A DNA stretch of 64,000 bases from Ceratodon purpureus (Eukaryota > Streptophyta > Bryopsida > Pseudoditrichales > Ditrichaceae): the NCBI GenBank assembly GCA_014871385.1, contig CM026424.1, positions 15,466,892 through 15,530,891 of the forward strand, in the 5' to 3' direction. A model generated the notes under the pieces. It saw only the letters and a program-made list of their open reading frames with translations, was not told the DNA's origin and made no database searches. The stretch's first letter is position 1; every line of letters begins with the position of its first letter. Position numbers and translations under genes: made by a program. Of the stretch, positions 1-64,000 are shown piece by piece.

Positions 1-583
1 GTTTACATGAACCTAATATCGACTAAATTTCTTATGCCTCTAATCTACGATCGGAGTTACGAGCCACAGTACCGACATCAGAAAGAGTCTAAACACAGCG
101 GCATTCATTAAATTGGTAGTGGTCATGTCCGAAGTAACCTTCAGAACTTCACTTCGTTTGGAGATTTGGACCACCAAGCAAACAATGCATGCAAGAGACC
201 AGGTGCACAAAAAAAAGAACCCGAGACATCAAAGCCTACACCTCAGAATGAGCAAACCGAGCCTCACGTGGAGAGATTCCGAAGAAATGGAGCTGGAGAG
301 TGCCGTGAAGCAGCTACAACCGTGATCGACAAACCACAAAGAAAGGCCGAGCGAAGATATGCAACAACACCAGAACGGTCCAACTCACACAAAAGTCTGC
401 GACAATATTGAGTCTCGGAGGAGGCGCTGGTTCAATCCATGTGTGAACGCCATATCCTCTCGTAAAAAATAGTGCCTCCTCTCACCAAGATTCAGCTGAA
501 CGACACAACAATGATTTCTACCATCCAAAAACAATAGCTCGAAAGAATCAGTAAAGAACGCATGACCTCCACGCCATACTTAC
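1..583. other. Gene-poor left edge, possible intron of a minus-strand gene
   Basis: I recognise no protein in this stretch. The short open frames on the plus strand have no domain and no splice support. If the leader exon proposed at 584-1258 is real, this segment is the start of its first intron, entered through the minus-strand donor CGAG|GTAAGT at 584/583. The body of that gene would then lie left of the window. Confidence 0.25.
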
Positions 584-1258
584 CTCGACAACAACATATT
601 TCCTCCTCCCTCTCAGAGACGCCTAAACTGCGGCGGCGGCGGCGGCGAACATAACGGCCATCCTCAGCTCCGCAACGTCAACGCTCACAACAGCCGCGCG
701 CAGGGCCACAAAACTCCTCAATCGCTCAATCACCTCCAAGAATCAGCTCAGAAAACTCAGAAAACTGAAACACGACATCTCAGTCATTCCAGGCGCACCT
801 CGCACAGATCAACTCCGCTCCTCCACCGAAAGCAACGAAACGGCACTGCTTCGCACTTCCACTTCCCGCCATACCAATCCAGCTTCTCGACCTCGATCGT
901 CGACCTGCGAACAGTACAAGCTGCAACCTCCGCCTCCGCTCTTCCAATCTTCCAGTCACCAAACTTAGTCTGATCGATATCTCACACCGGAGTTACAAGT
1001 AGCTGCGAACTCGAACGAGCTCCCTCCGCAGCGACGCCGTCCTCGCAACTCGGCCATCGATGTCCGCCATTGAAGTCGGTAACTTAATCGACGTCGAGGA
1101 AACTCATTCGCTCCGTTTTCCTTGCTTTGGTTTGTGGAAGCAACTTTGCCATCGCTCTTCGCTTCTGTTATTAGAAGAAAGCTCATGCTACTGCTCCACA
1201 TGCAAAACCTGAGCATCCCTTTATTTGTGTAGAAACACAAATCATAAAAAATTAACAA
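584..1258 (-). promoter_or_regulatory. Putative 5' leader exon of a minus-strand gene leaving the window
   Basis: This block is clearly richer in G+C than the AT-rich DNA beside it and carries a CGG microsatellite near 630-650. Read on the minus strand it holds several short ATG frames that each close quickly, which is what a non-coding leader looks like. It ends in a textbook donor, CGAG|GTAAGTATG, at 584/583. No long reading frame crosses it. I infer a leader exon with the coding part beyond the left edge. It could also be an isolated GC-rich fragment, so confidence is low. Confidence 0.3.
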
Positions 1259-1291
1259 AAAAAATATTTTAAATTATTTTAAAATAATTAA

Positions 1292-1382
1292 AATTTATTT
1301 ATAACTTTATTTATAACTTTATTTATAACTTTATTTATAAATTTATTTATAACTTTATTTATAAATTTATTTATAAATTTTA
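1292..1382. repeat. 12-bp AT-rich tandem repeat
   Basis: About seven and a half copies of the 12-mer ataactttattt / ataaatttattt run head to tail. The units alternate mainly at one position (C or A). It is a simple microsatellite-like array. Confidence 0.85.
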
Positions 1383-1778
1383 TGTGTGCGGCCCAGTTCT
1401 TTTTTTTTGCTTTTTGACTGGAGGCAGATTAGTAATTTGTTTGTTTTTTTTTATTGCATGTAACGTATGGGTGTGTTGGAGGGAGTTTTGGTGGAGCTAA
1501 CTGGGTTTGCTAAAAATTGAATGGTATCACTGTGGTGATTATGCGTATATCTTGGTGAATCAGTGAGGTGATAGTAGTTTTTTACTGGTGGGAGGTGAAG
1601 GTGAGTCCTTGTAAAATTTGGAAGTGATTTGGTACAGTTGATTGTTTTTTCAATGCTAGTATTTATTGTCTATGCTTGCAAATAGTGAGGGTAGTGTTCA
1701 CCCAGTTTAGCACACTTCATGAGATTATCTTTATAGGGGAAATTTTTATTAAGCAAAAATGTTGGTTTTACATGATAA
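1383..1778. other. Gene-free stretch
   Basis: T/G-rich DNA without a convincing reading frame, splice pair or repeat. It separates the 12-bp array from the TTAA-type element that starts at 1779. Confidence 0.4.
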
Positions 1779-2640
1779 CCCCTAAAGTTCTGAGGGTATT
1801 TTTCATCAAAACTGCCTGAAAACAGCCCCTCTTCAAATCAAGGTGGATTTTGCTAAGTTGGGGTCATAATTAGTACATCTAACCATAAGATCTTGTAGCT
1901 AACTTCTATGTCTACATGTCCACCAAATCTTACACACTCATTCCTCACCAATTGCAAGATCGTAACGTTCAAAGTTGAAAATAAAGTTTTTTTTCCCTGC
2001 GCAAAAAAGGAACAGCAGAGTTTTGAAGGCCCAAAAAACCATTTTTTTGCATTACGGATTTTGGCGGTTTTGATGCACATCAAAGAAGACTGAGTTAGCT
2101 ATTTGTATTGAAAAAATCATATTCAAAAAAGTTGTGGAAGGTTGCCAAAAAAATCATTTTTTTGCTAGGGGGTATACTGAAATTCACAAACAAATGCCTT
2201 TTTTTGACAATAAAAATAGCATATGAAAAAAATTTGGATTAAAAATCCGAACGGTGGGAACATGCTCTACTGCCTTCTCTATACATAGAAATTTTTATTT
2301 TTGAAAAATATCAAAATCTCAATTTTTGGTGGAATTTCAAAGTTTCATCTTTGGGCAGATTTTCGCAGATTTTCGCAATTTTGGGCAGTTTTGGGCAGTT
2401 TTGGGCAGAATTTGCTGCATTCACAGTGGTTCAGCAGCTGCCCTACGAGCAGCGTTTGACACTTAAACCTTCATAACTTTTGATCCTGATGTCGGAATTG
2501 AAAAATAAAAATACCCACACGAAGATCTCCAAACGGTCCACCTTCAATAAAAATTTCAGAAAATCCCGATGTAAATTACATTCATAGGTACATGCCCAAA
2601 TTCCAAAAAAGCCCAAATGTGGATGATTGTCCTTTAGGGG
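1779..2640. mobile_element. TTAA-type miniature inverted-repeat transposon, copy 1
   Basis: The left end reads CCCCTAAAGTTC from 1779 and the right end reads GTCCTTTAGGGG up to 2640, so the termini are inverted copies of CCCCTAAAG. The right flank is TTAA (2641-2644); the left flank is ATAA, one base off. No transposase is encoded. The interior is A/T-rich and unique apart from short iterations such as TTTTGGGCAG near 2380-2405. Same family as 5876-6524 and 48181-49108. TTAA targets with CCC-starting ends are the signature of piggyBac-type elements; a TA-duplicating Tc1/mariner origin is the alternative. Confidence 0.6.
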
Positions 2641-2720
2641 TTAATAACTTATTTCTTGTTTGACTTGCCATATGACCCATCATCATCTTCTTATTCTACC
2701 TATGTTACTGCTACTCATTT

Positions 2721-3686
2721 TTAAATAAGGCATTCAAAACTTCGGTGTCCTTGCATATGGCACTTGAAACATAACCCCTTCTTGATGTGCTCCTCAAGAT
2801 CTTTGTTGTTTAGCATCAAAGTCTTGGTTCCTTTATTGAACTTTGAAAATTTAGAAAGGTTGGAAGTCTTAGAAAACTTAGTAAGCTTGGAGCTTTGATT
2901 AGCATGATGATTGGACTCTATAGATCTTTTCCTTGATTGAACCTTGTTCCCTTCCATCTCATTGTTGACTTCTTCTTCATAAATTATAGCCAACCTGTAA
3001 GCTTCATCTAAAGTCTTTGGACTATGAGCATTAACTTTAAACCTAATCGAATCTTGTAAATTTTCAATAGAAAATTTAGTTCTATCACTATCATCCCAAT
3101 CAGGAAAATAAATAATGTGTGCATCAAACAATGACTTGAATATAGTAACCGGTAAATTATCATGTTTCAAGTCATACAACTTTTGGCGCATATTGTCTTC
3201 ATAGTCGTTTGGGTAGAATCGCTCAAGAAACAACTTTTTGAAATCACTCCATATTGAAATAGGTTGTAGTCCACGATTCTCTCGATCTTTCCTCAAATCA
3301 TCATACCAAACGCGAGCCTTGTGTTGAAGAAAAACCACCGTAGCCTTGATCTTATCAACATCCTTGTATCTTGAAGGAAAGAAGTCCTCCATTATAGAAA
3401 TAAATGACTTAACTTCCTCTGGCTCATAGTTGCGACCTCCAAAACTAGGTTTGATTGGAAATTTCTTCAAGTCATTCCAAACATCAACCTTTTCATAAGC
3501 ACATCTCCTTGAATTTAATTCTACGTCACTTGAGATAGGTGGTATAGATGCAAGAAGAGGTGGGGTGTTTTGAGGAGTCTCCCTAGGAAGTTGTACAACT
3601 CCAAGCTGTGCAATATCTTGACTTTCCTTCAATGCTACCAAAACCGCTCTCACAATTCTCTTTTCTAGTTCTTCCATAGAATCCAT
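2721..3686 (-). mobile_element. Ty3/Gypsy-type LTR retrotransposon gag fossil
   Basis: A 321-residue frame codes a plant retrotransposon Gag. The central part, roughly residues 85-230, matches the retrotransposon gag family, with the typical aromatic run around VWYDDL and the ERFYP motif. The C-terminus has a zinc knuckle, CFKCHMQGHRSFEC, preceded by a lysine-rich segment. I find no protease, reverse transcriptase or integrase next to it and no recognisable long terminal repeats, so the element is incomplete. The gag frame itself looks whole. It stands alone between two miniature transposons. Confidence 0.85.
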
Positions 3687-5875
3687 AATTTCTCTTATAT
3701 CAAACTATAACAAACCTCCTACAAATTTGCCACCAACTTTTACAATACTTCACAATAATTAACTATCAATCTATTTGTAAAGAAATACTCCGTATAATTT
3801 ATTTTTTGAATAACATATAAGTACAATCATAAACCAATATAAAAGCTCAACACTTGGCTATAAAGAAGAAATTTCAATAAAAAAGAACTTTTACCTTCTT
3901 ATTCACTAGTTTTGTATTCTAAGTTCTTTCAAAATAGGAACTAGTAGTGAATCTCTAGTCTTTTACTTTTAGTGCATCTCATCTAGAGTTGTCTAATTTA
4001 AGTGCACCTTTTCTAAAATTGTTTAACTTTTGTACACATATTTTTAATTTGAAGTAGTCTAATTATAATTTACCAAATATATATTTATCTAACTCCAGTC
4101 CATCCATCTTCAACTAGGATTTCTCTTGCTCTTATCATCCTATGCTTACATTGAAACATATAATTAGAAAATCCATTTATCCATTAAATGTTTTTGGTTA
4201 AATTACAACCCTTTTCAATGACTATGATCAATGAGGGACTAATTCACATCAACTCTTCCAAAAAGGACCGGAGTTCTTCTTCACCAAATTGCAAGAATCC
4301 ATAGTAATCTAGTAGTGACTCTGCACTTTCTCACTGATGCCCCATCCAAGGTCACGGGTGTGGCACTGAGCTTCTCAAGTAAGTATAATGTTGATTAAGT
4401 TTACACAGGATGAGGGTCAAAATGGAGCAATCTAGTGACATTTGCAGCTTAAACTACTTTATCATAACGTGAAGAAAACCAGCCAAGGGCCACATCCCAT
4501 TCTTGAAAAGACCAACTCTCAATTTGACGTCCTTTGGATGTAGTGTAAAGTGAGAAGGGACTTACAAACAATGTGGTAAAATTTTCAATACCTTTTTTAA
4601 TGTAGGGTTATGAAAAATGATTAAAAAAATGAAAATGATTGGCTGTAAGAATTTTGGCCCAATGGGCCCCCCCCCCAAGATTTTTAGTCAGGCCCACCTC
4701 AAGAGGTAGGCTTGACTAAAATTCTGGGGGTCTTAAAAAATGTGCCTTTTTGTTGCCACCAAGTACAAAAGTGTTATCCATGTCATTTTCTCCTCGTTTT
4801 GTCTCTTCCACTGAAATTTTCGGTGTAAAATGACATTTTCTATTCCTCTCAATTTCTAGGCATGTCATTGGGTGAAAAATCTTTTCTCACGGCCTTTCAC
4901 CTCTAGTTCAAAGGGGGCCTCGATGTATGTGACGTTCATTAATATTATGAGGTTTCATCCTCTTGTTTCAAAATAAAAAATAAAAAATAAAAACAACAAC
5001 AACAACAACCAAATTGTTTGCTTGGGTGAGACAAGAAGATGCATTCATCCAAACTCGGTTTATAACTCAATTGTAATGTGGTGACTGCCAAAAGTGGATG
5101 CATCAACAATCACAGAGCACAGTGTACTTCGAAACTGGTACCGGAGAGGGGGCCCAGATTGTTTTTGTTTTGAAATATTGAGTTGGTCAAAACTAAATTA
5201 TAACTTCTATAATTTTTAAAATATGGATTTACTGTAGCAGAAGTCACGGCAGTCAAAATAGTTTCAACACAGAACGGCAAGCTGACTAGATTAAACATTT
5301 AATTCCACAGCAGTTTTTGTACAAAGCATCAGCATTGATTGGTGAGGTGGACCACCTCATGAGCGCCATTTACCATGTCCGTCCGATTTCCACCCCATTA
5401 TCACCATACTCAATCATTCATAGTTCCTATTTAAGGCTTGCTATTGGTAAGGACCCTTTACTTTTGGTCAGCTCACCTAGTGGCACTCATGGGCTTTATA
5501 AGGTAGGACACTTCCAAAAATCATAACTAAATGACATTTCATCAGAAAAATATGAAACCACTTGGACTAAAATTGTTATACATTTAACTACTTGTATCAC
5601 TGAAAAATAATTTTATTACTATGCGTCCCTTCTAATGTACACAATCGCTAATTTTGACGCTCATAGGGTCTCCACCTTAATACAGTATCTTGATCCTAGA
5701 ACCAAGTTGAGAATTTAAGTTGATGTAGGAGCTTAGAAATGATGGTAGAAATCACAACAAATTACACTTATTTGGATGATTGCAAAGACTATCATGACAA
5801 TATAGATCCAAAGACTGTCAAGCCTTTTTCAATTATGGTAACTGCAAATAAGTGTTGTAATTTGGTTGGTTAACT
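3687..5875. other. Gene-free stretch upstream of the gag fossil
   Basis: No host gene is recognisable. The part next to gag may include untranslated element sequence, but no terminal repeat is visible. The stretch also holds an imperfect palindrome (4664-4735), an A-rich simple repeat near 4970-5010, and unassigned ORFs of 60-70 codons that lack domains. The last four bases, TTAA at 5872-5875, are the target site of the next element. Confidence 0.4.
4664..4735. repeat. Imperfect palindrome with C-run and G-run ends
   Basis: The left arm, CCCAAGATTTTTAGTCAGGC followed by CCACCTC, pairs with the right arm GAGGTAGGCTTGACTAAAATTCTGGGGG with a few mismatches and a very short loop. It begins in a run of eleven C and ends in a run of five G. 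It looks like a small foldback element. Confidence 0.6.
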
Positions 5876-6524
5876 CCTAAAGTTCTTTGGTGTTTTTGGA
5901 GCAGAATTTTTCAAAATTGATTCTTTCTACCACAGGCTTAACAAATCTCAATCTAAGCATTATTTTAATCAAATTCACTAGAATAGATGTTAGATCGGAA
6001 ATCACAAATCTGATTTTTTAATTTTTTTTTTGGAAATTTATCAAATTTTCATGAATATTTTAAAACTTATTCTACATACTACTCATATCTAAAGTTGGAC
6101 TGTTTATTTTTTTTCATTCATAAGATCGTAAAGATCAAAGTGTGCTGAATTTGATTTCCAGCAATAGTGGAACTTTTCTTTTTGACAAACTTTAAAGCTT
6201 GCCCATGAAAAACTCATGTATACTGCAACTTGGATAAGTCGGCACTTTGGTTATGAATTTGATTAAAATACATTACAATATAAAAATTCAATAAATATTT
6301 TTAAGAAAAATAAAATAAAATAAATTGCTCAAATTTGAAGTAGAAACGTTTTTGTCGATGAAAATTTCTCAAAAATGCACAAATTCACTTTAAAAAATCA
6401 GTTTATTAGTTTGTAGTAAAATTTCCTTTTCAAAAAATTTCAAGCCAAACTATTACTTTTTACTACTTCATCTAAGTTGCCCACATCTTCAAAACTTGAA
6501 TCAGGGTTTAAGGAACTTTAGGAG
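5876..6524. mobile_element. TTAA-type miniature inverted-repeat transposon, copy 2
   Basis: The termini are CTCCTAAAGTTC and its exact reverse complement GAACTTTAGGAG. Both are flanked directly by TTAA (5872-5875 and 6525-6528). The 649-bp interior is AT-rich, codes for nothing recognisable and is non-autonomous. Copy 2 differs from the others by T for C at the second base of the end. Confidence 0.7.
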
Positions 6525-6528
6525 TTAA

Positions 6529-8473
6529 AAAGAGACTCTTTGTAGTATATTTTGCATGTATATTCTTAGAACTTGTAATCCTTCTACGCTGCTCTAGAGT
6601 GTCACAATTTTATTTGTTCCAGTTTCCAAAAAACATTAAAATGATAGGTTTTATCATGAGGGAGAAAAGCACTCCAATCTCATTAAGGGGCCAGCATGAA
6701 GAAAGTGTCTCTTGATTGAGTATTTTGTGCATATTTCCGAAAGAATAATAGACTAAAGATACGTGATTACTACCATTGTAGTGAGAAGTAGATATCATAA
6801 ATAAAATCCAAAAAAAAAAAAAATTATAAAAAAAAAAAAAACAAGATGTGATGGTTTAGAGGTTGTGTTTGTTATGGAAAAGTATAAATTTGGGTTTGCC
6901 AACCTATTAACTCAAATTTGTTGGTCAAAATGAGTGTTTTTCATAGAACCAATTCTGGGTTTCAAATCCATTGGAATTGTTTGAGTAGACTTGTTTGATT
7001 GATTCTTTGATGAATGATGGCTTGGTACTCATGGTGATATCATATGATTGCAGGAAATGTTGAGATGCAATCAACAACATTCTATGGTTTACTACTAGTA
7101 GTCCATATTTAAATCAATATGTTTATTTATTTTATGAAACAAGACACAATCCTACAAGTATTGTTTTTCGGCAAGTTCTTTGAACTTCTTTCCTACTATC
7201 CTTTTCAAAATGGTAGTGACATAACTTGAACCCATCTTTTTCAGAACCTCCCACTTACCATTAGATGTATGAGATTAGCATGTCCACATTTTTGCTACAA
7301 CTTTCCATCTTCACTTGAGACCATTGAATACATGAGATTAGTATGTCGACGTTGATTGTTCCTAATTGCACAAATTTGTGCCACTTTTTAATCAACACTT
7401 TAAAAATGCATAACATATTCAAATCAACTTTAGCAATATGAAACCACTTCTATTGAACTCTATTTTCAAATGCTAACTGGTGAAAAATATTTTCATGACT
7501 CTAAAGAATATGGAAGAGTTTAGTGGCTTTCCATACTTGACATATATGAGTTTGGTGGTCTCTAAACTCAAGGGAAATTAGTTTTGCCATCTTTCCATCC
7601 TTGTAAACTACTTGTCTTTGAATGTAGAGACCATCAAACTTTCACACACCAAATATGAAAAGATCAACAAGTTCTTTCAATTCTATCAGCTATTTAGAGT
7701 TAACAATAAGATAATGTTCAATCAAAACTCATGGTACTTAAATCAAGTATTGGACGCCTTAGATGCAAGCACTGTTGATACAAGAAAACTAAAATACACA
7801 AAATAATGCAGGACGGGTATACCAGAAAAATACCTTTGTGCAGCATTTGTGCGTAAATTATAATGGTACAATAAAATGCACTGGAAGCATTTAACTACTT
7901 ACACCACATGAATATTTGTTTCAAAGAACCTGTAGTAAAACAACCTCTAATGAAAGCTTCAAGCACAGCAAATGTTTGGGCCAACATTATTCCTAATGAT
8001 GCTGGAGTAACAAATTAGCGGTTAGTAGTACCAGAGGATGCTAGTCTGTCACGATATGCTATGGCATAAATCAGTTGCATCACCACTAATAGCCATGATG
8101 AGGTGAAATGGATTCCTCCAGGGAAAATCAATTTAACTGTAATTTTAGTCACATAGCACGTTTGTTCAAAATAAAAAATAAAAAAATGAAAATGAAAATA
8201 CCAAAAAAATGAATGAGTGTTAAAAAGTAATATTTTATTACCATTTTTAATATTTTTGGATAATTTTGTCATCTTTAAAATCACATAAAATCAATTAACT
8301 CCTACATTTCATTGGCTAGGATTCACAAAACTGCTCTAAAAGCAACCATTTATAGTGCAAAGAGTACAATTGACCAACTGTTGGAGATTTCTTTCCATTT
8401 TAGACCATAGGATCTTTAACTAGTTAGCTCTACAAAATTGTGTGAAAACTTTCATTGCATTTGACAACACATG
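6529..8473. other. AT-rich gene-free stretch
   Basis: Contains two poly(A) tracts around 6805-6840 and unsupported short frames only. No domains, splice pairs or terminal repeats were recognised. Confidence 0.4.
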
Positions 8474-8477
8474 TTAA

Positions 8478-8990
8478 CCCCTAAAGCATCAACTCAACAG
8501 TTTTGGTATGATTTTGGATCCGGTCAGGCTCCGTATGAGTCAAATTTTACCGAATGTGGTTGTAACTTTGGCACAACATGGGAAATTGTCATATCTTTCT
8601 AACAAGACCAAATTTTACTTTCATCGGGCCTGTAGTTAAGAAATAATTTGTGTTTAAAGATCAAATTTCAATTCAGGGCAGCTCGGGCAGGTTTGGAGTG
8701 GTGTACCAAATTTGTGACACTCTACATCGACTTTCAAATGATCTTTTCTGAAATTGTTTCACAATTTTTTTTAAAACTTGATTTTGAAAAATCCAACCGT
8801 AGGATCTTGTTCAGAGCCATCTATTTAGTCTACATGCTATGTTCGGTAAAGTTTGACCGTACGGATCTTGAGATATATTCAGTCAAAGTTCCAAGTTTAA
8901 TAAAAATTCAAACAGCTTCGTCACCCATTTTTCCTTCACCATTTTCTCCTCCTAAACCAGTACAATATATGCTATAAAATTCATATCTAT
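8478..8990. mobile_element. Unpaired left end of a TTAA-type element
   Basis: TTAA at 8474-8477 is followed by CCCCTAAAGCAT, the family end. No matching right end (AGGGG then TTAA) occurs in the following kilobases. The only suitable one is ATGCTTTAGGGG at 16861-16872, 8.4 kb away, which matches over 12 bases, including three (CAT) beyond the family core. The inner border given here is arbitrary. The sequence style (AT-rich, non-coding) matches the family. Confidence 0.5.
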
Positions 8991-8999
8991 TTTGGATTT

Positions 9000-9746
9000 A
9001 TTTACTAGGGCTTCGCTACTCTTCGCATTACCAGTGACGATTGATATTTTATGCTAGATTTGTATATAATAGAATAAGATATTTGGTATTTATTTGTAAT
9101 ATTAAAGTATGATATATAGAGGTGATCAATTTTCAAGACCTTTGGCCCTAGCCGTTGACATTAAGTGTGAAGCTCCACAGGTCAATTTTTCAATTTTTCA
9201 GCTAAAAAATCTAGAACTGAAATTGCTGAAACCGCTAAGCCTCGGCCTCTAGTTTCGGGCTAGTCTGAAACGACCCTTAAATCAGGAGGATTTATTCCGT
9301 TTAAAAAATTAAGAATGTAGGGTAGAAAAGCATTTAGAAGACAACAGACTTCTAATCAGAAACGTTGATAGAGTTGATTGGGATCCCACCACTTGGTGAA
9401 TTACACGAGTGCAAAGTGAACAAGACTGGAAACGTTTAGAGGAAGAAGTAAATTATCATGATACATGTATTACAGATGCTGGAGTGCAAAATTTTCCAGA
9501 AATATTCTGCAATAAATAGAAAGATCCTACCAAGACCCAAATCTAAGAAAAGGTATGTGATTTTAGTAGCCTACAGTCAACCTATTGCCGAAGACTATGA
9601 AATGAGACCATCAAACATTTGGTAAAAGCTGTGAATCTTGAAACAAATTGCCCAACATTTTCAGGTAGACAATCAAGGTATTTACACAGGACACGATATA
9701 CATTTCACAAATATTTCACATGAGCTATTGCAGTGAAAATGAGCTG
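9000..9746. other. Gene-free stretch, probably 3' flank of the cyclin C remnant
   Basis: No coding sequence recognised. Near 9275 the words agtctgaaacgaccctta resemble the right end of the Harbinger-like element at 33571-33586, but no left partner was found. The 9320-9746 part directly follows the cyclin C stop on the minus strand and may be its former 3' untranslated region. Confidence 0.35.
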
Positions 9747-11028
9747 CTACATTCGTGTCAATAGTTTGCTTACTGCAGCAGCGATGCGCTCTTCAGGTAT
9801 TTGCCTGTAATTATCGTAGAAGTCTAGAATCTCCATAGCAATGTTTTTTATCTGAAGGTCACAATTCCAAGCGAGTTGAAAAGGATAAGAAGTGTAAAAA
9901 TCACATTCACAACCTCATGAACTGAGAATTTGACCAACGATTGTCTTACTTACAGATTCCTTGGCAAATCAAGATAAAACACGTCCACAAACTATACTAT
10001 GTGGCAAGGATGAGAAACTTCTCAGCCTCCTTGAAGAAACTTCACACCAAGCAGGTCAGAGAAAAACAACCTTGAATATTGAATAATAGCGAAGACTAAC
10101 ATTGACAAGACTTATACTGAGAAGAGCATTTAGCCATACCACATTCATGTCCACACGTAGCTCTTCAAATCATGCTTTTGTGTCTTTTTCTTTGAGTACA
10201 CCGCGATATAGATGCATGCTAGAGGGGGGAAGCACAATAAAGTGTACCAAAAAAGTGCTCTGCTCATTGTCCATTTCAGCCCCTATCGCAAAGACATAAG
10301 AAAGTGGCATCTCGATTGTTGGTATGTTGGGAAGAAGTATGGGTTTAGAAAATAGACTTGATTCTCTAAAGTGTGGGAAAATATGGTATGAATTCAGGTC
10401 TTCTACAATGCTCTACGAGAAGCTCAAAGTCCGACAAAGTGAATGTCCACATTTGAAAAAGTGATAAGAACGATGTCGAATGTTGTCGGAAATCACTTCT
10501 GACTCCACCGGGATCTCCGTTTGTGAATTGCGGATGTATAAATGGCAATGACCACTTGAAATGAAAGTTTGGGTGCACGAGAAGTATTTCAAGGACGTTT
10601 TTTAAAACACTGTTTTCCGTGAAACTTTTTGTGAGGTTTTTTTCACCGAACATTGTTTTTTAAATTGGAAAAAACATCCTCTAAAGACAATAGAGGTCCC
10701 CAAGTGAAGAAATTAAAACTTTGAAAAAGTTCATTTTCATGATTTAGAACTAGCGGTCAAATTAAGTTTCAATTGAAGGTGTTTTTTTCAAGGAGATGTG
10801 TGTAAGATACCTTATGACACCTTAAAAAGTGACTCAAATGCTCAAAAACTACACCAAAATGCTCAAAATCAGCTTTGAGCTTTCAAAAACAGCACACTTC
10901 ATATTCACTTCTTAGTCGTCACATATTGCACTTTGTGGTACACTTTATTGTGCTTCCCCCCTAGAGCAATCATGAATGGCGGGTACATCGGAATGAGATC
11001 GGTTCTGTACGTGTCATTCACCAGTGAC
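9747..11028 (-). pseudogene. Cyclin C 3'-end fragment, broken
   Basis: Two minus-strand exons match the C-terminal part of plant cyclin C, the CDK8-module cyclin of Mediator. Exon 11028-10140 follows an acceptor GGCAG|G and codes SLVNDTYRTDL and FMIALACIYIA, then FEELRVDMNV before donor GTG|GTATGG. Exon 9851-9747 codes KNIAMEILDFYDNYRQIPEE and ends with a stop. The first exon is split by a 738-bp transposon (10224-10961). Even without it there is a one-base frameshift after ACIYIAV, and a TGA replaces the conserved Trp before FEEL. The N-terminal cyclin box exons are absent. I call it a dead fragment, not a working gene. Confidence 0.8.
10224..10961. mobile_element. 738-bp non-autonomous DNA transposon inside a cyclin C exon
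   Basis: Terminal inverted repeats start GGGGGGAAGCACAATAAAGT at the left; the right end is the reverse complement over about 26 bases (tggtacactttattgtgctt then six C). TAGA flanks both sides (10220-10223 and 10962-10965), and one copy of TAGA fits the cyclin C codons (ATT GCT CTA GCA). This supports a 4-bp target duplication and an exact insertion into the exon. No transposase is encoded. I do not know the superfamily. Confidence 0.75.
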
Positions 11029-11448
11029 CTGCCTCGTACAAAAGCATACCAACTTCACCTGTCAGTTCACCAAAACCTTAAGAATCATCTAATCTATTAG
11101 GGAACGTAGTGTGTTTATTTGAATTGTTAGTCACATCAACATGGCCCAAACAATGAGGGTCCCACATGATCCATAGTGAGCAGGGTTGCAGCAACTTTCA
11201 ATTTCACCATTTGGAGCATAGATTATTGAATTTCAATGTACTTTAATCGCTAAATTTATTAAAAACTATATAAAAATTTAGCAAAACCTCGAAGTGGCAC
11301 AGGAGATACGGGTACCAACATAAAGTGTAACTAGAAGCTACTTAACTGAATAGATTAAAAATGATGATGACATCCCTGAAGTAGCCTCAACTTAGCCTAT
11401 GCAACATGCAAGGATGATTATAGTCTTTAGTAAGGTAAAGGGATTCAC

Positions 11449-14400
11449 CAAGTTAATGTCAAGTTCATCACTGACCACAACCGGAATGCAGCCACTCACA
11501 ATTGCATCAAACAAGCGAGCTGATGATGGGGTATCTCCGGCCGGACTGAGACAGAACACAGACCTGCTATGCCCCTCCTTTATCACAAGATCAGTTGGAT
11601 TTCTGTTTGGCATTCCGATTTCTATGGAAAAACCCAAAAAAACCAGCCAACTCTCCGTGCAATTTTGCTTTCAAGTTGAGTGCACTATTGTGCACAAGCG
11701 ATAGACACTGAGCTTATAAAGAAAACATATCTAGCTATCAACTTCACACAAACAGTACAAGAGCCAACTCCCCAATTTTGGTCGCTGCACGTAGTAATCC
11801 AGGATGGTGTGACTCTCTGCACTGGAATTAAATTAAACCACTTTCTACACAGAAAAAGCAAAACAGAAGCTGACTCTTTGGGAGCTAATTTGCATCTGAG
11901 CCAATTACACTAATGGTAGGCGATGAGTTGAAGAAGAAATAAATGAGTACCTGCCATGTCTTCTGAGCAGGTTTATTGTAGTTCAAGGTTGTATCAGGAT
12001 CAGGGAATAGACTAGGAGGAATGCGTTTTGGAATGCCGCACGTGTAGGAACTGTTTACAAGATTGAAGTTAATAGGGGGGACCAAGTGCAGGGCGTCGAT
12101 GTTGTAAGGTTGGACCTTGTACACCTGCATGGTGAATGCAGATTTCGATTTGGAGGGGTCAATAATAGCTAGCAGGATGGTTCCATTCCTGCAGCAGTAC
12201 TTGACGTTACCCAGAGTGGTGTCGTTCTGTTTTTGGAGAGGAAGGTCGGAGATTTCTGGGGTAACGGAGCAGCTCAAAGCGCTGTTGATGTCCAAACCTG
12301 GTGCGGGCTGATAGCTTTTCGCGGCAAGCCCATTCACACATACCTGCGTGTCTGCAAATTTGGGCCTTGCTCCCTGCATGCTGTAGATGAATTCGCTCTC
12401 TTGCCATGTCCAATTCAGAGCCCAGTTATCCAGCCTTCCAACTGGACTGTTATTGGAAATAGTCACCTGCAAGTTCGAGAGAGCAACAACCACTCAGATT
12501 CCAGATGCATAAAATATCCCATTCGGAATCTTGAGTTACTAACGCTAAAACGGATGAAGGATGAGTTTACCAAATTTCTTGCCCAAAGCCACCACATTAC
12601 ATAACATTAGGTCAAGCCCAAAACATCTTTGCCCAAGAATCACCGTATTAGCACAATAGGATAATATGGCCAGGACAAAATGTACCTGTGCCTGGTAATT
12701 GGTGGCATAGGTCGAAAGCACATCATAAGTGATTGTGAAGTCGCCATATTCAGGTATATGAAAACTGTCGTCGTTGGTGAGCGTTATGTTGTTATTTGGC
12801 TCAAGGCAGCAAGTGTGCATTGTATCATCTGCCGACACAACGCATGCATCAGCTCAATGGATTAATTATTAAATGGTGGAACACACAATGAATAATTCTT
12901 GCTCAATAACAGAGTAATATGGAAGCATAACACATTCGCGCACACAAGCAGATGAGAAACAACTAACAAGGCAGCTCACTTACTTCCATAAAGTTTGGGG
13001 ATGCTGCAATTGTAGCCCGGGGTAGTGAAGTTGACGTTGGATGGCATGGGATTCTTTGGATTGCCGAATTCGGTGCCGACGAGTGTAAAAGATTTCTGAG
13101 ACTGTGTTATGTCCCCAGCTGTTTCAATCTCATTGTGCAGGGTTATGAGGGAAGCTGGTAGCAGAACGCATCCTTGAGACACATTCGCTGGGTATGCACT
13201 TCCATCCTCCGGCGTCAATGTTCCGGAATCACCGGATGCCGAGACAAGAATCTGTCCAGTCACCAGAGAAGTGGTTAGTTTTTCAACAAAATAACAAAGG
13301 TGGGTGGCTGGTGAAAACACTTCAGCACAAGAATCTTTCATCGAGATCATCAACATCAACAAGATCTCTCTCAAAACTTAACGAGTGTTTATGAACTCCC
13401 TCTAGAACTCCTACTTTTAATAACCAGCCTCTCACAAGAAGGGCGTTGGTATTCAAACCACTACTGAGGCAAGGGCACCCGTTCTCTACAATTAACAAGA
13501 CCAGGGTATAATTAATCCAAATATCAAAAGAAAATGTAAATAGGAAGGTACACCGAGAAGGTTCAGTGTAAGCACACTCCAATTCAGTGAAATGAACATC
13601 CCCTTGGTTCAAAAAAGAAAAACAGGAAAGAAATTGGAATTTATAAAACAGAGCTGCAGAAATCACACCTCTCTGTTCCTCCAGTTAAGTCCGACGCCCC
13701 AGCTGTCCACAGTCGAATAGCCCTTGTTGTTCACAGTCAAATTAGCCTCAAAACGATAGGGTTGGTCCACTAATTTCGATGCATTAGGTGAAATTCTCAA
13801 AACTTCCTGCAACTGGTATACTATCTCGACTCCATTGCAAGAAGGATAAACAACAAATGTCTACTGCTGTGAACCATTGAACTGCAGCAAGTTCAACATT
13901 TGGTTTTTTGAAAGGAAAAAAAATGCTATAAGGTACCTCCGCATTCCAAGTTCTGTGGCAGCGTTACCCTCTACACCACTGGACCCCTCCTGAATAACAA
14001 CTCCTTTCTCGTCTCGTAACACAGCTGCTAGTTTTGCTCGAATCCTTCCACCCTGTCACAACAAGCTCTAGTGAAAATACATTCTTTCAGTAAGTTTGGC
14101 ATAACATGCCGAAGCCTTGTGGAAAAGCTGACAGCAGTTACAACGTGTTCACTGAATGCACATATGATCCTATAAATATTATCACAGATACAGAAACCCG
14201 ATACAGCTCCAAACATAGAATTTATCAGAAAACACTCAAGAGCCTCTGTACCGAATTACGAACAATCCTGCCCCGGAAGAAGAGCAGCGTCTTGCGCAAG
14301 GAGGAAGAAATTGCAAGACAAGGTGCATCACAGGCTCGGACGTTTGCGACGTAAGGCATCACCACATCCTTTTCAAGTGACACCTCTCCTTCTTTGTACC

Positions 14401-15971
14401 TTGAAGTCAAGTTACCAGATGAACCACCAGTTCAGAAACGTCTGCATAGCTTTTAATGCATGTAAACCAGGGTCAGAGCTAAGAAGGAACGCACTGTCAA
14501 GTATTTCTTTCAAATTCCTCAATGGATACTAAGTTGCATTAAGAGAATTGCCTGCAAGAAAAACTTTGCAGGAAATGAACGTTACCAGTTTCCAGAGGAA
14601 TCGAGATCAGGAAGCAACCAAATGGCAGCTTTTAAGAACCGGCGATGAGATTTCATCGACCAAGGATGATGCACTGGGAGTACATGGTCCCGTCCACCTG
14701 ACCTCTGCCATGCTGGTTGCGCTGTTATCCAGTTTACGGCCTCCTGTCCTCAATGCACATTTCTGTAGCTCCATCAGTACATAGAGCGAAAACAATATTT
14801 TTATAATTTAACAAATTCTTCTTAACAATATGTTCAAATCCATGTTGTCATTGCCGAGCTCACAATTACCCAAAGAGGGAAATGACAACATAAATTTGAA
14901 CATATAAGTTATAACAATACTGTTCGGAAATGACAACAATGAGCTCGGCAATGATAACAATGAGCTCGGCAATGACAACATGAATTTGAACATATTGTTA
15001 AGAAAATTTCCGTAATCCCTTAGATAATAGTGTTCTTCTTATCAACATAAAATATATTCCAAGCTGAGAGTAAGATACCTTGTAGAGCAGTTTGCTTTGG
15101 GACCTACTCAAGAGAAAGAATGGGATCGTTGTGAAGAATGGAATATAGAACACGTCTGCCTGTGCTTGATTGCTCACTCGTCGAACCGATCTCACAAGAC
15201 GCTTATCCTCTAGCGCCATCAAGTCTGAGTACAACCAAAAGTCCACGGAATGCTGCCGTTTTGATCCCACACCCCACATCTGACCATTTTAGAACACAAG
15301 GAAGAGCATGGTAGAATATATAATGAAAAACATACATAAAACACCAACCGTGCCTCTTTGCTGTCGGGATTATATGCTTCCCTCTTTAGGGTTTAGTTTA
15401 TAACAAGATCAACGAGTAGGGTTTACGTGGAGCTGAAGTGCAATAGAAATGTGATTTAGCAAAAGGAGCCACATTTGCTTTCCACTTGAATGAACAGCAA
15501 CACAAAATATAAGGGCAAACGAAGAGGAACCTGTTGGATAAGCCGATGCACAGGGCTGCCACTTGACGTCAAATTTACAGTCTGCTCCTGTGAGTTTTGA
15601 AATAACCATAACAAATCGGTGGTGCACTTGGCTGGCATTTCGTACACATACACGTTCAGCCTTGCTGGGGCTGCGGTGTCGCTCATCACAAACCAATTGA
15701 ACCTCTCGCCATCGTCTGCCTTACTGGCTGGTGAAACCCCAGAATTTATAAATGGAGTTTCAGAATGTTTCATTGAAAAAGCATGTAGAGATACCAGAAA
15801 TGAATACTCAGGAGTAGTAGCAGTCCCGTTGGAGCTCAGAATGCGATAATCCGTCGCTCGCCACTTGAACCAAACCATGACCAAGACGAATGACAGACTC
15901 CACAACCTCAACACTTTTCTTCCAACAGAGCCAGAATATGAAACTCTCCCCAAGGTTACTCCCGCACTCAA
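11449..15971 (-). CDS. GT47 exostosin-type glycosyltransferase, 3'-truncated
   Basis: Six exons: 15971-15531, 15252-15079, 14743-14586, 14399-14252, 14052-13937 and 11563-11449. All join in consistent phase through GT-AG introns without a stop. The product is a type II Golgi membrane protein: short cytosolic tail, membrane span near residues 22-36, then the exostosin domain with [48 protein letters not shown] and the sugar-nucleotide region [19 protein letters not shown]. Family members build cell-wall or glycoprotein sugars. About 384 residues are present. The last 100 or so, normally starting PFEG, were not found; cyclin C remains follow instead. Intron 5 (13936-11564) contains COBRA-like exons. 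A foldback repeat lies in intron 2, and a 23-bp repeat array with a TATATAAG near 16043 lies upstream. Probably a non-functional gene fragment, although its frames are intact. Confidence 0.75.
11951..13860 (-). CDS. COBRA-like protein (COBL7/10 type), internal fragment nested in a GT47 intron
   Basis: Exons 13860-13669, 13251-12984, 12828-12686 and 12466-11951 join in phase and give 373 codons. Recognisable COBL segments in order: [114 protein letters not shown] and [14 protein letters not shown]-like proteins are GPI-anchored wall proteins that organise cellulose. Missing here are the signal peptide and start exon, and the C-terminal Cys-rich part with the GPI signal. There is only about 75 bp between the upstream GT47 donor and exon one, so no room for the missing 5' exon. 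The fragment lies wholly within GT47 intron 5, same strand. The exact 5' border (an acceptor CAGTAG|ACA) is my best guess. Confidence 0.8.
14819..15004. repeat. Foldback element in GT47 intron 2
   Basis: Two 44-base arms, 14819-14862 and 14961-15004, are inverted copies with one mismatch (outer bases TTCTTAACAATATGTTCAAA). The spacer carries two further direct copies of an AACAATGAGCTCGGCAATGA-like unit. It is a miniature foldback transposon or a local rearrangement; no clear target duplication. Confidence 0.85.
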
Positions 15972-16163
15972 AGACGACTTCCAGCACTAGCATGTATTAG
16001 GACTACATAACCCACAACAATTGCACACCAAAAGACACTCCCTTGGTATATAAGTCCCGCTCCCTCCTCTTCCGTATCGCAGGTACTGTAACGTACGCAG
16101 TGATCCGTTACCAGGAACGCCGGGAACGCGATTACTGGGAACCCAAGTATCGGGAACAATGTT

Positions 16164-16278
16164 GGAACTGTCGTGGGTGACGAAATGGAACTGTCGTGGG
16201 TGACGAAATGGAACTGTCGTGGGGGCCGAAATGGAACTGTCGTGGGGGCCGAAATGGAACTGTCGTGGGTGACGAAAT
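16164..16278. repeat. 23-bp tandem repeat, five copies, upstream of GT47
   Basis: Five units start at 16164, 16187, 16210, 16233 and 16256, each beginning GGAACTGTCGTGGG. Three carry GTGACG next and two carry GGCCG. The array lies about 200-300 bp upstream of the GT47 start codon. TGACG is the core of bZIP (TGA-type) binding sites, so a regulatory role is possible; that is inference. Confidence 0.85.
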
Positions 16279-16329
16279 AATTGTCATGTTGACGAACGAC
16301 CCTCCCAGCCATGCTAAACCAGATCCGAC

Positions 16330-16872
16330 TTAGGTCGTCACTGGAATTTTTAGACTTTTTTCTCTAAAATTTCTTTTCCATACAAATGCATGTATACACC
16401 GTTCGGATTTCAAAAAATAGATGATCTTCTTAGGCATTTGTAGTGTGGAAAAAGTGCTAGTGTATATGCATTTCATTTGACTCCCGTCACTGGAAATGTG
16501 GTTTTCCAATGCTTCTGTATGTTGTATTGTCTTCAATTTTTTTGAGAATACTCCCAACTCACTTTAGAATCCAAAAATAAAGAGCCTCCAACCACACAAT
16601 CTCAAAAAATTGGCTGTTTCACTCTCCAAAGGGTGGCTGTCCCTGCCGAGCAATACCAAAAAAAACTTTTGTCTCAAGTTCAAACCTTACGATCTTCCAA
16701 ACGCAAGGAGTTACAATCTAAAATTTTGTGTACACATACATGTACAAGTTAGGTACTATATCCTACAGTTAGATTCTTTAAAATACGTTTGAATTTGCAT
16801 AATTCTACCTTGAACTAAAACAGGACAGAATTGAGGCAGAATTTGGGATTTTATGGCCAAATGCTTTAGGGG
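16330..16872. mobile_element. Unpaired right end of a TTAA-type element
   Basis: ATGCTTTAGGGG at 16861-16872 is followed by TTAA (16873-16876). No left end lies within the preceding kilobases. Its reverse complement CCCCTAAAGCAT equals the lone left end at 8478. The inner border at 16330 is arbitrary. The sequence is AT-rich and non-coding like the family. Confidence 0.5.
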
Positions 16873-16876
16873 TTAA

Positions 16877-17995
16877 AAGATTATAGTAATTCATTTGGAA
16901 AATATCACATTCTTCAAAGCTATATCATGTTAAATGTTTGTGCAAGACTCCTTAGTAGCAGAAGGCTATAATATTGCTACAAAAGTTATTAATCAAATAG
17001 AAAAAACTATTTTGGGCATGATAAGTATTTTTTTTGATGTCATATTTAAAAAATGTATATTTTTACAAAGTTCTTGCAATTTCGTTCATTTAAAAAAAAA
17101 CTCAAAATATCACAGTCAAAATCTGTATCTCAAGGATATGCCAAAATCCCCAGAAAGCTCGTCTGTCTTCTTTTCTTCTTTTTCTTTTTCTTTTTTCTTC
17201 TTCTCTTTTCTTTTTCTTTTTTGGGTTTATTACTGTTAAGGTAATTCTTTTGAAGGATGGACTTTGTTTTTAAAGAAATCAAATAACTATTCATAGATTG
17301 CCAACAAATGCATTCTTTACAACTTTAGTTGAAAACCAAAGAATCAAGAAGGTTATTTAAGAGCCACAAAAAATGATATTAAAAAAAAATCTCATTTTAA
17401 CCCATTTCAAAATATTTCAATAAAATTTTATTTTAAAAATATAATAATGATCCTAAAATAATTTCTGAGGCATAGGTTTCAAATATTGTAATAAAATATA
17501 TGTTAATCAATCTAATCAAAAGACTCAAATCCAAAACTCAAAATCCACAAATTTTATTTGAAGATCAACTATAAAGCGCTCCCCTTTGTTTCCTAGAACT
17601 CGAGTAATTTTCATAGTAATTTTCTAGAACTCTCATTTTACAGGAGTATCTAAGTAAGCACAAACATTACCACGAACCCGGATATCAAACTCACCACCCA
17701 GGTTGTCAATCCCAGCACGCAGGGTCTCAATCCAAGCAGGTGAAGTGGATATGATAATCCAAGTCCCCGACTCGCATACAAACTGTGGATGTGCGTGCGC
17801 GGAGCCGTTCCGCTCCTCCACTTGTGACTCCACTTATCACCTCTCTCTCTCACGAGCACACCACAACGTCTCCCTTCACCTCCCTCCCAAACACCAACAA
17901 TCATCACAACCACCGCACTCCACTACCACCATCTCCTCACAATCCCTGCAACTCCTCCAAATCCCATTCCAGTCAGTGATCCAACCATAAAACCA
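16877..17995. other. Upstream region of PPD6
   Basis: Contains a CT-rich microsatellite at about 17165-17222 and AT-rich DNA to 17640. A more GC-rich segment (17640-17995), rich in C and A on the plus strand, is probably the promoter and leader of the gene starting at 17996. No separate gene recognised. Confidence 0.4.
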
Positions 17996-20492
17996 ATGCC
18001 TTGCATTGCAATGGCATCATGTGGGACAGCTACAGTTAGCAAGTTGCTATGGCCGAGCTCATCTTCTCTTACTAGGCATTCTCCGGTTGTGCAAGTCTCA
18101 TGTTCTGTGTCTAGTAATCAGCCGGGTTCTCAGCAATGTAGTGGAGAGTCTGGGTCGGTGACTGGTGGTGGAGTGGGGAGGAGGGAGGTTTTGCTAGGTG
18201 GAGTTTCAGCTGGGTTGGTGTTTGGGATGGGGAGTGGTGATGCGGAGGCGTATACGCAGGTGGAGGTGGGAGCTTTTTTGCCTGCTGTGGAGGGGGAGGC
18301 TGGCTTTGTGCAGTTTGTAGCTAGTCCCAAGGATACTCCTGCTCTTCGAGCTGGTCGGTGAACTGATCAGATCCTGAATTTGCTGCATATTTGGGTTGAT
18401 TCTTTTGGATAAAATGGGTATCGTGGAGTGTTCTCGCATTAATGGTTGAGTGGTTGTTAGGGTGTTGCATCAGGAGAATCGCAATGGTTTTGTCAATATT
18501 TGATTGAGATGAGTATTGTCTGATTCAGGGATGTGATATGATTATTGGGATGGTGATGGTACTGAGTAGGTTAGGTGTGGAATCCGGAATTTGTGTTAAA
18601 TTGTTCTGAGCGGAGAGAATGGCGCATTGATTTCTCTCTTCAAGAATATGCGAGGATTTTGATTGCAGTAGACGGATTCTTCGAGAGTTTTTGTTTTTCT
18701 AGATGAATAGGGATAGCCCTAATTTAGTAATGTCTCTCATTTTGATGTAAGGGTTAACTTTTGCTGATGTGTGCGAATGTTGCAGGAAACGTGCCACTTT
18801 ATAAGTTCATGCTTCCCCCGACATGGAAGCAAGTAAGAATAGCGAACATTCTTTCCGGGAATTATTGCCAGCCCAAGTGTGCAGAACCGTGGGTGGAGGT
18901 CAAATTCGAGAGTCCTAAGGAAGGGACTGTCCAGGTGGTCGCATCCCCGATGGTTCGGCTCACAAACAAACCTAATGCCACTATTGAAGAGATTGGACCC
19001 CCTGAAAAGATCATCTCTGCTTTGGGCCAATTTGTTACTGGCAACAGCTACGATGCTGATGAGCTGCTGGAGACAACCGTCGACAAAAAAGACGACATGA
19101 CTGTGAGTGCACCCGATCACTAGATGAGCTCGCCGTATTATATTTCGACTGTAAACCTTTCTGAGGAGTCTGTTTGCAGATGACCGAGTGTTTAGTTTCG
19201 TAACCTAATTGTGCGAATTATGTGGGACTTAGTCCAAATTCTCTCCATACTTGTGTGGAGGCTTGGTCTCAACTCAACATCCTCATAACTCCCTGGAGTT
19301 TCGTTGTCGATGAGAAGTCCGTTAGTATGATTATGCCAACCGGAGCTTGGAGCCAATGTTGGCAATGCAAAGAGTTCACATGAAATATCCTACAGCTCCG
19401 TGAATGCACTGGATGCAATAAGCTGGCTTATCCTGGATGCATATAGACGCATGGGCTTAAACCTCTACAAGGCCTTGTCTGAAGCTAAATCCATCTCCTA
19501 GTAGTGACTAATTAGGGCTAACCAACTAAACTCCCTATCCCCCTATCGAGGCTTAGAAATCTTTCAGAGTCCCTCTTGACAAATTCGGCGTTACGTATCT
19601 GAGTCTCACGTCAAAAATACGGTTGAGAGCATCATGGAGCTTAGGTGTTTTAAGTCACAGTTTGATTCCCCATCCTCTTTGCTGCTCTCAGACCCACGTC
19701 TCTCGCAGTGTTTAGTCTCCGCTGCCCTAAAACGACAATCTCAGATAGAGAATAGGTTTCTTCATAATCCTTTCCTAATACTTGCGAAAGGATATGTCCG
19801 ATCTTCAAAAATTAGTTTAGAAGTTAGAACCTTATCATTCACTTGTTTTCTCAATCGTTGTGCACGGGATGCTACACGCATCATTAGATTGTGGCAAGCA
19901 TTTCATCAGGAAGATTTTTATTGTACGGAGCTTGATCGTTGTAGTTCGGGATCTCTGGGGAAATTCTGAGTATCCTGTCTTAAGAAGCTCATCGGCACAA
20001 TCACCGTAGTAAAAATATTGCACCAACAGAGAGATCTCTCTTTGTTTATGTTTTCCTTTGCTCAATGACACAGTTCATGCTTGTGAACTGCCTACACCTT
20101 CAGTTTACTTCAGCCCAGTATGAACCACAGTAGATCAGCTCTGATTTTATGTATTAGAATGATTTTATGATTTTATGCACATGCATCTGTAGCTGCTTAT
20201 ATTCTGATAATTTATTTTGGATTTTATGTAGTAGAATGATTGAATGATTTTATGAATTTATGCATATGCATTTGTAGCTGCTTATATTCTAATAACTTAT
20301 CTTGATGTTGTTGGTGTGCAGTATTATAGATACCAATTGGAGACGCCATTTGCACTGACTGGGTCACACAATCTAGCAACTGCAACAGCGAAAGGAAATG
20401 TGGTTCTTTTGTTTGTTGTGAGCGCCAATGACAAACAGTGGGCCTCATCACAAGAGCTGCTGAAGAAAGTTTTGAGGTCATTCTCAGCATAA
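17996..20492 (+). CDS. PPD6: PsbP domain-containing protein 6, thylakoid lumen
   Basis: Three exons: 17996-18353, 18786-19102 and 20322-20492, GT-AG introns, 281 residues. The N-terminus is a plastid transit peptide followed by a twin-arginine thylakoid signal (GRREVLLGG, Arg 62-63, then a hydrophobic stretch and AEA at about 83-85). This predicts Tat export to the lumen. The PsbP-like domain has TPALRAGN, WKQVRIANILSGNYC, FVTGNSYDADELL and ETPFALTGSHNLATATAKGN, a close match to the PPD6 family. Cys147 and Cys151 (CQPKC) are the conserved pair of this family. PsbP-like proteins act around photosystem assembly; the exact role of PPD6 is not settled. The first ATG (17996) is used; an in-frame ATG 15 bases on is equally possible. 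Complete and apparently functional. Confidence 0.93.
20143..20300. repeat. Tandem duplication just before the last PPD6 exon
   Basis: Two copies of a unit of about 77 bp start at 20143 and 20220 with gattttatgta(t/g)tagaatg, and both contain tgtagctgcttatattct. The second copy ends about 20 bp before the acceptor GTGCAG at 20316-20321. The extra copy may supply a duplicate branch-point region. Confidence 0.75.
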
Positions 20493-22392
20493 TGACGTTT
20501 CTAGCACTTGCATTGTGTTAAGAGAGAGTGGCTTATTAAAGTAGAACACCTGATAAATTTAAGATTGTAAAATATGATCATCATGTGCATTCCATTTTTT
20601 TGCATCTATTTTATCCTCCTGAGTGAACAAAAGGGTCCAATTGATTTTTTCTAACTTGTAAAGGTCCTGTGGAGATAGTGGATACAGAGGTGTATGATTA
20701 CCATTTACTACCAAAAGAAAGTTTTTACCTTGGACCTTTATAGCTCATTATTACCATTTTAAGATGAACTCCAACTTCACTTTGACCTGAGATTCTAAGA
20801 GGTGTGAATCCAGTCAAAATAAATCAAAATATTGTGTATTCTTTGGAATGCAGAGGTACGTTCAAATGTGTAGGGATAAGTTATTAATAGGTATAATGCT
20901 TAGTTGATGTGCCTATAATCATAGAATAAATTTTTATGGCACATTATTTTACGACTTTAATTACAGCCAAAATCCACTTACATGTTTATCCACATATTCC
21001 CCAAAACAAATTCCATAGGTTAAAACAAAGTCCTAATACTTTATTGCTCAAATCACTTGAAATGCTTCGAAGCTCGACATCCATTTAAACTAAGATAAAT
21101 CAAACCAACTACCTTGAACCGCTTTGATAAGATGTTCGTCGTTCTGAGCAACTTTGCAAGTCGGCAAAAAACATGTTGCAGTTCAGTTCAGGACCATCTG
21201 CAGCGTCATAAACAGGCAGCATGACTTTCACAATTCTAAGGCAATGGCCGCCCATATGAATGTAGCACCTGCTTGACATGTACATACTTTGGCATGGCTT
21301 GCACATTTTCTACACAAGTGGCAAATATCTGGCAGGATGAGCACGGACATGCATGGTCACCGGACAGTCGGTAAACTGTGTGTTTGGAGATGTGGGGTGC
21401 CTGGCCATGGAGGCAACCCACAGTACCACTGCACCATGATCTCTCTTCCGGCGCCGGAGTTGAGCTGCAACACGTTATGTAGCTCCTCAAGTAACTTGGA
21501 TGATGAACTGAATTTACTTTTTATCCTTCAAACTTATTTCAAGTGTTACCTCAGTTTACTTTCGCCGAAATTTGGAACTCGTAGAATACACAAGTGTGTA
21601 CACAAGTTTTGAACTCGCCCAAGTGTACACAAGTTCGTTCTCTTTCGCCCAAGTTTGGAACTCGGAGTGTATTTTAATTCTGGATGAAGCTCAAGAATCT
21701 GATTCGAGGAGTTGCACTCATTTTGAGACTGAAGTGAACTTATTTAGAATTAGAATATACTTTGACTCCGACTCATTTCAAGAACTCACCGTATATTATT
21801 ATGAGACTGTATTTTCATTTTAAGACTGTGCATTTTCGGACTGAATTTGAACTTACAGTGTATTTTAAGATGGATATTTTAAGACTGGATTGTACTTTGA
21901 TACATTTGAGAACCACTCTGTTTCGTCATGCAAGGTAACCCGGATTCAAAGGCGACGGAGCAGGCAGCGCTTTCCTTGGTCCTTGAGCAATGGATTGAAT
22001 TTGCATGGCTCTTGGATTCTAAACTGCTCACGGTGTTGTGAGTTATGTCTTCTGGCTGCTGTCTTGTCCGTTTGGAAGAGATACATCTTTCAATACTGTT
22101 GCTGGAAAAATTTATAATAAAGCCTTGACTAAGTTTGATGACTCTCGGTGGAGTGTAAAGCGGATGATGATTCAAGGGTGGCCTAGGGGAGGGAGAGAGA
22201 GCATCCAAGCATTCAATTGTGAGGGAAGTTGTGGATATAAAGTCAAAGGAAGCACATGGTGACGGTGGGACCAAACCTCCCCGCGTGATATTTGCTCTCC
22301 AGTCCTTTGCACTCAAAGTTCCACACAGCACTCCTCTCCTTTGCCTTTGAGGCCGCCTCTCGGTCTTCTGTTTGGTCTACTCAACCCCCCTT
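20493..22392. other. Gene-free region between PPD6 and the peptide gene
   Basis: Begins with the PPD6 3' flank. The 21100-21490 part is GC-richer, with minus-strand frames rich in Cys but in two overlapping registers, and I recognise no family. 21560-21670 has short direct repeats around tcgcccaagt(g/t)t. The end of the region, with CCCCCC before TTTATAAG, is the promoter of the next gene. Confidence 0.35.
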
Positions 22393-22398
22393 TATAAG
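22393..22398 (+). promoter_or_regulatory. TATA box of the secreted-peptide gene
   Basis: TATAAG preceded by a C-run sits about 490 bp before the start codon at 22882. A leader of about 450 nucleotides would begin near 22425. Confidence 0.5.
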
Positions 22399-22574
22399 TC
22401 CAGACGAGGCCATCTTCAATGAACCAACAAAGGCCAACAAACAGTGCATCAACAACAAGTCAGCGTGATATCTACAGTGACGTCTCATCAACAACACACC
22501 AACACACAACACACCTTGCTAGCTGCATTTGCATAAGTTGATTTGTTTCCCACTTTGTGTCGGAATTTTAAGAG

Positions 22575-22619
22575 ATGCTGGCGCTGTTCCCCTGCTGCAA
22601 GATAGTGTATATAAAATAA
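22575..22619 (+). promoter_or_regulatory. Upstream ORF in the peptide-gene leader
   Basis: A 14-codon frame, MLALFPCCKIVYIK then TAA, lies in the presumed leader. A second one (MLTLSGL, from 22766) follows. Both precede the main start and could lower its translation. Confidence 0.4.
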
Positions 22620-22881
22620 CGCAACAAACTGGCTATCAAAGTTTAGGTCATTGTCTGTAGTGATCAGTTGCGGAGTAATCTAGGACTTAGATTTTAGCTC
22701 CAGACAGCGAATTTGAAGTAAAGAGAGAGGGTGGCCCAACCTAGGTGTAGGTGAACTTGACAGGGATGTTAACTTTGAGCGGTCTCTAAGTTGGTGGATT
22801 CTACACAAGGAGTCCGTCTAGTGGGGTGATCAATCGGTCATAGCTGGCCTGCCAGTTCTCCAGGAAAAGGGTGATTCAACC

Positions 22882-23298
22882 ATGGGAATTTTTAGATCTG
22901 GGTTCGTGAGCGTGATGTTCATCTTTCTTATGGTTTCGTTATTTTGTTATGTGGAAGGCAGAAGTAGGCTATCGCATGATTTACATGAAGGATCTGGAGT
23001 TGGCACTCGTGTTCTGCCAAGTGATCACCCTTTCAGTGACCATGAGATTGATCCGGGTTATAATTCTGGGAGAAAGATGTTTGCACAACGAAGCGCAGTG
23101 GCAGAAGAGTTTGCAAGTTCGAAGAATGATGCCGAAGGTCAAGAATCCATGGACTCGGCACCTGCAGCAGCGTCTAGTACGAGGAAGCGATTGCCGTTCC
23201 ACACGCAATTTGTTTCCAAGTTTCCATTCTTTAATTTCGCTAAGGACAATAGTACAGTGACTCCAGCGCCAGGGACTCCTTCTCCAGGTCACAACTGA
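22882..23298 (+). CDS. Secreted peptide-hormone precursor, IDA/CLE-like C-terminus
   Basis: A single exon codes 138 residues. Residues 1-25 form a clear signal peptide (hydrophobic core FVSVMFIFLMVSLFCYV, cleavage near VEG). The middle is polar, acidic and low in complexity. It then has basic sites (TRKRLPF) and ends in VTPAPGTPSPGHN. This ending agrees with the IDA type (PIPPSAPSKRHN) and the CLE dodecapeptide (RLVPSGPNPLHN) in the final HN and the prolines at positions 4 and 7 of 12; position 9 fits CLE and Ser8 fits IDA. Such precursors are cut in the apoplast, and the terminal 12-14 residues signal through leucine-rich-repeat receptor kinases. The first CLE residue (Arg) is missing and the Gly is shifted by one, so family placement is open. 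It has its own TATA box and a long leader. Confidence 0.65.
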   Translation: MGIFRSGFVSVMFIFLMVSLFCYVEGRSRLSHDLHEGSGVGTRVLPSDHPFSDHEIDPGYNSGRKMFAQRSAVAEEFASSKNDAEGQESMDSAPAAASSTRKRLPFHTQFVSKFPFFNFAKDNSTVTPAPGTPSPGHN

Positions 23299-25160
23299 TG
23301 CATTAACTCAGCTTGAAGTCTTGCTCCATCAATTCCACAAGATGAAAACTGCACTTCAACAGGACCATGTTTGCATTCACTGATGGGACTACCAACACAG
23401 GGGATTCAAGCTAAGAGGTTAGAATTTGGGGTTGAAGAGATATGATCTCGCCAGCTTCTAACAAAACTGAGGCAAGAATTCAGTCATGTTGAAGTCACTC
23501 AACCAAGTGACTGATCGAAGGGAACCAGCTAATCAGTCAAGACTGCACACGGGAAAGCACGAGCTGTCTAAACCGACATGACCAAGCACTCGCCAAAAAA
23601 ATTCGATCAGTCTGGCTTCATGGAATCATAATCTTCGACTCGTGAAGCTCTATTCGTTTGGATTGAACGCTGTGAGAAATCAAAAAGAGAAGTTCCGAAT
23701 GGAAGAAGAACTGCTGTGCAACACCTCAAGCCTGACTCGGCCCTCACCTCAAATGAAGATCTCCCAAGTTTGATTTTGGGCTTATCACCACGTCCTGGGT
23801 ATCAGAGCTTGATTTGGATGAAAGCATAGAAGTTTATAAGCTTTGACAGAAGCAGGTTAGTGCTTTAGAAACAAATGAAAAAACGGAGATCGGATTGAGA
23901 TGATCTCACACCAATCGAGACAGTCGGCACGTTGACGTAGAGTCATGGGTTTTGTTTTTCTCACAAACAGATCCGGCATTACAGTAATTTGTCTTCGCTG
24001 TGATCCGATCCATGACCCACTTCTAGACATCCTACGAGTAGTTTAGCTATAGACAAGAGGTGCAGGAAGAGTAACTTGCTCTTCTGCTTGCTGAGAAACA
24101 ATATATTCTACCATCTTATGATTGTGTTCGGAACTCATTGAAACGGACACATGGTAACGGTTTCTTAGGTACTGTGTTTCTCAAATTTTCATTAAAACAA
24201 CTTTGATTCGCAGAACAAGGGAAAGAATAAAACAGCACTATCCAATTACTGCAATTATGACAAGGCTTACTATCGCAAATGATGCACATCATCATCCACC
24301 TTCAGGGTTGGTTCATAGATGTCTAACAAAGAACGGAGTTCCACTACACCTAAGAAAAATCACTAGTTCCACCAAAAATTGGAACCACCTTGATGGAAAA
24401 CTATGTTCTGTTTCTTTGAGTGAACCAAGACACCTTTCCAACTTCCCTTTGATTGCATTCTGTACAATTGTAGACATTAGGTTATATGCGCAGATGTCCA
24501 CTGAGCTACCGAAAGCTAACCATCTTTGTGTTAAGTGAAAGCAGTCTTACTGATTACAGGAAAATTTAGCTTTACGACATGTATCTGGAAACTCTGGAGC
24601 GCAAGGTTCTATTAATAAACAGGTAATACAGAACACAATACATTCAGCTCTGGCCACTACCTTATCCTGCTGTTCACTGATGCGGAACCCGGGGCGCTAC
24701 TTCATTACAACTTGAAGTGTTACGACAGAATCTGCGTTGGTTGCATTATAACAGCTGCAGAGGTGAAAGTGATCCCAGAGACTCAGTTGTCTCAACTAAG
24801 AGATGTTGAAGCTGGAAAAGTCTGACGAATCTTCTGAAGTTATGTCTCCCATTCTCAAACTCCAAGCACTGGATCTATCACAACAACTATCATAACTCGT
24901 ACAGCAATAAAGTACCATTTGTAATGGTATGATACAAATAAATCCTACATTCTCGGGCACTAAGAATACCGTAGGGGCAAGGTGTGAGACTTATCACACG
25001 AGATTGCTCATGTCTACATTGTATAATAAAATCTGTTAGTCTAGACTTTGGTAAAAGGAAAGAGCGGCATTTAGGCTGTGCAAAAGGTTAGAAACCAGCT
25101 GTGCAAGTGGGGATCAGTAACTAGTTCAAACAAGAAAATTCGATAAGCATGTCTTCAAGT
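23299..25160. other. Region between the peptide gene and the TERC 3' end
   Basis: Starts as the 3' flank of the peptide gene. GGGTATCAGAGC at 23797-23808 resembles the primer-binding site of plant LTR retrotransposons (initiator tRNA-Met type), but no retroelement frame follows. A 111-codon plus-strand ORF at 24203-24538 has no recognisable domain. The last part is the 3' flank of TERC. Confidence 0.35.
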
Positions 25161-28100
25161 CTATTCGTCGTCCTCTTCATCTTTGCTGGGTGCAAGGATA
25201 CTTAGCCCTACACCCAAACCCAGACACATTGCTACCACTCCAAGCGACAGCTCAGTCGAAATATGAAAACCTGCAAATCGAGCAAATAAACTATTATGTA
25301 TGCATTACCACATGATGTGTGAAGTGGTAGTCTGACCTCTAAAGCTCATCCACTGCCCAAGCAGGAAATATGATTTTCCGTTAAGACACGGTGTGTGTCT
25401 TAATCTACGCTAAATGAAATAGCTCAAGTTTCACCTCTACCCTTCGTTGCAATTCAATAAAAAGGTAGAGTGTCTTTTTGTTCGTTTGACCACAGAAGAT
25501 TAATATATCAGCAGTATGATATTACAGGAAACAAACAACATAAACACATCCACTGTAAGAGCAAGAATTAACATAGAGTAGGATCAGGCAAGTGAAACGA
25601 AGTCGTTACAAGAAAGACTCACCAAAATATTCCGCAACCATCTTAGATCCAATGAAGCCCAAAACAGCAGCTACGCATGGCTGCAAACATCCCAAGAATT
25701 CAACTCAAATGAATTACTGACAGACGCAATGTGGAATCAATATTCTGTAACATAGAGACATCTATTTTACCTTCTTGCGTTAAAAAGAGTATTACCTGTA
25801 AATACTCCAACTCAGCCATACTCCCTGATATTAAAGTGTATAATGACCTCAGTCCTGTACCCCCAAAGAAAAAGCTGATTTCAGAATGTCACCTTAATAA
25901 TGTAGATATCACACACGATTTTAAAAAGAATGATTATCATAGCTGTAGATTCCAGATGGTCAGCATGTTTTTGTAAATCACTGCAAAAATGAAATGAAGT
26001 GTTTTGGTACTAAACCAATTGTCCCACAAGAAACAGGTATATTCACCGATAGACTGATTATAAGGCCATTGAAAACATACCTAGAATGGCAAACATGTTC
26101 GATGAAAAGACAATTAGGGGATCCCTAGTCACCCCAAAAACTGCAGGAATAGAGTCGACCTGTCCAAAAGAAAAGTCCAATCCAAAGCCTCAGAACTCAT
26201 ACATACCATCAATTGAATCACCTCAACAATTCCAGTAGAAAAACAGCAGAAACTAAGTAAAATCGTTTACAACTGATGATTCAATCTTGTTGGTAAACTA
26301 ATTCATACAGAAGGTGAGAAAGTTGCACAAATGGCTGCATTTTATTTTTAAAAACACAAACCACAACAGGAGAGAAAATACTTACAGCGAAAGCAACATC
26401 ACTCAGCTCCACAACGGCAAGAGTGAGTAACAAGGGTGTTGCCTGCAAATACAGTTTGTGGAGTTCTTAAAATATACAGGGGCAAGAAATTGGCAAAACA
26501 CCACTACTAGAATCCTAGTCAGCACCAACATTAAAATCAATTACAACACGAACATACACCAGTCGACATGTAACCGCAGCTGAAACATGAACACACCTTC
26601 CGTAGACCATCCTGAATAGTAAAAAATTTATTTCCATCGTAGGTTGCTGTCAAAGAGGTGAACCCAAGTTAGAGCGAAATTCAGAGGAAATTTAGACCTT
26701 TCTCAACTTGGTAATTTGAAAACAGAAAATACTACAGCGGGAAAGCAAATGCCAATAGGAAAAAAAATAAAGTTCAGATTGACGTGACACATTTAGCATG
26801 TATTGATTGGATAAATTGGATATCATTACATACAAGTTACAGGTATAAATCTCTTGCAGAAGTTCACGATAAAGTTGTCAGACAGGTCCTCCTCATCATC
26901 CTCCGAGTCTACAAATAACTGCACACTCAAAAACAGTCAACCAGATTGCCATATTCAATAATGTAGTCCAAATGCACGAGAACTAACGTGTAATTTAGAG
27001 CCAACTAAACCAAATCATGGAGGTGCTTTTATAACGACGGCATTCAGTCAATAGTGAGAATATCTATCAAAAGAGAGGTTTTGGACAGACCTTGTATGCT
27101 GAGAATAAAAGAATCGAGGCAAAAAATAAGTTTATAGCCTCAAATTGCTGCAACAGAAAGATCACAAGTTAGATACAATACAGCATTTGGCCAGAACTAC
27201 AAGCGCCGCTCAGTGGATTCCAGAATCACTCAAGGATTTGTTAAGTAACTGCAATGATGTTTTCAAGTTATTGTAGCAAAATATCATGTCGGACATGTTC
27301 AACTGTTTTTTGGAGCGGCAAGTTCAGTAGATACCAGGACCGCACTAAACAGTTTTATAACCAAGCATCTCATAGACTTGTGGATTCGAGGGGGTTGAAG
27401 GTGTACATGCAAACTGAAGTTCAAACTGAAAGCAGTCTCCGTACCTGTAGTGTAGCTGCACCAAGTGTTATCATAAAAGCCCGGAAAAATACAGCTCCGG
27501 CAATTCCATAAGTAAGAACTCGACTCTGCACAACACATGTAATCACATTAAATGAGGAAGCCATGGCACTGTCACCTGTAATAGTCAGCAACATGACCAC
27601 AATACAAACTGAGCGAAAATTTTGACTAAACCAAAATAAGTAAACGGAAAACTTCCAAACCCTTTAAGTTCATGCATTGAATGATCGTCTTATCTATCTC
27701 CTAAGTTTCAAGGAGTATATCACAAAAATATGAAATCCCAGTTCACAATTGTAACAACGATGAATTGAGAGTTGGAAAGAAAAGAACCTGGTAATCGACG
27801 GGAGTTTTAAAATAGTTAAATATGACGACAAAAACAAACAGATTATCAACGGACAGACTCTGCTCCAACAAGTACCTGCACGCCAAATTGGACGACCAGT
27901 CACATGGTCAATTGTAGGGGAGAAAAATTATTTAGTGTAAACATGTTGGTTATCCTGCTAAGTTTTAACAAATTGTACATAAGACATGATAGATTATCGG
28001 AGAATCTCATGAAGCTCGTGATCTGGGGATTGAGTACTCTTGTGAATAAACACAGTAATTGTTAGATTGGATTTATGTTTGAGATGACAAATAACCTTTC

Positions 28101-31100
28101 TGCAAAAATCCAAGGTTTGTTGGTAGCTAATTCTAAAATTACGAAATATATTCATTTGATAATTCCTACCATCTCTCTAGTTGCAGAGCACGTGCATATC
28201 AAACGGAATTGTTCTGGCGCTTCTCATCAACAACAAGACTTCGAAGACTTTATCAAAACATAACATCTGGGAGAAAAACCTTACCCTGCAAAAAATTCGG
28301 ATGCTTTGCCACTGCCCTGATTAAAGAATAACAGCGTACCGAATGCAACTGCAGCGCAAACCTGCACATTAAAACCCCGATATCAAAAAAAAGAGAAGTG
28401 GGTGCAATGTTTGACATGCGCCAAACTGTGGACGTCATTCAGATTTCTAGAAGCATAACAGAAATTAGATTTATACGTGGGAAAGACTGCAATCTACACT
28501 ATCAGAACTCACATCAGTGCGACACGCAAGAAACTTGAAATTCTCCAGTGATGTGCTTATCCAACCGATGAGAGTAAACTTGAAGGCTCACTAGCCTGTA
28601 GGATCACAGGTTACTATCTTAAAGCTAGAATTATAGGGAGACAAGGGCCCTGTTGTGTACTCATAATTACACGCAAGATGGACAGTACTCTGCTTAAGCA
28701 AAACAAAAAAACTCAGAAAGAAACCGAGAGTAAGTAGAAAGCATTAAATCAATGTCTCACCCAAAATACTACAGTTCGCACAGCTGCATCCTGCTCGATA
28801 GTTGCATCATCTTCAGTAGGCAGCGGAGGGTCAATTTCTCCAACCACAGAGACTGCGTTGGCTGCCACCTCAAGAGTTTCAGCTAGCACTTCAGTGGTGT
28901 TCTGTGCTACTTCTAACATCACATTTTCGGGTCTTGGCGGCAGACTTTCATGAGAACCGGCATGACCATTAGATCCAGAGCCGTTGGTTTCCCCAGAGCA
29001 ATGCTTCACGCCAGTCTTAGTTGGTCCTCGTCCATTAGCATCTTCCAATCGCATTTCCTCCTCTGCTGATACTGAACAAAGAAAAAAAAAAGTACACAAT
29101 GGAATGTCGTCAAGTGATATTATACAAATCGAAGCTGACTTCAAAGACTCCTTTACAACGATACTAGAAATGACCCAGGAGGATGACAAAAACAATAGTG
29201 TATCCTCACGAAGAAATAAACTACCCAAAAGTTAGAAGATTGCTGCGTCCAAATTCATATAGGCACCAATATTGGACAATGTGTCTTTACAACAGATAAC
29301 TTCAATGTGCTCAATTGCCAGATAACTTGTCTCACGCATTCCTCTGACAATTGAGCACATGAATCTGATGCACGGCCAAAGCGCTTTGTAGTTTGCTCTG
29401 GCATTAGTAGGTCAGCGTTCCTCAGTTCTTAATCGCTGCAACGCAGAAACCATTTGCGAAGTTCCAAACAACATTTCAGATTTTAAACACACCTGATGTT
29501 ACAGCTTCCTCCCGTGAAGAATCTCTCAAGCACAAGATCTGTAATCCCCTTCTCAGCTTTCCTGATCCAGCCAAACCTGTCCAAAGTGATGTAATGCAGA
29601 ACATGAATAAAAAAAAAGCTCACCAAGTTCAACACGGGACCATTAGCTAGGAGAAAAGTCTCTATTAAAACAAATTGGTATAGAGGCAGTGTAGGTGTTC
29701 CTCGAGAGACCTTCAATCCTTCCAAGTTCCAAAATCCTGAGCTTCATCCAGTGCTTCTACTGTTACCTGCAAGCCCTTTTGTAGCCCTTGAACTACTCAC
29801 CATTTAATTATGTACCACGCAGGCTCTAAACATTGAAAGGAGTGCGAGGCACAGAGTAATTACCCAGGGGCTGATAACCCAGCGGCTGACTCCATGACAA
29901 GCATGAACTACAGCCATTTCTGAAAGCCGCCGCAACATCCTGCATCAATAGAGGCTGGTTGGGTTTAGTTCAACAACTCCAAACTTTGAACTCATTTGAG
30001 CTAAAATTTGAGCTAAAATTTGCTATCAGGAAGATGTGGTGAAGAAACCCAGGCTTCATGCCAATAAAGGTGCTTAATCTACACCAAAAGCCGCTATGTA
30101 GGCCAAATAGCCCTTCACTGTGTATTAGGGCATTTCCTTCAAATCACAAAGCAGCCCAAGAACGAATCTTGCTTGAAATTGCACCTGTTGAGTACTTTGC
30201 CTCATTAACTTCTACAACATGTAGACACTCTTACCCACTACGTACCAAACAAAACAGTGTTGACTATGAGGATTTAAAGGAAGAATAGAAATGATGTGAT
30301 GAGTCTTTGTTTTCAAATTTGTTTTCTTCTGACAAATGAAGCTGATAAATTACAGATTCCAACCGCTCCAAAGATGTATATACAAGCCTCAATAAAAAAA
30401 ACAGGTCATCAAGCGACAGCTTAAATAAGATATAAGTCATCACTCTGCAGCAGGACAGAGATTCCAAACTTGCTCCACTGGACTAGAAGAATACCAGCTT
30501 CTACACTGTGCGCTCGAATAAACCTCACAACCGATGAAAAGCAATTCAAAGCTCAAATTGCTAAATCAAAACTAGACTACAGCACAATGTGCAAAAGAGG
30601 AGCTGCGTCAGTTCCTGAGCTCTGTTTTAAAAACTCCTCCTAGCCTCATCACAACAAAACAGTGCTATCTGTCCATCACGGCACGCCACACCTACTCAAA
30701 CTCCTAGTTCGTACTATCCACAAAGCTTGGAATCAATACCTTCCAAGTCGAAGGCTACATTGGCTGATGCCAACATAAACGTATCTATAATTGCACTCTC
30801 AGATAGACCTAACTTAGGTTTACATCACCTTTTGGAAGGGGAAGAAGAAAAAACCAAAAAAAAACTCAGTCGAACCAATATCACAGCCCTAACTGCTGAA
30901 CTGCTCACTCTCACACCGGATGCATACACGCCACCGCTGATAAAAAAACACAAAGAAAAACACGAAAAACTGGAGATGCAGAATTGGGAAAAACTGACCG
31001 CTTTAACCCGCGGCAAGCCCAGGAATCGTCTTCTCGTCAAATTACCACAACCAGCACGCCGTTGTAAGCCACCATCAACAGACAACGCTCTGATAGCATG

Positions 31101-31121
31101 ATTGCACATGGCGGCAGCCAT
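25161..31121 (-). CDS. TERC: TERC, plastid thylakoid membrane TerC-family protein
   Basis: Certain exons, all in phase: 29071-28761, 28361-28285, 27875-27788, 27525-27445, 27147-27091, 26918-26834, 26646-26597, 26442-26386, 26159-26081, 25854-25796, 25680-25623 and 25270-25161. They code the TerC core: SGKASEFFAGYLLEQSLSVD, NLFVFVVIFNYF, VLTYGIAGAVFFR, DDEEDLSDNFIV, YDGNKFFT, ATPLLLTLAVVELSDVAFAV, DSIPAVFGVTRDP, RSLYTLISGSMAELEYLQ and GFHISTELSLGVV, with several membrane spans and an acidic tail DEEDDE. Land-plant TERC is a thylakoid integral protein needed for thylakoid biogenesis. The N-terminus is less certain. I propose exon 31121-30999, starting MAAAMCNHAIRALSV with an RRR motif as transit peptide, and possibly 29576-29503 (FGWIRKAEKGITDLVLERFF), but their phases do not join cleanly. 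Introns are mostly short; the first is long. Confidence 0.9.
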
Positions 31122-32413
31122 TTCACCACACAGCACTGCCACCACCGTAACTACAATCCGATTGCAATCCTCCTCACCTGAAAGTACACATCTCCTCTCC
31201 ACCCACTCTAAACTCAACTTCTGAACGCTCCAATTCCCCGAGCTCCTCGATTCCACAAAACCAAAAAACCAACCTCACGTCCTACCCTCACTAAACGCTA
31301 CCAAAACAACCCCTTTTGATGAATTAAGCCATTGGTACCCAATAACCTCCGCTCCTCAAACCTGAACACCAAACCTCCTCCTCCTCCTCTGCTTCCAGAA
31401 CTTCACCCGAATCTCCACACCTTCCAGCTCCAGCAATCCTCCAGATAAAACCCACGCCACTAGCCACCGCCTAGCTCATAAAAAGCTCCACCTTTCCACT
31501 TCAAACCTTCAACACCATAACCTCAAAATCCCACCTTGGCAAAACCAAAGGATAACAAAACTCTAGACAAAACTCCTCCTCGGTAGAAATCACTTGAATT
31601 CTCGCCACCAACTAGAAAGCACCAACAAACGCAATCACGTGCAAGTGGGTCGTCGACTAGGATACCAACTCGTTGTCATCTAGAAACTGGAGCTGCACAC
31701 AGATGAGATTCCGAATTCCCGACCAAAGTCGAAGTTGTGGCATAACCATATCCTAGTAACTGGTGTGCAGCCATTGCTAGCATGAGTGAAGGTTTGCAGG
31801 TCGCCCACATTCATCATCTCCAAGTCCTCCTGTGCACGCGCTCCGCAACAAAGCCATGGCACCCAATGGCGTCACCACAGAACTACGAACCAGGAGCTAG
31901 GCTCTCGCCCCTCACGCACTGCAGCCACATAAAAAGGATGGAGCGTGAAAAATATGGAGTGATATGACTTAAGCCGAGTAAAGTTAAAACGACGACGATG
32001 ATGATGATGATGATTTTGATGATGAGTTGTTTGAGAGTGTCAACCCAAGTGTGAAGGGTCCAATCCTGGAGAGAGACTGAGAGGAGTTGGTATGAGTGAT
32101 GGTGTGGCTGTTTTGGGAGCACTTGTGGGGACGGTGAAGCGTTAGCGGTGTTGTGGTGATGTTAGGTTTGGACGTTTGGACGTTGTTGTGATGTGAGTGG
32201 AGTTGTCGTCGATGGGGTTGGGGGTTGAGGGGGTTGGGGGTGGGGGTAAGTTGCTAAAGGCTGCCACAGGACCACCACGCTTTGGTCTCGCCCTCTGCCA
32301 TGCCTCCACTTGTGGATATGTCCTGCGCTCCCTTTCCTCTGTTCCCGGCCTCATCTCCCTCTGTTCCCCATGCTCCCTTCCCTTTGTTCCTAAGTTCCCT
32401 TACTATGTTCTCT
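31122..32413. other. TERC leader and promoter, then GC-richer DNA
   Basis: 31122-31990 is the presumed promoter and leader of TERC on the minus strand, C- and A-rich on the plus strand. A GAT/GAC microsatellite lies near 31990-32025. 32100-32413 is G-rich, then pyrimidine-rich, leading into the minisatellite. No gene recognised. Confidence 0.35.
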
Positions 32414-32589
32414 GGTTCTCCATCCTTTGTTCCCTGGTTCTCCATCCTTTGTTCCCTGGTTCTCCATCCTTTGTTCCCTGGTTCTCCATCCTTTGTTCCC
32501 TGGTTCTCCATCCTTTGTTCCCTGGTTCTCCATCCTTTGTTCCCTGGTTCTCCATCCTTTGTTCCCTGGTTCTCCATCCTTTGTTCCCT
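32414..32589. repeat. 22-bp minisatellite, eight perfect copies
   Basis: Eight identical units of 22 bp, each GGTTCTCCATCC followed by TTTGTTCCCT, run without interruption; degenerate copies flank both ends. As 22 is not a multiple of three, every frame cycles through one 22-residue peptide, so several long frames stay open on both strands. These are by-products of the repeat. The perfect identity implies recent expansion. Confidence 0.95.
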
Positions 32590-32878
32590 GGTTCTCTTCT
32601 TCTGTTCCCGGGCTCCTGGTTTTGGTCCCGTTCGAGAGTTCGCTTCCGTCATCGAGCGGCGTTCTCGTCCTTGTTCGTGCTGCGTTCCCTTCACACGATG
32701 TGACCTGTGTCGTCACCACTGTTGGGCGTTTATATTATACTAGCAAAAACCCATGTTGCAATGCAACGCAAAACTAAAAAAAAACACATGATCAAGAAAC
32801 ATGGACCCTGTTGTAGAGAGAGAAACTCGGGCCAAAGACCCGTGTGAATTAAGCGTCCATTTGGGATAGGGATACTAA

Positions 32879-33583
32879 GGGCCGGTTGAGATTGTGGCCA
32901 AACTTTGAAAGGAGAAGCGTCCCAACCAATGAAATTATAGAAAATCACAAAGTTTCTACGCTCGGCCTTCACACTAAGGCCAAGGTCGAGAGGACATCGC
33001 CTCCTACTCGGCTAGAGTGGCAGCACTTTTGGGAAATTATGGCGCTAGGAGTTTCTCCTCTTGACTAAAGTTTGGGTCGAGCTAAATGCTCGATCCAAAC
33101 TTTTGTCGAGAAGAGAAATTATTTTCTCATTAAAATATGCACAAGAAGACAACGCTCATGGGCTATTAAGAGCAGGTCATGCTCCACTAGCCTTGTCATA
33201 GTCTATTTAATGAACCTTTTGACAATCATAAGGTTCATACCAATGTTATCTAAAAATAAGCTGAACTTCAATTACTCATAACTTTGTCATAACAATGTAG
33301 AATTTGCTGAAATTTTTTCCACACATTCTTCATTAGTTTTTACGCCTGCCCTATTTTTTTCAGAGTTTTTTTTATTTTTTATTTTCTATAAATGTCAAAA
33401 TATTCGGATCGTAGGTCTTGACCTATGGCCTTCTCCTTTGGGCCTTCACAATATGTTCGGCCAAAGTCCCCAAGTTGATTATTTTAAGATTCTTTTCAGC
33501 CCAAAGGCTTCTCCTTTCGACCTAATTTAGGACATTGGAATTATGCTTCTCCTCTCGAGTTAGGCCCAGTCTGAAGCGGCCCT
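32879..33583. mobile_element. Harbinger-like non-autonomous DNA transposon
   Basis: Ends start GGGCCGGTTGAGATTG at the left and, on the reverse strand, GGGCCGCTTCAGACTG at the right; similarity runs for about 40 bp to GGAGAAGC. A TAA target duplication flanks both sides (32876-32878, 33584-33586). TWA duplications and G-rich ends are typical of PIF/Harbinger. The 705-bp interior has no transposase. Its 33015-33540 part is repeated at 62236-62740. Confidence 0.7.
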
Positions 33584-33586
33584 AAG

Positions 33587-34368
33587 TATGCCACCAAGAC
33601 CTACATAGTGCATGCTAACCTTGATGCCTTCTTTCAAAGGTAAACCCTATAATACTACATAGTCTAGAACTAAGTACCATCATGAAGAACGGACATGTTC
33701 TCCATCCCTAAGACATTTTTAGGGTACCCATACTACAAGGCCAAGAGACCCGCCACCATAATTGGGTAGATCAATGGTGGTAGAGCCCCAGGCGGCATTG
33801 GAGTTTGAACCTTGGTCACTCCATAAGAGTGCTTTAATATCCCTCTCCGGGTTCGAATTAAAAGTAACGGAATTACAGCCCCTCGCGGGGAAAAGAGCAA
33901 GAGACCCCACAGGCGGGGCCCCGTTCCCACAGGGGAACCTACGAACCAAGGTCCACGAAACTCTGAGAGTCAGAGCCAGTAGGGACCAGCAACAGGGTTG
34001 CCAGAGGGGAAATCCACGGAGGATCTCCTGCTCAATCAACACAAGGGAAGGAGCCAAGGAACACACGTATCCCAAGCCACTCCTAGGCGGGAGAGCTAAG
34101 TCACACGCCTCAACACCCAGAGGATGGAGTCATGATGCACATCAGTAGAGAGGCCACTCTATATGAAGAGAGCCTGAACAGGGAAGACCTGTGCGGTAAT
34201 CCTGACCCTCCTACGCTGGAGGGCCTACCTAGATACCCTATAACACAAAAAAATCCCCTAAACATAGACTGTTCAAGGCCTAACCTTCCCGCAACGCAAT
34301 CTAACCAATCTATCCCTCCCTACCAACCCCTACCCTCATTACCTTCCCGCACCCATCTAACCCTAGAC
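33587..34368. other. GC-rich unidentified repeat-like segment
   Basis: No host gene recognised. The segment contains polymerase III-like words: a B-box-like GGTTCGAATT near 33849 and TGGTAGAGC near 33779. Together with the adjacent coiled-coil ORF it may be part of one unidentified element, because composition changes sharply at about 33720 and 35050. Confidence 0.3.
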
Positions 34369-34947
34369 CTAATCAAAACTAAGGCTATCGCTGTCGAAGC
34401 TGGTGCCGTCTCCTTCACTGACGAACTCCTCTTCCTCGCTATCCGACAGTGTGTCAAGGAGGGCAGCAAGCTGCTGCTCCCAAAACTCCCTTAATTCTGC
34501 TTCTGACAACGGCAATCCTCTGCTAGGGACTTGGTCCCTAAGCGGGAGGGTTTCCGGAGATTTCTCTTTTTGTTTCTCGGCTGCTTCCTTGAGTCGCTTA
34601 GCCTCTGCTCTGTCCTTGTCTCTTTGTACCGCCGCCGCGTGTTTCTCCTTTCTCAACCGGGTAGCTTCTGCCTTCATTGTCTCCAGCTCCAATCGATACT
34701 TCTCCCTTTCGTCTACTTCATCAAGCCCCTCTAGACTGCCTTGCGGCAGAGGGGGTGGGGCCTCTTGCTCTTCTACTGGTAAGTTGCTCGTTGCGTTCAA
34801 ATCCTCCCTTATCGCCTCTTGCAGCTCCTCAGCGTCTTCTTCGTAGGCCTCAGCCAGGATATTCGTGAGAAGGGCTTGTCTCTCTTCCCGCTCCTGAGAG
34901 GTTTCCTGTCTCGGGTGAGCATGCGCTTCCTCCTCTACTTCCTTCAT
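34369..34947 (-). CDS. Hypothetical acidic coiled-coil protein
   Basis: A 192-residue frame that I cannot assign. It is dominated by Glu, Ala, Lys and Arg in heptad-like runs (EKYRLELETMKAEATRLRKE) and ends in a very acidic Ser/Asp/Glu tail (SDSEEEEF). The frame stays open about 60 bases upstream of this start, back to a TAG near 35010, so the true start may differ. GC content is far above that of its surroundings. It could be a structural protein of an unknown mobile element or a captured host fragment. No neighbour explains it. Confidence 0.4.
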   Translation of the reverse strand: MKEVEEEAHAHPRQETSQEREERQALLTNILAEAYEEDAEELQEAIREDLNATSNLPVEEQEAPPPLPQGSLEGLDEVDEREKYRLELETMKAEATRLRKEKHAAAVQRDKDRAEAKRLKEAAEKQKEKSPETLPLRDQVPSRGLPLSEAELREFWEQQLAALLDTLSDSEEEEFVSEGDGTSFDSDSLSFD

Positions 34948-35049
34948 GAGATCCTCTAATAGTCTGTCTATTAGTTCCTGGGCTTCTTCTTGCGCCCTCC
35001 TGTCTGCTTCCTATGTAAGCGGGCCATAGGAGTGCTACTTGCTCGACTA

Positions 35050-37095
35050 CTAAGCTAGGCTCCGGAGGCCCTTACCCTATTGTAAAGAATGTTTGATTGA
35101 AAGAAATTCAAAACTTTGTGTTTAGATGAAAATAGTAAACAAAACATGCAAATGGATGAAAATGAGATATTGGATGATAATTGATAGATGGAAGACTTGG
35201 ATGAAAATGTGATGGATTTTTTGACATAGAGTTGTGTCATTGGGTTGTGACACTCTACATTAATTTATATCACATGTGAACGGATATACCGGGAGTACTA
35301 GTATGAGCGACCAGTTGAAATCAGAAATTTGCAATATTCGTCTGAATATGGCATGATATCACCATGATATCCTCCTTTGGACTTGGTGTATCACGATTCA
35401 ATTGAGATTTATATCATGTGCGGAGACAAATACATGTACTTCTGGTGCATTCATATTGTTTTGGATTTGCCTTGGAGACAAAATAGTCACATCATCAAAA
35501 CATCTTTAGCCAAATTTGAGAAAGAACTTGTTTTTCATTTAATAATATTAGCTTTTTATCCATTAAGACTAAATTTTGTCCATTTATTTCTCATGTTAAT
35601 GAAATCTACCTATAAAAATTTAGACCACCAAATTTTTTATGAAGTAAATAGCTTGATGGATAGAGCACTAAATTATAAAAAGTCAGAAATAAAAAGGTAT
35701 TTATGGAAAATAAAGTTACGCCAACCACAAAATATGGTTAATTCTTAAGTAATTACTCATATCTTGAAATTAGCTCATATCTTGAATTTAGACATAGTTT
35801 ACTTATATAGAGCATTGACTTTTTAAACATAGTTTGGTTTGCCATAGTTGCTATTATGTTTAAGGAGACATGTTTTCTATGGGTACAATGTTAAATGAAT
35901 AACCAATAAAGTTCTTATCATTTTATGTTATTTCACATATTATCTTTTTACAAAAATACTTAAGCTAGACTAAAGAATTGGCTACACATAACATAGACCT
36001 TCTTATTATGTCCAAATAAACAAAGTAAACAATAGTTTTTGAAAATCTAAGCTAGACTAGAGAAGGTTAGAAAATAGTTTTTGCGACACTTTTTTTAGTC
36101 TCTTCATCAAATGAATCTTTGCAAGGTCAATTAAGGATATTATTTTGTATATTAATGAACTTGGCTACACAATTATCATACAATTAAAAAAAATTGTATT
36201 TATGCTTTGATTTTTTTATATAAGAGCATAAAGATTTATAGAATTTATAAATTATAGTTCAAAAATTAAAATGATAATAAACTAATACTCCTGTTAAATT
36301 AATATTTCAATTTTTTATTGTCAAATTTATTCATAATTTTCAACTTGCTTACGATGTTGATAATAAATGCACCAAATTCTTGAAATTTTCCTAATAATAA
36401 TTTGAATTTTATTAATCATAGAATAAAATCTAGCATATTAAGGAATCATTATTTTCACTACAATACTAAGTATTAAAGTTCTTTAAACAAAACATAGATG
36501 ACTTGTCAATAATTTTTTAAATTGAATAGTCATTTGAGATTTAAAAAATCTAAATAAATTTTCCTAAGACATTCAATATAAGCTCTCTTTAAAAAATAAG
36601 AAAGACGTATGAGAATTTCTCAATGATTATAAAATGAAATAATAAAAACCCAATTGACCTTAAAGCTTCAATCTGATTATCAAAATTTTAAAAAACATTG
36701 TAAAGCTAGTTTAGAAGTACTGTACATCATACTCTAAAGCTCCTTGTACTTTCGAACATCAATATTATAGTGGATAAATTTATCATTATAAATGTCTAAA
36801 AAAAGTTTTTTTTAAATTAAAAAATTCTTATTATATTACAAATTTAAGTAACTTCAAGCCAATTCATTCTCCAATAATATCAATAATAATAATAATAACT
36901 TTTTCAAAAAAAGTATTTAAAAAACAACTTGTACTTTTAAAATGCATGGAAACATTAATAATTGTGATTTCACACAACTTACAAGGTATGCACCAACTCC
37001 ACAACGAATTCCCACACATAACCTTCTCTTGTATCAACTTGTATCCTACACCCTTGAATCATGAAGATCGAGGGTTGCGATTAAAGGGTGCACAA
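35050..37095. other. AT-rich gene-free stretch
   Basis: Low-complexity AT-rich DNA. The 123-codon frame at 35377-35748 has no domain. An AAT microsatellite lies near 36880-36897. Confidence 0.45.
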
Positions 37096-37145
37096 CCGGT
37101 TATGTACGATAACCGGCTCGCCGCTACGCGGCTCGACCGGTTATC
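37096..37145. repeat. Nested palindromes built on CCGGTTAT
   Basis: CCGGTTAT, five bases, ATAACCGG forms one hairpin. The second arm pairs again with a third copy, CCGGTTAT, enclosing a GCCGC/GCGGC hairpin. The sequence is a GC-rich island within AT-rich DNA. Confidence 0.7.
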
Positions 37146-38804
37146 TAATACATAGCGGATAACGCTGGTTCACAATGGGATGTGGTGCAGGAAATGGTGC
37201 AGGAGATCCTCGCAATCAACCCGGGTCCCGAAGACTCCACAGCCCAGGCACTGAACAAGTCGGAGTCCCCTCGGGATGCGCGCCCATCGGACGCTCCTCA
37301 ACCCCCATCGCCGTCTCCATCGCCTCCGCCGCCCCCCTCCCCCTGTGCCCGCATAAACAAAACACCACCACCTACAGTTGAGTCGCCTACCGACTGTAGT
37401 AGTACACTGTTGCAGTCAGTCACGAGCTCCAGACTCCATAGCCACATCACGCCCGATCAACGGCGCGATCGCCCTCCATGACTGCCGCATCAGGAGCCAT
37501 GGCACCACCACACCAGGCCTCATGCCTAGAGCTCTGCACCTCCGCTGAAAACACGCCCCGACTCAACCTCTTGTCGACATCATTTTTCTCTCTCCAAGAA
37601 TCGGTCCTCAGGATCATATGTAAGTTGTGTTCTGTGAATTTTTTTGTGCAGGCCGGTTGTTGGAATATTTTTTTTCGCAATTGGACATTAGATGTGAGTA
37701 GATTTTCGTGTTAGCATGTGGATTGATGTTTAGTTGATGTTTAGTCGATCGGAGGTTGTTTCTTGGAGCTTTGGATTTGTCGTGTTTTTGGTTTGGGAGA
37801 GCGTGTGTGAGTGTGTTTGTGGAGCTTTAGATCTGGAGGTTTTGATATGTCGTGAGTTAGGTGATGTTCTTGCAATTGGAGATCGTTGTTGTTCGTGTAG
37901 GAGGAGCGCGAGGAGGAGAATATTGTAAGTTGTTTTGTGTATGGGAGTTTAGTTATGGAGGCTCTTGCATGTACTTCGTTTGGTGGTTGATGTTTGCAAT
38001 TGGAGAGTGTTGGAGGGAATGCGTTGTTGCTGTTGCTGTTGCTGTTTTTGTTATGTTTGCTTTACAAGGAGCGCGTGTTTGTTATGTAGTTTGGTGGAAG
38101 ATAAGTGGACTGATGGTTTAGTTCCGGAGGTTGCACAGCGTTGTGCGTTTTGTGAGGTGATTTTGTTGCGATTGGAGACTAGGTTGAGGACTCGGCTGTT
38201 GTTTAGCTTTGTTTGTTTGGAACGATCGGTGTCCTTAAGGCGCTTAAGTTGTGTAGGTTGGAAGCGATGAGCCTTTTGTTAGGTAATTTTCTCGCAGTTG
38301 GAGGTCATCAGGTGATGTGGAACGCTAGACTATCTAATTTAGGAGGATTATATGGAGGTGGTTTTGTGGAAGTTTAGTCGGAGAAACAGATTGGTGTGGA
38401 GCATAAGTTAGTAGTTCTGTGAAGGTATATTACCTAAGTTTGCAACGTGCTGTGCAATTGCTGGTGTAATTTTTTTTAATGGAGATCAGTGTTTTGAAAA
38501 ACGATTCGTTGTTGTTGGTGGCGCTGTTTGCTTAGAAGGAACATTTGTGAGTGATTTGGTGAAAGCCTTGTTCTGGAGCCGGTTGCAAGCGTCGTTTTGA
38601 TTTTTTTTTGCAAGTGGAGACCATTTCAAGGAACGAGTTGCTGTTCTTGGTGTTGTTATCTTAGAAGGTGTTTAGCCACGGAATTTGTGAAAGATTTCTA
38701 GTCCCGAAGATTCTGTGAGTGCTGTGTATTTCGTTAGGTGATTTTCTAACGGCCTGAGTGTACTTTCTTGGTAAATTGTGATGAATTGCAGAGTTTGGGA
38801 CGCA
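37146..38804 (+). promoter_or_regulatory. Promoter, leader and leader intron of the UBL-RING gene
   Basis: GC-richer, pyrimidine-rich DNA to 37619 is probably promoter and first, non-coding exon. A T/G-rich intron runs from donor CATAT|GTAAGTTG (37620) to acceptor ATTGCAG (38791), then 13 bases lead to the start codon. In the spliced leader an upstream frame from 37478 would be closed by a TAG formed exactly across the junction (T plus AG). All inferred from sequence signals only. Confidence 0.5.
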
Positions 38805-40067
38805 ATGGAGGCTCCAGCGCTACGCTTCTCGCAGATTGATGCCGATCAGAAGAAGTTCAAGGGATTCCTGGATGTTTCGTACGGGAATTGGTCGGCTGAG
38901 TCGACGGTTGGAGACCTTGAGCGGATGGTGTCGGCGCAGACTGGATTGCGAGTGGCGTACATTGCTTATCGGGGCATGCGTTTGAGGAAGGACAGGCAGC
39001 TGTCGACTCTGATTTTAGATCTTGAAGAAGGTTCGTGCCCTCGATTTTCCGTGCACACGACGACGGGGGAGAATGTCTTCTTCGTGAGATCGCTGGCGGG
39101 GAATTCGGTGATGGTGGACATCCCACTGGACAGTAGCACTGTGAAGGACCTCAAGGCGGAGGTGCATGCGTTGGAGAAAATCCCGACCGAGGACCAGAGG
39201 TTTCTCTACCAAGGCAAACATTTCGCAGATATCGAGCCGATCACGAAGACGCTGCGCGATTACGGCGTGGAGCGGGATAGCACGGTACAGCTCTTGACGC
39301 GACTGCGTGGCGGTGGAGTAGATATTCCGAGTGCGAAGATTGAATTCTCGGACCTGCAGAACAAGAGCGCGTTGAAGGTGCTGCCATGGTCGAAGAAAGC
39401 GCCTGTTTGGCGCATCGTCGGGAAAGGATTGAACCTCGAGGGCAAGTGCACTAACAAGGCTTGTGCTGCGGGTCGAGCGCGATCGCGAGTGGTTTGCAAG
39501 AAGGGCTACACGGCCGTGAACCTCGTGACGGAACAAGCTCAATGCCCTGTTTGCAAGGAAAGCGTGCAAGTGAAGACGTGCTCCTTCACAGACTGCCTAT
39601 GGATGTACGAGGGCCGCAAAGTGGAGACCACCAAATCCTCGCATAGGCTGTCGTCTCGGGTCACAGCCCTTCTTACGGATTGCTTCACCGGATCGCCAAA
39701 GGAGGACGACTACCCCGCCGTGGAGAAACAGAGCTCCACTGCCGTCCGTGATATAGTCAGTCCTTGGTTCAGAGCTTCCACCAAGTACGAATACTTCAAG
39801 CAAACGAAGAACATGGTGCAGTGGGAGAATTTGCTCGTGGTGGCTAAGAAAGTCCCTACCGTAGCTAAGGATGGCCCGAATGCGGCGATTCCGCTTGACG
39901 AGTCCTGCTCGATATGTTTCCAGAACTTCGAGGCCACCAAAGACCGTGCGAAGACGCACACAACCTCGTGCGGGCACATCTTCCACGCTGATTGTGTAGA
40001 GTCGTGGCTTTCCTGCTCCGGAACTGCCTGCCCGATTTGCAGGGTTAATCTCGTTGTGGAGAAGTAA
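38805..40067 (+). CDS. Ubiquitin-like, zinc-binding and RING-H2 protein (probable E3 ligase)
   Basis: One coding exon, 420 residues. The start at 38805 (MEAPALRF) is chosen because the upstream ATG at 38781 falls in the leader intron. Residues about 18-85 form a degenerate ubiquitin-like fold. About 90-168 form a clearer one, ending in LLTRLRGGG, which resembles the ubiquitin C-terminus. Next is a Cys-rich module with CTNKAC, CPVC and CSFTDC spaced like a treble zinc site, preceded by GLNLEGK. The C-terminus is a RING-H2 finger: CSIC, CGHIFH, DC, CPIC. RING-H2 domains recruit E2 enzymes, so ubiquitin ligase activity is expected. The middle module recalls one seen beside ubiquitin-like domains in scattered eukaryotes; I cannot name it. 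Codons are G/C-rich, unlike the flanks. Confidence 0.85.
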   Translation: MEAPALRFSQIDADQKKFKGFLDVSYGNWSAESTVGDLERMVSAQTGLRVAYIAYRGMRLRKDRQLSTLILDLEEGSCPRFSVHTTTGENVFFVRSLAGNSVMVDIPLDSSTVKDLKAEVHALEKIPTEDQRFLYQGKHFADIEPITKTLRDYGVERDSTVQLLTRLRGGGVDIPSAKIEFSDLQNKSALKVLPWSKKAPVWRIVGKGLNLEGKCTNKACAAGRARSRVVCKKGYTAVNLVTEQAQCPVCKESVQVKTCSFTDCLWMYEGRKVETTKSSHRLSSRVTALLTDCFTGSPKEDDYPAVEKQSSTAVRDIVSPWFRASTKYEYFKQTKNMVQWENLLVVAKKVPTVAKDGPNAAIPLDESCSICFQNFEATKDRAKTHTTSCGHIFHADCVESWLSCSGTACPICRVNLVVEK

Positions 40068-41104
40068 TTCCTCATCACGGTATTTCGGGGACTACGATCG
40101 ACAGTTTCGAAGTCTTTTGAGGTGCTTCCAAGAGCATCTACAAACTGCTGTAACTCGCTGGTTTTCCTATATGTTTTTGTACAGACTACGGTATGTTTGA
40201 GAAACATAATTAGGTCACTAACAGTACCTACATCTCACAACTTCATAAGGCAAGGTATTTCAGTCCTTGATGTGTCACTAGCGTGGCTACAACGTGTTTT
40301 GATTTTGAGGGGATGTCTCCATAAAGCCCTCTCACCTAATGATCTGCATGTTTGGGGGTACCTGACTAGCATCAGCTCCCTGTTTACCATTGGGGATGAC
40401 GAAGCTTGTAAAGACCGTTCGGCCATTTTCCCTCTGGTTTGGATTTTCCTGTACTTAACTTTCTGGTATTTGATGTGGATCAGATGGGCGGAGGGCCTGG
40501 AGGCTTTGTAGAGAAGATAAGATTTAGAGTATAATCAAATATCCCGTTACTTTCTGTTATGCGGCAGTGGTGTATCTGCCATGTTCTCCATGTGTGAGCT
40601 GCATTGTCTCCGTTGAAGAAAATGTTCTACAGGCCAGCATGAACAAGGTGATGCACCTCAATGGTTGCAAGGATACCTGTCCATATTGCTTAGTGTAGTG
40701 TAGCATGAGTAAGGCAGAAGTCAGTAACCTTTTTCCAGCAGGTTTAATTAAATGACTCCCCAAAGCACTGTCCAGTATATCCTGTTATTAAAAAAAATTA
40801 GAACTTCTGATAAGTGAAAAAGAGGAGCAACTTACAGACGTCCTTCTAAAGATCAATAAAAGTACAAATTTATAACATAGTGATACAGAAATACAACAGG
40901 CTAGATGAGAACGCCTTGAGGGGCATCGCAGTCTTACAGTTCTAAGCATCTAGAATACAGAGCAGCCTCAGCCAAGCTAGCTTCGCATCACAATGGGCTA
41001 ACCGCTCATCCATTTTACAAATAACAATACAAGGCAACCCCGATCCAATCCTCAGCATTCTCTTTGTTGAGATATGCTAGACTTGCACCGATGGCCACCA
41101 GAAG
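40068..41104. other. 3' flanks of two convergent genes
   Basis: Holds the 3' region of the plus-strand UBL-RING gene and of the minus-strand thioredoxin. No additional gene is supported; the 129-codon frame at 40122-40511 has no domain. Confidence 0.45.
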
Positions 41105-42613
<1,509 letters not shown>

Positions 42614-44044
42614 AGTTCACCAACTAAATTCTTCTCTTGACTCTCTCCTTCACCTATGGTAGCAAGTAGAATATACTGCCAGTGATCATAGAATCCTCAT
42701 ATTCCAGTCCGCGATCAAACAAGATACTCTAAAATTTGATTTACTACATTCACAACATCACCTCAAACCTCAAACCTAAATTGAATCAGATAGTAGTAAA
42801 GACCTGTCTCCCGAATTAAGCACCGTAACAAAACCTTGCGCATTCAACCAGCATCAACACGCATTCACGCGGAACGTTTCGACAAATTAATTGATATTAA
42901 TCCAATACCCAATTCATATACCTGCAAGAATAATTTCAACATTCACCACATTCTCAATACAAAACATCAAACACCACTTCACATACCCATCCAAAACCTC
43001 AGCCACTACATACCTATCCACTAAACCACACCAACCAAGTCCATTTCCCTAAACCCATACTCCACACCATAAACACCATCCTATCCAATCTCCCTCCATA
43101 AACCACATTTCAAAACTAAAATCCCACATACAAAACCGCTAAAATCACCATCCATCACGCCACCTAAAACTCTAGATAACATCCGCAATCGACCACTATG
43201 CACTAATCACTAAAAAACAATGCTATCTAGAGATACACAACAGTGACTGTCCCACGTTGCAATTCCGGCTATCTAGATAATATATCGACGTCACTGACGT
43301 TCCACCCTGTGAATTCACATACCATACAAAACTCAGTCACTGAATTCAACACCATTCAACTAGCAACAGACGAAGAAACGCACCAGCCAAGAAAAACAGC
43401 TTCTTCTCGCCGAAGTTATCCTCGGCTACGTTACATCAGAATCCGAAACTCAGAAGCTCAACTTGCAGGGACCGGAGATGGCAACTCAGGCTATACTGGA
43501 CCAAAGTGGTCGATACTAGGCTCTAGAGAACCGCGTCGAAGCGGGTCGTGGAGGTGAGCGATGAGCTCGATTGCGGGGGGGCTTGAATTCGCAAGTGCAA
43601 GTGGTGGAATGGGGGCGGAGCGGCGGAGCCTGAGCGAGGGCGAGGGCGCAAGTGGGTGGAATGATGTGGAGCCTTGAGTTGTGGATTGGGAACAGGCCTC
43701 AGCCTGATCAAAAGGCTCCGAACCAAATATCTTCCTTTCCACCGTGGTGGCTCTCATATCGGGTTCTATGTTAATGTTTAGAAGAAGAACTCCGGCCGAC
43801 GTGAATATAGTGTTTGTTCGTTCTATTCACTAATTCGATTATAAATGTTTTATGTATGTGTGGGTTTCAAAAGGGGCATGTATATGAGGCAATGTTCTAA
43901 AGTGTAGAGATTAACTTTAATCCCTAAATGCACATGATATTTTTTAGTGCAAAAATAATGTTGTTTTTTATGCACCATAGGTATAGATTGAAGTGATATA
44001 TGGAAACTTTTAGGTATACAGACTTGTAGTGTACATATTGTAGC
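42614..44044. other. Thioredoxin upstream region and gene-free DNA
   Basis: 42614-43240 is C/A-rich on the plus strand, as expected for a minus-strand promoter and leader. 43240-43800 is GC-richer, with overlapping short frames on both strands and no domain. Past 43800 the DNA turns AT-rich. Confidence 0.35.
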
Positions 44045-44186
44045 CACTAGTGGAAAGGTTGTACAACTACACCAAACATGAACATCAAAAAAGGTTTAAT
44101 TACACTAATTTTTTTTAATTTTTTTGTATAATTGGACATTTTTAGGTATTCATGTTTGGTGTAGTTGTACACCTTTTCCACTAGTG
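44045..44186. mobile_element. CACTA-like foldback miniature transposon
   Basis: Arms 44045-44082 and 44149-44186 are inverted copies with two mismatches and start CACTAGTGGAAAGGTTGTAC. The CACTA start is the hallmark of the CACTA (EnSpm) superfamily. Flanks AGC and AGA do not form a perfect 3-bp duplication. Total 142 bp, non-autonomous. Confidence 0.65.
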
Positions 44187-47100
44187 AGATGATGTGGATC
44201 AAAGTTGGATTCATTTGGCCACATATGTTGCAAGATTGTAATTTTTTATTTTTGAAAAAGAATGCTAAAATTTTTCTATCAACTCATTAATGGTGAAGTT
44301 TATTTTCAAAACTAATCAAATGACAAAATATGAACTATGAGGTTGTTTGAAATCATCGTGTAAACAACATTGGTACCAAAAAGACTTTAGAAAAAAATTG
44401 ATGTGCCTTTAAATAGCCTTAATTTGTCAAAAAAAAAGCTCAAAAAGTGATCCATTTAATCTAAAAAGCAAAAAGTGTCCAAAAGAGATGTGTGCACTAA
44501 AATGACTCCCAAACATTCAGTGCAACTTGAATTGACATGAAAAGTATACTATGATAACTAGATTTTCAAAAAGATCTATCCCACCAATTTTTATTGAAAA
44601 TGGACATTGGATGAAGTAGAAACAAGCCCCCGAAGTTGCAGTCATCAAAATGCACAAAAATTGTTTAGAATTAAGACCCATGTTTTCAAAAAAATTAATA
44701 TATCTTGACTTGATATGAAATTTTACCACATAAACTAGACATTATGAGGGGAGTTTTTCCCAAATTTCATTTAAATCAGACGTTGTATGCAAAAGTTACA
44801 AATCTTTAAAGTTGAAAGTACTCCAAAGATTGGTCAAAAAATGGACGGCGTGGTAGTAGGAAGGATTAATCTAATAACTTAATCTAATGATTTAAGTTGT
44901 ATATGGTATTTTCGAATTAGCCACATATATAGTGATTATTTTCTATTATTAGAAGTCACTTTTCACGAAGAATGCAAATTTTTGGATGAATTACTTATTA
45001 ATGTTAAATTTAATATAATTTTTGAAAATGAAAAGTAATTCCAAGGTCATGTTAATCGTGTCCAAATATATGTGGTATTAATTTTCAATCATTGACAATA
45101 CCATAGATGCATCACTAATATTTCACTCATGAATTATCGAATTTTGAATGCCATTCATCGATTGTGCACTTGTGAATAGTATTAAATCAGATATCATATG
45201 TTGATAACAATTTTGTTCATAAATAATTCTACGATAAGGAGAAAAAAATTGGGATGAAAACAAAACAGTGATATTTTTCTCTCTATAAGCCATTTGAAGC
45301 TATTTTGATTATTTTTTAAATTACAAAAAATAAAATTTGGAAGTCAAATCTTATGCTCATAAAATTACTAATAATTGTTTAAGGGTGAATGAACCTCGTG
45401 TCGACGTGCACTATGTGTCAAGTAATGGTTGGTCGCCACAGAACTTTATTATTTGGCTTTTAGTGCCATGCCACAGTAACGTATTGGTACTTTACTCTAA
45501 TTCCAAATAATATTATCATGATATATTAATTTAAAATAAAATAGTGTGAAATTTTATCACAATGGAATATGGCTTCTCCTTAAAAAGCAGGCCTGCAATA
45601 TCAAAATATGAGTTGTCCACACTGATTTGCATTGATTACATAATAATTTCTCCGAGACTAATCATCTTGAAGCACTTTTGTACAAAGGAGAGATCATATT
45701 TAATTTGAAACTAATAAACATTCTAAAAGTGATTTGGTTTTAAGAAAATAAAGAGATTTTTGCACTAATATTTTTTAGAGAAATAATTGTATTGTGTTTA
45801 TAGAAGAATATTTGAGATAAATAGTCTGTGGTAGATGTAAATCTAGTATGATTGTAGAATTTGACAATTGTTAGCAAAAATTTGTTTTATTGGAAAACTT
45901 TTCTAGCTAGATAACATTGTAGGACATTTTTTGTTATTTCTATTTATATTTGCATATTTACAAGTTTGTATATTTGCATGTTTGTGTAACATCTAATTCA
46001 GTTCTTAATCTTAAGGGACCAAGTTTATTTGTTGTTTTTCCATCCTAGAGATGACAACTTTCTTAAAAAAAAATTATCATAATCAATATATTATCATGTA
46101 TCCTTTAACAATAAATTCAAAAAAAATTAAAAAATGAACAAAATATTATCAGTTTTAATTTAATGTGCAAATCATTTCTAAATTTGCATTAAAAAAAATT
46201 GAAACGCATTTGTAATGAATTATTCTTGATTTGAAATGACATGTTTACTTAAAAACTTTTAGTTGCTTGAATCCCTAGGCTCATTTTTCCAAGTAGTAAT
46301 TTTGAATTAAAACCATTGTTAAAGTTTTTATTTCTTTGTTTTTAATTATAGATATAAGACAAAATGTTTCAAATAAAGGACTTTTATGATTTAATTGTTT
46401 TACTTTAAAAATAGCACATTGATAAAAGAATTGTATGGGAAAAAATTTAATAAATAATAGCAGAAAAAAGATTTAATCCAAAGGTTTTGACGAATTTCTT
46501 ATACAGAGCTTCGTAGAGTTTTTTTTTTTTTTTTTTTTGGAAATTAAGTTCAAAAACTCATTGCTTTTATATGGCTTATTTTTTTTTTTTGGAAGAACAA
46601 AAATATTACAAATACAAAATAGAATTCTTTATTACAATTTGGAATTTTTGTGGAAACATTAAGGTGTAACAGCCATGAGTGTTACAAGAGATTATTCTTG
46701 TAACCTTCACGTGGACGATGAAGATCTCAACTATGGCTTCTTCATCTGAATAAGATTTAATGGTTGGTATCTGATGCTTTAAATTTTTTAAATTTTTTTA
46801 ACCATTTTTTGTTTTTCTTTCTTAGATTATGAATTTTTTCTTTGAATGAGGTGCCAAATACGTTTTTGGAAATGAAATGAAGATTTGTATTCCAATCTTT
46901 TGTTATTATTTTGAGCCTTGTACTAAAGATATTGTTTTCATCAAAAGCAACAATATGGTTCTAAGATTATTAGATCAACTAAGCAACTTGATATTGTCTT
47001 ATTCTACAACTCTACATTCTTTCAGGGTTTATAAATCTTAAGAAAAAAAAACTATGGTATGCTATTAATGATTGCCTCACTGAAACTTGACTCCACTACA

Positions 47101-48176
47101 TATCCGGAGACTACACTTAATGCATGCAATGTGCTATTAAAAAGATTATATTTGCAGCAACTGGCTTTATATAGAATCTCATGAAGTAGATTGCTCTATT
47201 TTTCCTTTAAATTTTGAATATGGAATAATTAGTTGAGTTGTTGTAAAGATAAAGAAAATAATCAAATTTTGAATTAATTAATAGTAAAATGAATTAATTT
47301 AATTATGTAAGTAATCTATTCACTTTCTTAATATAATCATCAAACATTTAAAAGATCTTAATCATAAATGCATTAAAGCCAAATTATGGTTTTTAAAAAT
47401 TTTGTAAGTAGATTCATGAAAATAAAATCTTACGTGCATAATACTCGTTGAAATTTAAGTCAAACATATTCAACGTCAACATCACAAATATTATTATGAC
47501 ATATAGTATATTATATAAGATATGTCTAAAATTATGTTTATTCCTAAAAACTTGAGATCAAAATCCAACAAACATTTAATTTCTTATTTAAGAACTAAAT
47601 CCATTATAAGTGAAAAAATGATTTGGAAAAATAAAAAACAATTTTAAAATAAAAAAATTGGATAATTTCCGAAAAAAGTGCTATGATCCATATAAAAATA
47701 ACAATAATTATAAGAATAATATATTTCAAAAGTAAATTATTAGAATGAATTCTAAAAAAAAGTATCTTCTTGTTAATATTTACAAAAAACAAAGTTAATT
47801 CAAAAACTCCTTAAAGTATTTTTTTTTTTTTAAAAAAAAGGTTTATTCGAAATATCCTCTTGAAGTCCTAAAATTCATTAATCACTTTAAAATGTGTAAT
47901 TTTCCACTTTTTAAAATAATAATGTTTGATAGTTTATAAAACATCAAGTTATAAATGAAATGTGATTTTTTCATTGGCTAACGTATGAGGCATCATACAA
48001 AATCATTAATATTTGATAATATCACACGAATTAACCTTCATTTGATTATATATTTTGTCGTTTTTTACATTTATAAGCATCATGAAAATCGACAGCATGT
48101 ACTCAATATATCTTTTCATTATTTTCTTCTTAATATACTTAATTTAGGCATCATATATCTTCTAATTATTTTCTTT
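44187..48176. other. AT-rich gene-free stretch
   Basis: No gene recognised. Notable bits: homopolymer T tracts near 46519-46540 and 47818-47832, and a 9-bp hairpin GTTACAAGA/TCTTGTAAC at 46681-46704 inside a slightly GC-richer patch. Confidence 0.45.
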
Positions 48177-48180
48177 TTAA

Positions 48181-49108
48181 CCCCTAAGTGCCCACAAAAG
48201 CCAAAACGGCTTTTTACTAATTCGGCCAGTCTAGATAAAGGGGTTAAAATTGATATTTTTGCCTAAGATTTTTACTGGATGCTCCTTGTACTGCAAAATG
48301 TATGTGGTAAAATTTGCAAAGCCAAATTCCAATTTTAAGACCTTCATCTAGAAATTTTAGGTTTCAAGTCCAAAACGGGCAGCTTAAAATTAGGCTTTTT
48401 TTTAAAAAAAATCTTGAAATATGTTCATAACCAAACCAGCACTCAAATTCCAAAGAGACCTAAGTCAAATAATATACCAATTTTACAAGGGCAACCTCTA
48501 AAAATTACAAAGACAAGCTTCAATATTTTCAGTAATTTTTGAATTACTTCTTTCAAAATCCGTCAAAATTTGTGATCTTTGAATTTTTCAAAAATAATTT
48601 CGCCCAAAAATAAAAAATATACAAAGGCACCTAACCACCGTTTAGATTGTTCTAAAACCAAATATACGTGACGTGATGCATGTTTTACTATATCAACGTT
48701 TTCAGACCTGCTTCTAGAAAACAATTTTTATGAGAGCCAAAAAAAGGAATGAGTCTCTCAAATTTTCCATGGAGGTACTCAACTTGATTACCTACATGGG
48801 AAAAAATATGGACAAAATGTTTGGGGGAACAATCTTCAACTCCCCCTTTGCACCATTTTGACTATGTCATTCAGCCAAAGCCCAAAAAAAGTTTTGCTGC
48901 AACTTTGAATATTATAATCTCTAAGATGGTAAACATCTAACAGCTGAAAAGTTTATTAGAATTTCTAAAGAAGGTTTAGTACAAGATCTTACGGCTGGAT
49001 GTATAAAAAAAGCAAATTGTTTTGGTTCAAATTGTCGTTTCTACAAGGTGGTCCAAAATCACTGTTTTGGAGGTTTTGAGACCCAAAACATGCTTGGGCA
49101 CTTAGGGG
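48181..49108. mobile_element. TTAA-type miniature inverted-repeat transposon, copy 4 (best preserved)
   Basis: The ends are CCCCTAAGTGCCCA and its exact reverse complement TGGGCACTTAGGGG (14 bp). TTAA flanks both sides (48177-48180, 49109-49112). The 928-bp interior is AT-rich with no long frame. An inner AAAGGGGTTAA at 48237-48247 may mark a nested deletion product. Perfect ends and target duplications suggest the youngest copy in the window. Confidence 0.8.
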
Positions 49109-49112
49109 TTAA

Positions 49113-51040
49113 TGCATAATATGCGTCAATCTCCTCACTTGCTTTTTAGTATATATTCTATAATTATAATTTTAAGAAAGTACTTTTCTAGCTTTAATAT
49201 CTTGCATGACTATAGTAATTACCTTTTGAATTATGACTTTATTAAAATAATTATGTTCCAAGACAAAACTCTTTGGCATATATCCTATATGTTTGTACAG
49301 TATTGAGTAAGATAAGATTACACATTTTCAATTTCCATAGACATGTCATTGGATTCTTTTGGTCTAGAATTGCAATCAAAATTAGTGGTTTTGGCAAGTT
49401 AAAGCAAAACCTCTCACGCAAGTTTGATGATAAGTTTCTTTCATCACACAAAAATCAATGGAATGTGCTCAGCATGATGTTACCAAAGTGTGACCAAACA
49501 CTTCGAATATGTAAACAAAGGCAACCAAAATACTTTCAATAGTATCAACATTTAATCAATGAACAATGATTCCAATGCAATAAAAATGTTTCTGATATCC
49601 GTATAATATTTAAAACAAAATTTTAAATTTTAAAAATAATTTAACTATCTGGTGCTTGTTTTGTAAATAGAAAGAACTAAGATTCTAGAATTTTTTTGGA
49701 TCCAATAATTTTAACCAAAGCCTTAACTAAAAATAAAAAATTCAAATTCAAATTAAAAATTGATGTATTCTCATTAACCTTTTTAAATAATTTGTTTTGA
49801 GTTTCTTTAGATTTTTCTTTTCTTGGTCTTATTTTTATCTTAAAATATTAACTCATGTAAGATTTATGTTAAACGTTTTAAATTTAAATTTAAATATATT
49901 GAATATACTATTGATTATGAAAGTATTGAATTTTCTTATCTTATTTTCAAAAATTCATGAATTTATTTTCTTCAAAGTAATCATATGAAATATAATAGTA
50001 ATAATTAAAAATATTAGTGATTAATGTTATACACAATGTGTTCAAAAATTATTTTTAAAATACTATGAAAGAAGAATTCATTAAAAAATATTTATTAAAT
50101 TTGTAAAAAATGAAGAAATCAAGATAGAGGTCTTATTATATTCTCTCGAATTAGCAACTTTATAAATCATAATATTGAACTTTAAACTAAAAATAGATTA
50201 AAAAAAAAACATTGATATTCACTTTCACATGTTCTAAAATTCTCTTCTAATTTTTTCTTAAAATACCAAGTCTTTAAATATTATCATTTTTATTCATTAT
50301 TAATTTTTTATTCATTATTAATTTTTTATTCATCTTTAAAATTTTAAATGTTCTTATGAGCTAGATCTTTGGCTGCTAAAGTCTTGAACATCAGGTTTTT
50401 TAATTCTCAAATTTGAGACTAAAAAAAGTAGTGGTCTTGAGAAAAACTAAGGATTCAAAGAATAAGGTAACTTATTTAAATCTTGTTTAAAACTATCAAA
50501 GAGTGCTAGAGTAGAACCTTGATAAACTATGCTTGATTAGCTTTTTATCCACCTAATTAGCATTTAAATTTTTTTCAATTTTAATTAAAATTGATTTGAA
50601 TCGATACATGTTTTTTCATGTTTCAAACTTGATACAAAAAGTGGTTTGTTTTTAAACATATTTGAAGCAATAAATCATTTTTTATGTGCTATCGTTATAT
50701 AACTTTAGTTGTATCATCTTTGTCTCATCTTATTTGCATTACTTTATTATTCTCACTTTCATTAATACAAGTGACTTGAATTTAGTTGCTAATGTTTTTT
50801 CAACCTTCCTCCCAAAAAAACACAAATAATTTTTCTAGTTTTCCTCTGAATTTTGAGGGGCTAATAAATGTATTTTTGACTGTTGTAGGCATTTTTAAAG
50901 TTAAGGCTCATAAATTTATACTTTACAAAACCTTCAACACATTATACACATGATGTCTATTGATATTCTTCGTCAAGAGGATTTAAGATACTTAAAATGC
51001 TATGCTTAAACTGTTATGCTAACTCACATTATACTAAAAC
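49113..51040. other. AT-rich gene-free stretch
   Basis: No domains, splice-supported frames or terminal repeats recognised. Confidence 0.45.
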
Positions 51041-51290
51041 TTTTTTTTTTTTTTTTTTTGCAGGTTTGATCCATTATGAAGACCCTGAAGATTGCTTCTT
51101 CGAGATTCTTCAATTAGGAAGAAAGAATGGAGATCTTCTTCATAAGTGCCACGACAACATCCAATTTTGCTTACCTCGAATTCGACATCATGGCGCAACA
51201 TTTTGTTGGGCCTTACCGTCTCAAGCATTTAGCGTGCCAGTGCATTACACGCATCTTAGCATTCCACAACCTTTTGTGGAAGAATAATAT
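51041..51290 (-). other. Poly(A)-tailed insertion of unknown origin
   Basis: About 230 bp of mixed composition ends, on the minus strand, in a run of about 18-19 A (the T-run near 51042-51059 on the plus strand) and lies in very AT-rich DNA. This is the form of a retroposed transcript or SINE. A plus-strand frame of about 75 codons spans it, but I recognise no protein in any frame, and no target duplication is obvious. Confidence 0.4.
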
Positions 51291-54200
51291 AGGTATAATT
51301 TCTTCATGTTTGTAATCTCTTAACTTTAAAACTATACTAAAATTCATTAAATATGAAGCGTCAAAATTTCAAATATTTTATGTTGGTTCAAAAAATAGAC
51401 ATTAGTCTTTGTATCTAACTTGTTAAGACATTTTTTTTTTCAATTATTTTTTCTAACTTATACATATATTGAGTCTATTTTACGCATTGTGCTTGTATTT
51501 GATGTTATATAACATATTTAATTAAATATGTATTGCAATGCCAACATTTTAGATTAGTCAATTTTTTTAGAAAATAAAATAAAATGAACAAATAAATAAT
51601 CTAATTGTACAATGTCTTGTAATTCTTCATAATAAAATTTTAGGTCCATTGAAAAAACGTTCAAACCGTAAACGCTAAGAGTTTAGTCTCAAAATAACTA
51701 TCTCCATTATGAGAGGAGGATTTATTTAGAATGATTATCTAAACATATTACGCACTCATATTGTTATTGTATTTAAATTAAATTCATTGATATACATGGA
51801 AGATAGATATTTTTAAGTCTTATTTAAAGGATAATGCAATATGATATTTTAATTTAAAATTCACTTTGATAAGTTATTGTTTTGAGAAAAATTGAATTTT
51901 TTATTATCATCCAAACTACTTAAATAAATAAATTTCTAAATATTTTTGTTTATATTTGATTTTAAATAAGTTTATCTTAAGCAAATCTTGCTCAAGTTTT
52001 GATGGTTTATCAAAAGTCAATGTATATATAACTTTTTAATAGAATAATTTTTAAAATTTATTTTAAACAGATTTATTATAAAGTATAATGATTGTAGATT
52101 GTTTTTATCTAATTCCAATTTATAGATTATTTTGATAATGTAGTCTACTTTCAAAAAAATTCATCAAAATACATATTGCAATTTAACAATGTATGACAAA
52201 TTTAGTTGGATTGTATATTGCAACGCTCATATCTTCAATCATGTGTTTTTTATTTAAAAAAAAAACTTGATAAATTAAAAAAAGATCTATTGCGTTATAA
52301 ATTAAATTATCTTATATTAAATTTTATGTTCATATTAATAACACTTGAACAATAAGCATTCAAATTGTAAGATTTCAAATTTGGAATTAAGAACATTTTT
52401 AGCAAAAGTCATAGAAATTACAAACTAAACTTTAAATTTTGTTGTTTTCAGTCTCTTGGATTGTAATCATTTTTACTTTTTTTTTATTTAGACTTAATTT
52501 ACTTAAAGCACACTAAATGTATACAAAATTTCAAGCTCTTTCTAAGGTACATTATAGTATTACTTTAAATTTTAAAGGGAAGTTATGAAACTCGTGTTTA
52601 TTAAATTTTAGAAGAATTAGACCAAAATGTTTAAATTGATTTGTCTACTTAAAGTGATACAATTGTAAATGTTAATAACCTTTTTTATATTTTTTAATTA
52701 AAAAAAATTAATTTTAAATCTTTAAGATGAAGTCAATTTAAGATGTTTATATCATATAAACACTTTATGATCGGTTTAAAATATTTATATGATCAAAAAA
52801 AATTATTTTTTAAAAATAATTATTTTTAGTATATTTTTTACATTAGTATTTTTTAAATAACCCAAAAAAATTCTATATAAATTCTCAACTTTAAAGTGAA
52901 AATGTTCGTTTATTCTTTTAAACTTGAATTTCAAATTTACACATAATAAAATGTAAAGGCAACAGAATGTAGGGTCTGAGGCCTTTCTGGTTCGAAAAGA
53001 GTGATGAATCGATGATGAATTAGGTATAAGAGAAAAAACACCTTCTAATACAATTACACGTATTGGAATTAAAGAAGTTAGCTTTGTGTTGACTTTAACT
53101 TGGATTGAGGTTTTCTAAAATATTAATTTACTCAGAAGAGTAATTTATATTGGCCTAATGTAGACATCCTTCCATTTTAGGAATTTAAATTAAAAAAATA
53201 AAAAATAAAATAAAAAATAAAAAGAATAACAAAAACAAAAACAAAACAAAAATACAAACTAGAACCCTTATTTGAGAGGCCACAGAGTAACAGCTTGCAT
53301 ATTGGGAGGGGCAAAAGTTTATTTGGTCATGGAATACAAATTTCAAAAACTTATCTCCTAATTATAAGTGCCATAATCTTCCAAACTATACTTTGTACTT
53401 TTTACAAAAAACATATGCATAAATTCTGATAGTAATGGCCAATAACAAGATCTTGCAGCAAAGATACCATTTCATGTTTTTATTTAGTTTATCTTGTATC
53501 TTTATTCTTTGTACTATAATGTACTCCCATTTTTTGTTGATGGAAATTTTAATTACACAAAAACATTGTTTTAAAATGAAAAGCTCCCAAATGATACTAA
53601 TATATTGAAAGAATATAATATGGATGTTCTTTGAAAATATAAAAATTTCCCATAAATTTATATACTTCAAAAAACACCCTTGTCATGCACGTCCACATTA
53701 GGTTCAACTGAGTGCCAGACCCAAGGTCAATTATAGATTTAGTCTTCTAAAGCATTTTTCAAATTTAGTTATTTAAAAAAATTCAACCCAGAGTAAATGC
53801 TTACTACTTTGTTTTATGAATTGAGTGGCTTGTTGAAATGTAATGTGATCCCTTGACCAGTTCAAATGTGAATTGCAATAATTAAGAATATATTGTTCTT
53901 GTGGGACACACATTACCCAATTCATCATTCATCTTACAAAGAGTCTGACAAACAACCGAAGTTGGAGGTGCCTGTTTTAGATGTTTTACAGTCAAACTGT
54001 CAAAAAACACTTTGGACCTTGAAGTCACTCCAGCCTTACAAAGAGGCGGATATTTTCTTCTCAAAGCTTTTGGATGCATGTCTCCAACATCTCCGTGACG
54101 CATTCTGCCTCCTAACTCACACTTTCTTCTTATTGACCAAAAACAAACTGTGATTTCTATAGTAAAACAAATGCCCACGCAACAATAAATTGGACTCCTT

Positions 54201-55950
54201 CACCTTCAGATAATTGTATTCACTGGATGGCCGTTGAACTATCTACATGGCAATTTTGCTGTCCTGTTGAACTTTCAGTACTGTTATATTTGCTGCGTTG
54301 GAGCAATTGTAAGGTTGGGAAACCAAAAACAGTGAATGCTCTCAAGGCGTGTACTAGAGTTGCAGTGAAACATGGAGGTCAAGGAGGTGGTAGAGTGAAA
54401 ACATAGAATGGTCCAACCAGGTTTTGTCACATAATGTCAAGTTGTGGTTTTTTTTTTTTAGTACTCTTGCGTCCAATTTTCTGTGATATTAGTTAATGGT
54501 TTAAGGACAACATTACATTTGGTTTAAGAAGAGTTAAGTATACAAGAAGGGGTTTGACAAACTTCCCATTTTCGGAAATTGTAGACAACTATTTGTGGGG
54601 AATAAAAATACAAAATAAGTTGCATTCTTCATCATCTTTTCTTCTTGATCTCAAAATAATTCAGAGAATTTCTATCTCCATCCTTTCTAGCCGAATTACC
54701 TTATTTTCACCGTTTTTGGATTTTCTACCATAGTGACTTCCAGCTTGGTGCATGAGTGTTCTGCCCAATGAACATGGGGAACCTGCAGCTAGTTACAAAT
54801 CAAACGACTAAAATTGATGTTCAGCCGGTAGAACTTGAATGTTTTTCCGGTTGAAAAAACTAAAATTCATCCATGTATCACACGAGTATCACATGAATAT
54901 CACCCAAAAATTGTCAAATTATCATCCAAGTATCATCTACATCTACTAAAGAGGATATAAGCTGGGTTGAGTCCAAAATCTCCTCGATGGGTGGAACTTC
55001 TGCCTGGCACAAATTTGATAAAAACTCACAATCATTCTGTGAAACCACACCACAGTCCTCGTTCACGAGATGTGGGAAGGCTTGGCAAGCAACTTTTTTG
55101 ACAAGTGTAGATCTGACAAGTCTTCACACGGAGAGAAGTTTGACCGAGTTACTTTCTAACTGCCCAAAGGACTTTTCAAAATTATGCTTTCACCACTTTC
55201 AAGCAATAAGTTACTGTTTGACATCGTCAAACATGTGAAGTGTCACAAGGAAATTCTAGTCGATCTCTGGGAGACTGAATCCAGGATCGAGAAATGACCA
55301 AGGGAAAGCCACGTGGCGAATTGCACTGATTGGGAAGACAAAACAAATGCTCTACCTCATATAATTCCAACAATGCATTCCTGAAGTGTGCAAGGCAAAC
55401 CATAAACAATTAATTATATATTCAAGTTGATATATTGTGTGCAGGAGTACTGTCCTGTACCAGGGTCCTTTATTCGGTTCTTTCATGTTAGTTCTAGCCA
55501 ATGGTTTACAAACAGATACTATGCAAAGTACATACGTACATTGCGGTGGACCACACTGATATATGTGTGAATCACAACTTCATAAACATGATCAGTGCAA
55601 GTTGCAAACTATATTTACAGTAGCTCAACATGGAAGGTAAACTGCAACTGCTGCAATTACAAGAAAACAGACAGTCTCATTGTGATCTCCAACAGTTTAT
55701 TGCACCTAAATTGCACACAAAGAGTTATCTACATCCTTCAAACTCTCTGCTATAGTCCCTCATCCTTCCAAAACCGGTCAAAACTACAACCTGAAAAACT
55801 GATTCACCGAAACTGAAAATCTCAATTTCGCTTCCCAATGACCAACAAACCAAAAGCAGCATTCACTCCATACCATGACCCAAATGGAAAAACTAACAAA
55901 AACTTAGACTAGTTGAATCTACATGTTGACAACTAACTTGACACATCTGA
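51291..55950. other. AT-rich stretch and 3' flank of the next gene
   Basis: AT-rich to about 53880, with an A-rich simple repeat at 53186-53260. From 53880 the composition is more balanced, but the frames at 53882-54178 and 54987-55238 have no domain. 55450-55950 is the likely 3' untranslated side of the minus-strand reductase gene. Confidence 0.4.
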
Positions 55951-56940
55951 TCAAGCAGATTGCTTAGAGCTAAACCGGTGACGGTCATGCGGAGCAGAGT
56001 AGTCAATCTCTTGTCCCAGAGCAACAATCCCGAACGGATTAATCCTCGGATGACTCTGATAATAATGATGCCTGATATGCCACATGTTCACCGTAGCACC
56101 GATTCCCGGAACCTGATACAAATCCTTGGTGTAGTTAAACAGATTCGGATATTCCCTGATGAACTTCTTGTTGCACTTGAAGTGGACCACGTAGACTGCA
56201 TCGAACCGGATCAGAGTCATGAACAAGCGCACATCGGCCTCGGTCAGTTCATCTCCGGCGATGTACCGCTGCTTGTCTAGAATGGTCTCGCACTTATCCA
56301 GTGCGGCGAACAGGGCGTGGAAGGCCGCTTCGTAAGGCTCCTGCTTGATCGCGAACCCACACCGGTACACGCCGTTGTTGATATCAGTGAAGATCCAGCT
56401 GTTGACGTCCGCGATCGTGGACTGCAGGTGCTGCGGGTAGAGGTTTACCTCGGGATGGTTTGATATGTCGTTGAACTCGTCGTTGAACATCCTGATGATC
56501 TCGGAGCTTTCGTTGCTGACGATTTGTCTAGTTTTTGTGTCCCAGAGGACGGGGACTGAGAACCGGCCTGCGTAGTTCGGGTCCGCGATTTCGTAGAGCT
56601 CCCGGACGGTTCTCACGTGGTTGTGGGGGTCCGGGGTGGCGCCGGGCTCGGTGTCGTCGCCGGTGGGGAAGATCCAGCCGGAGTGGTCGTCGACGGAGGG
56701 TTTGGTTGGGCCCATCTTGGCTTTCGTGACGGAGACGCCGATGGCGTGCTGGAGGCCCTTGAGGTTGAGGAAGGCGAGGCAGCGGGAGGCCCAGGGGCAT
56801 GCTAGGGAGATGTAGAGGTGGTAGCGGTTTGCTTCCGGGGGGAAGTGTGCGCCGGGGGCGCGGGAGATGAAGTGGCGGAACTGCGCATCCACTCGCTGGA
56901 AGGCGCCGTCCTTCGACACTGGCACGCCTAGATTCGCCAT
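55951..56940 (-). CDS. Glutathionyl-hydroquinone reductase (Xi-class GST)
   Basis: One coding exon, 329 residues from ATG 56940 ([14 protein letters not shown]). The order is an N-terminal thioredoxin-like domain with the catalytic motif CPWA (Cys48) after RYHLYISLA, then [36 protein letters not shown]-type glutathione-site residues, and the all-helical C-terminal domain with [30 protein letters not shown] and a terminal HRINPFG-like region. The enzymes reduce S-glutathionyl-hydroquinones with glutathione, via Cys. The same frame is open upstream to 57087, but an acceptor TTCAG at about 57000 suggests that a leader intron ends there, giving a short possible N-terminal extension. Codon use is GC-rich compared with the flanks. 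Confidence 0.93.
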
Positions 56941-59357
56941 GGCTCTAGGGGGGATGAGTGTCTCGGTGATCGGTTCTTTAACACCTCGCTTCCTGAAGTT
57001 TAAGGAAAGAACATCAGTCAGCATGATCGGAAGAAAATTGCAGATAAATTGGAATTGGCATACATGGCCACACAACAGACGATACAATCATCTAAAGCGA
57101 TACCGAATGAAATATGACGGCTAGCTCGTCAATTGATTGATGATTCTCAAAAAATCGAAAGAATCAGAAAAAGCATTCGCCCTGTCGGCGCCAATCCCAA
57201 CTATGACCCAGAAAACAAAACAACATTTCACTCACCTAGGGATGTTGCAAAACCCTTACAAGCAGGTTGAAACGCAAGCAATTTAAACAATGACGATAAC
57301 CACAAATCAATCACAACAACACTAAATCAGCTGTCCATCCAATTCATGCTCAATTCTCGACATCACATAACGGCAGCTCCATCAACTCACCTTTGCTCAA
57401 CTTCCGATGTGATTACCCTAGAATTCCCGCAATGCCAAAAAAGAACACAGCACAATAAGACCCCTTATCCTGGATACTTCATACATGTAGACAGGAACAC
57501 AAACAAGCATCCGAATAAGCAAAACAATCCATAATGTTTCATAGACTTCAGGGAATCATATGTACGACTATGGTAGATAAAATTAGTTTTAAGTGTAGTG
57601 ACGGTGTTTGGAATAAAAGCCCTTAACCCAGCTTCTGCACCAGGTTCCTCTTCGGATGGCTAAAGTCGCCAAACGAAGCTTCTAACGAAGAATGATGATG
57701 CAAGGAGAAGACTGAAGAAAAAGAAACGGAGCACAAAACATACTTGCTGTCCGGATGACGACTCGAGTCAATAGTTGCTGAGTCTTGGCAGGTTGTGGTT
57801 CTTTGTGCACACGAAGTTGGCACGGCGAGTTGACGATGGCAACGACGAAGACTGCGCTCATCCAAATCTGCGATAAGAATATGTACTCATAATTTGTCTT
57901 TGAGAAGATGTTGTTGCTCTTCTTCTTGTATTGATAATTCTCATAGTATTATATATTCTTCGTAATTTCGACAGTACGAAGTGGATGGCTCCTTCAATTA
58001 AGCCTACGACGAAACATAGAGTTACCATGGTTGTTTACCAACCAGCTTGATTCTACAGAAAAAATACATTACTTTATTAGTTTGAAAGTAAAGGATGCAT
58101 AAACAAAATCAGAAGTGGTTTGACAATTATACAGGATGCGATAACAATGTGTCTTTTACTTTATTAGATCATCAACGTAAAAGATACAGAGATATCTATA
58201 TTGAAGAATCGATGTGTTTGTTTTTAATAATATTCAATACAAACGTATTCGCCTTGTGTGTTCTTGTAGACATTCTTTTTGGAACATTGTCACAGGAACT
58301 TCATGGCCGGTGAAAAAAGACGCACATTGAAAAACGATTGTCTTTGAGGAACTAAATTTGAGACACAAGTTTTTTTTGTGTGAAGTATATAAGAAAATTC
58401 GGGCTTTGGAAATAAGGACTATACATTGATTTGAAGTAAAGTTCACTTCTGGAAAGAATATATAAAAAAAAAGGGCAACTGTTTTGGGGTGTCTACTATT
58501 GACACAAACACATGAGTAGGTCTGCGAAGGACCCAACACTGTGCACCGCTCTCATCCTGGTCTTGGTAGTCCCTGTAGGCTGTGGCCACAGACCTGTAGG
58601 TGAACGACAACATCTCATTCCTATGCCTCATACAGAATGTTTTTATTTATCTCTAGGTCTCCAAACGATGGATAAATATAACAGTCTGCGCCTATTCCTG
58701 AAACAGTGGTAACTGCACGCTACACGCGTGCAATAATTTAAAAGTCTCATATCCAGTAGTTATGCCCCAAACAGCAAAAAAATTACAAACCGAGGCTGAC
58801 GACAAACAAAAATCGAAGTCATCACGTAGCAGAAGGGCAGAGGTAACCAGAGCTTATAACCTCAGAAAGAAATGATGGAGTCGCTCCGACATTAGTGAGG
58901 AAAAGAGGATAACAGCACATACAGGACATCAGATTAGAGACTTACACAAAATAACATTTCAAAATCAGGACAGGGAAAAAAGATACAAATATATAAAACG
59001 GCCATGTCACTGGTGAACCGCACAGCCAGGAGTCCAGGACAAATACTATCCCGCTGCCCATCTTCTCGAACATTACCGAACATAAGTGTTTCAAGGCATC
59101 CTTAATCTCAATATTGCATTCCTACCATTTCACATCCTATTCAAAAACACTATGGACAGCTCGCCTCCAAGCACGACATACTAGGGCAAAACATAGCATC
59201 GTCAACCGCCATCCGGCAACTGCACACATCGTCTTGCCCTCGGCCAACCATTACGACTCAAGCTCTTTATGTCAAATCCGAGCCACAAGCCACCGCCTCA
59301 TCATCACTGCATCCACAAGGCAAACCAGTCACTACCACCACTCCACACATAGAAAAA
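56941..59357. other. Upstream region of the reductase and 3' flank of 14-3-3
   Basis: 56941-57900 should contain the leader intron, leader exon and promoter of the reductase. 58440-58720 is a moderately GC-rich island with short frames on both strands. 58740-59357 may hold the last exon and 3' end of the 14-3-3 gene. No other gene recognised. Confidence 0.35.
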
Positions 59358-61575
59358 CTAAAGCACACAATGACAGAAACTGAACAAACTGCACCACTGC
59401 ATTGGGCAAGCTCGTACCTCTGCCTCCTCAGGCCTCATCTCGTCTCCCTTTCCCTGATCGTCGCCTGTATCCTCCTGGAGATCGGATGTCCACAGAGTCA
59501 GATTGTCTCTCAGCAGCTGCATGATCAAAGTGCTGTCCTTGTAAGATTCCTCGCTCAGTGTGTCCAGCTCAGCGATAGCCTCGTCGAATGCTTGTTTCGC
59601 CAAATGGCATGCCCTGAAACCCCACCCTCACACTGTAAGTCACCATTCCACTACCCGCAACTCCACAAGAACGGTACAAATGATCCAAACCCAAGAGTCG
59701 ACTACATTACATCCGTTCAGAGGTAGACTCTCACCGCTCAGGTGAGTTCAAGATCTCATAATAAAAGACTGAGAAATTCAACGCCAGCCCAAGTCGGATC
59801 GGGTGTGTCGGGGCAAGGTCCGTCACTGCCGTGTTCGAAGCGGCCTGCATCAACAACCAATTTAATTCCTGTTAGTCACTTCCGAGAAGAAGCAATAAGG
59901 GCACATTGCAAATCCCCGGAATAGCACCTCTCCATCCACCCACCTCAGCCATTCCCCCAACCCCTACAAAATCAACAACTACAACCTACACGTATCTGTA
60001 CGACATCTGCTATACCCACGAACCACTTCTGTAACGCACCTGATACGCCTTCAAAGATTGGTCCGCAGCTTCTTTCCTCTCGTTCCCGGTCTTGAACTCC
60101 GCAAGGTACCGGTAGTAGTCACCCTTCCTGATAGCCCCCAAATATCACACATACATGAGACCAACGAAAACCAGTATCCAATCCTCTCGCTCACAGCCAT
60201 CTCCACAATTTAGCGAACATCGGATCCCTTTTCAAATACCTATCAGCAATTATGGTCTACCAATTCTGCTCCTCGTGCCTCCCCGAGCCACAGCCCTCAT
60301 CACGGATGCCAACACCATGCCGTGCGTCACCGTACCCGACACAGTGCAACCAAACGAACTACTCGATGACGCCACCACACGTTGCAACAAAAGTACAAGA
60401 CAAAGCCACTCAATATGTCCCAGTACTTCATAATGAACAAACTCTCTGGGCAGTGCCTACATCTTATAGTAGAAGACGGTTGACTCTCCCGTGCTCGATG
60501 ACGGAATCAGGTGCTCGTCGATGATCGTCAGAATGTCATTGCAGATCTTCGACAGCTCCTCCTCGACCTTGTGCCTGTACTCCTTGATGCGCTTTACGTT
60601 CTGGTCGTTGCCCTTGCTCTCCTCCTTCTGCTCGATCGAAGACATGATCCGCCATGAGGCCCTCCTGGCTCCAATCACATTCTTGTAACCGACGGACAGC
60701 AGGTTGCGCTCCTCCACTGTCAGCTCCACATCGAGCTTGGCCACCTTCTTCATCGACTCAACCATCTCTGCAACACACAAACCACCACACTACCCGCTCA
60801 GCCACACGAAACTAACATCAGGGAGTACCTAAACCATCTCTTCATGCTTGCTATCCATGTTCTCTCATAACTGCTACACTTAACAGTTCCTCGCTCACTG
60901 CAGAGATGATCCATTTGGGTTCTCACAGGACCAAAAACTGGATCCTTAAAACACACACGAAAACACAAAAAGCCCATACTTTGCCGAGAAAAAAACCCCG
61001 CAGATCGGGTTGCCGACCGAACACAAACGACAAACAAACAACCACTCACTAAGAAAAAAAGAGGGTAAAAGAAAGACCCATCAATTTAACAACTTTCATC
61101 AGACCACCTCCCGAAACGTACAAACTAGAGCACCCAGAACCAGACACAGTCCCCAAAACACAACCACGCTACCCTCCCCAGACCACAACAAAAGACCCTC
61201 AGAGACAAAATCCCTGTCATCAACCCCTGCATAATGTAAAGCCTACCAACACGAAAACCAACACCTTCCACTCACAAGATCACTTCCCTAACACCAAAAA
61301 ACACCACTCCTCCCAAAAAAGAGAAAACCAAAAAAAAACCAAAAAACCAAAAACCAAAACCAAAAAACATGAAAGACAGGAAACATGTCCACTATCCATG
61401 TAACCACGCATCCATGCCCATCTACCATGATGCTCCACCATGAAGAAACGTGGAATTGCAAAGAGGGGGGGGGGGGGGAGGGTTGGGGAGAGAGTGACTG
61501 ACCATCGTAACGCTCGGCCTGCTCGGCGAGCTTGGCCATGTAGACATAGCTCTCGCGCTCCTTCTCCGTGCTCAT
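59358..61575 (-). CDS. 14-3-3 protein
   Basis: Exons 61575-61503, 60767-60461, 60127-60040, 59844-59735 and 59613 onward, all in phase. Landmarks: [40 protein letters not shown] (the 14-3-3 signature), [45 protein letters not shown] and [20 protein letters not shown]. This is the complete nine-helix core binding phosphoserine/phosphothreonine partners as a dimer in the cytosol and nucleus. After EEAE a donor GAG|GTACGAG (59418/59417) is likely used, and a short last exon was not found. Reading straight on gives an odd tail of about 20 residues to a stop at 59358. A 14-base G-run (plus strand) lies in intron 1. Confidence 0.93.
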
Positions 61576-62235
61576 GGTGGCTGTGAGGGAAGAGAGGGAT
61601 GGAGGTATGGAGATGGGGAGAGCAAGAGAGGGAGCAAGAGAGAGTGGGAGAGAGAGCAAGGGAGATGAAATGAAGTGAGCCTGGGGGAGGGCAAGGAGGG
61701 CAGTAATGTAAGCTTTAGGTTTGGTGAAGACGACTGGGCCAGCTAATGACGAGGAGACGACGGAGGATGCAGGATGAAGGATGAAGGAGTAGAATTAAGG
61801 ATGAAAGGTGTAAGGATGAGGGATGGAAGGGCACGGAGGCAGTCTGTGGTGGGCCCGGGGTAGGGTAGAGTTGGGGAGGTTACCCGACCTATTCGCTTAG
61901 GGTAGCACGGGCAGCTACCCAGAATGCTCTGGTTTGGTGCACCCTTCCCTTCCAACTCCTTTCCCCATTTTTAAAAGTCCCAACAACTAGGGAGCGTTTT
62001 GTTGTGAAAGAGAGGAAAGGGTCTTTTGGGAAAAGAGGGTATTTGGGGTTTTGTTCGAGGTTTCTTTACATTATTGGGAGACTTTTTGAGTGATTCTTGT
62101 TGTAGGTTTATGGTGTGGATTTATTATGTGTAAGAGAAAGAAGAATTGTTTTTATTGATTTAAGTTTAGTGTTGTATGTCGTGATAAGTCATTTTAATAC
62201 ATGTTTCTAAAATTTTAGAGACCATCATTTCCAAA
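61576..62235. other. Promoter and leader of the 14-3-3 gene
   Basis: The first 370 bp are rich in GA on the plus strand (CT-rich leader on the gene strand), followed by G-rich promoter-like DNA. After 62050 it becomes AT-rich with no gene. Confidence 0.4.
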
Positions 62236-62740
62236 AGAGCCTACATGGGATTACTTTTTGGAAATTGTAATGCAAAGACAATAGTCTCTTGAAGAAAACT
62301 TGGGTCGAGCAAAATGCTTGATACAAATTTCTATCGATCAATTAACAATTGTTTTAAATAAAATATGTACAAAAAGAGTAGACTTGGGCTGCTAAGAACT
62401 CATTGTGCTCTATAAGCCTTGTCATGGTTTAACAATTGATCTTTCAACATTCGGCACTATACCTATGATGGTCCAAAATAAGTCGAGGTTGAAATAGTCA
62501 TAACTTTGTTATATTAAAAAATCTATTGCTAAAATTCTAGCACATGTTCTTCATTGATATTTACACCAATTTTTTCTTGAGAACTACTTGATATTTTTAC
62601 AATTTTCTCTTAATTTCCAAATATTTGGCTCACAAGTCTTGGCCTTTGGACTTGGACTTTGAGGCTTCACATCGTGACCGGCCAAAGGCTTGAAGTGGAT
62701 TGTTTTAATGTATTTTTCCAACCTGACATAGTTTGATTTG
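62236..62740. mobile_element. Second, worn copy of the Harbinger-like family
   Basis: Clear similarity in order and wording to 33015-33540: tttttggaaatt, cttgggtcgagcaaaatgct, agccttgtcat, agtcataactttgt, catgttcttcatt, cggccaaag. Roughly 70 % identity by eye, same orientation. Neither terminal repeat is preserved. Confidence 0.6.
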
Positions 62741-62803
62741 GATTTTTTACAATCAACTTCTTGACTTGGCTAAAGTGTGACATCCCAGATGATAGTGTCT
62801 CAT

Positions 62804-62845
62804 AGTGACATTTCTGCATTAATTAATGAATGCAGAAATGTCACT
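62804..62845. repeat. Perfect 17-bp hairpin
   Basis: AGTGACATTTCTGCATT (62804-62820) and its exact complement AATGCAGAAATGTCACT (62829-62845) enclose an 8-base loop AATTAATG. A related half-site CTGCATTAATTAATTAATGC occurs near 63037-63056. Confidence 0.9.
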
Positions 62846-64000
62846 GTAGGACACTTCTGCCACATGGATCCGCTTGCGAGGGTGCCACATGGACCACTAG
62901 GATATTTATAAATTTGCTTCTCCACCCACCCCAGCCCTCTTGTACTTTGAGGGGAGGTGAGGAGGTACAAACAATATAGGATAATGTGGGACAATATAAA
63001 CATCCCAGTTGCGCCACGTCCCCCCCCTCCCCACCCCTGCATTAATTAATTAATGCAAATCCAAGTGACATTGATATTTGGAGACATAGTGTAGAAGTTG
63101 TTGTTCTTCCTTCTTACTTCTTTTGAAATTTTGATATCTAAAACATTATTTTACAACAAAATATTTCAAAGACATTAACTATAGGCTTGTAATTACATGA
63201 TCAACAGAACATAGATGATTGTATTAATCTATGGTATACAAAGATAATAATTATATTTTAAGGGTCCAATAACATATTTTAAAAGTAAAAGTTTTAGATT
63301 CAATGGCAAGTTTGTTCATAAAATAATAAAAAAAAAATCTAAAAATGAAAATTACAAGGATGGAGACATAAAAATTGATAAATTGTTTTATGTGATATTT
63401 GTCGATTTTGAATACATCTAAGACTTTTTTAAAGTAATTTTTTTTTAACCAAAATTAAAAAATCAAAATTTTTGAAGACAAACTTCATTTTTAAAAAAAA
63501 CTATATTTTCAACAGTGAACGAACCTACTATTCGTCGTGCAATATATTGACATCCACCCAATTCAAACTTTAATATTTAAACACCCAATCTAAGACCACC
63601 GTAAAAGTCATCACATGAATTCAATTTGTTGCATCTAGCATATGTAATTACATATCTACTATAGTTGGAAAATTTTCAATAATTTTGATGATAATTTCAA
63701 ATAATTAGAATCATAAGAGCAAGCTTAGATGAAAAATTATATCAACTATAAAAATACAAATTCAAACTTCAAATTTCCACTCCAAGTATATTGATATTCA
63801 AGAATGTCATAATCGATAATAGGGTAGCAATTTTGTTTATAAATAATTAGAAAACTATGAATAATTCAAAAATTTAAATGATAAGAAAAGAAAACACGAG
63901 AAATTAATTTGAGATGATATTTATCTATTTTAAAGTCATTTGAGGCTATTTTTAGTTATTATATATTTTTAAAACTCAAAAATTAGAATTATGATCTTTT
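62846..64000. other. AT-rich right edge
   Basis: A C-rich patch near 63020-63038 is followed by AT-rich DNA without recognisable genes or repeats. Confidence 0.4.

Follow-up and report, generated by a model that had tools for sequence, protein, structure and literature searches.

A probable Helitron-superfamily element with Helitron2-like ends that carries captured pieces of three host genes in the moss Ceratodon purpureus

Maize Helitrons capture several gene fragments stepwise over successive transpositions, as described in the sections of Dong et al. (2011, PMC3288121) compared here. Among the passages compared, which include that paper, the plant gene-capture cases concern flowering plants. 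Both Helitron1 and Helitron2 are described with a 3' hairpin in the sections of Bao and Jurka (2013, PMC3627910) considered. A moss case of such multi-gene capture was not found in the open-access literature among the matches listed, and nothing was found in that literature joining Ceratodon purpureus, genome, and Helitron. The locus described here probably represents gene capture by a non-canonical Helitron in a moss.

The locus lies within a 64,000-bp window (C4:15466892-15530891), and searches covered the 362-Mb genome in 151 contigs. The original prediction placed minus-strand pieces of a GT47 exostosin, a COBRA-like protein, and cyclin C, in that order, at positions 9747 to 15971. All three pieces are present in that order, and the COBRA-like piece is indeed contained entirely in the GT47 intron that separates exons 5 and 6; the extent proved too small, as the feature reaches from 9005 to 16346 (Table 1). 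We read the patchwork, with a probability of about 0.92, as a young, multicopy, non-autonomous rolling-circle element of the Helitron superfamily with Helitron2-like ends, which captured cyclin C first, then GT47, and then the COBRA-like piece. This reading draws on exact ends that also have Rep hits next to them, A/T insertion, an empty-site paralogue, parent genes elsewhere in the genome, and copies of intermediate structure.

Table 1. Features of the element and its captured gene pieces (window positions; percentages are nucleotide identities)
Feature	Positions	Strand	Remarks
Probable whole non-autonomous Helitron-type element, 7,342 bp	9005..16346	-	Delimited from copy boundaries, termini, and the empty site L051
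5' terminal transposon segment, 425 bp	15922..16346	-	Common to six other copies (86.6-98.4%) and further loci
5' asymmetric terminal inverted repeat CCAGTGACGA, 10 bp	16335..16344	-	2 bp from end, within predicted 5' hairpin
23-bp minisatellite, 5 copies, within 5' segment	16163..16278	-	
Captured GT47 piece, interrupted by COBRA-like piece	11459..15921	-	99.2% to parent C7:7510096-7513231
GT47 exon 1 minus first 5 nt	15531..15921	-	Internal ATG at 15878-15876
GT47 exon 2	15079..15279	-	
GT47 exon 3	14586..14743	-	
GT47 exon 4	14252..14399	-	
GT47 exon 5	13937..14052	-	
COBRA-like piece inside GT47 intron 5 (part of exon 1, exons 2-4, part of intron 4)	11601..13846	-	98.8% to parent C2:22110088-22113354
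GT47 exon 6, cut at 11459	11392..11566	-	Frame runs on into cyclin C intron sequence, with its stop at 11392
Cyclin C 3' part, interrupted by later repeat	9129..11458	-	94-96% to C13:773738-775329
738-bp repeat with terminal inverted repeats, in cyclin C exon	10224..10961	-	Absent from other copies compared
Last cyclin C exon, with stop codon	9747..9851	-	
3' inverted repeat TCGTCACTGG, 10 bp	9031..9040	-	26 nt from 3' end
3' terminal transposon segment, 124 bp	9005..9128	-	Ends CCCTAG

Only the two terminal segments are the transposon's own sequence; the remainder comes from three genes on other chromosomes. Read on the minus strand, the element is preceded by a host A and followed by a host T, with the layout TTCCAGTGACGACC ... 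TCGTCACTGG-26 nt-CTAG between them. DNA folding of the first 60 nt predicted a hairpin containing the inverted repeat (-6.4). A 3' hairpin was not found: the fold of the last 60 nt scored -1.5 and left the last 26 nt unpaired. No long inverted repeat joining the element's two ends was found, and an Rfam scan of the window gave 0 matches at the gathering threshold. Elsewhere in the window, an AT-rich block at 44001-54000 has 23-28% GC against 39-43% on either side, and a 22-bp minisatellite of ∼10 copies occupies 32381-32596.

The insertion site was resolved with a paralogous empty site on C10 (L051), which is a repeat on that chromosome rather than the same site in another plant. L051 matches both flanks of the element (89% and 85%) and joins them without it as AAAAAAA/TAAATAAATCC. 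Target duplication is absent by this comparison, with the qualification that a 1-bp T duplication would look the same if the first T were host sequence; the element's 5' end accordingly reads TTC or TC, the first T belonging to either host or element. The same arrangement, A/TTCC...CTAG/T, was present in 10/10 further elements at nine distinct sites (two share flanks), sampled from 14 further paired elements. A CTAG 3' end is thus common to the window element, seven other copies read at their 3' ends, and these 10 elements. Family ends were drawn from 82 candidate 5' ends and 105 candidate 3' ends, 40 of each being scored; for 21 of the 40 5' ends, a scored partner 3' end lies 3.3 to 7.8 kb away in the correct order.

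Rep proteins were sought next to these ends. A PF14214 profile search of the genome returned 95 Rep matches, which include groups near 200 bits and near 80 bits. Five hits are correctly oriented and no more than 10 kb from a family end (three at 5' ends and two at 3' ends), against a mean of 0.10 expected, and none of 2,000 shuffles of all 95 hits reached five. An earlier count used 54 of the 95 hits, namely the 53 that scored 70 bits or more and a 44-bit hit already seen beside a 3' end, a selection that might favor the present reading; with an approximate C1 size, it gave five links against 0.064 expected. Both shuffles omit ends on small contigs. The linked Reps are low-scoring and non-canonical (81.8, 85.2, 80.4, 70.6, and 44.3 bits), and two of the five links rest on 3'-end matches of ∼90%. 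A further pairing of a Rep with a 5' end, 23.5 kb apart, was excluded from the five. PIF1 matches (76 to 86 bits) follow four 5'-paired Rep hits, the 23.5-kb pairing included; a weak PIF1 match (30 bits) accompanies one of the two 3'-linked Reps, and none is seen for the second among the matches listed. A Rep of the high-scoring class (L055) matches the Helraiser structure 7lcc at 4e-50, and the one linked Rep of the five that was compared, the low-scoring, 5'-linked L053, did not match Helraiser at an E-value limit of 1. No endonuclease was found inside the Rep-linked units among the matches listed (150 of 364 candidates scored), which speaks against a true Helentron. The unit at C13:5.30 Mb does have an endonuclease outside it, ∼4.7 kb past its 3' end (C13, 5309186).

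Pack-MULEs have long terminal inverted repeats and a 9- to 11-bp target duplication. The original prediction had proposed capture by either a Pack-type transposon or a Helitron, and the capture part of that proposal holds, in its Helitron form. Three gene pieces on one strand within a defined element would also suit a Pack-MULE or another cut-and-paste Pack-type transposon, but the ends form no long inverted repeat, L051 has no target duplication, and the CTAG 3' end, the A/T target, and the Rep hits beside the ends all argue for a rolling-circle element. A Pack-type origin is therefore extremely improbable, and a Pack-MULE in particular was rejected on the ends, the target, and the Rep links.

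The copy number and dispersal of the element were then considered. Window positions 9000-17000 gave at least 128 matches in the genome (40 of 3,510 candidates scored). Long copies are present on C12, C13, C11, and C5, and a truncated copy is present at C4:7.73 Mb. For copies that reach both ends, the matches start within window positions 16347-16350 and stop within 9001-9004. The patchwork arrangement recurs at other loci with ∼99% identity, which excludes a chance arrangement. Elements on C13 and C9 share flanks. Near 3520-3531 of L047 (C4:7722000-7731900), two elements form a head-to-tail pair, in which the 3' end of one is followed after ∼12 bp by the next 5' end.

Segmental duplication, or a faulty join in the assembly, might instead have brought the three genes together, and the C13 and C9 elements are a case in this assembly of an element duplicated together with its flanks. 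However, the same internal joins and the same ends are found on several chromosomes at sites with different flanks (C12, C13, C11, and C5), so that this explanation has next to no probability; an assembly join, which the original prediction had raised against itself, was rejected on the dispersed copies. The same prediction had asked whether the missing exons lie nearby. They do not, being located on C7, C2, and C13.

Parents with near-identical introns, which the prediction had expected under capture, were found at those places for GT47 and the COBRA-like gene, with lower identity for cyclin C (Table 1). The GT47 parent on C7 was modeled by hand as a complete gene of 488 aa from ATG to stop and matches Pfam Exostosin_GT47 at 1.2e-66. 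The COBRA-like parent on C2, also a complete hand-built model from ATG to stop (674 aa), matches Pfam COBRA (1.2e-54) and COB_C (1.1e-77). For the cyclin C parent, four exon frames were identified, including the last with its stop, and a PDB Cyclin-C match was obtained at 2.7e-35.

Comparison with these parents defined what the element carries. GT47 exons 1 to 5 have no stop and keep their GT/AG sites in 5/5 copies examined, with exon 6 read in the window only. The COBRA-like frames are open in three of the four long copies, the C12 copy having one stop; the truncated C4b copy was translated but excluded from the frame counts and from the COBRA-like N/S count. The GT47 start codon that had been assigned at window position 15878 is instead an internal methionine, residue 17 of the parent; the parent's own ATG falls in the 5 nt immediately beyond the captured piece, which also lacks the parent's last three exons. 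The open product of the piece is a truncated GT47 of 381 aa, of which the last 21 residues come from cyclin C intron sequence. A hint that the pieces form one gene, its start given by the first and its stop by the last, was not upheld, as splicing of GT47 exon 5 to any COBRA-like acceptor leads to a stop within 13 codons (3/3). Cyclin C is broken in the window, as had been noted, by the 738-bp repeat and by further lesions in the same exon. The repeat itself has many near-full-length copies in the genome (96-100% identity), many of them on C6, and is likely flanked by a 6-bp duplication, CTCTAG.

The copies were next compared for signs of constraint. Variable sites numbered 23/1014 in GT47 exons versus 16/1065 in introns, and 11/1101 in COBRA-like exons versus 21/1162 in introns. 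Coding changes were 16 N : 7 S in GT47 (expected N fraction, 0.735) and 8 N : 4 S in the COBRA-like piece (expected N fraction, 0.72), both close to the expectation without constraint. The COBRA-like contrast leans toward lower exon change, on small numbers and with N/S values that indicate no clear constraint. Since the GT47 exons show no constraint, their intact frames reflect youth, and the cargo is read as probable neutral passengers. That the element instead expresses the 381-aa truncated GT47 as a selected chimeric gene useful to the host would accord with that open frame in the window and with the open GT47 exons 1 to 5 and kept splice sites of every copy examined. We consider this very unlikely, however, given that GT47 exon variation is not below intron variation, that nonsynonymous changes are as frequent as stated, and that the parent's start codon and last three exons are absent. 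One functional chimeric gene was rejected on the frame tests and the lack of constraint.

Intermediate copies bear on the order of capture. Two siblings, at C5 (3.59 Mb) and C12 (7.83 Mb), have cyclin C and the same 3' segment with no GT47, and the C5 copy at 9.23 Mb has GT47 and cyclin C with no COBRA-like piece. This C5 copy retains the parental GT47 intron stretch CCCTGTAATGCC, which is lost from the window copy, and so preserves the intron in its state before the COBRA-like insertion. Other copies lack sequence: ∼131 bp near the GT47/cyclin join on C13, ∼2 kb of cyclin C and nearby sequence on C11, and most of GT47 at C4:7.73 Mb. In the sibling L049 (C12:7819300-7829200; 1300-7308), the cyclin C breakpoint lies 2 bp from that of the window, and cyclin C is joined to a piece 99% like C3:19142771-19145937, which adjoins high-copy sequence with Gag-Pol-like frames (named by eye).

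Divergence from the cyclin C parent is 4.0 to 4.3% in the four GT47-bearing copies aligned (window copy, 4.3% substitutions) and 3.5 to 3.7% in the two siblings, while five copies each diverge by 0.67 to 0.88% from the GT47 parent and by 0.60 to 0.76% from the COBRA-like parent. Because the parents are genes, these values are not clean clocks, and because the last two ranges overlap, they cannot alone order the GT47 and COBRA-like steps. Shared changes are nested: in GT47, seven occur in all five copies and four only in the four COBRA-bearing copies; in cyclin C, 44 occur in all six copies, siblings included, and seven only in the four GT47-bearing copies. None of the two-state GT47 sites conflicts with this nesting. 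Conflicts are seen at three cyclin sites (C5 with the C5 sibling, C12 with C5, and the window with both siblings) and are taken as repeated or reversed changes. From the nested copies together with the divergence from the parents, the apparent order of capture is cyclin C, then GT47, then the COBRA-like piece.

Four captured-DNA junctions were read base by base, two with microhomology and two without. The COBRA-like piece took the place of ∼12 bp of GT47 intron and shows microhomology at its 5' side (GTTTA, 5 bp) and none at its 3' side. At the GT47 5' join, 4 bp (AAGA) are shared with the C5 sibling's longer 5' segment, and the GT47/cyclin join has no microhomology. In the C5 sibling, a ∼1.84-kb insertion splits cyclin C with no parental bases lost, and ∼1.8 kb of it matches C11 at 99%. 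One open frame in this insertion has a CCHC-like zinc-knuckle pattern, recognized by eye.

How Helitrons pick up genes is debated, the two proposals being end-bypass and the patching of internal breaks. End-bypass is named in the portion of PMC5148889 compared. The cyclin C piece adjoins the 124-bp 3' segment, so end-bypass may account for that first step. By contrast, the COBRA-like piece is internal, within the intron of an earlier captured gene, and the C11-derived piece sits inside cyclin C of the C5 sibling. End-bypass as the route of gene capture is therefore unlikely overall, and since the joins are internal, a read-through beyond the 3' end suits them less well than break patching or polymerase switching. 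A working scheme based on patching can be proposed. RepHel from putative autonomous relatives would nick the ends and copy the element in trans. Cyclin C would have been captured first; breaks or polymerase switches inside the element would then have been patched with DNA copied from GT47, and the COBRA-like gene would have served as template for a later patch, placed within the GT47 intron. The enlarged versions would then have spread, with the carried gene pieces presumably riding neutrally.

The element was compared with known rolling-circle systems. Like Helitron2, as described in the sections of PMC3627910 considered, it has 10-bp asymmetric inverted repeats set 2 bp in from its 5' end and 26 bp in from its 3' end, and its predicted 5' hairpin includes the repeat. 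Unlike Helitron2, it has no 3' hairpin that could be found, and it inserts at A/T, whereas the part of PMC5148889 compared gives TTTT/T or TTTT/C for Helitron2. Because the repeats and the 5' hairpin agree while the 3' hairpin and the target do not, the element is filed in the Helitron superfamily as a putative Helitron2-like variant and not as a proven Helitron2. It shares with canonical Helitrons the A/T insertion without target duplication and the CTRR 3' end (CTAG here), but the palindrome ∼11 bp from the 3' end of Helitron1 was not found, and L053 is not a Helraiser-type Rep by the comparison above. Helentrons and HINEs, in the passages of Thomas et al. (2014, PMC4067079) compared, are likewise non-canonical rolling-circle elements with gene capture and with tandem repeats in non-autonomous forms; in contrast to Helentrons, the moss family has no endonuclease inside its linked units among the matches listed and does not use the TT target given in that part of PMC5148889.

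The closest likeness in cargo is to the maize Helitrons, which, in the sections of PMC3288121 compared, also include related elements differing by one fragment and have a CTAG 3' end. Relative to those descriptions, the moss element differs in its asymmetric inverted repeats and predicted 5' hairpin, in having one captured gene inside the intron of another, and in having its parents and a pre-insertion copy in the same assembly. Because the parents, the copies from before and after insertion, and the junctions are all found in one assembly, the capture steps can be read base by base. It is conceivable, and we suggest it tentatively and at rather less than even odds, that there is a land-plant rolling-circle lineage which combines Helitron2 ends with a canonical CTAG and A/T insertion and which acquires host genes chiefly through internal patches, each of them reopenable by the next, so that a layered, dated record is kept. 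Maize already offers known cases of stepwise capture, of which a plant element that is Helitron2-like and carries such a record is a variant.
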